Assembly: GCA_919902505.1 (NCBI GenBank)
Contig: CAKKRE010000033.1
Span: 1-64,000, forward strand
Length of the DNA stretch: 64,000 nucleotides
Direction: 5' to 3'
Origin: Nitrospiraceae bacterium
GTDB taxonomy: Bacteria > Nitrospirota > Nitrospiria > Nitrospirales > Nitrospiraceae
Shown here: piece by piece, positions 1-64,000 of the stretch
How the letters are laid out: the number at the start of each line of letters is the position of its first letter
Position numbering within the stretch: the stretch's first letter is position 1
Program-made: the position numbers and the translations under genes
The notes under the pieces: generated by a model
Databases searched by the model: none
Seen by the model: only the letters and a program-made list of their open reading frames with translations
Told to the model about the DNA's origin: nothing

Positions 1-125
1 GTTTTTGAGACATGATTTTTCTGGCTTCAATTAGCGGTTAATAGAGGTGCCCTTATATCGGAGCGTTTCTCTACCAGATCGAAGCCTTAGTCTCCGCTGA
101 ATATTGGCTCTATGATGCGCAAGTT

Positions 126-1052
126 GTGAAGCACGAGCTGCTCGCACGAAACCAGGACAAGAACAAAATCATCTTCGCAGCCGGATCCAGCGCCTTCTTT
201 GGAATAGATTCTCAGCAGGTTGAACAGGCCCTAGGAACGCCCACAATTAATCTGGGCCTTCACATCGGTCGACCGGTTCATTTCCTACTGAACGAAATGA
301 CACCGTACCTCAAACGCGGTGACATCGTGGTCTTGCCGCTGGAATATGAGCATTACCGCGCAACGACTCCCTATAGCGATTGGTTCACCAATCAGGTGAT
401 GGCCTGGTACCCGGAGTATTTTTGGCAACTGGAGAACACGGAGAAACTGAGGTTCTTGCGCTCTGTCCTTCCACAGCGAGTCTTGTTGGGCGTCATCGCG
501 AAACTGATGGAGAAACATCTGGATCGCGTTCGATCAAGAGAACGAAAAAGCCCTTCGGACATCCTGAGCCTCGTCCATGCGGCGTGGAATAACCCCGACC
601 ATCAACCTGACAAGATGTTCTCATTTCTAAATCTGAATCCTCATGGTGATGCCATCGTAAGCGCGCCGGAACATCCGCTCGAATATAACGGCAACCCCTA
701 TAAGTTGGATCTCGATTTCGTAGAGCCGGCGTATTTCTGGGGTGCCCTGCAAGATTTTTTTGTGGATTGTCAGTCCCGAGGCGTTCAGGTGTATATCGCA
801 TGGCCGCCGACCCTGAAGGACAGGCTCGACCTCACTTCACCGCGCATCCAGCCCTCAGTACGCGCAATCGTGAACAAAGTTCGCAAACTCGGCATACCGA
901 TTCTCGGAAACCCCTCCGACTTTCAATATGATCCTGACCTATTTACGGGCAGCATCTACCATCTCACCCCTCGGGGAAGAGCCGAGCACACGAGTCGGTT
1001 ACTCAGCTATTTGATGGCGGAACCTCCCACACGCTCTCATCAGCCGCAATAA
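126..1052 (+). CDS. SGNH-hydrolase-like protein, N-terminus probably missing
   Basis: A 308-residue protein with a GSSAFFG block close to the start (the Ser-containing block I of SGNH/DltD-like proteins) and a C-terminal YHLTPRGR segment that resembles the block V His. Such proteins often accompany MBOAT O-acyltransferases, but no partner is visible here. The GTG start at 126 has no Shine-Dalgarno. The frame stays open back to 45 and encodes plausible sequence (FLYQIEALV), then meets TAA and TAG at 39-44. The usual N-terminal membrane anchor is therefore absent or lost to a mutation upstream. The fold is inferred from short motifs only. Confidence 0.6.
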   Translation: MKHELLARNQDKNKIIFAAGSSAFFGIDSQQVEQALGTPTINLGLHIGRPVHFLLNEMTPYLKRGDIVVLPLEYEHYRATTPYSDWFTNQVMAWYPEYFWQLENTEKLRFLRSVLPQRVLLGVIAKLMEKHLDRVRSRERKSPSDILSLVHAAWNNPDHQPDKMFSFLNLNPHGDAIVSAPEHPLEYNGNPYKLDLDFVEPAYFWGALQDFFVDCQSRGVQVYIAWPPTLKDRLDLTSPRIQPSVRAIVNKVRKLGIPILGNPSDFQYDPDLFTGSIYHLTPRGRAEHTSRLLSYLMAEPPTRSHQPQ

Positions 1053-1430
1053 CGCAGTTACAGCAAGATCTCGATGCACCCGCGAACGCATTCGAGCGGC
1101 ATTCCCATGAGCTGGCAGAGGCTCAACGAAAAATACCGCTTTGCTTCAACTTCTCTCGGCACCTTGGCCGCTCACTTGCATCGCCTCTTAGAACAACGTG
1201 ACCCGTGTCGGCCTCGGCAGTGGTGGTATTGACCTTCCCCTTGAAAACTAAACCATTGGCTTGGAAGGTCCACGCGGGCATTGGGGTCAAGAGCTCTGCC
1301 GCAAGCACGACATACAGCAAGACCTAAGAAAGAGTATAGCCAAGACAGCCCCTTTCGTGCAGCCAGCGCCACAAGCAAGGGCTTCAGGAAATGCGAATCA
1401 CCAGGATTGGAGCGGGGATGAGTTAGGAAG
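1053..1430. other. Intergenic region, no supported gene
   Basis: This 378-base stretch between the SGNH-like gene and the tRNA has only short open frames on both strands. The best is a 65-codon frame on the minus strand (1123-1320), without a recognisable domain or a convincing ribosome binding site. I see no clear terminator. Confidence 0.5.
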
Positions 1431-1508
1431 TGGTGTCCCCAACGGGATTTGAACCCGTGTTACTGCCTTGAAAGGGCAATGTCCTAGGCCAGGCTAGACG
1501 ATGGGGAC
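1431..1508 (-). tRNA. tRNA-Glu (anticodon UUC)
   Basis: Read on the minus strand, the 7-base acceptor arms GTCCCCA and TGGGGAC pair perfectly and are followed by discriminator A and an encoded CCA. The anticodon arm is TTGCC-CTTTCAA-GGCAG, giving anticodon TTC. The T arm contains GGTTCAAATCC. The gene lies convergent to the upstream gene and divergent from glgB. Confidence 0.97.
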
Positions 1509-1634
1509 GAAGAGAATTCCGTACGAGCGGGTTGATTCATACCATACTTGATCGAGAGGTGTCACTAGTCTGGAGCAAGATCACGAAGAGTCTCGCGACC
1601 AGAAGAATCGCCGACGAATCGAGTCGCCTGCCGA

Positions 1635-3641
1635 TTGACGGCCTGCCCTCAACCACAGTACTCTGCACCTGTGGACCCCCTATTGAATCATCGCCCCGGC
1701 GAACATCTTGATTCGGCTTCGCAGGCACAAGGACTCACCGCCCAGAGCAGCACTCTGCTCACGGCGGACGACCTGTACCTATTTAACGAAGGCTCTCACT
1801 TCCACCTCTATGACAAGCTCGGAGCGCACCCCACGACGCGGCAGGGTGTCGAAGGCACCTACTTTGCCGTCTGGGCGCCGGAAGCTGAGCAGGTCTCGGT
1901 CTTTGGGACTTTCAACCATTGGGATCCCACCCGCGATCCGCTCCACCCTTGTCACTCGTCCGGCATTTGGGAGGGATTCGTCCCGGGGGTTGGAGTCGGC
2001 ACGCTGTATAAGTTTCATATTCGATCCCGGAATCACGGCGCCGTCCTCATCAAGACCGACCCGTTCGCCCGTCTGAATGAAATTCCTCCAAAATCCGCCT
2101 CAGTTGTCTGGAACCTCGACTACACCTGGCAGGACCAGAACTGGATGCAAACCCGCGCCCGGCACAACGCGCTTAATGCGCCGATCAGTATTTACGAGGT
2201 CCATCTCGGCTCGTGGATGCGAGTTCCCGGCGAGGGCAACCGCTCCCTCAGTTATCGCGAGACTGCGCCAAAATTAATCGAGTATGTGCAGCGATTGGGC
2301 TTCACCCATGTGGAATTCCTGCCTCTCATGGACCATCCCTTCTTTGGCTCCTGGGGCTATCAAACGACTGGGTACTTTGCCCCCTCCGGCAACTATGGGA
2401 CGCCGCAGGACCTCATGTACCTGATCGACCAGCTCCACCAGCACAATATCGGAGTCATTCTCGATTGGGTGCCGTCCCATTTTCCGACGGATGAACACGG
2501 GCTGAGTCGATTCGACGGCAGCCACCTCTTCGAACATGCGGACCCTCGCCAGGGCCTCCATCCCGATTGGGGGACGGCGGTGTTCAACTACAGTCGTAAC
2601 GAAGTCCGCAGCTTTCTGATCAGCAGCGCCCTCTTCTGGCTGGAGCAATACCATGCCGACGGGCTGCGAGTGGATGCCGTCGCGTCGATGCTGTATCTGG
2701 ATTATTCCCGAAAAGAAGGCGAGTGGATTCCCAACCGGCATGGCGGCCGGGAAAACCTGGAGGCCATCACCTTCTTACGGCAACTCAACGAAGAAATCTA
2801 TCGCCGCCATCCGGACGTGCAGACCTTTGCGGAAGAATCCACCTCCTGGCCGTCCGTGTCACGCCCGACGTATGCAGGCGGATTGGGCTTCGGCATGAAA
2901 TGGGACATGGGATGGATGCACGACACGCTGGAGTACATGGCGCTGGACCCCGTGTACCGAAAACATCACCACCGGAACCTCACCTTCCGCATGCTATACG
3001 CGTTCCAAGAGAACTTCTTACTTCCCCTGTCTCACGACGAAGTCGTCCATGGCAAAGGCTCGCTTCTGGGCAAAATGCCCGGCGACGATTGGCAGAAGTT
3101 CGCCAACCTCCGTGCGCTGTTCGGCTATATGTATGCCCAGGCTGCAAAAAAACTGATTTTCATGGGTGGTGAAATCGGCCAGTGGCGCGAATGGGCCCAC
3201 GACGACAGCATCGATTGGAACCTGCTCCAGTACCAGCCTCATCAAGGGCTGCAACGGTGGGTCGCCGATCTGAATCATCTCTACCGGACAGAGCCGGCGC
3301 TGCATGAATTCGATTTCGACCCGCGAGGGTTCGAGTGGATCGACTGCCAGGACGTGGATGCCGGTGTCATCAGTCTCTTGCGACACGGCCAGACACCACA
3401 GCAACACATCGCCGTCGTCTGTAATTTTACGCCGGTCCCACGGCTGCAGTATCGCGTCGGCGTCCCACAAGGCGGCTATTGGAAGGAACTGTTGAACAGC
3501 GACGCGTCCATGTACGGCGGCACCGGCCTTGGAAATCTCGGTGGCCTCTCGGCTGAGCCCATTCCGGCCCACGATCGAACGCACTCGTTGGCCATGACGC
3601 TGCCCCCGCTCTCCGTGCTGTTCTTCAAGGCCCCCTCCTAG
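1635..3641 (+). CDS. glgB: 1,4-alpha-glucan branching enzyme GlgB
   Basis: A GH13 enzyme that transfers alpha-1,4 chains to alpha-1,6 positions during glycogen synthesis in the cytoplasm. The N-terminus starts directly with the carbohydrate-binding (CBM48) module and lacks the extra N1 domain of the E. coli enzyme. The four GH13 motifs are intact: DWVPSHFP around residue 277, GLRVDA with nucleophile Asp347, EEST with acid/base Glu400, and LSHDE with Asp468. The 53 and 121 residue spacings match those of E. coli GlgB (D405, E458, D526). The TTG start at 1635 has no clear ribosome binding site; GTG at 1671 is an alternative. No other glycogen gene is nearby. Confidence 0.95.
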
Positions 3642-3743
3642 AGCCGTCCCTAGGCTCGCCTTTCCACGCCCAGCTACGGTAGGATCGCGACACCGGACCC
3701 CCGATGCCGGCACACAACGATTCGGATGATAGAGGAGGCGACG

Positions 3744-4229
3744 ATGGCAATTCGCTCACGCGCAACTTCAATGCAGCACGGGCTGGTATTGCTCGTGACC
3801 TGCCTCACCCTCGCGCACTGCTCCCACGACATCCACGAGAAACGGGCCGACACCGTCAAGGATCATGTCGAAGCCTTCTACGATCATTTGACACATGATC
3901 GCGGCGCGGCGGCTGTGAGGGAGAATGAAGCGATCGAACACCTCTCATCCCAGTTGGGCGACATCATCTCTCGGCGCGTCAATCGACCAGGAACCAACCA
4001 AGTCGATCGCGAATGGACCGACCTTCGCACCGCCAACGAGACGGCCGCCCAAAACTGGCTGGCTTTGGGACAATATCTGTCGATCAAGAAGCAATATGCG
4101 CAATCCCGGGCAACCTACCAGCGTGTCATTGATACCTACACCGGCGAGACAGAGCGGACCTATCGGGAGCAGGCGGCGCGAGCCATTCGTGACTTAGACA
4201 TCCTCAACCCGCCCCCTTCCTCCCGCTAG
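3744..4229 (+). CDS. Lipoprotein with TPR-like C-terminal helices
   Basis: A 161-residue secreted lipoprotein: a basic N-terminus, a hydrophobic stretch and a lipobox ending LAHC. The C-terminal half (WLALGQYLSIKKQYAQS and following) reads like one or two TPR helices. ATG 3744 was chosen over ATG 3726 because AGAGGAGG lies five bases upstream. It ends two bases before the next lipoprotein gene region, so the pair is probably co-transcribed. Function unknown. Confidence 0.75.
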   Translation: MAIRSRATSMQHGLVLLVTCLTLAHCSHDIHEKRADTVKDHVEAFYDHLTHDRGAAAVRENEAIEHLSSQLGDIISRRVNRPGTNQVDREWTDLRTANETAAQNWLALGQYLSIKKQYAQSRATYQRVIDTYTGETERTYREQAARAIRDLDILNPPPSSR

Positions 4230-4243
4230 CGATGGAGTTCGGA

Positions 4244-4807
4244 ATGCGGCGCCCCATGCGGGATCTCAACTACCGACTCACAATCATGGTGCTTGGCACC
4301 TATCTCGTCGGAGCCGGATGTGTGCATCATATTCACGTCACCTCACCATCCAGCGATAGGGCTGCGGCCCCGATCCCCGCGACTGTCCAGCTTGAGGTAC
4401 CGCTCCTCGCCATAGAAGGGGCGGATCACATGCCGGGCATTCCCCTCCTCGAATGGCCGCCGAAAGACTTACAACAAACGATTGTCGAGTATTTCACTCA
4501 GCGCCAGACCTTCACGTCTATCGGAACAGAAGCTGGTGACATGCGCCTGGTTGTGAAAGCCTGGCTCATGCTTCGCGCGCCTGACCGCTACCTCTACCGG
4601 GTCCATTTGGAATCCGACCTTGCCATTTCCGGACAAGCCCCCCTCAAGACATACGCGGCCGAAGGTGAAGCCCTTGGCTCCTCAGTGCGATGGGTTACCG
4701 CATCGGATCAAGAGCCGATCGCCGAGGCCACCGCTCAAGCCCTGCACCAATTGGCCACTCAGATTGAACAAGATCGTGAGTTTGTCATCAAGTCTACTCA
4801 CCGGTAG
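4244..4807 (+). CDS. Uncharacterised lipoprotein
   Basis: A 187-residue protein with a signal peptide and lipobox LVGAGC, so it is probably membrane-anchored in the periplasm or outer membrane. ATG 4244 is preceded by GGAG at a six-base spacing; ATG 4232 is the in-frame alternative. The mature part has alternating beta-type segments and the end is helical (AQALHQLATQIEQ). I do not recognise the family. It follows the TPR-like lipoprotein with almost no gap, suggesting an envelope pair. Confidence 0.7.
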   Translation: MRRPMRDLNYRLTIMVLGTYLVGAGCVHHIHVTSPSSDRAAAPIPATVQLEVPLLAIEGADHMPGIPLLEWPPKDLQQTIVEYFTQRQTFTSIGTEAGDMRLVVKAWLMLRAPDRYLYRVHLESDLAISGQAPLKTYAAEGEALGSSVRWVTASDQEPIAEATAQALHQLATQIEQDREFVIKSTHR

Positions 4808-5187
4808 ACTCTCCTGACAGATCCGCTTCGAGCCACAGCCTCGACTCGCGACTCACGCGCACATGTCGCATATGCACGTATGCTTTCGGATACGAATCCG
4901 TATCCCATTCGATACAGGCCTATCGTGAGATAAACCCTTATTTCCTCTATTTCCTCAGGATTCAGCCTGAAAAGACAGTGATTGAGTGGTTCGCACGGCT
5001 ATCGACCACATGCACCGGCACAATTCCAACTCACCCCGGCACCAAACAATACTGGCATTAAGCTTGCTCTCCCATGGGCGAGCAATGCAGCTACGGCGCT
5101 GCTTGGACCTGCTCTCTTCCTATCGAAGCAAGCGAATCACAAGAGCAGCTCTATCCGTTTCTCGTGCGCCTAGGAGAAAGAAGTCGC
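4808..5187. other. Intergenic region with a small palindrome
   Basis: About 380 bases without a supported gene. It holds a 7-bp perfect inverted repeat, GGATACG-AATC-CGTATCC, at 4888-4905, which could be an operator or a weak hairpin. Open frames upstream of 5188 belong to the overlong form of the next ORF. Confidence 0.4.
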
Positions 5188-6384
5188 GTGTCCAAACGGT
5201 TGATTCTGTGCTTCGATGGCATGTGGGACTTACCTCCAGACCCTGGCAGGCCGTTGCCCTCATCGAGCATTCCCAACACACAAGCCCTACATAACTCCCA
5301 CAGTCATCTATCTCCGGCCACGAATGTACTGCGGCTCTACCATTCAATCCTCCCGCGGACGCAGGACGGACGTGCGCAACAGAAATGGTATGACTCCGGT
5401 GCCGACACTCCCTGGTTTTATCGGTTCCGGACTGGCTCATTTGGGTATGGAGTGGACCAGACCATCCTCCACGCTTACGCCTACCTCGCATCCACCTACG
5501 AACCCGGTGATGAGCTGTTCGTCTATGGCTTCAGTCGAGGTGCGTATACCGCACGTTCTCTCGTGGGCTTGCTCACCATAGCCGGCCTCATCCCCGCCTC
5601 ACTCTTACATACCGACCTTGTCAAGCGCGTGCGTGAGGCCGCCTCCCATCCCTCACCCTCGACGACAACAACCACTGCTCTTCGACAATGCCTACACGAA
5701 ATGATTCTCGATCCCTCCAATCAGGCCATCGACGATGCCTACCGCCTCTATCGTAAGGGACACGGCGCTATCCTCGCAGGAATGCCTACCTCCGCGAGAC
5801 GACGAGGAACACTAGACGTCCCGATCACGCTTCTCGGGTTGTGGGAAACCGTCGGCCCACTTGGAATTCCGACCAACGCGCTCAAGTGGCTCAACGACCA
5901 CCGCTATAATTTTCACGATACCGAACTGAGTTCGATCGTAAAGCAGGCCTATCATGCACTCGCCATCGACGAACACCGCGCAAACCACAACGCGACACTG
6001 TGGACCTCGCCGGCCTGCCCGGGGCAGACCATTGAACAACGCTGGTTCGCAGGGGCACACGGTGATCTCGGCGGGACCTACCCGGAACGGGACTTGGCAG
6101 ATGTCGCATTGGCCTGGCTGCAGCGGCACTCAATGGAAAAGGGATTGGCTATTGAAACCCGTTCGGTTCCGCTGCAACCAAATGCGCTAAGTCCGATTCA
6201 CGATTCGTTTAGCGAGTGTTTTGGAAGGATCCGGAAGTGGTTTCATTCACGATTCTATCGACCAGTCATGCAGACGGGAACGAATACCGAAGTACTGGAC
6301 AGATCAGTCCATACACGCCTCATCCACACACCCCATTATCGACCGAAAAACGAGGGCTTGAAAAGCGTCTTGCATTTTGAATGA
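5188..6384 (+). CDS. DUF2235 alpha/beta-hydrolase (Tle1-like lipase fold)
   Basis: A 398-residue protein beginning KRLILCFDGMWD, typical of DUF2235, with nucleophile elbow GFSRGAYTARS (Ser116) and a later WFAGAHGDLGG segment carrying the probable catalytic Asp/His region. Members include phospholipase effectors of type VI secretion, but no secretion gene is near and there is no signal peptide, so a housekeeping or orphan hydrolase is equally likely. GTG 5188 is chosen because GGAGAAAG precedes it and the family starts at this point; the frame is open further upstream to ATG 5074, which adds non-homologous sequence. Confidence 0.85.
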   Translation: MSKRLILCFDGMWDLPPDPGRPLPSSSIPNTQALHNSHSHLSPATNVLRLYHSILPRTQDGRAQQKWYDSGADTPWFYRFRTGSFGYGVDQTILHAYAYLASTYEPGDELFVYGFSRGAYTARSLVGLLTIAGLIPASLLHTDLVKRVREAASHPSPSTTTTTALRQCLHEMILDPSNQAIDDAYRLYRKGHGAILAGMPTSARRRGTLDVPITLLGLWETVGPLGIPTNALKWLNDHRYNFHDTELSSIVKQAYHALAIDEHRANHNATLWTSPACPGQTIEQRWFAGAHGDLGGTYPERDLADVALAWLQRHSMEKGLAIETRSVPLQPNALSPIHDSFSECFGRIRKWFHSRFYRPVMQTGTNTEVLDRSVHTRLIHTPHYRPKNEGLKSVLHFE

Positions 6385-6752
6385 GCCCTGCTGTATTCAC
6401 CAAATTTACCAACCTCCCGCAACACGACGCCTTGAACAGCAGGACGGCACAGCCTTAGACCGTTACCTGACCGAACAACAATCCCCACCAAGTACTTCGA
6501 CCCTCACCTCCACAGACACACCTACTGCCCGTTAATTCGTACTCTTCAATGGCCTATTTCGCTCAACCCTAGCCCGGACTATTCATGAACAGTCCGGGCT
6601 AGGACGCTCGCCGCAGGTCCTTCAGGCTCCGCGTCCCCTGGCGTGCCCCTCGTTAGAAGTACCCTCTTCGCAGACTATCTGATCCGTCATAGCCGAGATA
6701 GGTTCATCACCGGGGTTTCGTCGTGCTCGTTCGCCACACGCGGGAGGTTCGC
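6385..6752. other. Intergenic region containing a palindromic repeat
   Basis: A 368-base gap. Apart from the palindrome at 6568-6603 it has only short open frames without recognisable features. The ribosome binding site GGGAGG of the next gene lies at 6742-6747. Confidence 0.5.
6568..6603. repeat. 36-bp palindrome, joined ends of a MITE-like element
   Basis: Perfect 13-base arms, CCTAGCCCGGACT and its complement, flank a 10-base centre ATTCATGAAC. The arms plus the ATTCATGAA motif match both ends of the 181-bp element at 16903-17083, so this copy looks like that element with its interior deleted. It would also fold as a strong hairpin and might act as a bidirectional terminator. Confidence 0.75.
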
Positions 6753-7115
6753 ATGACACGTTCATCGCATCGAAGATTCGTCGTTCACTGCATCCTTTCT
6801 GCTGCAGCCATGGGGTGCGCAGAAAAAGGGCGCATCATCGATTCCGGTCTCGTCGATGCGCCGCACCCGACCCCCCACAGCCTCATCGACGGAGACTACC
6901 TTGCCCTCAAACTGCAGGTTCCTGAAGATCGCCGACCGGTCTCGATAGGTTTGGCGAGAGTCACCTGGGCACAAGGAAACCGATTCGGAGTGGAACTGCT
7001 CATGATGGATGCTGATGAACGGGCTCGATTGAATGGTTTCCTCGAAGCACACCTTCCCCTCGAACTGGAATTTCAAGACTCACATCAGGAACTCACGATT
7101 ACAGCGGCGGAATAG
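6753..7115 (+). CDS. Degenerate PilZ-domain protein
   Basis: A 120-residue protein whose C-terminal two thirds (LIDGDYLALKLQVP, then ARVTWAQGNRFGVEL) follow the PilZ beta-barrel pattern of small GC-rich bacterial PilZ proteins. The c-di-GMP signature is poor: only RRF stands where RxxxR is expected, and DSGLVDA replaces [D/N]xSxxG. It may not bind the nucleotide. The hydrophobic segment near the start could be mistaken for a lipoprotein signal, but it aligns with the first PilZ strand and the residue before MGC is not lipobox-like. ATG 6753 has GGGAGG upstream. Confidence 0.65.
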   Translation: MTRSSHRRFVVHCILSAAAMGCAEKGRIIDSGLVDAPHPTPHSLIDGDYLALKLQVPEDRRPVSIGLARVTWAQGNRFGVELLMMDADERARLNGFLEAHLPLELEFQDSHQELTITAAE

Positions 7116-7351
7116 CCCCACGTACAGACGGCAAGAATAGTTCTCTTGAGAAAGGTGACCATGATGCCGAATGGCCTCCATCTCCGCGCCTCCCGACGAG
7201 CGAAGACTCGATGCACCTATCAATATTTCGCCACCAGTTCAAAACATCCAACCTGGGGGGTACACCAAGGAGGTACTTCGTTCAGGTCTGTCGGAGATGA
7301 CCGTCCGGTTCTACGCTTACACATAGGCACTGAACAATGGAGGAGGCCACT

Positions 7352-7597
7352 ATGAGGTGTTTTCGCTGTGACGGATGCATGGTTGAAGATTTCCTGTTGG
7401 ATATGGAGGACTCGTCGGGGCCCATGTGGCTTCACGCCAAACGATGCATGAACTGCGGAAATGTGGCCGAGAAGGTGTTGGAGCACAACCGACAGACTCA
7501 GGGCGCCGCACTGCACTCCTCCACCTCCGCGGCCAAGATTCCAAACCGTGAGCATGCCCACTTCGGATCAGGAGGCATGGCACACCTGGCTGCCTAG
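7352..7597 (+). CDS. Small double-CxxC zinc-ribbon protein
   Basis: An 81-residue protein with CFRCDGC at residues 3-9 and CMNCGN around residue 37, two CxxC knuckles that probably bind one zinc ion. ATG 7352 lies five bases after GGAGGAGG; ATG 7337 sits inside that site and is less likely. A perfect 12-bp hairpin follows the stop. The target, nucleic acid or protein, is unknown. Confidence 0.7.
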   Translation: MRCFRCDGCMVEDFLLDMEDSSGPMWLHAKRCMNCGNVAEKVLEHNRQTQGAALHSSTSAAKIPNREHAHFGSGGMAHLAA

Positions 7598-7609
7598 TCG
7601 CAATGCAAA

Positions 7610-7651
7610 GACCAGGATGCCAGGGAAATCCCGTCCGGAGGCATCCTGGTC
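7610..7651 (+). terminator. Hairpin after the zinc-ribbon gene
   Basis: GACCAGGATGCC (7610-7621) pairs perfectly with GGCATCCTGGTC (7640-7651) across an 18-base loop. It begins 12 bases after the stop codon. There is no T tract, so terminator function is inferred from position and stem strength. Confidence 0.55.
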
Positions 7652-7734
7652 ACGACTGTCTTGCAGTGAACTGTATGCGGATAACGAGCATCCCTCTTCA
7701 CAACTCATCCATGCCTAGACCGGTGGAATAAACG

Positions 7735-7911
7735 ATGTCCATTGATGTAGAGCTCGCTCTCATTTTGGGGCTGTTCTTAATCGGCGCGGTCGTACTCGCA
7801 ATTGATAACCTGGTGTATGCGATGTCTCGGCGTGTGAGCCGTTGGCTACGCAACCGCAAATCACTCTCTACGCCCCCGCCTGTCAGTTCGACCCAGAAAA
7901 AAAGGCTATGA
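7735..7911 (+). CDS. 58-residue single-span membrane protein
   Basis: Begins MSIDVELALILGLFLIG, has one transmembrane helix (about residues 6-26) and then a basic, Arg-rich tail ending QKKRL. The arrangement predicts an N-out, C-in small inner-membrane protein. A weak GTGGA lies upstream of ATG 7735. The gene stands between the zinc-ribbon gene and another small membrane protein gene. No family recognised. Confidence 0.5.
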   Translation: MSIDVELALILGLFLIGAVVLAIDNLVYAMSRRVSRWLRNRKSLSTPPPVSSTQKKRL

Positions 7912-7915
7912 CAGC

Positions 7916-8191
7916 ATGTCGGATCGCCCTGTCATTCAACCTCGCACCCGCGAGGAACAGGAGACCGTTTACTGTTGGCCTTTCTCTCCTCTGCGTTCGT
8001 TTCCGATTGCACGTTCCGTTGAGATTCAAAAGGAGGCACAAGTGAAACGTCGCCCAGCCGAGAGCATGAAATGTGCGTCACTACCGAGCACTCGCTCTAC
8101 CGGCATCTCTCACACTCTTCTTTTTTTGATCATGAAGCAATTGGAAGTCAGTCGGGCAGGAGACGATCATCAACAGGGGAGGCTGCAGTGA
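7916..8191 (+). CDS. Doubtful 91-codon frame coupled to the next gene
   Basis: ATG 7916 lies four bases after the previous stop and the frame ends at a TGA inside the GTGA start of the next gene, an arrangement typical of coupled genes. The product has no recognisable domain, its composition is uneven, and no good ribosome binding site is visible. It may be a chance frame. Confidence 0.25.
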   Translation: MSDRPVIQPRTREEQETVYCWPFSPLRSFPIARSVEIQKEAQVKRRPAESMKCASLPSTRSTGISHTLLFLIMKQLEVSRAGDDHQQGRLQ

Positions 8192-8559
8192 CCTCCACCG
8201 CCAAAACTGTGGTACGCGATGCCGCGATCGTTTACGGGCTGACCTTTGCCGCGGGGCTGTGCATGGCTGCAGCCGGGATAACCCTTGAGAACAATTCTTC
8301 AACCGCATATCTCTGTAATTTGTTGTCAGGAGTGCTCGGCTTCACCCTGGTGGGCACTCGCCTCTCCGCCAACCGAGCGGAACACTTGGCATGGGTGGCG
8401 GCAACCCTCTGGACCTTCAACCTTACGAATATCGCACTGGGACTCCAAACCAGCTCAGCATGGATACACAGCGGCCTCACCATCCTGCTCATGGCCTCCT
8501 TAGGCGGAAGCCTCGCCATGATCCTCACCCTGACATCGGCAGCCGATCGTCGAACGTGA
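8188..8559 (+). CDS. Small multi-span membrane protein
   Basis: A 123-residue hydrophobic protein with about four predicted transmembrane helices: around IVYGLTFAAGLCMAAAG, the NLLSGVLGFTLVG segment, the LWTFNLTNIALG segment and the LTILLMASLGG segment. GTG 8188 is chosen because GGGGAGG lies five bases upstream; the frame extends further upstream without membrane character. No family recognised. Confidence 0.65.
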   Translation: MTSTAKTVVRDAAIVYGLTFAAGLCMAAAGITLENNSSTAYLCNLLSGVLGFTLVGTRLSANRAEHLAWVAATLWTFNLTNIALGLQTSSAWIHSGLTILLMASLGGSLAMILTLTSAADRRT

Positions 8560-8728
8560 ATGTCTTTCAGGCAACAGACGCACAACCCTGAAAATCCAGG
8601 AGCGTTCAGGTTGAAGCGAGGTGGAGGGGCTGCGGCTTAGCTCATGGGAGATCGACGAGAAAGCAGGCGAGCGAACACGTATCAGAGCATAGCAACAGAC
8701 TAGACCTACGCCTCAAGAGGCAACGTCA

Positions 8729-10165
8729 CTATCGCTTTTCCTGTGTAGAGACCACCGGCAGAGCCTGAACCGGCGGCTGCCCTTCCGGGGTCCAGCCACC
8801 GCCAAGCGCCTTATATAATTGCACAATGGAGACGAGATGTAGCCGATGGGTTCCCATCAGCGCCAACTCAGCCTCAAAAAGATTGCGCTGCGCAATCAAC
8901 ACATCCAGGTAATTTGCCAGGCCACCCTTGTAGCGAAGATTGGCAAGACTCAGCGCAGACCGCAACGCGTCGACCTGCTGCAACTGTGCCGCGCGCTGTT
9001 CACGAACCGTGCTGACTGCGACCAGCGAATCCTCCACCTCCTTGAACGCGACCAACACCGACTGCTCATATTGAGCCACGGCTTGTCGCGCTTGCGCCTC
9101 GGCAGCTTTCTGTTGGAAACCGAGGATCTGAGCGTTCAACAATGGTCCGGCGAAGCCTGGCCCCGCGACACCGAACGCGGTTTCATTGGCCACTAAACGG
9201 GACAAATGCGGACTCGCCACACCCAGGATGCCGGTGATACTGAGCTTCGGAAAGCGATCGGCCTTCGCCATCCCGATGCGAGCCGTGGCGGCGGCAAGAT
9301 CCTGCTCCGCCTGCAAAATGTCAGGACGCCGCTGCAACAATTCAGAAGGAAGGCCGGGTGGCACGTCCGGGGGCATCACCTGCTCCGTCAAAGAATGCCC
9401 GCGGGCAATCCGGCCTGGATTCCGGCCCAACAGCACACTGAGTTGATTTTCCTTCTGTACCTTCTGACGTTCGAACTCCGCCGCCTTAGCCGCAGCATTA
9501 GCCCGTTCGGCTTCGAATTGATCGGCATCGAGCTTGGAAATCATTCCCTGCCGCAATCGCGCCTGAGCGATCCTGACGGACTCCTCCCAGGACTTGAGCG
9601 TACGCCGCGCAATGTCGAGTTGCATATCGAACTGCAGCAGCTCAAAGTAAGCCTCCGCGACACCACTCACCAACTGCAACACAATCGCGCGCCGATTCTC
9701 CTCCCGTGACAACAGATCGCCACGCGCGGCCTCATTGGATCGGCGAATACGTCCCCAGATGTCGATCTCCCAGGACAAATTTCCCTGCAGGTAGTAGTTG
9801 AAGGGATTGGGGAAGCCGGGAAACAAGAAATTGGTCTTCCGACCGAACAGCGGCGCATTCGACGTGACATTCATCTGCGGGGCAAAATCCGTTTTAGCGA
9901 TAAACAGGCGGGCTTGGAACTCCTCCACCGCCGCCGCCGCGCGCTGGAGGTCCTTATTTTCTTCCAATGCCGTACGAATCAGCTTTTGGAGCTCTTGATC
10001 CTTGAGCAGCTCCCACCAGGGTGTATTCGCGATTGACGCAGCATTCCCACCCGCCTCCGCCATGCGGAAGGCATCCGGAGTCGTCGCGTCAGGTTTGCTG
10101 AAGTCCGGGCCAACAGCACAAGCCGTCAGAAGGGTCGAGGAAAGAACCAGGGCCAGTCTACGCAT
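8729..10165 (-). CDS. Outer-membrane efflux factor, NodT/OprM family
   Basis: A 478-residue TolC-like lipoprotein with lipobox LLTAC and the N-terminal VGPDF motif usual in OprM/NodT proteins, followed by two repeated coiled-coil/strand halves. It forms the outer-membrane channel of a tripartite pump. The start at 10165 lies inside the end of the pump gene (ATGCGTAG overlap), showing translational coupling; the frame also opens further upstream but without a signal peptide. It is very close in sequence to the paralogue at 29769-31214, and much of the centre is identical. Confidence 0.93.
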   Translation of the reverse strand: MRRLALVLSSTLLTACAVGPDFSKPDATTPDAFRMAEAGGNAASIANTPWWELLKDQELQKLIRTALEENKDLQRAAAAVEEFQARLFIAKTDFAPQMNVTSNAPLFGRKTNFLFPGFPNPFNYYLQGNLSWEIDIWGRIRRSNEAARGDLLSREENRRAIVLQLVSGVAEAYFELLQFDMQLDIARRTLKSWEESVRIAQARLRQGMISKLDADQFEAERANAAAKAAEFERQKVQKENQLSVLLGRNPGRIARGHSLTEQVMPPDVPPGLPSELLQRRPDILQAEQDLAAATARIGMAKADRFPKLSITGILGVASPHLSRLVANETAFGVAGPGFAGPLLNAQILGFQQKAAEAQARQAVAQYEQSVLVAFKEVEDSLVAVSTVREQRAAQLQQVDALRSALSLANLRYKGGLANYLDVLIAQRNLFEAELALMGTHRLHLVSIVQLYKALGGGWTPEGQPPVQALPVVSTQEKR

Positions 10166-13100
10166 GTTGGTAGTCGCGCTCCTTTGGGGGATCATCCGGT
10201 GCATCCGCTGTTGGAGGAGTCTGCTTTTTCAAGCGGCGACTCAACGAGCGGATCAGCACAAAGAATAACGGCACGAAAAAGATGGCCAGAAAGGTAGCCG
10301 CCAGCATCCCGCCGAACACCCCGGTGCCGATGGAGTTTCGGCTGGCAGCGCCGGCGCCCGTGGCAATGACCAGAGGTACCACGCCGAGAATGAAGGCCAT
10401 CGACGTCATGACAATCGGACGAAACCGGAGCTTCGCCGCCTCGATCGTCGCCTCCAGCAACGGATGGCCTTCCTCATAGCGTTTGTTCGCAAATTCCACG
10501 ATTAGAATCGCGTTTTTCGCCGAGAGTCCGATCAGTGTCACCAGCCCGATCTGGAAGTAGATATCGTTGGTCATCCCCTTGAGCCAGACTGCGCTGAGCG
10601 CGCCGAAGAGACCGATCGGCACCGCCAGAATCACCGCAAACGGCACCACCCAGCTTTCATACTGGGCAGCCAGCACCAGGAACACCATCAGCAACCCGAA
10701 CGCGAACGCATACAACGACTGGCTGCCGACCATACGCTCTTGATAGGAAATGCCGCTCCAATCGATCCCGTATCCCTGCGGAACCAGCACCTCTTTCGCC
10801 ACTTGTTCGAGCGCGTCCAGCACCTGGCCTGAGCTGAATCCAGGGGCTGCCGCCCCCAACACCAGCGCGGTATTGTAGCCATTGAAGTGCGTCACAGGAT
10901 CGGGACCACTCGTGAACTCCGTGTTCACCACGGTGTCCAACGGAATCATGGTGGCGCCTTGAGGACTACTCGCCCGCACGTAAATCTTCGAAATATCCTC
11001 CGGTGTGGAACGATACTGCGCATCGGCCTCGGTCTGCACACGGAAGACGCGGCCGAACTTGATGAAATCATTGATGTACAAATTGCCGAAATACGCCTGC
11101 ATCGTATCGAACACCTCCGAGATCGGCACACCCAGCGCCTTCGCCCGCTCGCGATTCACCGTCGCAAGAATGCGCGGCGCGCTGACGCGAAAACTCGTGC
11201 CGATCGCGCCGATCGCCGGATTCTGCCTTGCCTTGCCGACGAACTCCTGGGCGGCGGCGGAGAACTTGTTGAAATCCCCGCTGCTCGGATCCTGAAGCTG
11301 CAGGGTAAACCCGCCCGTAGCCCCAAGTCCCCGAATGGAAGGCGCATTGAAAGCCAGAATGAGCGCTTCCGAGATCTTGGCAAATTCTCCGTAGGCCGCG
11401 CCGATGAGAGCTTTCACATGATGCTGCGGAGCCGAGCGCTCGTCCCAATGTTTCAACGGCACGAACATCGTGGCGGCATTCGGCCCCCGCGTATTGAAGA
11501 CAAAGTTCTGACCGGACAGGGCATCGGTTGAATGGATGACCGGGCTTGCCAGGAAATAGCTCTCGATCTTGCTCAGTACTGCATCCGTCCGCTGCTTGGA
11601 GGCGCCATCGGGCAGCTGCACGATGGTGATGAAGTAGCCCTGGTCTTCCTCCGGCAGGAAACTGCTCGGAATGACCCTGAACAGCATGAACACACCGATC
11701 AACAGGACTGCGAACACCGCCACCGACAAGACGCGTCGAGTCAGCGCCTGACCGACTGTCGAGATATACCGCAACTGCATCCACGAAAAGAATCGATTGA
11801 AGAGGCCAAACAATCCATGGTGCCGCTCCTCCCCTGGCTTCAGAACGAGAGCACAGAGCGCGGGACTGAGGGTCAACGCGACAAACCCGGAGATGATGAC
11901 CGCGATCGAAATCGTAATCGCGAACTGCTTATACAACTCACCGGTAATGCCACCCAAAAACCCGACCGGCACAAACACCGCGCACAGCACCAACACAATC
12001 GCAATAACCGGCCCCGTCACCTCTTCCATCGCCCGCTTGGCGGCATTCTTGGCAGAAAGCCTCCCCTGGGTCATATGCCGTTCACAATTTTCCACGACGA
12101 CAATCGCATCATCCACCACAATGCCGATCGCCAGCACCATGCCGAACAGGGTCAAGGTATTGATCGAGAAACCCAAGGCCTGCATCCCGGCAAAGGTGCC
12201 GACGAGGGAGACCGGCACCGCCACGCCGGGAATCAAGGTCGCGCGCCAACTCTGGAGGAAAAGATAGACCACCAGAATGACGAGCACCATCGCTTCAGCC
12301 AGCGTCTTTACCACTTCTTTGATGGAGACATCGATGAAGCGTGTCGTGTCGTACGGAATATCGTAGGACACGCCGGTGGGAAAACTCTTGGACACCTCGG
12401 CCAGTTCAGCACGAACCCGCTTCACCGTTTCGAGCGCATTGGCACCGGGCGACAGGAACGTCAGCAAAAACACGTTCGGTTTACCGTTCCAACGCCCTTC
12501 CAGCGTATAGGATTGTGCACCCAGTTCAACGCGAGCTACGTCCTTGAGGTGGATCATCGATCCATTCGGCATGGCACGGACGATCAACTCCTCGAACTCC
12601 TTCACCTCCGTCAACCGGCCCTGCGTGATGACGGGAATGGTGAGCTCGGTGCCCTTCAACGCCGGCTCACGGCCGATCGTTCCGGCCGGAAAATCCCGGT
12701 TCTGCTCACGCACAACGTTGGCAATATCCGTCGGCGTCAAGCTGAGCTGGGCCATCCGGATGGGATCCAGGATGAGCCGCATCGAATAGTTCTGGGAACC
12801 GAACACCACCGCATTGCCCACTCCGCGCAACCGCTTCACATTGTCGAGCACGCGGAGAATCGCATAGTTCGACAAATACACCGTGTCATGCGTCGGATCG
12901 CTGGAGCTCAGCGCGACCACCGACAGCAGATCGGGAGAGACCTTATTGATGCTGATCCCCTGGCGCACGACCTCAGGCGGCAGCTGCGGTTCCGCGAGTT
13001 TCACCCGATTCTGTGTTTGCACTTGAGCGATGTCCACGTCAGTGCCGATCTCGAACGTCAGCTTGATCGACATGTGCCCGTCGTTCGTGCTGGTGGAATC

Positions 13101-13337
13101 GTAGTACAGCAGATTGTCGATGCCCGGAAGCTGGACCTCAATCGGACGCGCCACGGAGTCGGCCACGATCTCCGCGTTGGCACCCGGGTAGTCAGCCTCG
13201 ATCTGGACGACGGGAGGAGTAATTTCTGGAAATTGAGCGACCGGCAGCGCCTTCAGGGCAACCAGGCCAACCACCATGATGACGATGGACAGGACCGACG
13301 CAAAAATCGGGCGGTCGATAAAAAAATGGGAGATCAC
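10158..13337 (-). CDS. RND multidrug efflux pump, HAE1 family (AcrB/MexB-like)
   Basis: A 1059-residue inner-membrane drug/proton antiporter, the usual size for AcrB. It starts with SHFFIDRPIFASVL, typical of HAE1 pumps, and carries the proton-relay VVDDAIVVVEN motif in TM4 and the repeated large periplasmic loops. Its GTG start overlaps the adaptor stop by four bases (GTGA) and its end overlaps the outer-membrane factor start, so all three are one operon. The substrate cannot be read from sequence; AcrB-type lipophilic compounds are likely. Confidence 0.96.
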   Translation of the reverse strand: MISHFFIDRPIFASVLSIVIMVVGLVALKALPVAQFPEITPPVVQIEADYPGANAEIVADSVARPIEVQLPGIDNLLYYDSTSTNDGHMSIKLTFEIGTDVDIAQVQTQNRVKLAEPQLPPEVVRQGISINKVSPDLLSVVALSSSDPTHDTVYLSNYAILRVLDNVKRLRGVGNAVVFGSQNYSMRLILDPIRMAQLSLTPTDIANVVREQNRDFPAGTIGREPALKGTELTIPVITQGRLTEVKEFEELIVRAMPNGSMIHLKDVARVELGAQSYTLEGRWNGKPNVFLLTFLSPGANALETVKRVRAELAEVSKSFPTGVSYDIPYDTTRFIDVSIKEVVKTLAEAMVLVILVVYLFLQSWRATLIPGVAVPVSLVGTFAGMQALGFSINTLTLFGMVLAIGIVVDDAIVVVENCERHMTQGRLSAKNAAKRAMEEVTGPVIAIVLVLCAVFVPVGFLGGITGELYKQFAITISIAVIISGFVALTLSPALCALVLKPGEERHHGLFGLFNRFFSWMQLRYISTVGQALTRRVLSVAVFAVLLIGVFMLFRVIPSSFLPEEDQGYFITIVQLPDGASKQRTDAVLSKIESYFLASPVIHSTDALSGQNFVFNTRGPNAATMFVPLKHWDERSAPQHHVKALIGAAYGEFAKISEALILAFNAPSIRGLGATGGFTLQLQDPSSGDFNKFSAAAQEFVGKARQNPAIGAIGTSFRVSAPRILATVNRERAKALGVPISEVFDTMQAYFGNLYINDFIKFGRVFRVQTEADAQYRSTPEDISKIYVRASSPQGATMIPLDTVVNTEFTSGPDPVTHFNGYNTALVLGAAAPGFSSGQVLDALEQVAKEVLVPQGYGIDWSGISYQERMVGSQSLYAFAFGLLMVFLVLAAQYESWVVPFAVILAVPIGLFGALSAVWLKGMTNDIYFQIGLVTLIGLSAKNAILIVEFANKRYEEGHPLLEATIEAAKLRFRPIVMTSMAFILGVVPLVIATGAGAASRNSIGTGVFGGMLAATFLAIFFVPLFFVLIRSLSRRLKKQTPPTADAPDDPPKERDYQHA

Positions 13338-14530
13338 GAGGCGTGCTCCGGCTGCGGCTTGGCGGCAGTCGGAACGGTCGTCGCGGCAGGAGCAGGCAGC
13401 GGCACGGGCTTCACCGGCGCGCCGGGCGCGATCTTATGCAGACCTTCCACGATGATGCGGTCTCCGACATGCAACCCTTGCTCGACAATCCATTGGTTGC
13501 CTTGCCAGCTGGTCGCCTGAACCTCCCGCATCTCGACCTTGTCCTCATTCCCGACGACAAACACGATGGAACCCCTGGCGCCTTGCTGCACCGCACGTTG
13601 CGGGACTAGAATCGCGCCCGTCTTGACTGTCCCCTTGAATCGCACCCGGACGAACTGTCCCGGCAGCAGCACGCGATCATGATTGGGAAAGACTACCCGG
13701 GCCTGCCGAGATCCCGTATCGGTTTTGAGTCCGACATCGAGTAGATCCAACACGCCCTCCTGCCCATACGTCGTCCCGTCCGCAAAGGTCAGGACGCCGC
13801 GCAATTGGTAGACGCCGGGATGCTGAATCCGCTTGGCCGTACTGTCGCGCTGCCGCTTCAACAGAAAACTTTCCGGCGCGCTGACGATCACATACATGGG
13901 ATCGACCTGTTGAATGACCGTCAACAAATCGGTTTGGGCCGATAGGAGCCGACCTTCATACACGCGAGTCCGCTCAATCATGCCGCTGATGGGCGCCACG
14001 ATCAGCGTGTTGTCGAGATCAAACTTGGCTTTGACCAGTTCCGCCTTGGCGCCTTCGAGGTTCGCCTTCGCGGCCATCTCTTCGGCCACCGCATCATCGA
14101 CATCTTTTGTACTCACGGCCTGCTCAGCCAACAAGGGCTTCACCCGGGCTAGATTCTGCTTGGCCTGCACCAATCGCGCCTCCGCCTGAGCGACTTTCGC
14201 CCTTGCGCTCAACATTGCGGCATGAAAGGGCACCGGGTCGATCTGATAGAGGCGGTCGCCTTTCTTGACGTCGCGGCCTTCCTTGAAGAACCATTCCTTG
14301 AGAATCCCAGTCACCTGCGATCTGATTTCCACCGGCCGCGAGGATTCCGACTGTCCGATGAACTCCGGCTCATCGGGCACGTCCTGCGCCGTCGCCACGA
14401 CAATGCCGACCTCAGGTACCGGAGGAGCCTGGGAGGAACCGACCTCCGGCTTACAGCTTGAGAGCAGCGCCAGCGCAAGACACCCGTACATCATCGGGCC
14501 GACAGTTGAAACTCGTGATCGCCTGGCCAT
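13334..14530 (-). CDS. RND periplasmic adaptor (AcrA/MexA-like)
   Basis: A 398-residue membrane-fusion protein with lipobox LLSSC, a beta-barrel/lipoyl/alpha-hairpin layout (VEIRSQVTG near residue 70, an Ala-rich hairpin with AKVAQAEARL, then lipoyl return PISGMIERTRV). It links the pump to the outer-membrane channel. ATG 14530 has GGGAGTGAG upstream and starts a proper signal peptide; an upstream in-frame ATG at 14566 lacks both. First gene of the operon. Confidence 0.94.
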   Translation of the reverse strand: MARRSRVSTVGPMMYGCLALALLSSCKPEVGSSQAPPVPEVGIVVATAQDVPDEPEFIGQSESSRPVEIRSQVTGILKEWFFKEGRDVKKGDRLYQIDPVPFHAAMLSARAKVAQAEARLVQAKQNLARVKPLLAEQAVSTKDVDDAVAEEMAAKANLEGAKAELVKAKFDLDNTLIVAPISGMIERTRVYEGRLLSAQTDLLTVIQQVDPMYVIVSAPESFLLKRQRDSTAKRIQHPGVYQLRGVLTFADGTTYGQEGVLDLLDVGLKTDTGSRQARVVFPNHDRVLLPGQFVRVRFKGTVKTGAILVPQRAVQQGARGSIVFVVGNEDKVEMREVQATSWQGNQWIVEQGLHVGDRIIVEGLHKIAPGAPVKPVPLPAPAATTVPTAAKPQPEHAS

Positions 14531-15016
14531 GCTCACTCCCTGATAAAATCTGATTACGCAGTTCACAGGATATTACCGGAAACCTATCTTACTGGTTGGC
14601 TCCCGTCTAAGCAACGGAGCCTCGGCGCTCATCTGCGTGGCAACCACTCATACGCAATCAGGGCACAGTGCTCTGCCCTTCGTTCAAGAATGGAACGCAC
14701 GAGACTTGACGGTTGCGCCGCACGGGGAAGCGACAGGTGGTTCGCTGGGGATGCACATCATGGGAAGGGGCGCGAGATCCCAGACTCCCACGCCTGGATC
14801 CGGCACCCTCCTCCCACTCACGTTGCCTGACTGAAGATGTTCAACTCTGGCGTCCTGGTCTAGGTGAACTCCAACATCTTCCTCCCTTGACCATGCCAGA
14901 GCGCGCAGCACATCTCACAGCTCCGGGCATTCGCATTCGGAATCTTCCAGCCTGCACGATGACTCAGTTGGCCTCCGCCCGGCAGACCATGCTGTCATCA
15001 TCTTCGACGACTGGCC
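14531..15016. other. Intergenic region upstream of the first efflux operon
   Basis: A 486-base gap between the divergent end of the lipoprotein gene at 15017 and the adaptor gene. It must hold the efflux promoter on the minus strand, but I cannot point to convincing -35/-10 boxes or an operator, and no regulator gene is adjacent. Short frames here are not credible genes. Confidence 0.4.
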
Positions 15017-15451
15017 CTACTTGATCGTCTGCAACGTCTCGCGGAGTTCTTTCAACTCAGCGGCCAGCAACTCAAGGTGTTGGTCTCGCTGAGGCTGATC
15101 ATTCTTGAACTTCCATAACCGCTTAAAAATCGCACCGAGTTCCTTCTTGTGCGTCACGGCCAAGGCGTAGGCCGGTGTTTTGCTTTGGGCATCCGTGACT
15201 CCGCAGAACGAATCACTCAAGGCATGGAACTGATTGTGGAGATCGTCGAAGGCCGTATCGACACCTTTCCCACCCTTGGCCTTGGCAGCGGTAGCCTCCA
15301 TCATGTTGGTGAGATTGACCATCGTCCCGACACCGCTCGCGCCCTTCGCCTGCGTCGCATAATCGCCGGCGCGCGGGTAAAAGAGATAACTGCAGCCGCT
15401 CAGGCTTGTCAGAATGAGCGCCATCGCGAGGAATCCGATCGTCCGTTGCAT
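15017..15451 (-). CDS. Small lipoprotein of unknown function
   Basis: A 144-residue protein with a clear signal peptide and lipobox LSGC. The mature part is helical and charged, ending in a coiled-coil-like ELLAAELKELRETLQ. It is the last gene of the minus-strand run 16798-15017, downstream of a DUF1579-type gene. No family recognised. Confidence 0.75.
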   Translation of the reverse strand: MQRTIGFLAMALILTSLSGCSYLFYPRAGDYATQAKGASGVGTMVNLTNMMEATAAKAKGGKGVDTAFDDLHNQFHALSDSFCGVTDAQSKTPAYALAVTHKKELGAIFKRLWKFKNDQPQRDQHLELLAAELKELRETLQTIK

Positions 15452-15575
15452 AAGGGCCTCCCTTCGAAGAATTCATGATTCACGCGACCTTGCCCAGATC
15501 GCTGCACCCAAGCTTTGACGTTGCTCCCGCACTCATCCTCACATCTTGGGCAAGAGGATCGGGACGGCAAGAGCC

Positions 15576-16175
15576 TTACGGCTTCCGGGTATAGGTGATC
15601 TCCATCATCTTCGCTTCCTTGCCGTGCCCGTGGTTTCCATACATCTCGAACGTCTGCGTATTGCTGTCCACTAACTTCCAGACTGCGCGATGGTGCATCT
15701 GCCCGCCGCCCGGTTCGGGATGCGACCCCTTCAGCGTGATCGTCTTCCCGTCTGCACTCGCCGTTCCTTCCATGATGAAGATGCCGGTCCCCATGGTGTC
15801 CATCCAGGCGGTCACATATTTTTTGCGCACGTTGTCATAGGCATCGATCCCGATTCCGGAAAACGGCTGCCCCATCATCTGGCTGTTGAACTCCTGATAG
15901 AGAAAGCGTCCGTCCAACAGCATCTTCATGTCAGCGGTCCCGCTCGCTTCGGTAGGCGGCTTGCCGGGTTCCATCCATTCCTTGGTGGTCGTCGTCCAGC
16001 TGCCGGCTAAGCCGGCAAACGCCTTGTGCGGCTCACCGGGTTGGGCCAGCTTCTGCCAGAGTTCCATCATCGCCTGCGGGTCCATTTGTTTGTCATGCTT
16101 CTTTTCTTTGGCCTCACCAAACGAGGCTGTCATGACCAACGCAAGCGCAACCAGTGTCACCGTGATGTATCGCAT
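15576..16175 (-). CDS. Secreted DUF1579 family protein
   Basis: A 199-residue protein with a cleavable signal peptide (MTASFGEA) and the DUF1579 pattern: AGSWTTTTKEWMEPG, the LLDGRFLYQEF segment, GIGIDAYDNVRKKYV and a C-terminal YTRKP. The fold is a lipocalin-like beta-barrel; the ligand is unknown. DUF1579 proteins often sit with DGPF and SRPBCC genes, as here. Confidence 0.85.
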   Translation of the reverse strand: MRYITVTLVALALVMTASFGEAKEKKHDKQMDPQAMMELWQKLAQPGEPHKAFAGLAGSWTTTTKEWMEPGKPPTEASGTADMKMLLDGRFLYQEFNSQMMGQPFSGIGIDAYDNVRKKYVTAWMDTMGTGIFIMEGTASADGKTITLKGSHPEPGGGQMHHRAVWKLVDSNTQTFEMYGNHGHGKEAKMMEITYTRKP

Positions 16176-16275
16176 AATGGCCTCCTGAGTCTGACTGAGA
16201 TGTGCTGAGTATCTTCTTCTAGAACTATGCTCGCGTCATAAGATCAGATCAAGTCTGACAAGACCCCTGGCACTG

Positions 16276-16362
16276 TTATTTCTCGGCCAACGCCTTGAGG
16301 GAGGCCAGGCCATCCTCGAAATCCTTGTCGACCATCTTATCCATGCTGCAAAAGACCCCCAT
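16276..16362 (-). pseudogene. C-terminal remnant of an SRPBCC-type gene
   Basis: A 28-codon frame reading MDKMVDKDFEDGLASLKAL and ending AEK-stop. This is the characteristic C-terminus of SRPBCC/polyketide-cyclase-type proteins; the rest of the domain is missing. It lies 8 bases after the DGPF gene stop, where a full SRPBCC gene would be expected in such clusters, so I read it as a deletion remnant. Confidence 0.6.
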
Positions 16363-16369
16363 GACTGTC

Positions 16370-16798
16370 CTACTTCTTGCCGGCTGCTTGCGCCCGTAGC
16401 CGCTCTTCCCGCTCTCTGAGCTCAGGAGTCAATTCAGTGCCGAAGTCCTCGGCCTCGAACAGGGGACGAATCTCGATTTCAGATTCTTCGCCCGGCATCG
16501 GACTGGGGCAACGCTTGACCCACTCGATGGCCTCTTCTTTGGACTTGCATTGCCACAACCAGTAGCCGGCAACGATCTCATTCGTCTCGGCAAACGGACC
16601 GACGGTGACAATCCTCTGGCTACCGGAAAATTTCACCCGCACGCCTTTCGAGCTCGGGTGAAGCCCCTCCCCTCCCAGCATCACTCCAGCCTTTACCAGA
16701 TCCTCGTTATATTTCATCATGGCGGTCAACAACTCCTGGCTCGGCATCACACCCGCCTCTGAATTCTTGGTAGCTTTGACGAATACGATGAATCGCAT
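16370..16798 (-). CDS. DGPF/YCII-related protein
   Basis: A 142-residue member of the YCII/DGPF family: MRFIVFVKATK at the start, then TVGPFAETNEIVAGYWLWQ, where the family has DGPF(A/I)ET. Here VGPFAET replaces DGPFAET. Family members are small ferredoxin-fold proteins of unknown activity, often controlled by ECF42 sigma factors. ATG 16798 has AAGGAG eight bases upstream; GTG 16807 lies inside that region. A probable ECF42 promoter lies at 16872-16897. Confidence 0.88.
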   Translation of the reverse strand: MRFIVFVKATKNSEAGVMPSQELLTAMMKYNEDLVKAGVMLGGEGLHPSSKGVRVKFSGSQRIVTVGPFAETNEIVAGYWLWQCKSKEEAIEWVKRCPSPMPGEESEIEIRPLFEAEDFGTELTPELREREERLRAQAAGKK

Positions 16799-16871
16799 GG
16801 GGCGCACTCCTTCATTGGTGAAATGGTTCTGCGACGGCCTCTTGCCCGCACCGGCCGCCTTCTACCTATTA

Positions 16872-16897
16872 GTCGAACGCGCAATCCGAAATCGACA
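16872..16897 (-). promoter_or_regulatory. Candidate ECF42-type promoter upstream of the DGPF gene
   Basis: On the minus strand TGTCGATTTCG is followed, 16 bases after TGTCGA, by CGACTA. The site at 21196-21221 has the same layout and spacing. ECF42 sigma factors are known to use TGTCGA-like -35 elements and CGA-containing -10 elements. The DGPF start codon is 74 bases downstream. Confidence 0.6.
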
Positions 16898-16902
16898 GGG
16901 CG

Positions 16903-17083
16903 CTAGCCCGGATTATTCATGAATGCCATCGCGAAGCATTTGAGACGGAAGCCCGCCGGGGTTTCTTGCAAGTAAGGTCGACGCAGGCGTACTGACAGTC
17001 CGTCGAGGAGGCCGAACGAGAACAACCTCGCCGGGCGAGAGGATCGGACGCCGGAGCAGGTATTCATGAATAGTCCGGGCTAG
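16903..17083. repeat. 181-bp MITE-like element
   Basis: Terminal inverted repeats of about 22 bases: CTAGCCCGGATTATTCATGA at the left and the complement of CTAGCCCGGACTATTCATGA at the right, one mismatch. The interior has no open frame of note. The right end overlaps the DoxX gene and supplies its TAG stop. It lies just upstream of the DGPF promoter. No transposase for it is in the window. Confidence 0.75.
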
Positions 17084-17448
17084 GTTCTCAATGGGAGCAA
17101 CGATTTCAGTCGAGACTCGCGCAAGTACAGTCCCAACCAGACCAAGAGGCCCAGCGCAATCTGGAACACCACCGGCTCATCGATTCGCAGATGGGTCACG
17201 ATCGCTCCGCCGACATAGCCGGTCAGCAAAATCGCGCCGATGACCGATGTGGAAGGAACGACATAAATCAGGACACAGGCCAATTCGAGCACCCCAAGGG
17301 GGACGCGCAAAGACTCGGGAAGTCCCATTCTGGCGAAGCCTTCGATCACTTCCCTGCCGCCGACCAACTTCATTGCCGCACTCATCGTCAGCAGACAGGC
17401 AAGCAGACCGGACATGACCCGTCCGGCCCAGATCAGCTTCGTACCCAT
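17080..17448 (-). CDS. DoxX-like membrane protein
   Basis: A 122-residue four-helix membrane protein of the DoxX type: the LLTMSAAMKLVGG helix, the LGVLELACVLIYVVP helix, a third helix with GAILLTGYVGGAIVTHLR and a final hydrophobic helix ending LYLRESR. Such proteins recur beside PhnB-like and DGPF genes. The stop codon is the TAG at the end of the repeat element, so the original C-terminus may have been slightly different. The gene follows the PhnB-like gene by 27 bases. Confidence 0.85.
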   Translation of the reverse strand: MGTKLIWAGRVMSGLLACLLTMSAAMKLVGGREVIEGFARMGLPESLRVPLGVLELACVLIYVVPSTSVIGAILLTGYVGGAIVTHLRIDEPVVFQIALGLLVWLGLYLRESRLKSLLPLRT

Positions 17449-17475
17449 GGGTAATCCTCCTCACCCGGTTTGCCG

Positions 17476-17961
17476 TCATCGGCCCTCATAGGCCCGTTGA
17501 ACGCACTGCAGATCCGGCTTGGTCATGCTGAGAATGGCCGCCATGACCCGCTCCGACCTCGCGGCATCCTTATCCCGCAACATCTCATCCCACTCCGGCA
17601 CCACGATCTGCCACGAGAGGCCGTACTTGTCTTTGAGCCAGCCGCATTGACCCTTTTCTCCGCCTTGGGACAGGGCCTCCCACATGCGATCGATTTCTTC
17701 CTGCGTCTCGCATTTCACCATCAGCGACACCGCTTCGGTGAATGTGAAGATGGGGCCGCCGTTCAGTGCGAGAAACTCCTGCCCGTTGACTTCAAACGCG
17801 ACGGTCATGACAGAGCCCTTCGGTCTTCCTGAAACTTTCGCGCCGGCCTCTCCATAGCGGGTGATGGGACCGAGCTTCGCCTTCTTGAATGTCGCCACAT
17901 AAAACTTCGCCGCCTCTTCGGCCTGATCGTCGAACCACAAACATGGGGCTATCTTTTGCAT
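17476..17961 (-). CDS. PhnB-like VOC superfamily protein
   Basis: A 161-residue protein with the start MQKIAPCLWFDDQAEEAA and motifs LALNGGPIFTFTEAVS and YGLSWQIVVP, typical of PhnB/3-demethylubiquinone methyltransferase-like VOC proteins. The family lacks a proven single activity; many lack metal ligands. It is a member of the DGPF-type accessory cluster and probably in one transcript with DoxX. Confidence 0.9.
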   Translation of the reverse strand: MQKIAPCLWFDDQAEEAAKFYVATFKKAKLGPITRYGEAGAKVSGRPKGSVMTVAFEVNGQEFLALNGGPIFTFTEAVSLMVKCETQEEIDRMWEALSQGGEKGQCGWLKDKYGLSWQIVVPEWDEMLRDKDAARSERVMAAILSMTKPDLQCVQRAYEGR

Positions 17962-17988
17962 GACATTTCACTCCTTCGATAAGAGCCA

Positions 17989-18074
17989 ATGGCTTATAGC
18001 GTATAGTTCATGACAGAAGAGCAAGATTCAGCCGGGCCTTCGGCCTTCGCCGTTTTCCATAGGCTATGAGCCAT
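17989..18074. repeat. Intergenic imperfect palindrome (first copy type)
   Basis: ATGGCTTATAGC at 17989-18000 pairs with GCTATGAGCCAT at 18063-18074 with one mismatch. A similar palindrome lies at 19851-19930, also between genes of the same direction. It could be an RNA hairpin or a degenerate repeat. Confidence 0.45.
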
Positions 18075-18090
18075 ATCCTCTCTCATCCTG

Positions 18091-18387
18091 TTACCCGCCC
18101 GCCATCGCCCCGACGATCAATAACGGCTCGGTCCCTGATGCCACTGTGTCCGGCAGGGGAACATCAACCGACTCGTGCGACAGATCCTGCTCGCAGGCAA
18201 AGAACCGAATGAACGGTCGCCGCTTAAGCGTGACATGATCGCGGATGGTCCCGCGCAACATGGGGTACCGCGCCTCAAGCGCATCGAGCACCGCCCGCTG
18301 GGTCACCGGAGCGGATACATCCAGCGCCACTTCCCCCGTCACACGCGCCAACGTCCGCAAGTGAGCAGGCAATACGACACGAATCAT
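18091..18387 (-). CDS. MoaD/ThiS-family ubiquitin-like sulfur carrier
   Basis: A 98-residue beta-grasp protein beginning [14 protein letters not shown] and ending AMAGG, the C-terminal Gly-Gly that is adenylated and thiocarboxylated in MoaD/ThiS. ATG 18387 has GGAGG upstream. It follows the Asp-box propeller gene; the same pair is seen in other genomes, but the pathway served is not known and no MoaE, MoeB or ThiF gene is near. Confidence 0.85.
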
Positions 18388-18507
18388 GTATCCTCCATCG
18401 TTCGTTTCTCGTGGGCGAAGCAGGTTGCCAATCCTCACTCAACGCTCAACCATCATGGCAGTCACAGGGATGGAGAAAAGCCGTACCTGGTTTTCCTCTC
18501 CATAACG

Positions 18508-18631
18508 CTGCTCAAAATGGTCGTCCAGCAAGGCCGCAGGGAGCGAAGCGAATGAGGCGTACCCTCGGGGTACGTCGCAGTGAGAGTCGCGACTGAGAAC
18601 GCCGCTGGCGGCCATTTTCAGCAGACGTTAG
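18508..18631 (+). repeat. Palindromic intergenic element with variable outer stem, copy 1
   Basis: CTGCTCAAAATGG (18508) pairs with CCATTTTCAGCAG near 18612-18624. The core contains GTCCAGCAAGGCCGCAG and ends with GAACGCCGCTGGCGG. The same core, inverted, occurs at 22917-23044 with a different outer stem. Its tail GACGTTAG supplies the TAA stop of the neighbouring propeller gene on the minus strand. Confidence 0.7.
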
Positions 18632-19809
18632 AGCGCCTGTACCTCTACAGACAACACCCCCGGCAAATCCCGCACAATCGCCGTCCAACTGTCGCCGCCA
18701 TCGCGGGACGCGTAGACCTGCCCGCCGGTCGTCCCGAAATAGAGGCCGCAGGGTTCAAGTGAATCCACCGCCATCGCGTCGCGCAGAATATTCACATAAC
18801 AATCCTGCTGCGGGAGCCCCTTCGTGAGCGGCTCCCATTCATGGCCGCCGGTCTTGCTGCGATACACCCGGAGCTTCCCCTCCGGAGGATAATGTTCAGA
18901 ATCACTCTTGATCGGCACCACATACACCGTGTTCGGTTCATGGGCATGCACCGCAATTGGAAAGCCGAAATCGCTCGGCAGGTTGCCGCTGATCTCATGC
19001 CACGAGTCGCCGGCATCGTCGCTGCGCAGCACATCCCAGTGTTTCTGCATGAACAACACGTTCGGACGCGAGGGATGCATGGTCATGCGATGCACGCAGT
19101 GGCCGACTTCGGCATCCGGGTCAGGCAATTCATACTGTGCCTTGAGGCCGCGGTTGATGGGCTTCCAAGTCTTGCCGCCATCGTCGGTGCGGAATGCGCC
19201 CGCCGCAGAGATGGCGATGTACATGCGATCGGGCCGGCTCTGATCCAACAGAATGGTGTGCAGGCACATCCCTCCGGCGCCAGGCTGCCAGAGATGGCCC
19301 TTCGCGCTACGCAGCCCCGGCAGCTCATTCCAGGTTTTTCCCCCGTCCGACGATTTGAAGATCGCGGCATCCTCCGCCCCGGCATAGACCGTGTCCGGAT
19401 CGGTCAGCGAGGGTTCCAGGTGCCAGATCCGCTTGAATTCCCACGGCCGCTGCGTGCCGTCGTAATGCTGGTGGGTGGTGAGCGGCTTGCCGGTTTCCGC
19501 CGACGCATCATAGACGAACATGTTACTGGCGCCGTTGGGCATTCCGTCCGTCCCCATCAAATCTTCCGGTTTGGTTCCAGGCGGGTTCCAGGTTTTGCCG
19601 CCATCGTCCGAACGCTGAATCACCTGCCCAAACCAGCTGCTGGTTTGCGAGGCATACAGCCGATCCGGATCGGCAGGTGATGCTTTCAGATGGTACATCT
19701 CCCAACCACCGAAGTAAGGACCTTGCACGTCCCACTGTTTCCGTGTGCCATCCGAGGTGAGGATGAACGCGCCCTTTTTCGTTCCAACAAGTACCCGTAC
19801 CCGGCTCAT
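18628..19809 (-). CDS. Asp-box (BNR) beta-propeller protein, sialidase-like
   Basis: A 393-residue cytoplasmic-looking protein without signal peptide. It has five Asp-box repeats of the form S/T-x-D-x-G-x-T/[34 protein letters not shown] and SRDGGDSW. It opens [13 protein letters not shown]. The repeats make a beta-propeller, but sialidase catalytic residues are not evident, so database names such as exo-sialidase should be doubted. Its stop codon lies in a repeat tail. Next gene is MoaD-like. Confidence 0.85.
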
Positions 19810-19850
19810 ACCCGACTCCTTTCATAGGCGCTCATCTCTCGCGCCGCGCA

Positions 19851-19930
19851 AGAGCTTATGGCGTATAGCCAATAGTGCCGCGATTCTGCTTGTTCGAGCT
19901 ATATGCTATGCGCCATAGGCCATTAGCTCT
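19851..19930. repeat. Intergenic imperfect palindrome (second copy type)
   Basis: AGAGCT at 19851-19856 pairs with AGCTCT at 19925-19930, and TATGGCGTATAGC pairs with GCTATGCGCCATA with one mismatch. It resembles the palindrome at 17989-18074 in its TATAGC/GGCTTAT content and position between genes of one strand. Confidence 0.45.
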
Positions 19931-19941
19931 CAGCACCTTGT

Positions 19942-20300
19942 TCACGGCAATCCAGTGATCTCCCTCACTTGTCGCACCTCAACCGTCCCGATTCGCGCAC
20001 CAGGCACGTTCGCGGCGATCGCAACGGCTTCATCACGATCCTTCGCCTCGATCAGAAAATAGCCCGCCATCTGCTCCCGCGTTTCGATGAACGGCCCGTC
20101 GGTGACAATGGGCTTGCCTTCTCGAACCCGAACGATCGCCGCCGTCGCAGCCGGATGGACCGGAGAGGCATGCACGTACTCCCCCTCGCATCCAATTGGT
20201 GACAGAGCCCAATCGATTCCGCCAGTAGGCCTCTCTTCGTCTCCTCGCTCATCTTCTCGAACGTCGTTTCATCGTGATGCACCAACAAGATGAATTTCAT
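19942..20300 (-). pseudogene. DGPF/YCII-related protein, frameshifted
   Basis: The first frame gives MKFILLVHHDETTFEKM and continues to QLDARG; the second frame continues VHASPVHPAA, then TDGPFIETREQMAGYF, a full DGPF motif. The break is at five cytosines, 20181-20185; six would restore one 119-codon frame with QLDARGEYVHASPV. A single missing base in a homopolymer may be a real mutation or an assembly error. It lies between two other members of the same cluster. Confidence 0.85.
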
Positions 20301-20351
20301 GCCGCGCCTCCATCGAGACTCCTCAGTTCGGCTCCCCATTCGATCGAACCA

Positions 20352-20708
20352 TCAGGCACAGCCGCCTTCTTTGAGCGGCCTCACCTCGACACTGCCGTAC
20401 CGGGCAGCGGGAAACTTGGAGGCGATCCGGACGGCGTCATTGAGGTCTCTCACATCGATCAACAGGTACCCGCCCAACTGTTCCTTCGTTTCAGCGAAGG
20501 GCCCATCGGTCGTTGAGACTTTCCCCTCGCGTACCCGCACCGTCGTCGCGGTCTCTACCGGATGCAGGGGGGAGGCCCCGAGAAGTTGACCGTTTTTTTG
20601 CAGTCCGTCACAGTAGGCCATGGATTCATCCGACAACGCGACCCGCTCATCCCGGGTCAGGGCATTCAACGTCTTTTCTTCGACATACACCAGGCAGAGA
20701 TATTTCAT
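20352..20708 (-). CDS. DGPF/YCII-related protein
   Basis: A 118-residue intact family member: MKYLCLVYVEE, SPLHPVETATTVRVREGK, and TDGPFAETKEQLGGYLL with the exact DGPFAET signature. These proteins have a dimeric ferredoxin-like fold and are strongly linked to ECF42 sigma factors. It lies 34 bases after the VOC gene and 51 before the second DGPF gene, so the three probably share one transcript from the promoter at 21196-21221. Confidence 0.93.
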   Translation of the reverse strand: MKYLCLVYVEEKTLNALTRDERVALSDESMAYCDGLQKNGQLLGASPLHPVETATTVRVREGKVSTTDGPFAETKEQLGGYLLIDVRDLNDAVRIASKFPAARYGSVEVRPLKEGGCA

Positions 20709-20742
20709 GACCGTTCCCTTCCTTATTCCTTCTGCAGCAGAC

Positions 20743-21156
20743 TCATTTGGCGCGCTGGTTCATCTCCCATAGCGCAAAGGTATTGCCCTCCGTGTCCTGA
20801 CAGATCGCGAAATAGCCCATGCCGGGCACCGCCGTCTTAGGCGCGCAAATCGTTCCTCCGAGTTTCTCGACTTTTTTCATCGCCATCGTCACCGACGGCA
20901 CGCCGACGTAGTTGGTGATGGATTGTTGCGGATGCATGCGCGGCATCAGTCCGCCGTCGGGCGTCGCATTTTTGCCGCCGGTATCGATGTGCCAATAATT
21001 AGAAACGGCCGCGGGAATTTTCGCAAAATTCTAGCCGAACAACGAACCATAAAATTTCTTCGCTCGGTCGAGATCGTCGGCAGGCACCTCAAACCAGACG
21101 ATGCTAGCCGCCGCCTGTGGTTTCTTCACCGCCCGCTTCTTCGTCTTTGTCGCCAT
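20743..21156 (-). pseudogene. VOC-family protein with in-frame amber codon
   Basis: A 138-codon glyoxalase/dioxygenase-superfamily gene. The frame begins with a basic ATKTKKRAVKK tail and SIVWFEVPADDLDRAKKFY, then meets TAG at 21031-21033 in FYGSLFG-stop-NF where the family has Trp, and continues in the same frame to FAICQDTEGNTFALWE. ATG 21156 has AAGGAGG upstream. A single TGG-to-TAG change explains the break. A candidate ECF42 promoter lies upstream. Confidence 0.85.
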
Positions 21157-21195
21157 CATGTCCTCCTTATGGTCGCCATCCCGTGACACAAGATA

Positions 21196-21221
21196 GTCGT
21201 CGGGAAGGCTCGAAATCGACA
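21196..21221 (-). promoter_or_regulatory. Candidate ECF42-type promoter upstream of the VOC/DGPF operon
   Basis: TGTCGATTTCG, with CGACTA starting 16 bases after TGTCGA, on the minus strand. It is identical in both boxes and in spacing to the site at 16872-16897. The VOC start codon is about 40 bases downstream of the -10-like box. Confidence 0.6.
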
Positions 21222-21440
21222 AGGGGTTCGGACGGGAAGTCAGCCGCTGTGTGCCAAATCCCTACAGACCGCTAACGCCTCACAATTTCAATGAATTGTG
21301 CCGCTTGAAAAGTCTTTGGAAGGGAGTAAGATCCGGCGCGGATAGTGGCCTGAGTAGATGAGTAAGCATAATCAATAGGGCGTTTGAATGATGACCGCTG
21401 AGCCAATTCACCACTTTGTCACTGGATGTTGTGAGGGTTC

Positions 21441-22300
21441 ATGAAAACAGCTAAGGGGCCAGAGTTCGTTCGTTTCCTCCTCCCTATCCTTTCAATTCTG
21501 CGGGAATCCGGAGCCGCCGGCACACCTGGCGAAATTGTAGACCGTTCAATTGAACTTGCAGGTATTTCAGAGCAAGAACAGCAAGCGGTTAATAAAAATG
21601 GCCAATCACGAATCCGCAACCAGGTACACTGGGCACGACAGTACTTAGTGTGGGCTGGATATCTCGACGCATCGAGAAGAGGCATTTGGAGCCTTACCGA
21701 ACTGGGGAGAACGATCGCCTTACCCTCATTTGATCCCCTGTATGTCTTCAAAACCGTTCAAAAGAACAGAGCCAGAACTGACGGGAAAACAACAAGCACC
21801 AAAGAGCTTCCTGACCAGCCCGCACCGGAAGAAGAGGAACTTGTGCCACATCGTGTTCGCATCCTTGAGATTATCCGCTCTCTCCCGCCCGATGGATTTG
21901 AAAGACTCAGTCAGAGACTTCTTAGGGAATCCGGCTTTCAACATGTCTCAGTCACCGGTCGATCCGGTGATGGCGGAATCGATGGAATCGGCACGCTCCA
22001 AGTGAACCCCTTTGTGAGCTTCAATGTTCTATTTCAGTGTAAACGCTACAAAGGAGCAGTCACCCTTCACAGGTCCGCGACTTCAGAGGAGCTATGATGG
22101 GCCGGGCGGACAAGGGCATCATCCTCACGACCGGCACCACATTTGAAGCAAAAAAAGAAGCCAGACGAGACGGTGTCCCTCCGATCGAACTTGTGGACGG
22201 TGATACGCTTCTTGAGATGTTTGAGAAACTTGAACTGGGGGTTGTGCCAAAACAAACTTTCGACGTGGACGAGAGATTTTTCGATGAATTCCAGAAGTAG
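21441..22300 (+). pseudogene. mrr: Mrr-type restriction endonuclease, frameshifted
   Basis: An N-terminal winged-helix-like Mrr_N part (residues 1-90, MKTAKGPEFVRFLLPIL) is followed by the Mrr nuclease domain: FERLSQRLLRESGF, SGDGGIDG with the catalytic Asp, and the LFQCKRYK segment with the QxK residues. The frame breaks at CCC 22063-22065, where one more C would join KGAVTP to SQVRDFRGAMMGRADKG; the second part (to 22300) completes the domain. Mrr cuts methylated foreign DNA. Loss of one base may be real or an assembly error. No methylase is adjacent. Confidence 0.85.
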
Positions 22301-22493
22301 CGTGCCCGAGCATACCGAACAATTACCTCAGAGGAAAAGAAACCGAGAGGATCAAGTCTCTGCAGGCTGCCCCTGTCTCCGCCAGAGGCCTTCGTTCGCG
22401 GCAACAATCCTTCTCGGCAAGCACTGCCTCTTGCAACCAACCTTACTGAAGTGCAGCATCAGCACACACGGATCGATCGAAGAAAGGAGCGGC

Positions 22494-22859
22494 ATGAAAG
22501 TCACCGACATCGCATTTACCTGCTATCCGGTCACAGACCTGCAGCGGGCTCGCCGGTTTTATGAGGGCGTGCTGGGGCTCAAAGAGTCGCGGTTTTTCGG
22601 CCAGGGAGACAAGGGGTTTGTCGAATACGATATCGGGGCGAACACACTCGGCATCGGGAACAGTGCGCCTGATTGGAAGCCCTCTCCAGGCGGCGGATCG
22701 GTGGGTCTCGAAGTAGATGATTTCGCTGCCGCTATCGCACGGCTCAAAGAAAACGGATGCACGTTCCGGCTTGAACCGTTGGAAACTCCCGTATGCCACA
22801 TGGCTATCGTTTCCGACCCGGATGGTAATTCCGTGATCATTCATCGGCGAAAATCCTAA
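22494..22859 (+). CDS. VOC-family glyoxalase-like protein
   Basis: A 121-residue single VOC module: MKVTDIAFTCYPVTDLQRARRF written as family start, GVLGLKE, the SVGLEVDDFAAAIARL segment and a final SDPDGNSVIIH. The first-strand metal His of glyoxalase I is replaced (FTCYPV), so the enzyme type is open. ATG 22494 has AGAAAGGAG upstream; the longer open frame upstream is a chance extension through Mrr sequence. Confidence 0.85.
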   Translation: MKVTDIAFTCYPVTDLQRARRFYEGVLGLKESRFFGQGDKGFVEYDIGANTLGIGNSAPDWKPSPGGGSVGLEVDDFAAAIARLKENGCTFRLEPLETPVCHMAIVSDPDGNSVIIHRRKS

Positions 22860-22916
22860 GGGGAGAGTCCGCGGCCCGGACATGCACGTCAAGCCGCCGT
22901 GATTTCTGTCGCTGCA

Positions 22917-23044
22917 CTAGCAGGATGCGGAAACAGTCCGCCAGCGGCGTTCTCGCGGCGCTCAGGGGCTCACCGTACGGCCCGAGTACGATTTCGCCTC
23001 TTCGCTTGCTGCGGCCTTGCTGGACGGCCTGTTTGCGCATCCTG
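22917..23044 (-). repeat. Palindromic intergenic element with variable outer stem, copy 2
   Basis: On the minus strand it has the same core as copy 1 (GTCCAGCAAGGCCGCAG at one side, GAACGCCGCTGGCGG at the other). The outer stem differs: CAGGATGCGCAAACAGG pairs with the complement near CCTGTTTCCGCATCCTG, with a few mismatches. Pairing is kept while the sequence is changed. The tail is CCTGCTAG. Confidence 0.7.
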
Positions 23045-23100
23045 CGGGTTCTTGTCATATCGACAGGGCGCATGAGGAGATCGTCATGTATTGCGCACCC

Positions 23101-23123
23101 ATCGAGTGTTTCCGCAGCCTGCT
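23101..23123 (+). repeat. Tail fragment of the palindromic element family
   Basis: ATCGAGTGTTTCCGCAGCCT followed by GCT matches 39525-39547 with two differences and resembles the tail (TTTCCGCATCCTGCTAG) of the copy at 22917-23044. No full element follows. Confidence 0.45.
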
Positions 23124-23158
23124 AGACGGCCGCACTCATTCCGAACGGCTTAGCTTAA

Positions 23159-23389
23159 TTAGGCCAATCTTCCCTGCAAAAACCTCCGCTCCGGTTCCTG
23201 CTGCGTGAGGCTCAATGCGCGCTCATAAGAAACGCAGGCTTCTGCAGTTCGCCCCAGTCGCCGGCAGAGGTCGGCGCGGGCGGCATGCGCCAGATGATAG
23301 TTCACCAGTTCGCCGCGGGAGAGAATCGCATCGACGAGGACCAGCTCCACCGACAAACCGTCACACATCGCCACTGCGCCAATATCCAT
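23159..23389 (-). pseudogene. 3' remnant of an ECF42-like sigma factor gene, first
   Basis: Encodes VDAILSRGELVNYHLAHAA, RADLCRRLGRTAEAC and QEPERRFL, matching the C-terminal TPR-like part of the intact sigma factor at 26360-27613. Everything upstream of about codon 340 of that protein is missing. The homology starts abruptly near 23380. Confidence 0.75.
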
Positions 23390-23436
23390 TCAGCTCAAGA
23401 GGTTTGAATCCATGCACGCCTGAGGTATACTGAGCC

Positions 23437-23655
23437 ATGCCATTCAACCTCCCCCTCAAAGAGATGACGCTCCACGAGAAGCTCGCCGCCATGGAGTCAC
23501 TGTGGGAGGATCTCACCCGCACACCCGAGGCCATCGAGTCTCCTGCCTGGCACAAAGACATCCTTGATGAGCGTCACAAGCGACTCGCCACGGGACAGTC
23601 TCAGTTCAACGATTGGGAAAAAGCGAAAGCCGACATCCGTAGCATGCTGCCGTGA
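23437..23655 (+). CDS. Addiction-module antitoxin (RelB/StbD-like component)
   Basis: A 72-residue protein with the pattern of the putative addiction module component family: LTLHEKLAAMESLWEDL-type start (here MTLHEKLAAMESLWEDL), SPAWHKDILDERHKRL and a final WEKAKADIRSML. It is acidic and helical, and would bind the ParE-type toxin and the promoter. Its end overlaps the toxin start by four bases (GTGA). The toxin is broken, so the antitoxin is now an orphan. Confidence 0.85.
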   Translation: MPFNLPLKEMTLHEKLAAMESLWEDLTRTPEAIESPAWHKDILDERHKRLATGQSQFNDWEKAKADIRSMLP

Positions 23656-23956
23656 GAATCGAGATCCTCGATGAAGCCCGTGAGGACTTGATAGACGGCT
23701 TCCGTTTTTACGAAATGCGAGAACCTGGTCTCGGATCCTATTTCATCGACTGCCTCTTTTCCGATATTGACTCACTCCTCCTCTTCGCCGGCATTCATCC
23801 AGTTGTGTGCGGCTACCATCGGTCCCTTTCCAAACGCTTTCCCTTCACCGTCTAGTACAGCGCAGCATTAAAGGAGACTTGGTTCGCGTGTTCGCCGTAT
23901 TGGACTGCAGAAAGAATCCACTGTGGATCAGGAAACGATTAATCGAGAGCAACTAA
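23652..23956 (+). pseudogene. ParE/RelE-type toxin, disrupted
   Basis: The first 67 codons read MRIEILDEAREDLIDGFRFY to KRFPFTV, typical of this family, then hit TAG at 23853-23855 where a Tyr codon is expected (FTVYYS). A 5-base duplication follows (AGC-GC-AGC, 23859-23866), after which another frame restores DLVRVFAVLDCRKNPLWI and ends at 23956. Two independent lesions make a true pseudogene more likely than a sequencing error. The conserved C-terminal part with the active residues is lost. Confidence 0.85.
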
Positions 23957-23978
23957 CCACTTCGTGGAGGCATTGCAC

Positions 23979-24109
23979 CTTAACCCACATTATTCATGAG
24001 CGCTTCTACTGCAACCGCCGATCCGCTGCTGCGACGAGCCTTTGGCCGCCGGTCTCGCGACGCGCCTCAGCGATTTCGTGACGAACCGTCATGAATAATG
24101 TGGGTTAAG
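23979..24109. repeat. 131-bp MITE-like element, second type
   Basis: Perfect 21-base terminal inverted repeats starting CTTAACCCACATTATTCATG. The inner TTATTCATGA motif is shared with the ends of the elements at 6568 and 16903, but the outer bases differ. The interior is GC-rich without coding. It sits between the broken toxin and a sigma factor remnant. Confidence 0.8.
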
Positions 24110-24112
24110 ACC

Positions 24113-24345
24113 TCACTCCTCCGCCTCCCTCAACCTCTTCGCCAAAAACCTCCGCTCCGGTTCCTGCTGCGTGAGACTCAAGGCCTTCTCATAAGAGGCG
24201 CAGGCTTCGGCAGTTCGTCCCAGTCGCCGCCTAGATGGTGGGTGTAGGGGCCGACCTGGCCTTTAGACAGTGCTCGCTGGACCAGCGAAACTCCCTCCGT
24301 GATCTGATCCTGATTCCACCGTGAGCAATCCTGGTCGTCCAGGAG
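24113..24345 (-). pseudogene. 3' remnant of an ECF42-like sigma factor gene, second
   Basis: One frame gives ILLDDQDCSRWNQDQITEG, then ALSKGQVGPYT, matching the middle of the sigma C-terminal extension; after an internal deletion another frame gives RRLGRTAEACASYEKALSL and QEPERRFLAKRL to a TGA at 24113-24115. It is closer to the remnant at 23159 (GRTAEAC, LTQQEPERRFL) than to the intact gene. Confidence 0.7.
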
Positions 24346-24352
24346 AATTTGT

Positions 24353-25270
24353 TTACAGTGTATTGACTGGACGGTCGCGCGTCATGTTCAGACGGAACGC
24401 GGTAGGCGTTCCACCAGTCATACGCACGAAGAACTTCACAAAGTTCGTCGGCTCGGAAAATCCCAGTTGGTAGCTGATTTGAGCCACCGTAGCCCGACTG
24501 TAGGCCAGGAGGCGTTGCGCCTCCAATGCGACTCTGCGATCAATCACCACCTTCGCCGTCCTTCCCTCACACGCAACACAGGCACGGCTGAGTGTGCTTT
24601 CAGAGTACCCGAGCCGTCGCGCATAGTGTTGGACACCCTGTCGCCTTCGAAAACTGATTTCAAGTTCATGCAAAAACATGCGATACGTAGTTCGGCTCAC
24701 CTGTTCCTCGTATCCGGTTTGAGTCTTCCCGCTGTGCCAACCCGCCACGCGAAGCAGCAGCACCAACAGCAGGTGACGGATCAGCATGACCGCTACGTTG
24801 CTGTCGTCGAACCGGTCGAACTCGCGACGCAATCGCGATAAATCCTCGGCAACCTCCTCGACAATCCCCCTCGAAAGCTTGATGCACACGGGCCATTCAT
24901 CGAGCCTGAGGAATCCCATCTCACGAGACGAAGCCAACCCCTCCGCAAGCGGCAACGCAGACGGCGCGATCAGGACTATCTGACCAGCAGCCGTGCTGTT
25001 CGCGTGCCACTGTTGCACCTGACCCGGCCGCACGAACACAAGACATCCAGCCGAGACCGGCCAATCGACGAAGTCGACCGTGTGTTTGCCCCTGCCGCTC
25101 GTCACCAGAAGCAGCATGTAAAAGTCCACGCGCTCAGGCAGGACCATGCGACGATCAGATCTCCGACGAAGCACATCGGCCAGGCTCATGGGCTCGATGC
25201 CAAGACGCACAAGGCGCGGGTTGTCGAAGGGGATGTCGTCTAAAGCACTCGGTAGGCTCTTGGCTCGCAT
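24353..25270 (-). CDS. AraC-family transcriptional regulator
   Basis: A 305-residue regulator: an N-terminal cupin-like sensing domain (VDFYMLLLVTSGRGKHTVDF and PGQVQQWHA) and a C-terminal double HTH (HYARRLGYSESTLSRA; VAQISYQLGFSEPTNFVKFF). It probably controls the divergent SnoaL-like lipoprotein gene, 166 bases away. ATG 25270 is used; TTG 25288 would add six residues. No clear ribosome binding site distinguishes them. Confidence 0.9.
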   Translation of the reverse strand: MRAKSLPSALDDIPFDNPRLVRLGIEPMSLADVLRRRSDRRMVLPERVDFYMLLLVTSGRGKHTVDFVDWPVSAGCLVFVRPGQVQQWHANSTAAGQIVLIAPSALPLAEGLASSREMGFLRLDEWPVCIKLSRGIVEEVAEDLSRLRREFDRFDDSNVAVMLIRHLLLVLLLRVAGWHSGKTQTGYEEQVSRTTYRMFLHELEISFRRRQGVQHYARRLGYSESTLSRACVACEGRTAKVVIDRRVALEAQRLLAYSRATVAQISYQLGFSEPTNFVKFFVRMTGGTPTAFRLNMTRDRPVNTL

Positions 25271-25435
25271 GAGGTCATGGGCGAACAATCACAGCGGCTG
25301 TGTGCCGGATTTTGACCATCGATTGGGCGCATCCGACCTTGAGCGATCACGCACCTGCCGATACACTTCCTCCCACTGCCAGACCCCGATGGCCAACATC
25401 TCATCAGCCCTCATCATTCGAAGGAGGAACATACA

Positions 25436-26311
25436 ATGACCATTGACCAATCACGAAGTATGCAGGTCGGCACTGTTGCCCTCATCGCCTGCCTGCTCGT
25501 GGCTTGCTCGACAGGGACCACCCACACACACAAGGAGACGATCGTGTCCACAAACCAGAAAGCGCAGGTTGCTGCCCTGCTGAAAAGCATTGAGACCGGC
25601 GACACCGCGCCGGTAGCGTACATCAATCCAGAGAAGTACATCCAGCATAACCTGGCGGTCGGGGATGGTCTGGCTGGATTCGGCACCGTGCTGCAAGCGC
25701 TACCCAAGGGGTCTGCCAAAGTCCGCACCGTGCGTGTGTTCCAAGACGGAAACTTCGTGTTCGCACACACCGACTATAACTTCTTCGGTCCGAAGATCGG
25801 TTTCGATATCTTCCGCTTCGAGGACGGCACAATCGTCGAGCACTGGGACAACCTGCAGGACGCACCCACGACACCGAATCCCAGCGGTCACAGCATGATC
25901 GACGGCCAGACCTCAGCCATAGACCTGGACAAGACCGTGGCAAACAAAACCTTGGTGCGCGCATTTGTCGATGACATCCTCGTCAATGGCCGGATGGACA
26001 AACTCGCCGGATACTTCGATGGAGACAAGTACATCCAGCACAACCCACAGATCCCCGACGGGTTCTCAGGCTTGGGTAGCGCATTACAGGCTATGGCCAA
26101 GCAAGGCATCACCATGAAGTACGACCGTGTTCACAGAGTGCTGGGCGAAGGCAATTTCGTGTTGGTGAGCAGCGAAGGCAGCTTCGCCTCACGCCATACC
26201 TCGTTCTACGATCTGTTCCGCGTGGAGAACGGAAAAATTGCCGAACATTGGGACACGATCGAAACGATTTTGCCGCGCACAGAGTGGAAGAACACCAACG
26301 GGAAGTTTTAA
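25436..26311 (+). CDS. Lipoprotein with two tandem SnoaL-like domains
   Basis: A 291-residue secreted protein with lipobox LLVAC. It contains two NTF2/SnoaL-type repeats, each with YIQHN (residues 67-71 and about 199-203), a GLxGxGxxLQAL/AM segment and an EHWD motif (EHWDNLQD and EHWDTIET). The second copy is a full duplicate of the first. SnoaL-like proteins are cyclases, isomerases or have unknown roles. AAGGAGGAACATACA precedes ATG 25436. The divergent AraC gene suggests inducible expression. Confidence 0.88.
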   Translation: MTIDQSRSMQVGTVALIACLLVACSTGTTHTHKETIVSTNQKAQVAALLKSIETGDTAPVAYINPEKYIQHNLAVGDGLAGFGTVLQALPKGSAKVRTVRVFQDGNFVFAHTDYNFFGPKIGFDIFRFEDGTIVEHWDNLQDAPTTPNPSGHSMIDGQTSAIDLDKTVANKTLVRAFVDDILVNGRMDKLAGYFDGDKYIQHNPQIPDGFSGLGSALQAMAKQGITMKYDRVHRVLGEGNFVLVSSEGSFASRHTSFYDLFRVENGKIAEHWDTIETILPRTEWKNTNGKF

Positions 26312-26359
26312 CCGGCGCACTGTTTCCGGTCGATGGCCGCGGCTTGAGAGACCGCCGTC

Positions 26360-27613
26360 TCAGCCCAGGAGCTCACTCACCCGCCTCTCCAGAAATCGGC
26401 GTTCCGGCTCTTGCTTCGTGAGGCCGAGGGCCCGTTCATAGGAAATGCGAGCTTCCGCGTTCTTGCCCAGTCGCCGACAGAGGTCGGCGCGGGCGGCATG
26501 CGCCAGATGATAGTTCACCAGTTCGCCGCGGGAGAGAATCGCATCGATGAGAGCCAGCCCCGCCGCCGGACCGTCCCGCATCGCCACCGCCACCGCCCGG
26601 TTCAACTCGACCACAGCTGACGACTCTGCCGCCACCAATAGATCGTAGAGGCTGACGATCTGCGCCCAGTCGGTTGACGCGGCATCGGGGGCGTCGGCAT
26701 GCACAGCAGCAATCGCCGCTTGGATGACGTAGGGACCGACCTGCCTTGATGCAAGCGCCCGTTCCACCAAGGCAGTTCCTTCGACAATCTGCGCCCGGTT
26801 CCACAACGAGCGATCCTGCTGCTCCAGGAGTATCAGATCGCCGGTCGGCGAGGTGCGCGCGGCGCGCCGCGAGTCGTGTAGCAGCATCACCGCCAGCAGT
26901 CCAAGGGCTTCAGGCTCCGGCAGCAACCCGATCAGCAGTCGCCCCAAACGAATCGCTTCCCCGGACAGATCGTGCCGCGTGAGTGAGTCCCCGGACGAAG
27001 CGCTGTACCCTTCATTAAAGACGAGGTACACGACCCGCAACACCGCATCCAACCGGTCGGACAAGTCGGCCGCCGATGGCACCTCATAGGGAATGCGGGC
27101 GTCACGGATCTTCCCTTTGGCCCGCACGATGCGTTGCGCAATGGTGGCAGGCTTGGTGAGGAATGCGCGCGCAATCTCATCGGTCGTGAGGCCGCAGACT
27201 TCCCGCAGAGTCATCGCAACTTGAGCCTCCGACGACAAGGCCGGATGGCAGCAGGTGAAGATCAGCCGCAGCCGGTCATCCTCAACCGCCTCGTCGCTCC
27301 AGTCCTCGGGATCGCCGGTGTTACGTTCCAGGTGCTTGGCGAGATCCGTCAGCGAGGCATCGAAACGGGCGCGGCGACGCATCCCGTCGATGGCATTGAA
27401 GCGGCCGGTCGAGACGAGCCAGGCCCGCGGATTGGCCGGCACTCCATCTCGCGCCCATTGCTCCACCGCGACGGCAAAGGCATCGTGCAAGGCCTCCTCA
27501 GCCGCATCGAAGTCGCCGAGCAAACGGATCAAGGTGGCGAGCACCTGGCGGGAGTCCGAACGATACACCGACTCCACCAATGCGCGCACCTGTCTGGATT
27601 GGTCTTCGCTCAC
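26360..27613 (-). CDS. ECF42-like RNA polymerase sigma factor with TPR-like C-terminus
   Basis: A 417-residue sigma factor, twice the usual ECF length. Region 2 spans about residues 15-80 (LGDFDAAEEALHDAF; STGRFNAIDGMRRRA), region 4 about residues 118-175 (LREVCGLTTDEIARAF; TIAQRIVRAKGKIRDA), followed by a long helical extension with TPR-like ends (SYERALGLTKQEPERRFL). This architecture defines ECF42, a group linked to DGPF proteins. Three DGPF genes lie within 11 kb, and two sites fit its promoter type. No anti-sigma gene is near; the C-terminal domain itself is needed for activity in studied members. Confidence 0.9.
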   Translation of the reverse strand: MSEDQSRQVRALVESVYRSDSRQVLATLIRLLGDFDAAEEALHDAFAVAVEQWARDGVPANPRAWLVSTGRFNAIDGMRRRARFDASLTDLAKHLERNTGDPEDWSDEAVEDDRLRLIFTCCHPALSSEAQVAMTLREVCGLTTDEIARAFLTKPATIAQRIVRAKGKIRDARIPYEVPSAADLSDRLDAVLRVVYLVFNEGYSASSGDSLTRHDLSGEAIRLGRLLIGLLPEPEALGLLAVMLLHDSRRAARTSPTGDLILLEQQDRSLWNRAQIVEGTALVERALASRQVGPYVIQAAIAAVHADAPDAASTDWAQIVSLYDLLVAAESSAVVELNRAVAVAMRDGPAAGLALIDAILSRGELVNYHLAHAARADLCRRLGKNAEARISYERALGLTKQEPERRFLERRVSELLG

Positions 27614-27673
27614 GGTCGGAATACCTCTCAGCCGTACAGCCTTCTGCGGCCTTCTGCATTCACCCGCTCATCC

Positions 27674-27997
27674 TTACGTTCGGCCCAACTGCGCCTTGGC
27701 CGCCGGACTCATCATCTCCGGCTTCCAAGCAGGCTCCCACACGAGATCCACTTCTACCGAACGCGCCTCGGGCAACTCGCGCAGGATCGCCGAATGCACC
27801 ATTTCCATCAACAGCTCTTCCATGGGGCAGGCGGGCGTGGTCATCGTCATGGCCACATGGACCTGACCGTCCCGCACCTCGCTGCCGTACACCAATCCGA
27901 GATCCACGATGTTGATCCCTAACTCGGGATCAACCACCTGCCGCAGGGCGTCGAGCACTCGTGGATCGGACGCCGCACCGTGATGCTCCGTCGTCAT
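27674..27997 (-). CDS. MIP18/DUF59 family iron-sulfur cluster assembly protein (SufT/PaaD-like)
   Basis: A 107-residue protein with VVDPELGINIVDLGLVY and the TTPACPMEE motif holding the conserved Cys. Such proteins help to mature Fe-S proteins. Its neighbours NnrS and hemerythrin suggest repair of clusters damaged by nitric oxide. It is 48 bases after NnrS on the same strand. Confidence 0.92.
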   Translation of the reverse strand: MTTEHHGAASDPRVLDALRQVVDPELGINIVDLGLVYGSEVRDGQVHVAMTMTTPACPMEELLMEMVHSAILRELPEARSVEVDLVWEPAWKPEMMSPAAKAQLGRT

Positions 27998-28045
27998 TTA
28001 ACTGGTCCTTTCACCGGCGACGCCGCCGTCTGCAGTTTGCACACA

Positions 28046-29146
28046 TCACGCCCCCCGGCCTTGCGCTGTCCCTGCTCGCTCCGGCGGGCTCTGCAACGCC
28101 GACACCGTGTTGACGAGAAAGAGGAACAGCGTCACCGCATTGAGCAAACCGCCGACCTGACGTCCTGCGCCCCACCCGCTCACATCGCCGACGACACGCA
28201 CAGCGAGAGTCACCTGCAACAGAACGACATGTGCATAGAACAGCGGCCGATAGGTCATTCGTGCGCCGAGCACCGCCGGAAAGATGATCGGCGCATGGGC
28301 GAAGATCATCGCAAAGACGAACCCGAGAAAAAAGGCATGCAGGGTCGCATCATACTGCGGGCCCACGGGCACACCGCCGAACCACATGGCCGATACCCCG
28401 CTGATGCCGAGCCAGACATACCCGGTGAGGAGACAGATCGCAATGAACCGTGTCAGCCCTGTTTGCGTTACGGTTCGCCTGGCAATGTCATATCTCCCCA
28501 GCCAGAGGGCTAGGCCGGCTAGCCCCAACCCGAACAGACGAACCCCTCCGTCATACGACCAGACCAGAAGCAGTAGCCCCGTGAGCAAGACCCCGAGCAA
28601 CAGCAGCAACGTCGCCTGCGCGGCTCCGGTCACTTGCTGCAGCCGGGCCAGTTCCAGGCGCTCACCGGCAATGGTCACCACGAGAAACGCCGCCCACCAG
28701 AACACGACCAGAAAGACGGGCCACCCGAGACACCAGAGCAGATTGCCCAACGCCCAGACTAGCGATCCGCCCCCCATGGTGAACGTGTACAGCGCCGGGT
28801 GTCGGCGAATGATCGCCGCAAAAATCGCAACCAGCCCGAGGCTGCCGGCAAGCATCAACCATTGCGCCGCAAGAAGCGGGGCCCCGACGATCGCGCTCAC
28901 ACCGCCGAGTCCGGTCAGCAGCGGCGCGGCATAGGCCCAGGGCCGGCCCAGAGCCACCGCACGCTCCAAGCCGATCAGCGTACCCAGAAAGCCAGACACC
29001 ATGAGCGGCCCATGCAAGGAGGAAAATCCAGGTCGCGGAAGCGGCACATCCCACCCGAGCCGCGCAAGCCCCGCCCAGAGTCCGGTGAGCAACGCGAGCA
29101 TCCCCAAGGCCAGGAGCGGAAGACGTTGAGGATGTCGGACAACCAT
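28046..29146 (-). CDS. nnrS: NnrS-family heme/copper membrane protein
   Basis: A 366-residue polytopic protein with about twelve hydrophobic helices. Family signatures: HGPLMVSGFLGTLIGLERAV near residue 45-65 and HAFFLGFVFAMIFAHAPII about residue 270, with the His residues that bind heme. NnrS relieves nitrosative stress in several proteobacteria. It lies between hemerythrin and MIP18 genes; the hemerythrin stop is 18 bases upstream. Confidence 0.92.
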   Translation of the reverse strand: MVVRHPQRLPLLALGMLALLTGLWAGLARLGWDVPLPRPGFSSLHGPLMVSGFLGTLIGLERAVALGRPWAYAAPLLTGLGGVSAIVGAPLLAAQWLMLAGSLGLVAIFAAIIRRHPALYTFTMGGGSLVWALGNLLWCLGWPVFLVVFWWAAFLVVTIAGERLELARLQQVTGAAQATLLLLLGVLLTGLLLLVWSYDGGVRLFGLGLAGLALWLGRYDIARRTVTQTGLTRFIAICLLTGYVWLGISGVSAMWFGGVPVGPQYDATLHAFFLGFVFAMIFAHAPIIFPAVLGARMTYRPLFYAHVVLLQVTLAVRVVGDVSGWGAGRQVGGLLNAVTLFLFLVNTVSALQSPPERAGTAQGRGA

Positions 29147-29164
29147 AGATGCGTGGACTTTCTG

Positions 29165-29722
29165 TCAGGATTCCCGAGCCGGAGTCACCGGCACATCTCT
29201 ATCTATGTCCGCATCCATGCGATAACCGGCCCGTTCCAATGTGCGGCGTAGCGTGGTCATCACCGCAGGGCTGTCGGAATGGGGCATCACGGCGACCGAC
29301 GGAGCAGCGCGCAGGTCCTTCAGCAGTGACTCGGCATCGAAACTGGCCAGCTGATCGCAGAGATCGTAGACACCACCCGGTCCTTCTTCCAGCATATTGT
29401 GGTCCATCAGTAGGCGCCGGATGGTTGTCAGAATCGCAGTGGTGGGAGTGGGCATGAGCAACGTGGCCAGCGCGCCGTGATCGAGTCGAAGCTTGGCGGC
29501 GATCGGAAGCGGTGTGCCGCCACGCCATCGCAGGACGGCAGGGAACAGAATCTTCTCCTCCATGCCGATGTGCCGGAGCAGTCCGGCACGAAATTGATCG
29601 TAGACTTCGCGATTGACCTGGGCCGGTTGGGTCGCCGCCGACTGCAACAATGCGTCGAGCCGTCGATGGTCTTCGGCGAGGAATTGCGCGAGAGGGCCTG
29701 CCTCACTGTCCTCCTGGCTCAT
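29165..29722 (-). CDS. Hemerythrin HHE-domain protein
   Basis: A 185-residue protein with the di-iron helical bundle: AEDHRRLDALL (His18), LRHIGMEEKILFP (His and Glu), LRLDHGALATLL and LLMDHNMLEEG. The pattern fits an oxygen/NO-binding or iron-repair protein such as YtfE-like hemerythrins, though the N-terminal Cys domain of YtfE is absent. The last 40 residues form a small extra alpha/beta piece (VMPHSDSPAVMTTLRR). First gene of a probable NO-stress operon. Confidence 0.9.
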   Translation of the reverse strand: MSQEDSEAGPLAQFLAEDHRRLDALLQSAATQPAQVNREVYDQFRAGLLRHIGMEEKILFPAVLRWRGGTPLPIAAKLRLDHGALATLLMPTPTTAILTTIRRLLMDHNMLEEGPGGVYDLCDQLASFDAESLLKDLRAAPSVAVMPHSDSPAVMTTLRRTLERAGYRMDADIDRDVPVTPARES

Positions 29723-29768
29723 ACCCCGGCTCCCGTCATGTCGCCCTCTTTCCCCCAGGGTCCGTGGG

Positions 29769-31214
29769 TCAGCCGCGCCCCGCCTTCCCGGGTTCTGCCG
29801 GAGCTTGGCCCGGCTGTTGCTGGGCCGTATCGAGCGGCGACCATCCGCCCCCCAGCGCTTTATACAATTGCACCACCGACACCAGCTGTAACCGGTGGGT
29901 GCTGGTTAACGCCAGTTCCGCCTCGAACAGATTGCGTTGCGCCACGAGGACGTCGAGATAGTTCGCGAGTCCTCCTTTATACCGCAGATTGGCCAGCCGC
30001 AGAGCCGAGCGCAACGCGTCCACCTGCTCAACCTGCGCGGTCCGCTGCTCCCGCACCGTCCGCACGGCGACCAGCGCATCCTCCACCTCACGAAACGCCA
30101 CCAGCAGCGCCTGCTCATACCGTGCCAGCGCGTCACGGCTCTGCGCTTCAGCCGCGTCCTGCTGAAACCCGAGGATCTGAGCATTCAGCAAGGGACCGGC
30201 AAGCCCGGGACCTGCGACACCGAACGCCGTCTCATTCGCAACCAGGCGCGACAACTGCGGACTGGCGACCCCCAGAATTCCCGTGATGCTGAGTTTTGGA
30301 AACCGGTCCGCCTTCGCCACACCGATTCTCGCCGTGGCCGCCGCCAATTCCTGCTCCGCCTGCACGAGATCCGGGCGGCGCTGCAACAATTCCGAAGGAA
30401 GACCGGCCGGCACCTCCGGCGGCATCACCTGGTCGGTGAGAGAACGTCCTCTCGGAATCTGACCCGGCACGCGCCCCAGCAACACACTGAGCTGGTTTTC
30501 TTTCTGCACCATCTGTCGGCTCAACTCTGCCGCCCGTGCCGCGGCGTTGGCACGTTCCGCCGCAAACTGGTCCGCGTCGATTTTGGAGATCATGCCCTCC
30601 CGCAGCCGGGCCTCGGCAATCCTGACCGATTCGTCCCAGGATTTCAGCGTTCGCTGCGCGACGGCCAACTGCATGTCGAACTGCAGCATGTCGAAGTAGG
30701 CCTCCGCCACGCCGCTCACCAGTTGCAGGACGACCGCACGGCGAGCCTCTTCCCGCGACAGGAGATCTCCTCGCGCCGCTTCGTTCGATCGACGAATCCG
30801 TCCCCAGATATCGATCTCCCAGGAGAGATTTCCCTGGAGATAGTAGTTGAATGGATTGGGAAAGCCCGGAAACAGAAAATTCGCCTTGCGGCCGAACAAG
30901 GGCGCGTTGGACGTGAGATCGGCCTTCGGCGCGAAATCCATTTTTGCGATCAACATGCGGGCCTGAAAATCTTCGACCGACGCAACCGCCCGTTTCAGAT
31001 CTTTATTCTCAGCCAGCGCCACTCGAATGAGACGCCGCAGTTCTTCATCCTGCAACAGATCCCACCAGGGTAGGTTGGCGAACGACTCGGTTTCCTGCTG
31101 GGTCGCCGCCATGCGGAACCGGTCCGGCACAGAAAGGTCGGGACGGGAGTAGTCGGGTCCGATGGCGCAGGAGGCCAGAAGAACCGCGGTGATGAAGAGA
31201 GCTACGATGCGCAT
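29769..31214 (-). CDS. Outer-membrane efflux factor, NodT/OprM family (second copy)
   Basis: A 481-residue lipoprotein (lipobox LLASC, then AIGPDYSRPD) with the same layout as the protein at 8729-10165; the stretch FLFPGFPNPFNYYLQ and several hundred other residues are nearly the same in both. It ends a five-gene run that includes the second adaptor, pump and a STAS protein, and is the channel for that pump. Confidence 0.93.
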   Translation of the reverse strand: MRIVALFITAVLLASCAIGPDYSRPDLSVPDRFRMAATQQETESFANLPWWDLLQDEELRRLIRVALAENKDLKRAVASVEDFQARMLIAKMDFAPKADLTSNAPLFGRKANFLFPGFPNPFNYYLQGNLSWEIDIWGRIRRSNEAARGDLLSREEARRAVVLQLVSGVAEAYFDMLQFDMQLAVAQRTLKSWDESVRIAEARLREGMISKIDADQFAAERANAAARAAELSRQMVQKENQLSVLLGRVPGQIPRGRSLTDQVMPPEVPAGLPSELLQRRPDLVQAEQELAAATARIGVAKADRFPKLSITGILGVASPQLSRLVANETAFGVAGPGLAGPLLNAQILGFQQDAAEAQSRDALARYEQALLVAFREVEDALVAVRTVREQRTAQVEQVDALRSALRLANLRYKGGLANYLDVLVAQRNLFEAELALTSTHRLQLVSVVQLYKALGGGWSPLDTAQQQPGQAPAEPGKAGRG

Positions 31215-31226
31215 GCGATGACCGTC

Positions 31227-31538
31227 CTATGTCGTCTCACAGCGGACGGATGGGGCAACCTGGCCGCCTCCCGCCCCGGTGATTTCTTCCACGATGTGTC
31301 TGGTACAACACCCGTTCGCGATCAAAACCGCACCCTCGCGCCACATGCTGGCCAGCAGGGCCCTGCCGTCCTCGGCAATGAAGGTGATCGCGGTCAGCTC
31401 CACCACAGGCGCAAACGTGCCGGCTTGTTTGACCTGCTGCCAGACCCGTTCGAGTTCAGTCACCCAGGGCCCGCTCAGACTTCCTTCCAAGGTCAGACGC
31501 GCGGAGTCGGAAGTCCGCTCGGACGTAATCTTCAGCAT
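31227..31538 (-). CDS. STAS-domain-like protein inside the efflux operon
   Basis: A 103-residue protein with the anti-sigma-antagonist/STAS pattern: LTLEGSLSGPWVTELE and LTAITFIAEDGRALLASM. At the position of the phosphorylated Ser of SpoIIAA (DSSG) there is AEDG, an acidic residue, so switching by phosphorylation is unlikely. It stands 12 bases from the outer-membrane factor gene and 41 from the pump gene. Its partner is unknown. Confidence 0.75.
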   Translation of the reverse strand: MLKITSERTSDSARLTLEGSLSGPWVTELERVWQQVKQAGTFAPVVELTAITFIAEDGRALLASMWREGAVLIANGCCTRHIVEEITGAGGGQVAPSVRCETT

Positions 31539-31579
31539 CGTGCATGTCCTCCTGTTGCGCTCAACGAGCCGGGATCAGT

Positions 31580-34500
31580 TCATCCCTTTGCCGCCGCCAA
31601 CTGCAACTCACCCTCTTCGGCCTCTTCTAATTCCACCGCCGGCTGGTGCCGCGCGGCGATCAACGAGTAAAACACCGGCACGACGAACAACGTGAAGATC
31701 GTTCCGACCGTCATCCCCGTGACCAACACCATGCCGATGCTGTTGCGGGCCGCAGCGCCTGGTCCCGAAACGAGCACCAGGGGAAGATGCCCGAACACCG
31801 TGGCCGCCGAGGTCATCAAGACCGGGCGCAATCGCGTCAGGGATGCTTCGCGCAGGGCAGCCGTCTTCGACAGCCCCCGTTCTTGCAGGGTATTCGCGAA
31901 CTCCACGATCAGGATGCCGTTCTTCGCGATCAGGCCCACCAGCGTAATCAACCCGACCTGCGAATAGATGTTGATCGTCGTCAGGTCGAGGAAGCTGAAC
32001 ACCAGCGCGCCGGAGATCGCCAGCGGCACCGAGCCCAGCAGGACGATCAGCGGGTCCCGAAAGCTTTTGAACTGAGCCGCGAGCACGAGGTAAATCAGCA
32101 CCACCGCAAAACCCAGTGTCACGGTCAACGCCGAACCTTCATGGCGAATCTGCCGCGATTCTCCCGCAAAATCGAGCGCCACCCGCGGACCGACGGCCGT
32201 GGCCGCCGCAGTTTCCAGAACGCGCAGCCCTTCCTCCTTGGTGACACCGGGCTTCACCCCGCCGAAGATCCGCACCGCATTGCGTTGTTGAAAACGGTTC
32301 AACGTCCGCGGCGCCGTACTCGTCTCGATATGCGTAAACGTCGAGACCGGCACGAGCTGGCCGCTTGGTGTCTTGATCTTGAGATCGAGCAGCGGATCCA
32401 ACGTCGCGCGATCCTTGTCTCCGATTTGAGGAATGACCTTGTAACTGCGATCGTAAAAATTGAACCGATTCACATAGGCCCCGCCGAGCAGCGTCCCGAG
32501 TTCCTGTCCGACCCCGGCCAGATCGAAGCCCAGGTCGGCGAGTCGCTCGCGATCGAGCACGACCCGCGCTTCAGGCAAATCGATCTTCAGGTCGGTATCG
32601 ACATACAGGAACTTGCCGCTCTGCCAACCGGCTCCCAGGACCGCGGCGGTCATCTCCAACATTCGCTCGGCAGGGACCTCACTGGCCAGGATCAGCTCAA
32701 CATCGTACTGACCGGGAGTCGGCAATGGCGGATCGAGGCGGGGGAACACCCGCAGACCGGGGATCTGCGACACGGCGCCGAAGACTTCGCCGTACATCAA
32801 CTCGGTCGAGCGCGTCCGTTCCCGCCAGTCCTTGGCCACCAGGCCGCCGAATCCGCCCCACGACGAGGTCAACGACCACATGAAGCGGGCTTCCGGAAAC
32901 GCCCGGATCGCTTCGACCACTTTCAGCGAATCACTGTTGGTGGCAGCCACCGTCGAGTCCGGCGAGGCCTCCAGAAAGAGACTGATATGACTCTGGTCCT
33001 CCACAGGCGCCAATTCCTGCCGCGAAAAGAGATACAGCGGAACGGCCGCCACCATGATCAGCAGCGACGCCACGACGATCGCCCAGCGCATCTCCAACGC
33101 GCCGTCGAGCAACCGCCCGTAGACCGCCCGCGTCACGTCGAACCCACGATTGACCAGACGGGTCAACGTGCCCTCTTTGCCTTCCGGATGGACGAACCGC
33201 GAACTCATGACCGGCGAGAGGGTAATCGCCACGACGCCGGACAGCACGACAGCGGCGGCCAGGGTGATGGCAAACTCCAGAAACAGCGAGCCGGTCAGGC
33301 CTCCCTGAAAACCGATCGGAGCATAGACTGCGGCCAGGGTAATGGTCATAGCAATGATGGGCCCGACCAATTCGCGCGAGCCGATCAACGCCGCCTGAAT
33401 CCGCGACTTTCCTTCACGCACATGCCGTTCGACGTTTTCCACGACGACGATCGCATCGTCCACCACTAATCCCACCGACAACACGATCGCCAGAATGGTC
33501 AGCAGATTCAGGCTGAAGCCGAACGCATACATGAAGATGGCGGCCCCGATCAGCGATACCGGCATGGCCACCAGCGGAACCAGCGCGGTCCTGATCGACC
33601 CCATGAACAGGAAGACCACCGTCGCCACGATCAGAATCGTTTCGCCCAGCGTCTTGGTGATCTCCTTCAACGCGCTTTCCATGAACATCGTGCCGTCCCA
33701 GGCCAGCTGCATGTCGATGTCCTTCGGCAGGGTCGGCCGGATACGATCCATTTCTTTCCGCAACCGGTGGGCCACTTCAATCTCGTTGGAGCCGACCAGC
33801 GGCCAGACCCCGAGGTACACCCCCTCCAGGCGGTTGTACTTCGCCACCATCTCCGCTTCTTCAGCGCCTGTTTCCACTCGCGCCACATCCCCGAGCCGCA
33901 CGATGGCGCCGCCACGGTCCGCCACGATGAGTTCCTGAAACTCGTTCACGGAACGCAGGTCCGTATTCGCGAGCAGATTCACCTGCACGAGGTTGCCCTT
34001 GGTCCGGCCGACGGCGGCCAGATAATTGTTACGCCGCAACGCGGCCTGCACATCGCCGGGCGAGAGGTTGTAGGCCGCAAGGCGATCGGGATCGATCCAC
34101 ACGCGCATGGCAATCTGCCGCCCGCCTTCAATCGTGACGCGTTGCACCCCGATCAGGGTGGCCAGTTGCGGCTGCAGGGTTCGCAACAGCCAATCCGTCA
34201 GCGCCGGCACGGTCCGCTCCGGAGACGTGAAACTGAGATAGAACGACGCATAGGGGCGATCGGCGCGCTGCACCTCCACCGCCGGGGGTTCCGCTTCAGC
34301 CGGCAGCTCCGACCGGACCTGTTGCAGCCGCGCCGTCACTTCGGCCAGCGCCGCCGTGCTGTTGTGGTTCAGCTTCAAATGCACCGTCACGGTGCTGACG
34401 CCGGCGCGACTCGTGGATTCGAGATAATCCACCCCGCTGATCGCCGACACGACACGCTCGATCGGCGTGGTGAGGAACCCCTGCACCGTCTCTGCTGCTG

Positions 34501-34663
34501 CTCCGTAATACACCGTCGTGATGATGACCGAGGAGCTCTCGATCTTCGGATACTGTTGCACCGGCAGCGTCGTCAGCGCCCGCCAACCCACGAGGACGAT
34601 CACAAGGTTCACGACCACGGCCAGCACGGGGTGCTTGATGAAGATGTCGGTAAATGAACGCAT
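31580..34663 (-). CDS. RND efflux pump (second system)
   Basis: A 1027-residue RND transporter with SFTDIFIKHPVLAVVVN at the start, VVDDAIVVVENVERH in TM4 and the two large periplasmic loops. It is only moderately similar to the AcrB-like pump at 10158 and resembles the MdtB/MexF-like side of the family. ATG 34663 with GGGAGCAGG upstream matches the family start; the longer frame to 34783 adds an unlikely Arg/Ser-rich piece that overlaps the adaptor gene. Confidence 0.95.
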   Translation of the reverse strand: MRSFTDIFIKHPVLAVVVNLVIVLVGWRALTTLPVQQYPKIESSSVIITTVYYGAAAETVQGFLTTPIERVVSAISGVDYLESTSRAGVSTVTVHLKLNHNSTAALAEVTARLQQVRSELPAEAEPPAVEVQRADRPYASFYLSFTSPERTVPALTDWLLRTLQPQLATLIGVQRVTIEGGRQIAMRVWIDPDRLAAYNLSPGDVQAALRRNNYLAAVGRTKGNLVQVNLLANTDLRSVNEFQELIVADRGGAIVRLGDVARVETGAEEAEMVAKYNRLEGVYLGVWPLVGSNEIEVAHRLRKEMDRIRPTLPKDIDMQLAWDGTMFMESALKEITKTLGETILIVATVVFLFMGSIRTALVPLVAMPVSLIGAAIFMYAFGFSLNLLTILAIVLSVGLVVDDAIVVVENVERHVREGKSRIQAALIGSRELVGPIIAMTITLAAVYAPIGFQGGLTGSLFLEFAITLAAAVVLSGVVAITLSPVMSSRFVHPEGKEGTLTRLVNRGFDVTRAVYGRLLDGALEMRWAIVVASLLIMVAAVPLYLFSRQELAPVEDQSHISLFLEASPDSTVAATNSDSLKVVEAIRAFPEARFMWSLTSSWGGFGGLVAKDWRERTRSTELMYGEVFGAVSQIPGLRVFPRLDPPLPTPGQYDVELILASEVPAERMLEMTAAVLGAGWQSGKFLYVDTDLKIDLPEARVVLDRERLADLGFDLAGVGQELGTLLGGAYVNRFNFYDRSYKVIPQIGDKDRATLDPLLDLKIKTPSGQLVPVSTFTHIETSTAPRTLNRFQQRNAVRIFGGVKPGVTKEEGLRVLETAAATAVGPRVALDFAGESRQIRHEGSALTVTLGFAVVLIYLVLAAQFKSFRDPLIVLLGSVPLAISGALVFSFLDLTTINIYSQVGLITLVGLIAKNGILIVEFANTLQERGLSKTAALREASLTRLRPVLMTSAATVFGHLPLVLVSGPGAAARNSIGMVLVTGMTVGTIFTLFVVPVFYSLIAARHQPAVELEEAEEGELQLAAAKG

Positions 34664-34679
34664 GGCCTGCTCCCCTGAC

Positions 34680-35804
34680 TTACTGTTGGCTGAGAAGGTG
34701 ATCCGGTTCCGGTGTACGCTCCGGCTCGCCGGCGGCGATGACGAGCACGCCGTCGCGCAACTTGAACGCCCCCGACGCAGCAACCCGTTCGCCGGCGTTC
34801 AGACCGCGATAGACGATGATGTCGTCACCGAGCATCGTCCCGCTTTCGACCTGGCGCACATGCGCGCGCTGTTTATTCTCGCGGTCCGGCTCGATGACAA
34901 ACACCTGATCGCCACCCGGACCCTTTTTCAACGCATTCACCGGAACCGCCACAGCCTTGCGCGCCAGCCCCACCGGCACCCTGATCCGCACGGCCGCTCC
35001 GGGAGCCGGCATGGTGACGGAATGCTCGACCCTGGCACGAACCATGGTGTTGCGCGTGGCGGGGTCGATGCGCGCATCGATCGCCACAATCCTGGCGGCC
35101 ACCGGGGAGGAGTCACCGGGGAAGACCTCGACGGTCGCCCCTTGCCGCAATCCGAATGCGACGTGCTGCGGAACCGCAAAGTCCACATGCACCGCCTCAT
35201 CGATGCCCTGCAGCGTCGTCAGCTGCGTGCCTTCGTTGAGGTATTGCCCCGGATGCACGTCGGCCAATCCCACACGGGCGCGGAACGGGGCACGGATCGT
35301 CTTGCGGGCGATCAAGGCCTTCGTGCGCGCCATCTGAGCCTGCGCGACATCGAGGTCTGCGCGGGCCCGATCGACTTCCTCCTGAGCCGCGGCTTGGTCG
35401 TGAGTCAACGCCCGCCGACGATCCAGCACTGTCTTCGCCAGGACCGCCTGGGCCTGTTGGGCCCGCAAGTCCGCTTCTTCTACCGACACATCGAGCGCCA
35501 CGAGCACGGCCCCGGCCTCGACCGTCTGGCCGGGCACAAACTTGACCTGGCTGACCGTTCCGGCCAGCTCGTTTCGCAATGTGATCGAGCGCAACGCCAG
35601 CACGGTGCCGATAGAAGTGGCCGTCTGATGATGCTCGACATCCCTGGCGACGGAGACCGACACCGATTCCATCGGTTCGGGCGGGTTCACCGAGGCCGCC
35701 GCATTCGCCTGGATGCTGCCGTACTTCCACGCAGCCAGGCCCACACCGGCCGCCGCCACGGTCAGGAGCAGCAACGAAGACCCGATCCAACTTCGACGAT
35801 TCAT
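34680..35804 (-). CDS. RND periplasmic adaptor (second system)
   Basis: A 374-residue membrane-fusion protein anchored by an N-terminal helix rather than a lipobox. It has the lipoyl half VSQVKFVPGQTVEAGAVL, a short coiled-coil hairpin and APFRARVGLADVHPGQYL, followed by beta-barrel segments. The pump start is 16 bases downstream of its stop. A sigma-54-type promoter lies 78 bases upstream of the start. Confidence 0.93.
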   Translation of the reverse strand: MNRRSWIGSSLLLLTVAAAGVGLAAWKYGSIQANAAASVNPPEPMESVSVSVARDVEHHQTATSIGTVLALRSITLRNELAGTVSQVKFVPGQTVEAGAVLVALDVSVEEADLRAQQAQAVLAKTVLDRRRALTHDQAAAQEEVDRARADLDVAQAQMARTKALIARKTIRAPFRARVGLADVHPGQYLNEGTQLTTLQGIDEAVHVDFAVPQHVAFGLRQGATVEVFPGDSSPVAARIVAIDARIDPATRNTMVRARVEHSVTMPAPGAAVRIRVPVGLARKAVAVPVNALKKGPGGDQVFVIEPDRENKQRAHVRQVESGTMLGDDIIVYRGLNAGERVAASGAFKLRDGVLVIAAGEPERTPEPDHLLSQQ

Positions 35805-35882
35805 GACAGTTGCCCTCCCGGCAGGTTGCAGATGGACCTGAGACTCTCCCGTTCCATCACAAGAATTCGTTCCTCTGCAAAT

Positions 35883-35898
35883 AGCAACGACTGTTCCT
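35883..35898 (-). promoter_or_regulatory. Candidate sigma-54 promoter of the second efflux operon
   Basis: AGGAACAGTCGTTGCT on the minus strand fits TGGCACR-N4-TTGCW with GG and GC at the required 10-base spacing and two mismatches. It lies upstream of the adaptor gene, and a sigma-54 activator gene lies 0.9 kb further upstream on the same strand. Confidence 0.5.
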
Positions 35899-36102
35899 GA
35901 TTCGCCATCGGACGCCTTTCAATCTAAGTGCGCATTCGCATGGAGAAAATATTCTCTCGTCCGTCCGTGTTTCGTTCGTGGCGAGGTTGATGACGAAGTC
36001 CGCCCGCCTGCCATTCGGCATCTGCCGAAATAACGGCAGCGTCCAACCGACTCACAACTTGCAGACTGAGGAGTCGCCTGATGTCAGCGTATCTGTTCCG
36101 AT

Positions 36103-36249
36103 TCACTCAGTCCGCGTGCCGAACACCCGCTGGACCGCTGCCATGACCTGCCGTTCGGAATCGTCGAGCGTGCCATCGGCCAGGGCCACGGTTTTCATCG
36201 CGCGCAGTCCCCAATAGGCCTGTTCCGGAGTCGGTATTTTTAATTCCAT
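36103..36249 (-). CDS. 48-residue TerB-like fragment or small protein
   Basis: ATG 36249, five bases after GGAGG, opens a frame reading MELKIPTPEQAYWGLRAMK and DGTLDDSERQVMAAVQ. The acidic DGTLDDSE pattern resembles the first helix pair of TerB-like domains. The frame stops after FGTRTE, much shorter than TerB (about 110 residues), so it may be truncated. Gene start and codon use look real. Confidence 0.55.
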   Translation of the reverse strand: MELKIPTPEQAYWGLRAMKTVALADGTLDDSERQVMAAVQRVFGTRTE

Positions 36250-36294
36250 ACCGTCCTCCATGAACGAACCGTCGGTTCGTCGCTCACCAGTCTC

Positions 36295-36621
36295 TCAAAC
36301 GCTCCTGCTTGTCATCGCACTCACCATGGTGCGCGTTGGAACCGACAGCGCGGTAGGCCGCCCACCTCGCACCTTCGGCACATAGGTAGAGCCAGAAAGA
36401 TGGAACGGAACGACTCGCTGCCGTGGCAGGATACGGATCTCTTCGATCAGATCACCGCAGACGGCGCAGGTCCAGGCAGTGATCGCAAGTGATCCGCTGT
36501 CGTCTACGACGGTGCGGACCGGTTCCGTCAATCGCTCGGCCTGTCTGTGCCGGCAGCATGACCGACTCATCGTTGCGGACATTGCCATGGACACCAACAG
36601 ACGACTCTTTATCGATGACAT
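36295..36621 (-). CDS. Small protein with one CxxC zinc knuckle
   Basis: A 108-residue protein with TCAVCGDLIEEIRILPRQ in the middle, a single CxxC motif, and a basic C-terminus. The N-terminus has a second Cys pair (SCCRH). AAAGGAG precedes ATG 36621. No family recognised; a short metal-binding protein is the best guess. Confidence 0.5.
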   Translation of the reverse strand: MSSIKSRLLVSMAMSATMSRSCCRHRQAERLTEPVRTVVDDSGSLAITAWTCAVCGDLIEEIRILPRQRVVPFHLSGSTYVPKVRGGRPTALSVPTRTMVSAMTSRSV

Positions 36622-36841
36622 GGGGCGCTCCTTTCATTGCGTCGACATGAACGCTGGTTTCATGTCCGGATGTGATATGGAACAGGCATACGCCGTTCCA
36701 GCAGAGTGGAAACCGTGGCTTGTAGGTAAGTACTTGTCAGACGAGGGGTTATGTAGTGAGGAGCGATGGCGTCGAAGACGATGAGAATGCGGTGCCGACG
36801 GAATGACTGCCGAGATGTCGGCAGCTGTCGAACGATCGGCG

Positions 36842-39442
36842 CTAACGCGGGCGCGCGATGCCGAGCTTCTGCATTTTAGACTGGAGCGTGGTTCGCTTCA
36901 TTCCCAGACGGGCCGCAGCCCCGGCGTCGCCGCCGATGACCCAGTTCGTCTCCCTCAGCGCCTTGAGAATGTGCTCGCGCTCGGCGTCCTCCAGCGTCGT
37001 GGCCGATCCGTTGCCCACCGGAACCGGGCGCTTCAGTTCCGCGGTGGAGACGAACAGGTCCGAGCCGGACGACAGGATCACCGCCCGTTCGATGTAATTT
37101 TCCAGCTCCCGCACATTGCCGGGCCAAGGATAGGCCTGGAGCGCTTTCATGGCCTCAGCCGGGACGGTTTCGATACGCCGCTTCATGCGCGCGGCGAACT
37201 TCTGGACGAAGTGACGAACCAGCAAGGGCACATCCTCCGCCCGCTCTCGCAGGGGCGGCATGGTAATCGGGAACACCTTCAGTCGATAGTAGAGATCGCT
37301 GCGAAATTTCTGTTCCTCCACCATGTGGCCGAGATCGCGATTGGTCGCGGCGATCACCCGGACGTTGACACGAATGGTTCTGGTACTACCCAACCGCTCG
37401 AACTCCTGCTCCTGCAACACCCGCAGCAGCTTGACCTGAAGCTCCAACGGAATCTCTCCCACTTCGTCCAGGAAGATGGTTCCGCCGTCGGCCAATTCAA
37501 ACCGCCCGATCTTCGTTGCGATGGCCCCGGTAAAAGCTCCCTTTTCATGCCCGAACAGTTCGCTCTCCAGCAGGCCGGTGGGAATCGCGGCACAATTGAG
37601 TTTGACGAAGGTCCGTTCCCGTCGATCGCTGAGACTGTGCAAGGCCCTCGCGATCAATTCCTTCCCGCTGCCCGTTTCACCGAGTATCAGCACAGTGGAA
37701 TCGGTAGTCGCGACGGTCTGCACCTGTTTGAGCACCTGCTTCAGGGCGCGACTGTCGCCGACGATCTCCTCGAAGTTGTATGCCGTCTGAATTTCTTCCT
37801 CGAGATAGACCTTTTCTTTGGCGAGCTTATCCTTGAGCGCGGCAATCTCCCGGAACGCGAGCGCGTTCTCCACCGCAATCGCGACTTGCTGCGCGACTTG
37901 GGCCAGGAGTTGCACGTCCTCCGGGCTGAAGCCTCCCTCACCGCGCCGGCAGACGTTCAAGGCCCCGAGGGTGCGATTGTGCGACAGGAGCGGTAACGAA
38001 CAGAACGACTTGGCGCCAAAGTCCACGAGCTCCTGCGCCATGGGCGAAGAGTCTGCCATTTCTCTGAGCTCGCCTTCACCGAACACGGCCGCCTTCCCGG
38101 TCGTGATCGCCTGACAAGAAGGAGAGCGTGGGCTCTCTTCGATCCGTCCTTCCTCGATGAAGCTTTCGTTCCGGTCGAAATCCAGGACGTGGATGCGCCA
38201 TTGCCCCGTCTCCTCATTGCAGAGAAGAAGGCTGGAACCATCGTGCTGAATCACCCGGCGCAGACAGGCGCTGACCGCTGGAAAAAGCTGATCCAGGTCC
38301 AGGTGGGACACCACCGCATTGTTGACCTCGAGCAACAGACGCTGGCGATCGCGTTCCCGCGTCAGCTGCCCCTGATAGGTCAAGGCCGTCTCGCCGTTCA
38401 GCGCATTGTCCAGGGCCACCGCCACCTGCTTGGCGACCTGCTGCATGAGGGCGATCTCACGTTTCTCATAGATCCGCGGTTGAAGACTGCCGAACCCCAT
38501 GGCACCCAGCCGGCGATGCGCCGTCGTGAGCGGCACCACACAAAACGACCGCACCCCGTTCTCGCGGAACAGCGCCATCAACCCGGGAAAGCGATCTTCC
38601 TGATCGACGTCATGGACTGTCAGAGGTTGCTGGGTTTTCCACACCAACCCTCCGGGCGATTCATCCACGGGAGTTTCCAGTCCTGGGTGGATCGTGGAGG
38701 GCTCCGACGTCACCAACAGCCACAAGCGCATCTTGTCGCAAGCAGGGTCATGGAGCACGGCGTTGATGAAATCGAACGGCACGACATGGGGGAGGCGCTG
38801 GGCCAGATCTTCCAGCAACAGGGTCAGATCGCGATGCGACGCGATCGATTCCGTTACGTCCAGCAGAAGTTGCAGCCGATCCCGTTCATAACTCAAGGCT
38901 TGGTGATGCAACACATTGTCCACGGCCACCGCGACCAGTTTGGCGACCTGGTTGAGAAACTCCACGTCGGCCTCACCGAACGCGAAGGTCCTCAGGCTGC
39001 CGAATCCGATCGCGCCGAGACGCCGCATCGCCGTGGTGAGGGGACAGAAACAGAGCGATTGCACGCCGATGCTGCGGAGCGCGCCCAGCCCAGGCTTGTA
39101 CCTCGTTTCATCGACGAGCGACGGGATCATCAACGGCTGCTGATGCGACCAGACCCAGCCGCTGGCGGACTCCTCGATCGGGATTTCCATGCCGTCGAGC
39201 CGCTTCGTGACCCCCTGGGCCTCGGCCGTTTCGAGCACATGCACTTTCATGACGTGTTTCGCCGGATCGTGCAGGACCAGGCCGATGAAATCGAAGGGGG
39301 CAACGGCGGGCAGCCGTTGCGCGAGGTCTCGAAACAGAGCCGGCAGGTCCCTGTGTAGAGAAATCGCCTCGGCAACCTGCAGCAGGGCCTTGCGCGGATC
39401 GCCGGCACTCGTTTCGAGCTCGGTCGGAAGGGTGTCTCGCAT
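36842..39442 (-). CDS. Sigma-54-dependent activator with three GAF domains (FhlA-like)
   Basis: An 866-residue enhancer-binding protein. Three GAF modules lie at about residues 10-175, 190-350 and 365-540 (repeated PFDFIG/PFDFIN and RRLGAIGFGSL/RRLGAMGFGSL). The AAA+ domain has GETGSGKELIARALH (Walker A, about residue 590), the intact GAFTGA loop that contacts sigma-54 (about residue 634) and GGTIFLDEVGE (Walker B). A Fis-type HTH closes the protein (AARLGMKRTTLQSKMQ). ATG 39442 fits the domain start; upstream ATG 39499 adds 19 residues. The second efflux operon with a sigma-54-like promoter is the likely target. Confidence 0.93.
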   Translation of the reverse strand: MRDTLPTELETSAGDPRKALLQVAEAISLHRDLPALFRDLAQRLPAVAPFDFIGLVLHDPAKHVMKVHVLETAEAQGVTKRLDGMEIPIEESASGWVWSHQQPLMIPSLVDETRYKPGLGALRSIGVQSLCFCPLTTAMRRLGAIGFGSLRTFAFGEADVEFLNQVAKLVAVAVDNVLHHQALSYERDRLQLLLDVTESIASHRDLTLLLEDLAQRLPHVVPFDFINAVLHDPACDKMRLWLLVTSEPSTIHPGLETPVDESPGGLVWKTQQPLTVHDVDQEDRFPGLMALFRENGVRSFCVVPLTTAHRRLGAMGFGSLQPRIYEKREIALMQQVAKQVAVALDNALNGETALTYQGQLTRERDRQRLLLEVNNAVVSHLDLDQLFPAVSACLRRVIQHDGSSLLLCNEETGQWRIHVLDFDRNESFIEEGRIEESPRSPSCQAITTGKAAVFGEGELREMADSSPMAQELVDFGAKSFCSLPLLSHNRTLGALNVCRRGEGGFSPEDVQLLAQVAQQVAIAVENALAFREIAALKDKLAKEKVYLEEEIQTAYNFEEIVGDSRALKQVLKQVQTVATTDSTVLILGETGSGKELIARALHSLSDRRERTFVKLNCAAIPTGLLESELFGHEKGAFTGAIATKIGRFELADGGTIFLDEVGEIPLELQVKLLRVLQEQEFERLGSTRTIRVNVRVIAATNRDLGHMVEEQKFRSDLYYRLKVFPITMPPLRERAEDVPLLVRHFVQKFAARMKRRIETVPAEAMKALQAYPWPGNVRELENYIERAVILSSGSDLFVSTAELKRPVPVGNGSATTLEDAEREHILKALRETNWVIGGDAGAAARLGMKRTTLQSKMQKLGIARPR

Positions 39443-39524
39443 GGGCAATAGTATGGAGATTCCGGAGGTCCGGACGCAACCGCAGAATGGCGGATCCAAG
39501 TCTCGATACGCAGAATGCGCAACA

Positions 39525-39547
39525 ATCGAGTGTTTCCGCGGCCTGTT
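39525..39547 (+). repeat. Tail fragment of the palindromic element family
   Basis: Matches 23101-23123 at 21 of 23 positions (ATCGAGTGTTTCCGCGGCCT then GTT). It lies in the 283-base gap between the divergent sigma-54 activator and lemA. Confidence 0.4.
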
Positions 39548-39725
39548 GGTCCTCGCGAGGTACGTTTCACGTGTCGCGCTTCACGGGTGTCGAGAACGCC
39601 ACTGGCCAACTGATTCCACATCCTGCCAGACGAGAAAGAAGTGTCAACTTTACAGATCCTGAGGGGAAGGCTATCATCCCTGGAGGTTCGTACGTACCTT
39701 CACCCAACTCAGCAAGGAGACACCG

Positions 39726-40274
39726 ATGGGCTGGATCGTCGTCGTCGCGCTGGTGCTGTTCGCGATGATCGTCATCGGGCTGTACAACTCGCTCGTCCGT
39801 CTCCGGGCCGCCTGCGACAGCGCCTGGGCCGATATCGACGTCCAGCTCAAGCGCCGGTACGATTTGATTCCCAACCTCGTGGAGACCGTCAAGGCCTATG
39901 CCGCTCACGAGAAGGGAGCGCTGGAAGCCGTGATCAATGCCCGGGCGAAAGCCATCTCGGCTCAGGGGCCGGAGGCGAAGGGTGTCGCAGAAACTCACCT
40001 CACCCAATCGCTGAAATCGCTCTTCGCGCTTGCGGAAGCCTATCCCCAATTGCGGGCGGTGGAAGCCTTCAATCAGCTCCAAGGCAGTCTCAACCAGATC
40101 GAAGATGCCGTGCAGAACGCCAGGCGCTACTACAACGCCGTGGTCCGCGACTACAATGCGAAGACCCAGGAGATCCCCACCAATCTCATTGCCGGCTGGT
40201 TCAATTTCGTCGGCCGCCAGTTCTTCGAACTCACGGACACTCTCCAGCGCGAGCCACCGAAGGTGCAGTTCTAG
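39726..40274 (+). CDS. lemA: LemA family membrane-anchored helical protein
   Basis: A 182-residue protein with an N-terminal membrane helix (IVVVALVLFAMIVIGLYNS) followed by the LemA helical bundle: DIDVQLKRRYDLIPNLVETV, LFALAEAYPQLRA and NARRYYNAVVRDYN. CAAGGAGACACC precedes ATG. The product sits at the inner membrane, role unsettled. It is paired with the DUF2207 gene one base downstream, a common operon. Confidence 0.95.
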   Translation: MGWIVVVALVLFAMIVIGLYNSLVRLRAACDSAWADIDVQLKRRYDLIPNLVETVKAYAAHEKGALEAVINARAKAISAQGPEAKGVAETHLTQSLKSLFALAEAYPQLRAVEAFNQLQGSLNQIEDAVQNARRYYNAVVRDYNAKTQEIPTNLIAGWFNFVGRQFFELTDTLQREPPKVQF

Positions 40275-40275
40275 C

Positions 40276-42048
40276 GTGGGCCGACCCGCCGGTCCAGACA
40301 GGAGCGCCGGGCGAAGTCCAAGGCTGACGCCGCGCCTGCTCATCGTCCCCCTGCTCTGCTTCCTCACCTTCAGCCAACTCCTCCCTGCGGCAGCCCGTTC
40401 GTTCGTGCTCAGCCGGTTCGACGTCGAGCTCCAAGTCCTGTCCGGCGGCGACCTCCTGGTCACGGAGACCGTCAGCCCCCGCTTCGAAGGCGCCTGGAAC
40501 GGAATCGAGCGCCTGATTCCCGTCGAATATCGAACCCCGCAAGGCTTCAATTACAGCCTTCTGCTGGATCGGGTCACTGTCACAGATGAAGCGGGAACGC
40601 CGCTCAAATTCGAAAGCAGCCGGGAGCGGCATTACCGGAATTTTAAGATCTGGATTCCCGGCGCGACCGATGCCACCCGCACGTTCGTCTTGAAGTACCG
40701 CGTGCGCAACGGACTGACATTCTTCGAAGATCACGACGAACTCTACTGGAACGTCACCGGCGACGAATGGAACGTGCCCATTGAGCAGGCCTCCGCGCGC
40801 ATCATCCTCCCACCACAGACGACGGGCATCCGCACCCAAGCCTTCACGGGAGCCTACGGTGCGCGCGAGTCGGCCGCGACGGTAGAGATCGTTGGAGCCG
40901 GCGTCGGGATGACCATGACACGCGCCCTCGGCTTTCGCGAAGGTCTCACCGCCGTCGTCGGATGGGATAAGGGCATCGTGGCGGCTCCCACCGCGGTGGA
41001 TCAGATGCACACATTCCTCGTGAGTAACTGGGCGCTGGGGATTCCTTTGTTCGTCTTCATCGTGATGTATCGGCTGTGGGCCACGCGAGGCAGGGATCCG
41101 CGGCTCCGGCCCATCACAGTACGCTACGAACCACCGGATCGACTGACCCCGGCCGAAGCCGGCACGCTCGTGGACGATAGTCCCGATACCCGCGATCTCA
41201 CCGCCACCGTCGTCGATCTCGCCGTGCGAGGATACCTTCGGATCGCCGAACAGAAGGCCGAGCACGTGTTCGGCCTCTGGTCGAATACCGACTACGTCTT
41301 TCATCGCACCAAATCCTCTCAGGAGTGGACGACCTTGCCCACCTATGAACGGCTCCTGCTGGAAGCCCTGTTCAAAGACCACACCAGCGATGACGTCTCG
41401 CTGAGCGCGCTCGAAAATCGCTTCTACAGATCCCTCCCCCCCATTCAGGACGCGATCTTCGAGTCGCTCCTACAACGGAAATACTATGCGCAGCGTCCCG
41501 ACCGGGTGAAGCAGGGATATCTGGTCGGCGGAATCGTGCTGGGAATGCTGCTGACTGTCCTCCTTTCCGCGCTGGCCGCTCGATGGGGTATGGCGCCCAT
41601 GGCATTCGTCTGGGCCGGTTTGCTGTCAGGCCTGATCGTGGTCGGGTTCGGCCGCATCATGCCGGCCCGCACGCTGCAAGGCAGCAGGGCACTGGAGGGA
41701 GTGTTGGGATTCGAGGAGTTTCTCACTCGCGTGGAAGCCGACCGTTTCGATCGAGTCATCAAAACTCCGGAACTGTTCGAAACATTTCTCCCCTACGCGA
41801 TGGCGCTCGGGGTGGAAAACAATTGGGCACGGGCCTTCGAATCCATCGTGCTGACCTCGCCGGCCTGGTATCAGGGAACCGACATGGCGCAATTCAACAC
41901 CCGCGCCTTCACCAGCCGCATGGGCGATATGGCGACGCGCACCGGCAGCACCATGACCTCGGCGCCGCGCAGCTCCGGCGGGTCTGGGTTCGGAAGGGGC
42001 GGATCGTCAGGCGGCGGGTTCGGCGGCGGCGGTGGACGGGGATTCTGA
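40276..42048 (+). CDS. DUF2207 membrane protein with Gly-rich tail
   Basis: A 590-residue protein: signal peptide (LIVPLLCFLTFSQLLPAAA), a periplasmic beta-rich DUF2207 domain (FDVELQVLSGGDLLVTE; DELYWNVTGDEWNVPI), a membrane helix (LGIPLFVFIVMYRLW), a cytoplasmic region, two more helices (about residues 415-460) and a C-terminus ending GSSGGGFGGGGGRGF. GTG 40276, one base after the lemA stop, is used; the frame is open upstream inside lemA. DUF2207 and LemA are usually co-encoded; function unknown. Confidence 0.92.
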   Translation: MGRPAGPDRSAGRSPRLTPRLLIVPLLCFLTFSQLLPAAARSFVLSRFDVELQVLSGGDLLVTETVSPRFEGAWNGIERLIPVEYRTPQGFNYSLLLDRVTVTDEAGTPLKFESSRERHYRNFKIWIPGATDATRTFVLKYRVRNGLTFFEDHDELYWNVTGDEWNVPIEQASARIILPPQTTGIRTQAFTGAYGARESAATVEIVGAGVGMTMTRALGFREGLTAVVGWDKGIVAAPTAVDQMHTFLVSNWALGIPLFVFIVMYRLWATRGRDPRLRPITVRYEPPDRLTPAEAGTLVDDSPDTRDLTATVVDLAVRGYLRIAEQKAEHVFGLWSNTDYVFHRTKSSQEWTTLPTYERLLLEALFKDHTSDDVSLSALENRFYRSLPPIQDAIFESLLQRKYYAQRPDRVKQGYLVGGIVLGMLLTVLLSALAARWGMAPMAFVWAGLLSGLIVVGFGRIMPARTLQGSRALEGVLGFEEFLTRVEADRFDRVIKTPELFETFLPYAMALGVENNWARAFESIVLTSPAWYQGTDMAQFNTRAFTSRMGDMATRTGSTMTSAPRSSGGSGFGRGGSSGGGFGGGGGRGF

Positions 42049-42083
42049 ACGCAACAGACTGACGTGAATGGCCGCCGGCCGAC

Positions 42084-45000
42084 TCAAGGGCGCAGCGGCT
42101 TTTGCACGACGGCGAGCTCGGTGCCGGGCGGAAACACCGAACCCAACTGAATTTTTCGCGCAGGCCCGCGTAGCGTCACCCGCATCTTCTGCCCGTCCCA
42201 TTGCCACGTGATCGAGCCGCCGGGAAGGGCGAGGTTGGACACCGCCATCGGTTGTGAAAGCCAGGCCGGAGTAACACCGGCGCCGAGCACCACCGTGGGC
42301 TCCGCCGCCGCGTCATCGAGATAGGCCAGCATGTCCTGTTGCAATAACAGCAACAACGCCGCCGTTTCATAGTCCGGCGAGACGGCGGTTTCATTGTGCC
42401 AGCCCCGCGCATATTGCCAGCCATCCGCCACTTCATTCTGCGTCGGCCGCGGCGCATCCCAGGTGTACAGGCCCGGCGAGGCCTGGTGACTCCAGAGCTG
42501 ATGAAGCGTCGCCCAGACTGCTTCCGGTCGGCCAAGCCGCAATGCCCGATGAGCCTGCGTCAGTCGGCTTGCCGCCGTCGGGGACAGCGCAGGGGGACGA
42601 TACGTCGTCATCGGTTGCCCCAACTGAGTGCGGCGGGTGGCAGAGCCGGCCAATGCACGAACACTGACGAGGGACGTCACATTATCCGGCGACCCGTTTG
42701 GAAACTGGCGCTGCCAACTCTCCTCCAACCCGCGAGCATGCTGTCGCCAACGAGCCGCCTGTTGACGTTTCCCCAGTCGTTCGGCGAAGTCAGCGGCAGC
42801 GAGCAACCCGCGATAACTGACGGCATTCACATAGAATAACGGCCAGTCCTCTCCGACGCGGCCGACGATCAGGCCATCACGCGCCGGTTGGGCCAACAGC
42901 GCGGTCCTGGTCTGCCGACTGTGATTGAAGTCGTGGGGCGAGGGTATCCAGAATGATTCCACAAGCGGCGCGCGGGCCGTCAACATGCCTTCGATCCGTT
43001 GGGCTTTCCGGAGTATGTGCGGCCAGAGCCACTGATCGTGCACCGGGTCGGCGATATACGCAGCCGACTCGGTCAACGCCCAGATGGCCAGCCCGGGGGC
43101 ATCGGCTTCGGGGCCGGAGCCGCCGGCAAAATCATGCGAGGCCAGAAATTGTGAAAGGACCCGGCTGACATGAGGATCGCCGGCCCGCGCCAGCGCCGCC
43201 GTGATGTATGAACCCTGCCGATGCCAGGCGCGGTAGTAAAACGTGGGATCGCCCGGCCTGGTTTCATCGTCGACGAGACTCATCATGAGATGCGTGATTT
43301 GCGCATCCATGGAGGCCTGCAGGCGCGGCTCGGGAAGCGCGAGACGAGCCCGCTTCGAGGGGTGTGTGTAGTGCGTCTGGATTTCGAAGGGCGGCTGCAA
43401 ATCGGCAAGCACCACACGCACTTCGTCGTCCTTCCTCGTTGAGGCCGACGCAAACTTCATTCGCGCGTACCCCCATCCGGACTCGCCGCTCCAGGACTTG
43501 GCCGATGACTGCGCCGTCATCCAATCGGACCTATTCTCATCCCCCAAGGCAATCGAGGCGGGAGCAGGCGTCGCGTTTACCGCCCAACGATGGTTGATCC
43601 CGATCTGCGCCCCGTCCCAGTCCAGAGCGGTCACCGGCCCGCCGGCCGGGCCCACGCTGCGAATGAGAATGGCAGGCACATGGTTCGTGTAATTTTTGAA
43701 CCGCAGTTCCCAATGCGTGGCATCCAGACGCGACCAGGTCGCCTGATAGTAGGGTGTCTTCGTGACGATGGCCGGAATGTTCGAATGCGTAGAGGGCGCG
43801 AACCGCTGCTGGATATCGCTGAACGGCACCGTCTGGCTGGTGACGACCGGACGCCCGTCGGCATCGCAAAGCCAGATTGAGACGCCGAAGCTCGGAACAT
43901 GCGGACTGAAATCCCCGCCCGGCTCGTGATAGGCCGTGCCGCCCTCGGGAGTTCCAGGCAGCGCCAGCGGCACATGCCCCACCGAGCGGGGCCAGGGTCG
44001 ATCCGGATCTTTCTGCATCATCATCGTCATGATCTCACGCTGCGGCGTGAACTGCGTCGCTGTGCGCGTAGCCTCCTGAAACTGATGCCAGTTGTTCAGC
44101 CCGGCACAGAGCGCGAGCAACGCGGCCAAGGCCACGACGACCCGACGGCCGGGACTGATGGCCCCCAACGCAGCAACCGCGAGGAGGAGCGGAAGAAAGT
44201 TCAGACTATAGACGAAGGTTTCCTCTCCGTAGAGCATGTGGAGCAGACTCTCAAACCCCAGCAGGCCGGCCAGGACGAGGCGGAACCGAAGATGGTGATC
44301 GAGGGTGACCAGCCGCCACAATCCATTCAACAGCAACGCCGACCAGAGCCAGACGGCCAGCAGCCCCAATGGCCCGGCCGATCCCGGGCGGGAAAATTGA
44401 AACGTCAGACGTTCGGACAGGCGAAACGAATCGGTCTTGGCCTGGGTGTACGCATCGTCTTTCATGAACCGGACATCCGGGGCAATCACCGTGTGGAAGA
44501 CGAGGGATGACAGGACGTTGGCGGCACCCCCGGATTGGGGATGATTGATGAACTCCGCCTCTTCGCGATGGCCGATAAAAAATTCAGCTGTGGGAAAGAT
44601 GAACTTCTGCACGCCCCAGAGCAGAACCACCACACACAACGCATTGACGGAAAGTTGCACCGCCTGCTTCCAGGGCCAACGAACCAGCGTCACCAGCAGA
44701 CCCGCCATCCAGTTCGTCACGGTAAAGCTAAGCGTCAGCGCACTTGCGATCACATAGGCCGTAGCTCCGAACGGCCGCTGCTCGGCGAACAAGAGCAGCA
44801 CCAGGACCACCATGATCGACAGTGAGCCCCAGGAATAGGAATTGGGCACCGGAAGCCAGAACAGGGCCGAGGCGCTGCAGAGCCCAAGCAGCGTGAAGAC
44901 CGAGGCATCCAGTCTGCGACAACCAAGCAAGCGGAACAGCAGGTACAACGTCCCGGCCCACAGGCCGCCTACCACGCCGCTGATCAGCAACACCGCGCGA

Positions 45001-45377
45001 AGCGGGCTGGTGGTCAACGCGTGCTTCGCAAGATAGACCGGGATGAAGGTGATCAACGAAAACAGCGGATGCACGGACGTCCGATAGTGATCGTCGTGCA
45101 CTCGACTCATGTTCGAGATTTCGCGCAGCGTATCGGCCTCGAACCAGAAATCCATCGACTGGAACAGGAACGAGGGCATGGATCGCGCGATCAGCAGGCA
45201 CAGGATCGCCACGGACAGTGCGAGCAACCCGGCAAAGACCCAATCCATCCGGTCCATCCTGGCCGGGTAAGGCGGTGGCTTGAAGGACAGCGTCGGAAAC
45301 CTCAGGCTCTCCGCTTGAGGGGCAGCCTCGCGGCGAGAAAGCAACTGAAGAGCATGACTGGTTCTGACTAAACCCAT
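42084..45377 (-). CDS. GT-C-like membrane protein fused to an (alpha/alpha)6-type domain
   Basis: A 1097-residue protein. The first 480 residues hold about ten membrane helices; the first outside loop has FEADTLREI and HPLFS, resembling the acidic catalytic loop and H-P segment of GT-C glycosyltransferases. The next 150 residues are beta-rich and soluble. From about residue 690 helical repeats with WPLFYVNAVSYRGLLAAAD, WHNETAVSPDYETAALLLL suggest a six-hairpin glycosidase-like barrel, followed by a beta end domain. Polysaccharide or glycolipid work in the envelope is inferred. ATG 45377 starts near the first helix; an upstream start at 45497 adds 40 basic residues. Confidence 0.7.
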   Translation of the reverse strand: MGLVRTSHALQLLSRREAAPQAESLRFPTLSFKPPPYPARMDRMDWVFAGLLALSVAILCLLIARSMPSFLFQSMDFWFEADTLREISNMSRVHDDHYRTSVHPLFSLITFIPVYLAKHALTTSPLRAVLLISGVVGGLWAGTLYLLFRLLGCRRLDASVFTLLGLCSASALFWLPVPNSYSWGSLSIMVVLVLLLFAEQRPFGATAYVIASALTLSFTVTNWMAGLLVTLVRWPWKQAVQLSVNALCVVVLLWGVQKFIFPTAEFFIGHREEAEFINHPQSGGAANVLSSLVFHTVIAPDVRFMKDDAYTQAKTDSFRLSERLTFQFSRPGSAGPLGLLAVWLWSALLLNGLWRLVTLDHHLRFRLVLAGLLGFESLLHMLYGEETFVYSLNFLPLLLAVAALGAISPGRRVVVALAALLALCAGLNNWHQFQEATRTATQFTPQREIMTMMMQKDPDRPWPRSVGHVPLALPGTPEGGTAYHEPGGDFSPHVPSFGVSIWLCDADGRPVVTSQTVPFSDIQQRFAPSTHSNIPAIVTKTPYYQATWSRLDATHWELRFKNYTNHVPAILIRSVGPAGGPVTALDWDGAQIGINHRWAVNATPAPASIALGDENRSDWMTAQSSAKSWSGESGWGYARMKFASASTRKDDEVRVVLADLQPPFEIQTHYTHPSKRARLALPEPRLQASMDAQITHLMMSLVDDETRPGDPTFYYRAWHRQGSYITAALARAGDPHVSRVLSQFLASHDFAGGSGPEADAPGLAIWALTESAAYIADPVHDQWLWPHILRKAQRIEGMLTARAPLVESFWIPSPHDFNHSRQTRTALLAQPARDGLIVGRVGEDWPLFYVNAVSYRGLLAAADFAERLGKRQQAARWRQHARGLEESWQRQFPNGSPDNVTSLVSVRALAGSATRRTQLGQPMTTYRPPALSPTAASRLTQAHRALRLGRPEAVWATLHQLWSHQASPGLYTWDAPRPTQNEVADGWQYARGWHNETAVSPDYETAALLLLLQQDMLAYLDDAAAEPTVVLGAGVTPAWLSQPMAVSNLALPGGSITWQWDGQKMRVTLRGPARKIQLGSVFPPGTELAVVQKPLRP

Positions 45378-45839
45378 ACTGCGGAGCACCCTGCTAAAAA
45401 ATAATTTGCGACGCGGCTCGATGACGCGCCTGGTTCGGACGATTGCAAGGGAACGGATCGAACCCGATCGTGGGTCCGAAGCGAGAGGAGAAAGCACAGT
45501 TGGGGAAGAACGACGAGCTTCCCGTCAGGTGCGCACAAGAATATTCGTAGCAGAGCGAGCGATTGGGATCAACCAGGATCAACCCTCAACGCGCGACTAT
45601 CTGAGATCCTGCATGAATTCGGATCCTCTCCGGCTGCAAACTGTTCCTCCCATGCGACAGTGCTTCACGATCGGACAGTCGCATAGACAGATCGGTTTAC
45701 GAGTGACAGGAATGCGTGGTGGACATTTTCGGGAGAGCGGACAAGCCACTGCACGCCCGAAGGTCAGACAAGAAGAGGGAGCGTGATGTGCAGAATGCAG
45801 ATGCCAAAGGGGCCGGTGCAGGAGAGCGTCCTCCAGCCG
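45378..45839. other. Intergenic region, no supported gene
   Basis: About 460 bases with a 126-codon plus-strand frame (45406-45786) that has Arg-rich, domain-free translation and is probably a shadow. The promoter of the GT-C-like gene should be here. GCGACAGTGC and GACAGTCGC near 45655-45685 form a loose repeat of unknown meaning. Confidence 0.35.
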
Positions 45840-46046
45840 TCATCGAACAGGCCAGGCATTTTGCACGATGAGCAAGACCAGGCAGAACAGCAAGACCGCC
45901 AATGCACCGAGAACCGACACCGCAATAGAGAACGCCCCCTAGCGCCTGAACTGGTCACGGCGCATGTGGGGAAATCGCATCGGGCAATACGCCGTCACGG
46001 CCGCTCCGAGCCCGACAATCGCGATCGACACCTGCGCCACGTCCAT
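45840..46046 (-). pseudogene. Two-helix small membrane protein interrupted by TAG
   Basis: The frame reads MDVAQVSIAIVGLGAAV and RDQFRR, then TAG at 45939-45941, then in the same frame GAFSIAVSVLGALAVLLFCL and VLLIVQNAWPVR. Each half has one membrane helix. Without the amber codon it would be a 68-residue two-helix protein. The family is unknown, so it may instead be two chance frames. Confidence 0.3.
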
Positions 46047-46170
46047 TGTGTTCACTTACGTAGACGGCCGACAAAACCCTACTCGTGAATCGGAACAGCG
46101 TCAAGAAACGGAGGACACGTGTGCGGGGCTGCGTTCCGGGCGGATGCTGATGATGCGGATCGAGAAGGGA

Positions 46171-46725
46171 TCAGTGTCCTTCTTTGGCGACAATGTGAGT
46201 GGGAATACCGTCCAGACTCAGCTGATTCTTTTCTTCCCGGTACCGCCTTAACCCTTCGTCGCCCTTCTTCTCGGCCCAGACGCTGAGCAACTCCCGGTCA
46301 CCGAGGTACGACAAATAGGGAACTGCCATGCCGCAGGAGGTTTGCACGAGGTCGATGGTCACATCGAAAATCTGACGGGCACCGGGCAACGGCGGGAACA
46401 GGCCAAGAAGCTCCTGCCACTCGGAGTCGCCCTTGTGCACCACCTTCGCCCTGCCGTAGAGCCGCAGGATCAGCGGCTGGCCCTCAAAGGCGCAGAACAT
46501 GATCGTCATACGCGGGTCGTGTTGTACATGGGCCGAGGATTCATTACCGCTCCCGGTGACGTTGAGCCATGCCACGTGAGCGGGGCCGAGCACCCGAAAC
46601 GAGTCCATGCCTTTCGGCGACACATTCACCCGGCTCTCCGCCGTGGCCGTCCCGACAAAGAACACCTTCTGTGTGGTGATGAATTCGATATGGGTCTTTG
46701 ACAATTCCTTGTATCGTTGAGCCAC
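46171..46725 (-). CDS. Pyridoxamine 5'-phosphate oxidase-fold flavoprotein
   Basis: A 184-residue split-barrel protein: FVGTATAESRVNVSPKG, VAWLNVTGSGNESSAHV and MTIMFCAFEGQPLILRLYG, the pattern of PNPOx-like general stress or F420/FMN-binding proteins. The C-terminal YREEKNQLSLDG segment is typical of a large uncharacterised subgroup. Substrate unknown. Confidence 0.9.
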   Translation of the reverse strand: MAQRYKELSKTHIEFITTQKVFFVGTATAESRVNVSPKGMDSFRVLGPAHVAWLNVTGSGNESSAHVQHDPRMTIMFCAFEGQPLILRLYGRAKVVHKGDSEWQELLGLFPPLPGARQIFDVTIDLVQTSCGMAVPYLSYLGDRELLSVWAEKKGDEGLRRYREEKNQLSLDGIPTHIVAKEGH

Positions 46726-46784
46726 CGTTGTCCACCTCCCTCATCCGCGCAGAGCAGAAATCATCGCCCCGAGGGGCGTACCAC

Positions 46785-47273
46785 TCAGAAGCTTCTTTCC
46801 TCAACATCTGCGGAGCCATCCGGTGAGGGAACCGCAAGCCGGCCTTCGCCCATATCGATAAGATCGAGCAGGCTCACGAGGGCACAATCGATTTTGGCTG
46901 CCAGTTCAGGCACGGTCGCTTGCAAGTAAAGAAGGACACGGCCAGCCGGCCGATAGCCCTCAACTTCGGCGGCCCACCGCTGTTTCTCGTCGGCGGAATG
47001 TCGTGTCGCATGTTGCGCAACCCATTGCGCCACCGGTTCATCCGTCTCGCAGGAGAGAATGACCGCCCGTAAGGCCTCCCCTTCCAACCCGGTAAAGGCA
47101 AGGAAGCGCCCATCGAGCGTGACTCCGCGATGCAGAAGATTCCTCCGGTACGCCGCCGGAAGCTCGCCTCGTGCCTGCGCGCGCACCTTGTCGATTAAGC
47201 GCGGGAGGATGATGTACCCCTCCAACGTGTCCCGCGGAGAGCGTAGCGCAGTCAGTGGGTTGAACGCCGTCAT
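46785..47273 (-). CDS. DUF5069 family protein
   Basis: A 162-residue helical protein: SPRDTLEGYIILPRLIDKVRA, a LLHRGVTLDGRFLAFTG segment and a central domain with DEPVAQWV, as in DUF5069. ATG 47273 is nine bases from GGAGG; the upstream in-frame GTG 47279 is only three bases from it. Function unknown. Confidence 0.85.
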   Translation of the reverse strand: MTAFNPLTALRSPRDTLEGYIILPRLIDKVRAQARGELPAAYRRNLLHRGVTLDGRFLAFTGLEGEALRAVILSCETDEPVAQWVAQHATRHSADEKQRWAAEVEGYRPAGRVLLYLQATVPELAAKIDCALVSLLDLIDMGEGRLAVPSPDGSADVEERSF

Positions 47274-47470
47274 GATCACCTGCCTCCCTCCGTTTCAACC
47301 TGTCGATAGTCCGCACGCAAGGCCGAAGCAGTTCTCCTGCCTGTTTCGACGATCGTGATTCTGGCGGGGTGGAGAAGCACTGTCAATCGACAGGCTTTCA
47401 TGACGTTCATCAAGGTCGACTCCGGACGCGGCAGTTGTTTTAGGCTGGATACTATGCTGTGATCAGCGTG

Positions 47471-48025
47471 ATGGATGCCTTTCCGACCCTTCGTACTGCA
47501 CGGCTGATTCTCCGACCATTCGAGGCCCCGGATGTCGATACCGTGCAACGCCTGGCAGGGGTGAAGGAAGTCGCCGCAGGCACCCTGCTCCCCCACCCCT
47601 ACGACCGCGAAGCAGCCACACAATGGATCGCGCAGCAACAGGAGAGTTTCGCCGCGGGCAACGCCATCACGTTTGCCATCGTCCTCGCTGAAGAGGAACG
47701 ACTCATCGGGTCAATCGGGATGGACATCGCCCGCGAGCACGAGCTTGCGCGCCTGAGTTACTGGCTCGGCACCGACTACTGGAACCGGGGCTACTGCACC
47801 GAAGCTGTACGAGCCATGCTCGACTACGGCTTCACCCGCCTGTTACTCCATCGCATCTATGCCCCGCACTTTCACAACAACCCGGCCTCGGGACGTGTCT
47901 TACGAAAAGTCGGGATGACCCACGAAGGCCGCATGCGCGAGCACTACATCCGCTTCGGCCAATTTGTGGATGTGGAGATCTATGGAATATTGAGAGAAGA
48001 GTTCCTGAATGACAGCGTTCATTGA
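47471..48025 (+). CDS. GNAT acetyltransferase, RimJ/RimL type
   Basis: A 184-residue protein with LRTARLILRPFEAPD, the LIGSIGMDI strand, RLSYWLGTDYWNRGYCTEAV (acetyl-CoA loop region) and NPASGRVLRKVGMTHEGR, all typical of the RimJ/RimL subfamily. It may acetylate a ribosomal protein, another protein or an antibiotic. ATG 47471 or GTG 47459 could start; neither has a strong ribosome binding site. Confidence 0.93.
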   Translation: MDAFPTLRTARLILRPFEAPDVDTVQRLAGVKEVAAGTLLPHPYDREAATQWIAQQQESFAAGNAITFAIVLAEEERLIGSIGMDIAREHELARLSYWLGTDYWNRGYCTEAVRAMLDYGFTRLLLHRIYAPHFHNNPASGRVLRKVGMTHEGRMREHYIRFGQFVDVEIYGILREEFLNDSVH

Positions 48026-48506
48026 CGGGAAGCAGTCGCAAATACTCGCGAATCGATTTCGCGCACAGCATAAACAGACACGCTACCGACCGGGCATCGA
48101 TCCTCACTCTATTCTGTGTCATGGCCACGATGTTCAGCGCGCTGTCCTCCGTCGCAGAAGCGGCGCCTCCTGAGTATCCCTTCTCCCTGGAATTCGAAAC
48201 CGGGGCAGTGTGGCAATCGCGAAACCAGATTCAGATTCCCGACAGCAGCGCCGGGACGAGGTTCGCGCTGACCGAGATCCAAGGCAATGGTCCGGAAGCA
48301 CAGCGCCGCGTCGAGTTGACCTGTAACATGGCGTATCGGCATTCACTCCGCTTCGTGTACGCCCCGCTCGAGTTTTCCGGCACCGGGGCGTTCGGACAGC
48401 CGGTGCGCTTCGCAGGCAGCACGTTTGCCCCCGGCCCCCCATAGATTCCGAGTACAAATTCGATTCCTACCGCCTCACCTATCGATACCTGGTCCACGAA
48501 ACAGAC
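48022..48506 (+). pseudogene. Outer-membrane beta-barrel protein, frameshifted and truncated
   Basis: After a signal peptide (ALSSVAEAAPP) the sequence runs SLEFETGAVWQSRNQIQIP and RFVYAPLEFSGTG, as in porin-like barrel proteins. The frame stops in a run of six C (48435-48440); a shift restores IDSEYKFDSYRLTYRYLVHE up to about 48506. The rest of the barrel is absent because the toxin-antitoxin locus begins at 48519. Confidence 0.7.
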
Positions 48507-48518
48507 CCGCAGTCCCTC

Positions 48519-48866
48519 CTATGCAGCGCGAAGCAGGAACTCCACTTTCACGGCGTCGAACGGGAAGAGAATCCGGCCATCCTTAGTACGGTCAAGGACC
48601 CCGGCGTTCAGCAGAGCAGTCACGTCACTGTGCACCGCCTTGACATCGCGTCCGACGCGACGCGCCACCTCGCGAATCGAGACAGGCCCGGCGCCGCACA
48701 TTGCCCGCAGCAATTCCCAGCGCTTCGCGGTAAGGACTTTCCAGAGTAGTTCTGGCGTGGCGAAGCTGATCCGCGCCGATTTCTCGGCTTTCCCACGCTT
48801 CCAGGCACGGACAAAACCAGCCATTGTCTCGCTCGGGACACGAACATCAAGCGTCACGGTTTTCAT
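48519..48866 (-). CDS. HTH antitoxin, TumA/HVO_A0114-like
   Basis: A 115-residue protein with a winged-HTH: WELLRAMCGAGPVSIREVAR, RRVGRDVKAVHSDVTALLNAG, and an N-terminal MKTVTLDVRVPSETMAGFV. It matches the antitoxin partner of TumE-type toxins. Its start overlaps the toxin gene end by 20 bases, so toxin and antitoxin are co-expressed, toxin first. Confidence 0.8.
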   Translation of the reverse strand: MKTVTLDVRVPSETMAGFVRAWKRGKAEKSARISFATPELLWKVLTAKRWELLRAMCGAGPVSIREVARRVGRDVKAVHSDVTALLNAGVLDRTKDGRILFPFDAVKVEFLLRAA

Positions 48867-49143
48867 AGTTCCACCTCACAATGTCGCGTTGAAAGTCAGC
48901 GATGAGTTCCTCTGGCGTCTGGAACGTGTAGGGGCTCTCTTTTCCGTTGAAGTGTCGGTGATCGCCTTTACCGGCTTCATTGTCGTAGCGCACTACGCAT
49001 ACTTCCCGCACGACATACGCAAGGCGATACTTGAACCCGTGGGCCGAACCTGCTACCGGCCTCAGAACTTTCCACAGCACCAATTCCGCAAAAGCACGCT
49101 CTGAAAATGCGATACGCGTCCGGAGAAGCTCAATCGCTCTCAT
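48847..49143 (-). CDS. TumE/DUF6516-type toxin
   Basis: A 98-residue protein with the DUF6516 pattern: FKYRLAYVVREVCVVRYDNE and GKGDHRHFNGKESPYTF, then EELIADFQRDI. The conserved GDHRH motif is intact. TumE toxins are probable ribonucleases acting in the cytoplasm. It lies upstream of its HTH antitoxin. Confidence 0.82.
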   Translation of the reverse strand: MRAIELLRTRIAFSERAFAELVLWKVLRPVAGSAHGFKYRLAYVVREVCVVRYDNEAGKGDHRHFNGKESPYTFQTPEELIADFQRDIVRWNYENRDA

Positions 49144-49308
49144 GTTGGAGACATTACCAACAAGGTTTCCTTGTTGTCAACGGCACCAACAGCGCAACTC
49201 GTCCATTGCACACCCTGGTATGCCAGGACGGCTCATCGAGGGGTCTGCAGATGCTCACACAGCAGTCCCAAGGCGTCGCAGCCACAAGGCCTCCAGTCGA
49301 TCGAGCCC

Positions 49309-51732
49309 CTATGTGTCAGCGATGCGAAGGGTATCCAGATACTGTCTCCGGGCATGCGGATCTGAGGGAGCGGTTTCGACGTGAGGCAGGGCGAGCGTGT
49401 AGAGTAGTGCGGCGAGCAGCACGCGGCCGATGCGGCCATTGAAATCCTTGAAGGGGTGAATCCACTGGAAGCGCCAGTCGGCCCAGGCCAGGAGCCCGGC
49501 GCATCCACTAAGCGTTGCCCCCGGCTCATGGCGCAACCGTTCGGCCAGATCATCACAGAATTGCCGCATATGGATCGGGACTTCAGAGAACGGCGGCGGC
49601 GTGTGGGCGCCGACTTGCACAGTCACATCCCGGAAGCGCCCGGCCCAATCCGGAAACAAATGACCAGCCAGCCGTTGGTGACGCACACACAGCCATTCCG
49701 GCGAGATGACGATCTGATCGGGCTTGGTTTGCAGAATTTCGTCGTAGATCGCAACGAGCGGCACGGCGAGCCGTTCGGATAGCTCCGAATAGGAGAGACG
49801 GCCTTCGGCCGTATCGAACTGACGAGTCGAGCCTAACTCGCTTTGGCGTTCGGAATCCCCATCAGAGTCTTGAGGCGCTCTGTACTGACCGGTTGGCTCT
49901 CGAACGCCATGGACTGGCTCACCCGCTCCAGCAGCACTTTCCGGTGCGCTGCCGCCACCTTCGTCGGGGTATTGTGCTGCGCCCTCCACTGTTGCAGACG
50001 CACCTCGGCTTGCGCCAGGTCGATCGGCTGGTTTGACTTCTGATTCATGACCGTCATTCTCCTGCACTGTGGATGAAGATGCAACCGAGGCCGATTCCAC
50101 AATCTTGATCTCTTCTTCCGTCAAGCCATAGAGATCATAGACCAACCGGTCGATCTCCTGATCCGTCGCGTCGATCTGACGTTGCAGCCGGTCCTTGTCT
50201 GCAGGCGTCTTGACGCCAGTGAGACGCTGGTGCAACTCCAACATGCCTTCGACGAGAGTGACCATCCGGCCATGCCGCTCTTTGTCTGCTTTCGCGGTGA
50301 AGTCGATGACTCGAATCGGCACCTTCTCCATATATTGGTAAATGAGTCGGTAGCGATACTGGCCGGCACGCACGCCGAACGGGATGCTGAGATTGCTGAT
50401 GGCAAACCAAAATAGTCGGCTATTCAGAATGCCGAGGAGACAGGGATCGTCCACACCCAAACAGTATGCGGTATTAGCGAGATACCGCCCGCTCCGATCC
50501 AGAAAGAACCGTGGCGCCTTGCAGATGTCGGGGAAAATGATCTTGGGACCTTCAAAGTATTCGTAGTAGTCGCATGAACGCAGTTCCCACCAATACTGTC
50601 CCTTGTCTTGACGTTTACGGCAGGCTTCGGCAAATGGTTCAAAATGCCTGGCGATATTGCGATGCGTCGCGGAAAACCAGTTCCAGGCCTCGCGCTCAGA
50701 CACCTGTCCGCCTGCCTTCTTTTCCTTCGCCATAGCCGTCTGCGTCCAGCCGGAGGGAAGCACGATTAAGAAGCGCCCGTCATCTTCAATTTCATAACGG
50801 CGAATATTCTGACCGCCAAGGAATGGCTTAATGAGGGGTTCGTTTTGGTGAGCGCCCAACACCAGCTTATCGCGCTGTTCCTGACTCAGCTCAAACGCCT
50901 CATTCAAACCCGTCAGCAATCCGCGAAAGAACTTTCGATCAACGTATTCGCCGAGCGGCTTGCCGGCCTTCATCACCTTCTCAAACACTGTCGCCTCTTC
51001 GTCTGACTTCAGAGACCAGGCGTTCGCTGTTAGTCGCTCCTGCGGGATCGTGAAGCGATGGTCAATTGCGCTATCGTCCAAGCTGGGAAAAACCAGCGAA
51101 GGAATACGCGAGACCTCGATACGTGCGGGTTGCTTCGTTTTCGCCAGAAGCGGAATGCAGACATAGGTGTCCTTGGCGTTCTCGAATACGGCCAGTCCGC
51201 CGAAATCCAGGATGCGGAGCACGGCGGCCTGTCTCTTGAGCGTTCGGCGCAAGGCTTCCCCATAGGTCGTGCGGAGAAAGCTACTGGATACGATGAAGCT
51301 GAAACGTCCCCCTTCGCGTAGCAGCGCCACGCTCTTCTCCATGAAGTAAGCATAGAGATCAGCCACCCCGTCGAAAGCTTCGTAGTGTCGAGCCAGATAG
51401 TCTTTGAATCCCGACAAGGACTCCTGCCGCACATACGGCGGATTGCCGATGACGGCATCGAAGCCGCCGGCCTTCATGATCTCCGGGAACTCGGCCTTCC
51501 AATCGAAAGGATTCACGCGGCGCATTTCTTCATCGTCCGGCATGAGTTGACCCGCGAAATAGTCCGGCCCGATGAGACTGTTGCCGCATTTGATGTTCTG
51601 GCCCAGGTCCGGCAACGCACGCTCGTGAACAAAGGAGAGCTGCCGTTTCAGTGTCTCGTCGCTTTCCCCCTCCAGCACTTTCAGGGACAGACTGAGTTTC
51701 GTCACTTCCACCGCTTGGCTGTCGATGTCCAC
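49309..51732 (-). CDS. Type IIG-like RM enzyme, C-terminal part, fused in frame to a Fic domain
   Basis: An 807-residue frame: MTase catalytic motif NPPYVRQESL near residue 95, a target-recognition region, and YDLYGLTEEEIKIVES, which normally ends such proteins. The frame stays open through about 110 low-complexity residues and then reads a Fic domain with HPFKDFNGRIGR (49423-49458), close to HPFx(D/E)GNGRxxR but with Phe for Gly. The N-terminal half is in another frame (51777-53114), separated by one missing base near 51823. The Fic part may be a separate gene whose antitoxin is at 49833-50057. Confidence 0.8.
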   Translation of the reverse strand: MDIDSQAVEVTKLSLSLKVLEGESDETLKRQLSFVHERALPDLGQNIKCGNSLIGPDYFAGQLMPDDEEMRRVNPFDWKAEFPEIMKAGGFDAVIGNPPYVRQESLSGFKDYLARHYEAFDGVADLYAYFMEKSVALLREGGRFSFIVSSSFLRTTYGEALRRTLKRQAAVLRILDFGGLAVFENAKDTYVCIPLLAKTKQPARIEVSRIPSLVFPSLDDSAIDHRFTIPQERLTANAWSLKSDEEATVFEKVMKAGKPLGEYVDRKFFRGLLTGLNEAFELSQEQRDKLVLGAHQNEPLIKPFLGGQNIRRYEIEDDGRFLIVLPSGWTQTAMAKEKKAGGQVSEREAWNWFSATHRNIARHFEPFAEACRKRQDKGQYWWELRSCDYYEYFEGPKIIFPDICKAPRFFLDRSGRYLANTAYCLGVDDPCLLGILNSRLFWFAISNLSIPFGVRAGQYRYRLIYQYMEKVPIRVIDFTAKADKERHGRMVTLVEGMLELHQRLTGVKTPADKDRLQRQIDATDQEIDRLVYDLYGLTEEEIKIVESASVASSSTVQENDGHESEVKPADRPGASRGASATVEGAAQYPDEGGGSAPESAAGAGEPVHGVREPTGQYRAPQDSDGDSERQSELGSTRQFDTAEGRLSYSELSERLAVPLVAIYDEILQTKPDQIVISPEWLCVRHQRLAGHLFPDWAGRFRDVTVQVGAHTPPPFSEVPIHMRQFCDDLAERLRHEPGATLSGCAGLLAWADWRFQWIHPFKDFNGRIGRVLLAALLYTLALPHVETAPSDPHARRQYLDTLRIADT
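49833..50057 (-). CDS. Small Fic-antitoxin-like gene nested in another frame
   Basis: A 74-codon gene with GCAGGAGA just before ATG 50057 (ATG 50048 also possible). Product: NQPIDLAQAEVRLQQWRA, VAAAHRKVLLERVSQSMAFES and VSTERLKTLMGI. It is helical, and SMAFES is close to the Fic-inhibiting motif (S/T)xxxE(G/N). It lies exactly in the stretch between the methylase and Fic domains, but in a different frame from both. Codon use looks more natural here than in the long frame. It would block the Fic active site. Confidence 0.6.
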   Translation of the reverse strand: MTVMNQKSNQPIDLAQAEVRLQQWRAQHNTPTKVAAAHRKVLLERVSQSMAFESQPVSTERLKTLMGIPNAKAS

Positions 51733-51776
51733 GCCGTAGATGTTGTTCAGGAGGATCCGCTTCTTCTCCTGCGTGG

Positions 51777-53114
51777 TCAGCCGCCACTCGCCGCTGGACG
51801 CCAGAAAGAGTTCCTTGCGGTGTTTTCCGGGCCGTCCTCCACATACCAGTCGCGGTGGTAATTGAGCAGAAACCGATAGGCGCCGAGCAGGAACGATCCC
51901 GACCCGCAGGCCGGATCGAGAATTGTAAGCTTCGCAATCTGCTTGGGCGTCTTACCGTCGCACAAAACTCCAACCGTCTGCTTCACGATGTATTCGACGA
52001 TGTACGCCGGTGTGTAATAGACGCCGCCGGCCTTCTTGACCTCGGGCTTCTCTTCGACCTTGGCCTGATGGCCTGACGTGAGACGAATGACCTTGCCAAG
52101 GAACTGCTCATAGACCTGGCCCAGGATTTCCGTGGGGAACACGGAGAATTCATAGGGACTGTTGGGATAGTAGAGCCGTCCGATGATGTCTTTGAGGGTT
52201 TTGTCGTCGATCTTCAGGCTGGGAGTCAGCTTGTCGGGCGCTTCGGCCCGGCCTTTCTCGGACTGGAAGTGAAAGAGGCCGGAGTTGTACCGGTCGTCGG
52301 CCTGCTCGTAGAGGTAGCGTAGCCGTCCATAGATGTCCTGGCCGTTGAGCAAGGCCTGGAGTTGCGCATAGGGTTCGATGCCCCGGTCTTCGGCGATACG
52401 GAGGAAGATGAGCCGATCGATGGTGCGCTGCACCGAAAAATTCAGCTCGTACACGGAGAGCTTCGGATTGCGGAGCGCGAGATTTTTGGCGAGCGCCTCC
52501 CGCCAAGTCTCGATCTCCTTCAGGAACTCGGCATCGACCGTGGCAGTGCCCCGTTTGCGATCGGTGACGGCATATTTATCGAAGGAGCCTTTAAGGACGG
52601 CCTCCTTACTGAAGATTGAAGCGATCGCATCCCACTTGGTCAGGTAGTCCCGATAGGTAAGGTACAGAATGCGTCCCGCGCTGGGCTTGTCGGACGGATT
52701 GGGGCGTGTACGGCAATCGTAGACGGCGAATTCTTCGAAATCGGTCAGGATCGAGAGCGGCAGTTTGGCCGACCAGGCGTAGCGTCTGATCTGATAGGCC
52801 GGAGGAATCTCCTCTTTGACATTGACGGCCGGTTTTTTGGCTTCCAGGAAAAACTTACGCGCGCCGCCGATGCGGAAGCAGTAGTCGGGCGCTTTGGTGT
52901 TGCCGCCGATCTTGATGGCATCTTCATGGATGACATCTTTGTGCGCCTCGGCATGCCCCTGTGTGTTGGGCACATCCCAACCCAGCGCTTCGAACAATGG
53001 GTCGAGAAACTCCCGACGCACTTGGGTTTCGTTGTAGCTCTGGCTCTTATAGGACTCGCGATTCTGCTCGAACCGGTCGATGAGGGTGGCAACGATAGGA
53101 GGCGCCTGGCTCAT
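51777..53114 (-). CDS. Type IIG-like RM enzyme, N-terminal part
   Basis: A 445-residue frame holding a PD-(D/E)xK nuclease (PDYCF with Asp77, and EAK with Glu91 and Lys93), a helical region and the start of the adenine methylase, DPACGSGSFLLGAY (motif I). The frame then slips: HRKELFLASSGEW continues in another frame. One extra base in the four-T run at 51823-51826 would join it to the 807-codon part, giving a single Eco57I-like enzyme that cuts and methylates. Real loss or assembly error cannot be told apart. Confidence 0.88.
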   Translation of the reverse strand: MSQAPPIVATLIDRFEQNRESYKSQSYNETQVRREFLDPLFEALGWDVPNTQGHAEAHKDVIHEDAIKIGGNTKAPDYCFRIGGARKFFLEAKKPAVNVKEEIPPAYQIRRYAWSAKLPLSILTDFEEFAVYDCRTRPNPSDKPSAGRILYLTYRDYLTKWDAIASIFSKEAVLKGSFDKYAVTDRKRGTATVDAEFLKEIETWREALAKNLALRNPKLSVYELNFSVQRTIDRLIFLRIAEDRGIEPYAQLQALLNGQDIYGRLRYLYEQADDRYNSGLFHFQSEKGRAEAPDKLTPSLKIDDKTLKDIIGRLYYPNSPYEFSVFPTEILGQVYEQFLGKVIRLTSGHQAKVEEKPEVKKAGGVYYTPAYIVEYIVKQTVGVLCDGKTPKQIAKLTILDPACGSGSFLLGAYRFLLNYHRDWYVEDGPENTARNSFWRPAASGG

Positions 53115-53551
53115 AGAGAGGGATTCACGCTGTGTGATGGATAAAAAGTTGTCGAAGAATACCCGTTTCCTCGTGGGAAATCATCCAACCTCTGTACCTT
53201 GCCTTTCTGGACCAGTAACCAGAGAGCACACGCTGCCATCACTGGGAACTTGAGAGTGTGCGAGACGACAAAACTCTCCAAACCATGTGCCTGAGGTTTC
53301 TCCCAAGGACTCGTATCGTTTCGGATACCCGCTAATACGATGCAGATTCAGGGGCATCTCCATTTGTCCGCAGAGCGCTGCTCAGAAAATTCATGACCTA
53401 CGCATTTTCACACTGTTGGCGCAATCTGCATCGGCTCATCACTCAGCCGTCAGAGGCACTTCCCTGGCATGGTTACTGCTTCATTCGTAAGTGCTGGTGC
53501 GTGGTCACTTGCATATCAATGCAACCAATCTTTCGAGAGGAGGGCCAGACA
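53115..53551. other. Intergenic region between the RM and peptidase genes
   Basis: 437 bases. The promoter of the RM gene (minus) and the peptidase gene (plus) must lie here. AGAGGAGGG at 53535-53543 is the peptidase ribosome binding site. I see no inverted repeat or further gene. Confidence 0.4.
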
Positions 53552-54427
53552 ATGCATGAAACAGGAACGCACAACGGGATGGGAACGGGCTGGGTACCGG
53601 ATCGTCCGGACTTTCGTGACTACACCGAGAAGGATGAAACGATCGCCACACTTCTGAAGAAAACGAAGATCGCCAAAGCACCTAAAGCACTTCCCGGATC
53701 GGTCGACCTCCGGGCCTGGTGTTCACCGATCGAGGACCAGGGGTCCATTGGATCATGTACTGCCAATGCAGGCGTCGGACTGATGGAGTATTTCGAACGA
53801 AGAGCCACGAACAAGCACATTGATGCCTCACGACTCTTCTTGTACAAAGCGACGCGGAACCTGCTGCACTGGACAGGCGACACCGGCGCCTATCTCAGGA
53901 CCACCATGGGCGCCATGGTACTCTTCGGCACGCCCCCCGAAGAATACTGGCCCTACCGCATCGCAGACTTTGACCTTGAACCCAGTTCCTTCTGCTATGC
54001 CTTCGCCCAGAACTATCAGGCCATCCGCTACTACCGACTGGATCCACCGGGAACGACGGCGGCTACACTGTTGGAGAGGATCAAGAAATATCTCGCCGCA
54101 GGACTCCCTTCCATGTTCGGGTTTACCGTTTACAGTTCAATTTCGCAGGCCGGAACGAACGGGAAAATTCCGATGCCGACTCAAGGCGAGTCGGTTGTCG
54201 GCGGACATGCAATCGTTGCGGTCGGGTATGACGATCAGATGAAGATTAAAAATACCAATTCAGGCAGTACACAGACGACGGGAGCCTTTCTGATCAGAAA
54301 TTCGTGGGGAACCGGCTGGGGCGACGCCGGCTACGGATGGCTACCCTACGAGTATGTCAACGCAGAGCAAGCCATGGATTGGTGGTCGCTCCTGAAGAAG
54401 GAATGGGTCGACACGGGAGCCTTCTAG
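53552..54427 (+). CDS. Papain-family (C1A) cysteine peptidase
   Basis: A 291-residue enzyme with the catalytic Gln/Cys motif DQGSIGSCTANA, the His motif GGHAIVAVGYDD and the Asn motif IRNSWGTGWGDAGYGWLPY. It has no signal peptide and no long pro-region, starting almost directly with GWVPDRPDFRDYTEKDE, the pattern of a bacterial C1A group. ATG 53552 with its strong AGAGGAGGG is chosen over open frame upstream. It should cut proteins in the cytoplasm or after non-classical export. A hairpin follows the stop. Confidence 0.92.
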   Translation: MHETGTHNGMGTGWVPDRPDFRDYTEKDETIATLLKKTKIAKAPKALPGSVDLRAWCSPIEDQGSIGSCTANAGVGLMEYFERRATNKHIDASRLFLYKATRNLLHWTGDTGAYLRTTMGAMVLFGTPPEEYWPYRIADFDLEPSSFCYAFAQNYQAIRYYRLDPPGTTAATLLERIKKYLAAGLPSMFGFTVYSSISQAGTNGKIPMPTQGESVVGGHAIVAVGYDDQMKIKNTNSGSTQTTGAFLIRNSWGTGWGDAGYGWLPYEYVNAEQAMDWWSLLKKEWVDTGAF

Positions 54428-54436
54428 CGCGCATGA

Positions 54437-54465
54437 ACTTCCCGGTCCACACCGGACCGGGAAGT
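54437..54465 (+). terminator. Hairpin after the peptidase gene
   Basis: ACTTCCCGGTCC and GGACCGGGAAGT pair perfectly around a 5-base loop, ten bases after the stop codon. No T tract follows, so a terminator is likely but not certain. Confidence 0.65.
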
Positions 54466-55114
54466 CATGTCATGTCGTCTCACATACCCTGAACCCTTTG
54501 AATGGAGTCCGGAAAGACTCCGTCCGACGCGACGCGCGCCTGCCCCCGAGCCGCGTCAAGGACGACGCCTGCTTTCTCGATATGCTGGTCGGTGATGTGG
54601 TTCGACTCATTCGACTCCGCCCGCACCAGCGCCATCGTAGATGGCGGCCGACGCGACATACCGACTCGCAGTGAGTACACGCTGCCTCGCCGCTGTATCT
54701 TTTTGGATCAAAGCTGTATCGGAACAGATACCTTCCGCTTATGGGCATAAAAGCCCTGGCTGTCTGGCTCTACTTCAGGGGCACACATAGTAGGTGCTAA
54801 GCCGCTGGCAGCATTGAAGACTCTGGCAGCGGCGCAGAGGATACACCGGTCGGCGGTGAGAACGGTACGTCCTTTGCCTTCCGATCAATCGAGGCTCAAA
54901 GAGGAGGGCGCGAAAGGGGAGAATTGCGGAAGCGTATCTCGCCATGCGTCCGTCGGCAATGAGAGCCATCCTTATCAGAGTGCCTTAGTTTCCGGAAACC
55001 TCCACGACCCCGACAGGACAGATCCGTACCAGGGACGAAGACTGAGCAGAAGGCCCCACGCAAATATTGATGACCTCTTCGTAGACACTCTGCTTTATCC
55101 GGCAAGAGGCACCC
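54466..55114. other. Region upstream of the lipid-oxidation genes
   Basis: 649 bases. A minus-strand frame of 66 codons (54480-54680, RAESNESNHITDQHIEKAG) has natural-looking composition but no ribosome binding site or recognisable domain. No sigma-54 or TGTCGA-type site is visible. The promoter of the peroxidase-lipoxygenase-kinase run should be here. Confidence 0.35.
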
Positions 55115-55894
55115 ATGAAGAGCACAGACCGCGTATTGAATGTTCTGGCATGGTGCTACCGCCTGGTGAACCATGTTCTCCCCTGGCACCGCCTCCCGAA
55201 GATTCTCGGTATCGGCAATCTGGTCGCGCTTCGGCATGACCTGCGACGCTGGAATCTCTTCGACACGGCCCCCCTCGTGGCTGGAACCGGAAAGCGCCCC
55301 TGCCCCTTTCACAGCAAGGACCTCGAGGAACGACGGGCTGATGGATCGCACAACGATCTCCAGGCTCCCTCGATGGGCAGCGCCGGCTGTCCCTTCGGAC
55401 GAAATGCCCCGTTCGACGTCATTTCAGCTCCGCCGGAACCGGGACTCGAAACACCGAGCCCCCGTGCGATCAGCCGGTTATTGATGACTCGAACGCAATT
55501 TATTCCGGCGACCTCCTTGAATCTCCTGGCCGCGGCCTGGATCCAGTTCCAGGTTCACGACTGGTTCGGACATCAGCAGGAGGATGAGGCCACGGCCCCG
55601 ATCGAGTTGGCCGAAGGCGATACGTGGCGCGAACATCCGATGATGGTCCGCCGGACCAAGCAGGCCTCAGGCGCCGCGCGCGGGTGCCCGGCGAAAGTTC
55701 CCATCTTTCTCAACACCGAGACTCACTGGTGGGACGGGTCTCAGCTCTACGGCAGTGGCGCCACACGTCAGCAGCAGGTCCGGTCCGGCCGGAGAGGCAC
55801 ACTCACGATCGACCAGGGCCGTCTGCCCTCCATGGAGAGTGTCGATCGGGAACTTCCGGGGATCGACCTCACCGGCTTCAACGATAACTATTGA
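55115..55894 (+). CDS. Animal-type heme peroxidase/dioxygenase, part before in-frame TGA
   Basis: The first 259 codons of a protein of about 610 residues in the family of fatty-acid dioxygenases (PIOX/DOX/linoleate diol synthase type). It has RLLMTRTQFIPATSLNLLAA and FQVHDWFGH with distal His148, then HWWDGSQLYGS and GFNDNY. TGA at 55892-55894 replaces the Trp of NYWIGLSLLH; the frame continues without other change. GAGGCACCC precedes ATG 55115. The N-terminus has no signal peptide. It is followed by a lipoxygenase gene. Confidence 0.85.
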   Translation: MKSTDRVLNVLAWCYRLVNHVLPWHRLPKILGIGNLVALRHDLRRWNLFDTAPLVAGTGKRPCPFHSKDLEERRADGSHNDLQAPSMGSAGCPFGRNAPFDVISAPPEPGLETPSPRAISRLLMTRTQFIPATSLNLLAAAWIQFQVHDWFGHQQEDEATAPIELAEGDTWREHPMMVRRTKQASGAARGCPAKVPIFLNTETHWWDGSQLYGSGATRQQQVRSGRRGTLTIDQGRLPSMESVDRELPGIDLTGFNDNY

Positions 55895-56947
55895 ATCGGG
55901 CTCAGCCTGCTTCACACCCTCTTCGCGCTGGAACACAATGCGATCTGCGAGGCCCTGTGTCACCGCTATCCTCCCTGGACCGACGAGCAACTCTTTCAGA
56001 AGGCACGCCTCATCAATGCCGCCCTGATCGCCAAGATCCACACCGTGGAGTGGACACCTGCGCTGCTTCAACACCCGACGCTCGATCGCGGCATGAAGGC
56101 GAACTGGTGGGGGCTCCTCGGCGAACCGATCCGAAAACGCTTCGGACGGCTGAGTGACAGTGAAGTGTGGAGCGGCATCCCGGGCTCACCCACAGACCAT
56201 CATACGGCGCCCTATGCGATGACCGAGGAGTTTGCCGCGGTGTACCGTCTCCACCCCCTGATCCCCGATGAATACCGGTTCTTTTCATTGAGTGATTCGA
56301 CCGTCAGTCACTACAAATCGTTTCCTGACATCCAGGGTAATCAGACCCGATCGACCATCGACGAAGTCGGAATCGACAACGTCTGGTTTTCCTTCGGGAT
56401 GGCTCATCCCGGGCAATTGACGCTGGGCAACTTCCCGCGCTTTCTCCAGGAGTTTCGCCGGGTCAAGCGATTGCCCGACGGGGATCGTGAGATTCTCGAC
56501 GTGGCCGCCCTCGATATCTTCCGCGATCGCGAACGCGGGGTGCCTCGCTACAACGCGTTCCGGCGCATGCTGCGCATGAAACCGGTGAAGAGCTTCGAGG
56601 CATTGAATCCCGAGTGGGCCAAGAAACTGCACGACCTGTATCGGGGCGATATCGAGGGACTGGACCTGATGGTGGGCCTCTATGCCGAGGAACCGCCGCC
56701 GGGTTTCGCCATCAGCGACACGGCCTTCCGGATCTTTACCCTGATGGCCCCGCGCCGGCTCAAGAGCGACCGGTTTTTCACCGCCGATTTCCGGCCGGAG
56801 GTGTACACGGCCCTTGGCCTCGACTGGGTGCAGGACAATGACTTCACCAGCGTGCTGCTGCGTCACTATCCGTCGCTCGCGCCGGCCATACGGGGCCTCG
56901 AGAACGCGTTCCTTCCCTGGCACAACGTCCATGAACCCATGCGGTAG
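55895..56947 (+). CDS. Animal-type heme peroxidase/dioxygenase, part after in-frame TGA
   Basis: Continues in the same frame with IGLSLLHTLFALEHNAICE, then EWTPALLQHPTL, EEFAAVYRLHPLIPDEY (proximal heme ligand His at codon 380 of the joined gene) and a C-terminal FLPWHNVHEPMR. The parts together have the heme-binding and substrate-tunnel pattern of bacterial alpha-dioxygenase-like enzymes. If TGA is real, this part has no obvious start and the enzyme is lost; a GTG or internal ATG could give only a fragment. Confidence 0.8.
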   Translation: MGLSLLHTLFALEHNAICEALCHRYPPWTDEQLFQKARLINAALIAKIHTVEWTPALLQHPTLDRGMKANWWGLLGEPIRKRFGRLSDSEVWSGIPGSPTDHHTAPYAMTEEFAAVYRLHPLIPDEYRFFSLSDSTVSHYKSFPDIQGNQTRSTIDEVGIDNVWFSFGMAHPGQLTLGNFPRFLQEFRRVKRLPDGDREILDVAALDIFRDRERGVPRYNAFRRMLRMKPVKSFEALNPEWAKKLHDLYRGDIEGLDLMVGLYAEEPPPGFAISDTAFRIFTLMAPRRLKSDRFFTADFRPEVYTALGLDWVQDNDFTSVLLRHYPSLAPAIRGLENAFLPWHNVHEPMR

Positions 56948-57019
56948 AGGTGAATTCCGAACAGGACGGCATGACGCCTTGATCCCCCGTCTTTCCCTCC
57001 CCGCCAGAGAGGATGCCCC

Positions 57020-58618
57020 ATGTCACTGATCAATTCGCTCCAATGGATGATCCGTAAAGGCTTCTGGAATTTCATTGCCAGGCGAAAATATCGCTCTACC
57101 GTTCCCAGGGAAGTGACGGCCGTTGCCGCCGCCCGGTCCCCCGTGAACTTGATTCCTCTCAACGAAGCCTTCCCCGCCATTCCCATCGCGGGCATCCGTA
57201 TCGCGGAGCGCGTCCCGTCCGATGAAGCGCGGGTGAAGGAGGAACATTTCATGGGCAGCCTGGCCCGGCTCTCTACCATCTTTTCACCCATGCAGGCCGG
57301 AAGGCCGGCCGTCGCGGCCGATCCCTACCAGGTCCTGGACGAGGCCTATACCAAGCGCCATCGTCAGGCGGTCCTTCGACAGGCGGCGACGCTCACGGTC
57401 GCCCCAAGACGGACTCTTCAGTCTCCGACATTGCCGGCCGAACTCCACTGCATCCCGGATCTGGGAATGCTGGCTCTTCGCGGACCCTACGCGGGTTATC
57501 TCCGAAAAGTGTCCAACCGCGCCGACGAGTTCGAATGGAATCTCGAATCGCTTGGCTCGTACAGTCACCATGCGGATCTCTACGCCCCCTGGGCGGAAGT
57601 CCTGTTCAAGGCGGGTCCCGGGCATGGGTCACTCAAGGCCGTTCACATCCGGTGCGAACTCGGTTCCATCCGTCCCGACGATGCGAATTGGGCCTTCGCC
57701 GCGCGGATCGCCATCTGTGCCGCCACGACCCACACGGCGCTGGTTCGACATTGGACTTGGACCCACCTGATCGGAGGAGAGTCTTTCTCAGCGGCCACGC
57801 GCAACCATCTGCCGCCCGACCATCCCTTATGCCGCCTGCTGTGGCCCCACATGGTAGGCACACATGCGAGCAACCGACTGGCCATCCTGGGACAGCTGGT
57901 CCCCGAAGGCGACTTTGAAACCATTTATAGCCTGACCTATTCCGGGATATGCCAGCTCGTCGGCAAGGCCGGCCAGGATTTCAACCTGCGGGTCTGCGAT
58001 CCCGAAGAAGACGCGCGGCATCGCGGCCTGCTCGACAGCGGCCTGCCGATGCAGACCTACTCCAACTGCCGGCGAATCTTTCGGGTCATCCTGGCTCATG
58101 CCGAACGATACCTGCGTCTGTACTATACGGACGACGCGCTCGAGACGGATCAACCGATCAGGCATTGGCTGGCTGAATTGGAGCGCCTCATACCGAACGG
58201 ACTTGGGCTTGCCCCCAGTCCGCTCACCTGTGCCTGGTTGGCGCGAGTGGTCGCCCGGTTCATCTATCTGGTGTCCGTCCAGCACGAACAGTTCGGCACG
58301 CAGTTATGGAATTATCAACTCTGGACGCACACCCATCCCGTGCGGGTCTACCGTGACGGCCGCCGCGTGCCGGAAGATGTGTACCAGCGATTGGTCAACT
58401 CCAACTACATCCTCAGTGTCGTCCGCTCGCCCTTGGTGCAGGATTATGCACCCCTCGCTCTGCATGAACCTGCCTGTCCCGATCGACAACGACAGGCGGA
58501 AGCAACGTTCGCGCGTTTCCGGCTCGACCTGACCCGGCTGCAACGGAAGATGGAGCGAACACCCTGGGCGCCCTGGACCTTGTATCCGGCTGACCTCGAG
58601 GCGAATATCAATGCCTGA
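57020..58618 (+). CDS. Lipoxygenase-family protein with unusual metal site
   Basis: A 532-residue protein matching the lipoxygenase catalytic domain: HWTWTH (His244 and His249, the HxxxxH iron ligands), HPLCRLLWPHMVGTHASNR, and VQHEQFG (His422). The usual ligand four residues after the third His is Gly426, not Asn/His/Ser, and the C-terminal residue is Ala, not Ile. So iron binding is incomplete by the standard rule, though the HEQxG form recurs in a bacterial subgroup. Substrates would be polyunsaturated fatty acids. It lies 72 bases after the peroxidase; GAGAGGATG precedes ATG. Confidence 0.8.
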   Translation: MSLINSLQWMIRKGFWNFIARRKYRSTVPREVTAVAAARSPVNLIPLNEAFPAIPIAGIRIAERVPSDEARVKEEHFMGSLARLSTIFSPMQAGRPAVAADPYQVLDEAYTKRHRQAVLRQAATLTVAPRRTLQSPTLPAELHCIPDLGMLALRGPYAGYLRKVSNRADEFEWNLESLGSYSHHADLYAPWAEVLFKAGPGHGSLKAVHIRCELGSIRPDDANWAFAARIAICAATTHTALVRHWTWTHLIGGESFSAATRNHLPPDHPLCRLLWPHMVGTHASNRLAILGQLVPEGDFETIYSLTYSGICQLVGKAGQDFNLRVCDPEEDARHRGLLDSGLPMQTYSNCRRIFRVILAHAERYLRLYYTDDALETDQPIRHWLAELERLIPNGLGLAPSPLTCAWLARVVARFIYLVSVQHEQFGTQLWNYQLWTHTHPVRVYRDGRRVPEDVYQRLVNSNYILSVVRSPLVQDYAPLALHEPACPDRQRQAEATFARFRLDLTRLQRKMERTPWAPWTLYPADLEANINA

Positions 58619-61469
58619 CGGATCGCCGGCTGACCCGCCTGTCCGCTCCGAAGGGGCGGATGAGGGACTCTGCTCGCTTCTGGCGAAGGATCACACCATT
58701 CTCGAACGCCCGCTGATGGTCTTTCGTCCCTTCGGAACCGATGAGCATGGACACAAGATTGCCGACGTCAGCGGAACCCTCGTCCTGTCCAGCATCCAAC
58801 ATCTGGAAAAGTGCGTCCCAAAAACCGGCGGACCGGAAGGGGCGGCTTCCGCCGTCGAGCACCTGTGCCGGCTGCTCAACGATCGCATTCCGGACTCGGC
58901 CTACCACGTGACGCCCGACTTTCTGAGAAAGGAATGGAACAGCTATTCGTATGAGTTTCTCAGTTACCTGCGGGAGATTTGCGCACAGCTCTCCGGAGAT
59001 CCGGATTTTCATTTCAATACCGGGTTGACCAAAGTCATCTCCCCGGTATTCCGTGTCCTCGCCCGCCCCTTCTCACTGTCCCAGTTTTCCAGGCTCGCGC
59101 TCTACTGGGCTCAACGATATACTCAGGGCACGATCGAGTGCGAAGTGGCGAACGTAACCGATCACTCGATGATCTACCGCCTGCGCTTTACCGACCATAC
59201 GCTCCGGCAATTCGGCCCCTACCTCAAAGCCTGTGCGCATCAGGTCTGCGCCTCCACGAAGGGACGGATGGTCGCCGCGCCGACGCTCGTTCACGGCGGT
59301 CCGCCGGCGACCGTCACCGATCGAGCCTGTATCGTCAACGGAGATCCCTGGTGCGAATGGGAAGTCCGGTGGCATCCCGAGCCCGCACAGTCTTATTGGT
59401 TTCTCTGGACTCTCCTTCCAGCCACACTGGCCTGGCTATACCTTCACTGGTTTTATCCGGCGATGTCGGGAGTGGAGGCGCTGCTCGTGGTCCTGATCCC
59501 CACCTTCATCACCGCACTCGTCACGGAGTTGCGGCAACGCAGTCTCGCACGCCGGCGCGAGTCGTTGATCCAGGAGCAGATGCAATTTGTCGATGCCCGT
59601 TATGAAGATCTGCGCGACACTGTTATTCAGCAGGAACAGACGCGTGTCGAACTCCGGCGCAAAGTCAATCAGCTCACGGCGCTCAACCGCGCGGGGCTTG
59701 GCTTTAACTCGACGCTGGACCGCGAAGCCCTGGTGCAGACTGTGCTGGAGACCCTCATCCAGGATTTACATTACGACCGCGCGATGATGAGTTTTTACGA
59801 CCCCGATCGCAACATTCTTTACGACGGCCGCATCCTCGGAGTCTCTGAGGATATTGCGGAACTCGTCCGGCGGAGGGAACTGTCGGTTTCTGACCCGCAG
59901 GGATTTCCCGCTTCTGCCTTGCGCGACGGCAAACCGCTTCTCGTCCATGATATTGCCAGTATTTGGGATCGCTTACATCCGGCCAACCAGGAGTTGGCGC
60001 GGCTCACGAGAACCAAGTCCCTCATCTGGGTTCCCCTAATCATAAAAAGCCGCATCCTCGGGACGCTCACGGTTGATCGCACGGCACCTAACACGTTGAC
60101 GGGTGAGGACCTGGATCTGATGGTGACCATCGGAACCCAGATTGCGATCGCGCTGGACAATGCCGCAGCCTACGCCCAGATCGAAGAACTGAATATCGGA
60201 CTGGGGTCGAAAGTGCGCGAGCGGACCGCCGAGCTGGAACGAGCCGATCGGTCCCGTTCCCTTTTTCTCTCTCATGTCTCCCATGAGCTTCGCACTCCGC
60301 TGACCTCCGTCAAAGGATTCGTCGAAAACCTCCTGGACGGCCTCACCGGCACGCTCAACGAGAAACAACAACGCTATTTGGCCCGGATTGCCGACAACGT
60401 CGGCCGCCTCATTCGCATGATCAATGACCTTCTGGATCGCACGAGGATCGAAACCGGACAGTTGGCCTTGTCGCCTGCCGAAGTGGATCTCGAACGTTGT
60501 GTGGCCGAAGTTATCGAGCAGTTACGCTCCATGGCCGTCGAAAAACATCACACACTCAGCGCCGAGTATCCGGCCTCACCGTTGATCGTATGGGCGGATC
60601 GAGACCGGTTGATTCAGATCGTCACCAATCTTCTGCAAAACGCCATCAAGTTCACTCCGGAGGGCGGGTCGATTTCAGTTTATGTCATGGCGGAACAACC
60701 GACGCACGCCACCCTGCGCGTCTGCGATACAGGCCCGGGAATCCCACCCGAGTTCCTCGAAAAGATCTTCGATCCCTTTTTCCGGATGGCTCAGGAACAA
60801 CGCGGCAGTTCCAAGGGCCTTGGCCTGGGATTATCGATCGTGAAAACGCTCGTCGAGCTTCACAACGGGCAGATCGCAGTACGCAGCCAACCGGGGGTGG
60901 GAACGGAATTCTCCGTCATGCTGCCTCTTATCCCGGCATCCTCCCCGGCTGTATTCACTACACAGGCCAGGGAAAAACGCCTTCTGATCGTGGATGACGA
61001 TCCCGACATTCGGCAACTCTTGGTGGATCGCCTGAGTGCCGACGGTTACCAAGTCGAGACCGCCGTCGATGGAACCCAGGCCTTGCAGGCGATTCGACAG
61101 GGTAGATTTTCCGGGGTGCTCCTGGATATCGGAATTCCAGGGGTCGATGGCCTGGACGTGCTGCATCAGGTACGACAGTCCAACCAGCAACTTCCCATTG
61201 TCATCATCACCGCGGCCGAATCGAAGGATCTGGCCGTTCGCGCCATCAGCTTCGGCGCGCAGGCCTATGTCCTCAAGCCATTCGACCCGAAAGAACTCGA
61301 ACAGGTCGTAGACCACTGGTTTGCGCAGGTCATCGTCCAACGGTGCCCCGCGGACGTCCGGAAACGCCATGTCCTGGACCTGCTCAGGACGACAAAACCC
61401 TCCCCTCCTCCCGCCAACTTATCCAAGCCCCTCCTTGCAGAATCCCGATCTGATGCTGTGTTATCCTGA
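58611..61469 (+). CDS. Membrane hybrid histidine kinase with V4R-like, GAF and receiver domains
   Basis: A 952-residue protein whose ATG overlaps the lipoxygenase stop by 8 bases, showing coupling. Residues 1-260 form an N-terminal sensor ending GDPWCEWEVRW, a Cys pattern like V4R/heme-NO-type sensors. Two membrane helices follow (about residues 265-305), then a GAF domain (LNRAGLGFNSTLDREALV), coiled coil, HisKA (SHVSHELRTPL, phospho-His558), HATPase (NAIKFTPEGG; DTGPGIPPEF) and a receiver (LLIVDDDPD; phospho-Asp839). No DNA-binding output is fused. A link to lipid-peroxide sensing is inferred from the operon. Confidence 0.92.
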   Translation: MPDGSPADPPVRSEGADEGLCSLLAKDHTILERPLMVFRPFGTDEHGHKIADVSGTLVLSSIQHLEKCVPKTGGPEGAASAVEHLCRLLNDRIPDSAYHVTPDFLRKEWNSYSYEFLSYLREICAQLSGDPDFHFNTGLTKVISPVFRVLARPFSLSQFSRLALYWAQRYTQGTIECEVANVTDHSMIYRLRFTDHTLRQFGPYLKACAHQVCASTKGRMVAAPTLVHGGPPATVTDRACIVNGDPWCEWEVRWHPEPAQSYWFLWTLLPATLAWLYLHWFYPAMSGVEALLVVLIPTFITALVTELRQRSLARRRESLIQEQMQFVDARYEDLRDTVIQQEQTRVELRRKVNQLTALNRAGLGFNSTLDREALVQTVLETLIQDLHYDRAMMSFYDPDRNILYDGRILGVSEDIAELVRRRELSVSDPQGFPASALRDGKPLLVHDIASIWDRLHPANQELARLTRTKSLIWVPLIIKSRILGTLTVDRTAPNTLTGEDLDLMVTIGTQIAIALDNAAAYAQIEELNIGLGSKVRERTAELERADRSRSLFLSHVSHELRTPLTSVKGFVENLLDGLTGTLNEKQQRYLARIADNVGRLIRMINDLLDRTRIETGQLALSPAEVDLERCVAEVIEQLRSMAVEKHHTLSAEYPASPLIVWADRDRLIQIVTNLLQNAIKFTPEGGSISVYVMAEQPTHATLRVCDTGPGIPPEFLEKIFDPFFRMAQEQRGSSKGLGLGLSIVKTLVELHNGQIAVRSQPGVGTEFSVMLPLIPASSPAVFTTQAREKRLLIVDDDPDIRQLLVDRLSADGYQVETAVDGTQALQAIRQGRFSGVLLDIGIPGVDGLDVLHQVRQSNQQLPIVIITAAESKDLAVRAISFGAQAYVLKPFDPKELEQVVDHWFAQVIVQRCPADVRKRHVLDLLRTTKPSPPPANLSKPLLAESRSDAVLS

Positions 61470-61494
61470 ATGAGTGGACAGACGAGGGATCACC

Positions 61495-62775
61495 ATGTCT
61501 CTCTCCCGCAGGGCCTTTCCCATCTCAGCTCTGTTGCTGGCTTGCTTCTCCATTCCGGCCCTCGCGCCATCCGCCGGTTTCGCCTCCATCTATACCTACA
61601 CCGACGCCGCCGGTGTTCAAACCTTTACGAACCAACTCGAGTCCGTCCCCGAACAATATCGAAACAGACTGACATCACAGGAGCTCGACACGCCTCCAGC
61701 CGTTTCCTCTGCTCCGCCTCGCGCCGTTGCCGAATCACCGACGCGCTCCGCCGATTCCCGCACCGTCACAGCCAGCGGCGAATATCGTTTGGGCGATCAC
61801 GACACCCGCACGGATGGCGCGCGTCTGGCGGTCGAAGCCGCCAAGAGAGATGCGCTCGAACAGGTGGCCACGTATCTGGAACGGGTCACGGAAGTGCGCG
61901 ACATGAACCTCACACGTGATGACATCCGGAGTTACACGGCTGGCATCGTCACGGTGTTGGAGGAAACCATCACGACCAGGGTCGAGCACGAGAGTATCGT
62001 GATCCGCGCTGAGTTGACGGCAGAGATCGACCCGCATGAAGTCGCACAGGCCATTGCGGCCTTGCGGGAAAACGACAGCGCCAGGCGGGAGCTCACGGTC
62101 CTCCGTGCCGAAACCGACCGACTACAGGAACAGCTCGATGCCACCAACCGCGCCCTCGCCGCCGCCCCATCGGCGGAGGAAGTCCAGCAACTCAGCCGCC
62201 AACGTGACGACATGCTGAACGACCTGCAGGCCAATGCCCTTGTCTCACAGGCCTGGACCAGCTGGGCATACCCAACGCTCGGCTTCTATTCCTATCCCTG
62301 GATCGCAGGACCTGGGATCAACGGCTTACTACTCCAGGCACAGCGCCTCTCTCCCCGGCATCGCCACCTCGCGCAGGCACAACAGACCATTGCGGCGCAA
62401 AACGGCGCGCTCGTACCGGCCCCGGCTCACGCCTCCAGCCCCGCGCTGCGCCGCTCATTGCTCGTACCCTCCCCATCGATGCAGAGTCCTCACGCGCCAC
62501 CGTTGCTCAACCAGCAGGGTCTACCGGCCAAAGTGGGAGACATCGTGATCATTCCCACACCGCGCTCCATTCCACCGGTGATGCATCAGTCTGCACCGCA
62601 GCCGCAGCCCTACCAGTTGCACCCGTCCCATTTCTGGCGCCCCAGCCCTCCGAACATTCATACCGCGCCTTCGATCCCGCAACAGAGTCCATCGGTGAGC
62701 TCACGCCCTTCCGGCAAATACCCTGGACCTGGCGGCGGATACTCCCCTAGTAGCAGGGGGCGCCGCGGTCGATAG
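61495..62775 (+). CDS. Secreted DUF4124-domain protein
   Basis: A 426-residue exported protein: signal peptide (ALLLACFSIPALAPSAG), DUF4124 module (IYTYTDAAGVQTFTNQLESV), a helical middle (RRELTVLRAETDRLQEQL coiled coil, residues about 200-250) and a Pro/Ser/Gln-rich, disordered end (APPLLNQQG; SSRGRRGR). ATG 61495 is seven bases after GAGG; GTG 61474 would add seven residues. DUF4124 is thought to bind cell-wall or other envelope components. The kinase stop is 25 bases upstream. Confidence 0.82.
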   Translation: MSLSRRAFPISALLLACFSIPALAPSAGFASIYTYTDAAGVQTFTNQLESVPEQYRNRLTSQELDTPPAVSSAPPRAVAESPTRSADSRTVTASGEYRLGDHDTRTDGARLAVEAAKRDALEQVATYLERVTEVRDMNLTRDDIRSYTAGIVTVLEETITTRVEHESIVIRAELTAEIDPHEVAQAIAALRENDSARRELTVLRAETDRLQEQLDATNRALAAAPSAEEVQQLSRQRDDMLNDLQANALVSQAWTSWAYPTLGFYSYPWIAGPGINGLLLQAQRLSPRHRHLAQAQQTIAAQNGALVPAPAHASSPALRRSLLVPSPSMQSPHAPPLLNQQGLPAKVGDIVIIPTPRSIPPVMHQSAPQPQPYQLHPSHFWRPSPPNIHTAPSIPQQSPSVSSRPSGKYPGPGGGYSPSSRGRRGR

Positions 62776-62789
62776 ACGGAGTCTACCTG

Positions 62790-64000
62790 TCAGTGCCCAT
62801 GCCCGTTTCCATGGTGGCAGCCCGGACGTTCGCCGTCTTCCGTCGGCCCATCCTTGTCCGGACAGGGCAAGTCGTTTTTGTCCTGTATCTCGAACATGGC
62901 CATCATGGCATGATCTTCATGCAAGACGTTATGGCAGTGGATGGGGTACTGCCCTAGAAAATCACGGAACCGCATCAGTAATTCGACCTCGCCCCCCGGA
63001 TCCAACCGCACGACATCTTTCCGCCCCGCTTCGATATCCGCCACGGGCAGCCCGTTTCGTTTCAGCAACAGAAACTCGTTGTGGTGAACATGGATCGGAT
63101 GATCCCACCCGCCTCCGCCGTTCTTGAAGGTCCAGATTTCGGCGGAGTTGCGCTGCACATGCGCGACCACTTGCCCGTCCTTGTAGGGACGCCCGTTAAC
63201 CGTCCACATGCTATTCCCGCGATTAAAGATGAACTCCCGCTTGCCCTGGCAACGCAGCACTTCGTGCGACACATCAGGCCGTTTGCGCAACACCTCGGGC
63301 ACACGGCTGGGGTCTGGAGCATCGCGCACCACGTCGAAGCGCAGCAACGGCACGCCTTTGCTTTCGACATCAGCCGGCTTCGCCCCATTGATGTGGCGCA
63401 ATCGATTCTCAAGACAAATCTGGTCGCCCATCTTAGCTTTGGAAAAATCGATGATGACATCGATCCGTTCGGCCGCCCCCAAGCGCGTCGGCGTCTGCCG
63501 TTCGACCGGACGCTCCAACAAATTCCCGTCATTGGAAATCTGCGTGAAGGTCATGCCGTGACTGAGGAAGAGCTGATAAAACCGTGAGGGACCGGCGTTG
63601 AGGAACCGGAACCGATATTTGCGCCTGGCAACCTGGAAATAGGGCTGAATCACGCCATTCACCAACACCTTGTCGCCTACGACGCCGGCCGTATTGGTGG
63701 TGTCGAGATAGAGCAGGCCGTCGGCCGGATCGAACACTTTGTCCGTCAGCAGAATCGGCACATCATATTCCCCACTCGGCAACCGTAGCGCCATAGGACT
63801 CGGGTCAAGTTCGTTGCCGGAATCCAGTTCGTCGAATAGGAGGAACATACCCGTGAGGCCCTTATACACATTGGCCGCCGTCGCATCGTGCATATGGTCG
63901 TGATACCACAGGGTCCCTAACGCCTCGCTGGGATCGCCCGCGGCAGAGAAGCCGTCGCGGACGCGCGGGTCCAGATCGTAGCCCGCATACTGGTTCGCGT
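62790..64000 (-). CDS. Multicopper oxidase (CotA-like), runs off the right edge
   Basis: The visible 404 codons lack the N-terminus, which lies beyond the window. Copper motifs are complete: WYHDHMHD (type 3), HPIHVHHNEF (HxxHxH) and HCHNVLHEDHAM with type 1 Cys/His and axial Met. The end is His-rich (CHHGNGHGH). It has the bilirubin-oxidase/spore-coat-laccase pattern; substrates may be phenols, metals or bilirubin. It converges on the DUF4124 gene with a 14-base gap. Confidence 0.93.
   Translation of the reverse strand, partial: ANQYAGYDLDPRVRDGFSAAGDPSEALGTLWYHDHMHDATAANVYKGLTGMFLLFDELDSGNELDPSPMALRLPSGEYDVPILLTDKVFDPADGLLYLDTTNTAGVVGDKVLVNGVIQPYFQVARRKYRFRFLNAGPSRFYQLFLSHGMTFTQISNDGNLLERPVERQTPTRLGAAERIDVIIDFSKAKMGDQICLENRLRHINGAKPADVESKGVPLLRFDVVRDAPDPSRVPEVLRKRPDVSHEVLRCQGKREFIFNRGNSMWTVNGRPYKDGQVVAHVQRNSAEIWTFKNGGGGWDHPIHVHHNEFLLLKRNGLPVADIEAGRKDVVRLDPGGEVELLMRFRDFLGQYPIHCHNVLHEDHAMMAMFEIQDKNDLPCPDKDGPTEDGERPGCHHGNGHGH

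Follow-up and report, generated by a model that had tools for sequence, protein, structure and literature searches.

An alpha-dioxygenase, a lipoxygenase-fold protein and a hybrid histidine kinase encoded side by side in Nitrospira: a proposed unit for sensing and oxygenating hydrophobic molecules

Three consecutive genes of a Nitrospiraceae bacterium are predicted to encode a fatty-acid alpha-dioxygenase (alpha-DOX), a divergent protein with a lipoxygenase (LOX) fold and a membrane hybrid histidine kinase. In our opinion, these genes rather probably constitute one functional unit, whose task would be to sense a hydrophobic molecule, probably one resembling a fatty acid, and to oxygenate it. 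Their layout is kept in related bacteria and partly in distant ones, and therefore the enzymes and the sensor very probably work together.

Bacterial lipoxygenases and alpha-dioxygenases have usually been studied singly. The alpha-DOX/LOX pair, kept across three phyla, twice fused and tied to a kinase in Nitrospirota, gives a handle on the question of why LOX-like genes occur in bacteria for which no synthesis of polyunsaturated fatty acids is known.

Gene order and its recurrence

The window, i.e., the whole analysed stretch of 64,000 nucleotides, belongs to a genome of 4.24 Mb, the close relatives of which bear the name Nitrospira. All three genes are located on the forward (+) strand in the order alpha-DOX (55115–56947), LOX-like gene (57020–58618) and kinase (58611–61469). 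The first-pass annotation of this DNA had described tandem oxygenases with a gap of 72 bases and a kinase overlapping the LOX stop codon by 8 bases, and both junctions were confirmed: the gap occupies positions 56948–57019, and the kinase ATG at 58611 precedes the end of the LOX-like stop codon (58616–58618). The overlap amounts to exactly 8 bases in all seven Nitrospira copies measured. Each of the three genes is under purifying selection (dN/dS 0.06–0.25). In the window, the kinase has no neighbour that was recognised as a transcription factor or as a stand-alone response regulator.

The same annotation had proposed a search for conserved co-occurrence, and the three-gene neighbourhood was found to recur in related genomes, so that the idea did not fall for want of a conserved neighbourhood. 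Within the order, the LOX-like gene is present in 9 of 61 genomes, with the kinase directly 3' of it in all carriers and alpha-DOX directly 5' wherever the contig extends. A scan of 246 Nitrospirota genomes, an uneven sample in which several loci stop at contig edges, revealed the LOX-like gene in ten. The alpha-DOX type was found in eight of these carriers and in one other genome (Fisher p 1.4e-12, a value that ignores shared ancestry); its carriers were called by reading match lengths and scores, with a contig-edge piece of genome G003 added. Of the 13 Nitrospirota loci that could be assessed, 11 have alpha-DOX immediately 5' of the LOX-like gene, and in two of these 11 the two are fused. 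Thus, in N. moscoviensis (L019), alpha-DOX, hydrophobic segments and the LOX fold make up one chain of 1592 aa, followed by the kinase, while a single chain of 1753 aa with several hydrophobic segments between the same two parts was found in genome G225 (L108). One Nitrospinota contig carries the LOX-like gene and then the kinase.

Outside Nitrospirota, alpha-DOX stands beside the LOX-like gene in five out of five assessable loci, which belong to Betaproteobacteria and Actinomycetota, namely to Rubrivivax (L018), a member of Burkholderiales (L021), Mycolicibacterium (L020), Mycobacterium (L022) and a member of Pseudonocardiales (L023, divergent orientation). A kinase of the gene-3 type was not found at these five loci. 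Close relatives of the LOX-like protein were not found on phages, and the search of plasmids gave distant lipoxygenase-family proteins only, with no close ones among them. The earlier remark that no described system has this three-gene layout agrees with the open-access literature, in which neither such a system nor any paper dealing with a lipoxygenase of Nitrospira or with an operon of alpha-DOX and LOX was found, although this is no proof of absence.

The alpha-dioxygenase and the lipoxygenase-fold protein

The first gene had been designated an animal-type heme dioxygenase. This designation is correct at the level of the family, since the product matches animal haem peroxidases (PF03098) at 348.5 bits, but it can be made more precise: the best match among solved structures is the plant alpha-dioxygenase 4hhr (E 8e-115). 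Judging by its sequence, gene 1 is a fatty-acid alpha-dioxygenase of the plant PIOX type. Its H148, H380, Y377, H309, R548 and T314, along with F373 and F541, match the residues named for rice alpha-DOX (OsaDOX) in PMC8720084, the source of the list of catalytic and carboxylate-binding residues; the proximal and distal haem His, the catalytic Tyr, the carboxylate-binding His/Arg and the substrate-positioning Thr are all present. Similarity to plant and cyanobacterial alpha-dioxygenases (Arabidopsis 4hhr; CalDOX, LepDOX) extends over the full length and includes all named catalytic and substrate residues, whereas the pairing of the Nitrospirota enzyme with a LOX-fold protein, or its fusion to one in relatives, and the in-frame stop of the window copy are points of difference. 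The same paper (PMC8720084) lists five bacterial phyla with alpha-DOX, and Nitrospirota is missing from them.

The alpha-DOX reading frame of the window genome is not intact. It contains a single in-frame TGA (55892–55894, + strand) at codon 260, where four full-length orthologues compared have Trp, and the peroxidase does need the "repair" that had been noticed earlier. The orthologues are intact and the stop was seen in the window genome only; selenocysteine or a change of the genetic code at this TGA was rejected on account of this and of the Trp of the orthologues compared. A product truncated to 259 residues would contain neither the proximal His nor the catalytic Tyr. Barring read-through of the TGA or an error in the sequence, this genome probably does not carry out the alpha-DOX step. 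A decay of the unit in the window genome, in which alpha-DOX would have become a pseudogene lately and the LOX-like gene and the kinase alone would still work, is a serious contender, albeit not the favoured one. It accords with the TGA lying ahead of both the proximal His and the catalytic Tyr and with two genomes (G140 and G195) that keep the LOX-like gene, the kinase and a FadL gene without adjacent alpha-DOX. It is opposed by the low dN/dS of the part located 3' of the TGA, about 0.06–0.085 in comparison with four orthologues, which is not above that of the part before the stop and corresponds to the constraint in intact orthologues. Such strong constraint means that either the stop arose very recently, or it reflects a sequence error, or its read-through is tolerated.

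The second gene encodes a protein of 532 aa, matching the lipoxygenase family PF00305 at 30.1 bits, which is little above the cut-off of 23.6. Its AlphaFold2 model (pLDDT 82.8) is similar to rabbit 15-LOX 1lox (Z 34.0, 414 residues, 2.5 A), Pseudomonas LoxA (Z 33.3) and the short cyanobacterial CspLOX2 5med (Z 32.0). The range aligned with the rabbit enzyme reaches the C-terminus of both chains, so the position of the chain end is kept. The earlier assignment to the lipoxygenase family is upheld by Pfam and by the fold, but it has to be narrowed to a divergent subfamily of the LOX fold in which the metal ligands are altered.

Along with the place of the chain end, three His iron ligands (H244, H249 and H422, invariant in 17 LOX-like sequences) are shared with 1lox, LoxA and 5med. 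The differences from known lipoxygenases, at an identity of about 20%, concern the remaining ligands. Four residues past the third His, the ligand Asn/His is absent and Gly426 occurs in all 17 LOX-like sequences, while rabbit 15-LOX has His at this place by sequence alignment. The C-terminal ligand Ile is also lacking: the chain ends with Ala in 16 of the 17 sequences and with Ser in one, and the window protein terminates in ...NINA (Ala532). Acaryochloris LOX, taken as a control, carries both the Asn ligand and the C-terminal Ile. A Nostoc plasmid LOX likewise has Gly at the place of the fourth ligand, and therefore the Gly change alone is not unique to the LOX-like family. Unlike known lipoxygenases, the LOX-like gene is always near alpha-DOX or the kinase where its neighbours are visible.

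Both ligand clusters are regarded in PMC6612559 as essential for true ALOX sequences. By this criterion, applied to the aligned residues, the LOX-like protein is not a canonical LOX and belongs to a divergent LOX-fold subfamily. With these altered ligands, ordinary LOX chemistry cannot be assumed, and the protein may not oxygenate lipids, its metal site departing from those of characterised LOXs. It could be no dioxygenase at all, serving alpha-DOX as a scaffold or as a partner poor in metal, or catalyzing another step, for example, rearrangement of the alpha-DOX hydroperoxide. The Gly426 common to all 17 relatives, the missing C-terminal Ile and the dependence of true ALOX on both clusters are in line with this explanation, which nevertheless seems rather doubtful to us, as the three His ligands are retained, the chain ends at exactly the usual place and the soybean LOX-1 mutant N694G (1y4k) still folds as a LOX. 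A more special suggestion, in our opinion an unlikely one, makes alpha-DOX and the LOX-fold protein obligate partners in a two-site lipid oxygenase, where the reduced, Gly-containing metal site of the LOX part would act on the substrate or product of alpha-DOX at the membrane and the V4R-type kinase of the same operon would read the ligand. With its changed ligands, the subfamily would provide a test of the ligands that are required for the chemistry.

The hybrid kinase and its putative sensor domain

The third gene encodes a hybrid histidine kinase of 952 aa with Pfam domains GAF, HisKA (H558), HATPase_c and receiver (D839). A hydrophobic segment is clear at about 281–309, as expected from the earlier description of a membrane kinase, and a possible second one is situated just before it, the membrane topology being uncertain. 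No accepted Pfam match was found for the first 255 residues. Fold search, alignment and profile comparison suggest that this N-terminal part (residues about 21–262; 58671–59396, + strand) is likely a V4R-like ligand-binding domain, and the ligand-sensing role proposed for the kinase gains support from it.

The cysteines C213, C240 and C248 and the acidic D237 match the zinc site of V4R domains, which in DmpR, where the V4R domain binds phenol, consists of C151, E172, C177 and C185 (PMC7264223); the three cysteines are invariant across the 24 kinases aligned. A profile comparison of the kinase N-terminus with V4R proteins gave E 3.3e-4, exactly on the zinc motif, with a wide alignment and a weak E 0.0059 with a narrow one, against E 0.3 for an unrelated control alignment. 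The V4R proteins were drawn from other Nitrospirota families because Pfam V4R was not found in close relatives. The Pfam model itself (PF02830) showed no match in the window kinase and sub-threshold matches only in 4 of 24 relatives; in genomes G103 and G197, it gives a hit below the cut-off in the equivalent domain of related kinases. A sequence search with the N-terminal profile against solved structures gave no match.

The model of this domain is weak (pLDDT 59.7), and fold searches with it found chiefly H-NOX domains (at the top), the V4R phenol sensors MopR, PoxR and DmpR, and TRAPP Bet3. H-NOX, V4R and Bet3 share one fold class. An H-NOX haem sensor was considered and rejected: the fold matches fit, but the haem motifs are absent. 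Sensing of a gas (NO or O2) through such a haem, relevant to nitrite oxidisers and leaving the link with the oxygenases indirect, is thus very improbable despite the top fold matches, which come from a model of low confidence, because the alignment of 24 kinases, inspected by eye, shows conservation of the V4R zinc cysteines but not of the H-NOX proximal His or the YxSxR haem motif.

With the V4R sensors DmpR, MopR and PoxR and the kinase PcrS, gene 3 has in common the Cys/acidic zinc motif and, probably, the fold. V4R sensor kinases are known, and PcrS also couples V4R to a histidine kinase (PMC10715001). Gene 3 differs from these sensors in its sub-threshold sequence match and in a hydrophobic segment and a GAF domain placed between the sensor and the kinase.

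Neighbours of the kinase family and a possible mode of action

In a sample of 148 Nitrospirota genomes, 39 encode the N-terminal domain of the kinase. FadL proteins are outer-membrane transporters for long-chain fatty acids and hydrocarbons, and genes of this type recur near the family. In Nitrospira, a second kinase copy is placed between a RoxA-like gene and a FadL/TodX gene (L030, L062, L064, L065, L066 and L078). The order alpha-DOX, LOX, kinase and FadL was observed in genome G033, and in G225, the fused alpha-DOX/LOX gene is followed by a RoxA-like gene, the kinase and a second alpha-DOX-like gene. A RoxA-like gene also lies 3' of LOX in Rubrivivax and Rhodoferax. For seven kinase relatives (L063, L067, L068, L069, L073, L074 and L076), no oxygenase or FadL neighbour was detected in the fetched stretch. 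RoxA is a haem dioxygenase, which cleaves polyisoprene with O2 (PMC6797691). In comparison with the operons of this rubber oxygenase and of FadL/TodX, RoxA-like and FadL genes flank paralogues of gene 3 and are absent from the window's own operon.

The kinase family thus occurs again and again beside a transporter for hydrophobic compounds and beside different oxygenases of such compounds, which indicates a modular sense-and-oxygenate system that may serve to take up and oxidise outside lipids, to protect the cell or to signal. These recurrent neighbours also strengthen the case for ligand sensing by the kinase, and the family may provide nitrifying bacteria with sensors of hydrophobic molecules.

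We infer the enzyme activity, the shared substrate, the sensor ligand and the regulatory target of the unit as follows. The alpha-DOX and the LOX-fold protein would use a shared membrane-associated substrate or act successively, alpha-DOX inserting O2 at the alpha carbon and the LOX-like enzyme at another position. The hydrophobic ligand, either substrate or product, would occupy the V4R-like pocket of the kinase and trigger a signal by way of the histidine kinase and the receiver of the same protein, most likely switching on the oxygenase genes.

A less probable reading is oxylipin signalling. In true oxylipin signalling, both enzymes would make lipid hydroperoxides serving as released or internal signals, and the kinase would read these products. 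The oxylipin system of Pseudomonas aeruginosa uses enzyme families other than alpha-DOX and the LOX-like one, and Nitrospira is, to our knowledge, not known to make polyunsaturated fatty acids. The genetic tie between oxygenases and sensor fits such signalling; in P. aeruginosa, where bacterial fatty-acid oxygenation (diol synthase) has a regulatory role, oxylipins act on group behaviour (PMC5155153). However, uptake and oxidation of outside hydrophobic compounds explain the ties of the kinase family to RoxA-like dioxygenases and FadL-type transporters at least equally well, and the present evidence does not separate sensing of substrate from that of product. On the whole, we find true oxylipin signalling improbable and, because of the FadL and RoxA-like partners, lean to substrate-induced oxidation by the sensing and oxygenating unit.

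An element common to the kinase-linked oxygenase operons was not found upstream of them; the 20-base element GGTACGTCCTTTGCCTTCCG (54864–54883, + strand) is specific to the alpha-DOX operon, and this site is the sole match in the whole genome at up to 3 mismatches. Its 18-base core is identical, one C/T position aside, in five Nitrospira genomes, where it sits 132–250 bases 5' of the alpha-DOX start, and the surrounding upstream DNA of these genomes has diverged and aligns poorly. Such conservation suggests that the element may be part of an operator or promoter that serves the alpha-DOX operon.

Upstream element and neighbouring genes

An operon-specific element was found 5' of the alpha-dioxygenase (alpha-DOX) gene at 54864-54883 of the window and in loci L012 (Nitrospira UBC2; 5919), L013 (523), L014 (5911) and L016 (5755). 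Its 18-base core is common to these five genomes and occurs a single time within the window's genome. Downstream, the kinase gene is followed by a DUF4124-domain gene (61474-62775), whose relatives are also placed after the kinase in several Nitrospira, and next by a multicopper oxidase gene on the opposite strand (62790 onward). Elsewhere in the window, the minus strand at 49309-53114 was read by eye as a two-piece DNA-methyltransferase or restriction-like gene, and the sequence at the end of its 807-aa piece, by the same reading, resembles the Fic motif (HPFKDFNGR).

Fused, interrupted and differently partnered genes

A single chain joining alpha-DOX, multiple hydrophobic segments and the lipoxygenase (LOX) fold is encoded in N. 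moscoviensis (L019, 4830-9608) and on the minus strand of L108 (genome G225). In N. moscoviensis no receiver domain is present in the kinase, and the next gene along encodes an FAD-linked oxidase/Fe-S protein. In one Nitrospira draft genome (G003; L017, 289-1886), the LOX-like gene is divided by a frameshift, which may be a real break or an assembly error.

In mycobacteria and Pseudonocardiales, the alpha-DOX/LOX pair is adjoined by the gene of an adenylate-cyclase/AAA-type protein in place of the kinase (Mycolicibacterium L020, 2071-5271; Mycobacterium L022, 2-1435; Pseudonocardiales L023, 2665-6009).

Kinase paralogues

The window's own genome carries a second kinase copy (L030, G000:C18:38000-57000; 7539-13557), situated between genes of a RoxA-like haem dioxygenase and a FadL/TodX outer-membrane transporter, and this trio recurs in five further Nitrospira genomes examined. 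A long plus-strand frame in L115 (G197:C2:888500-896000) encodes a related kinase with the V4R-like sensor domain twice in tandem.
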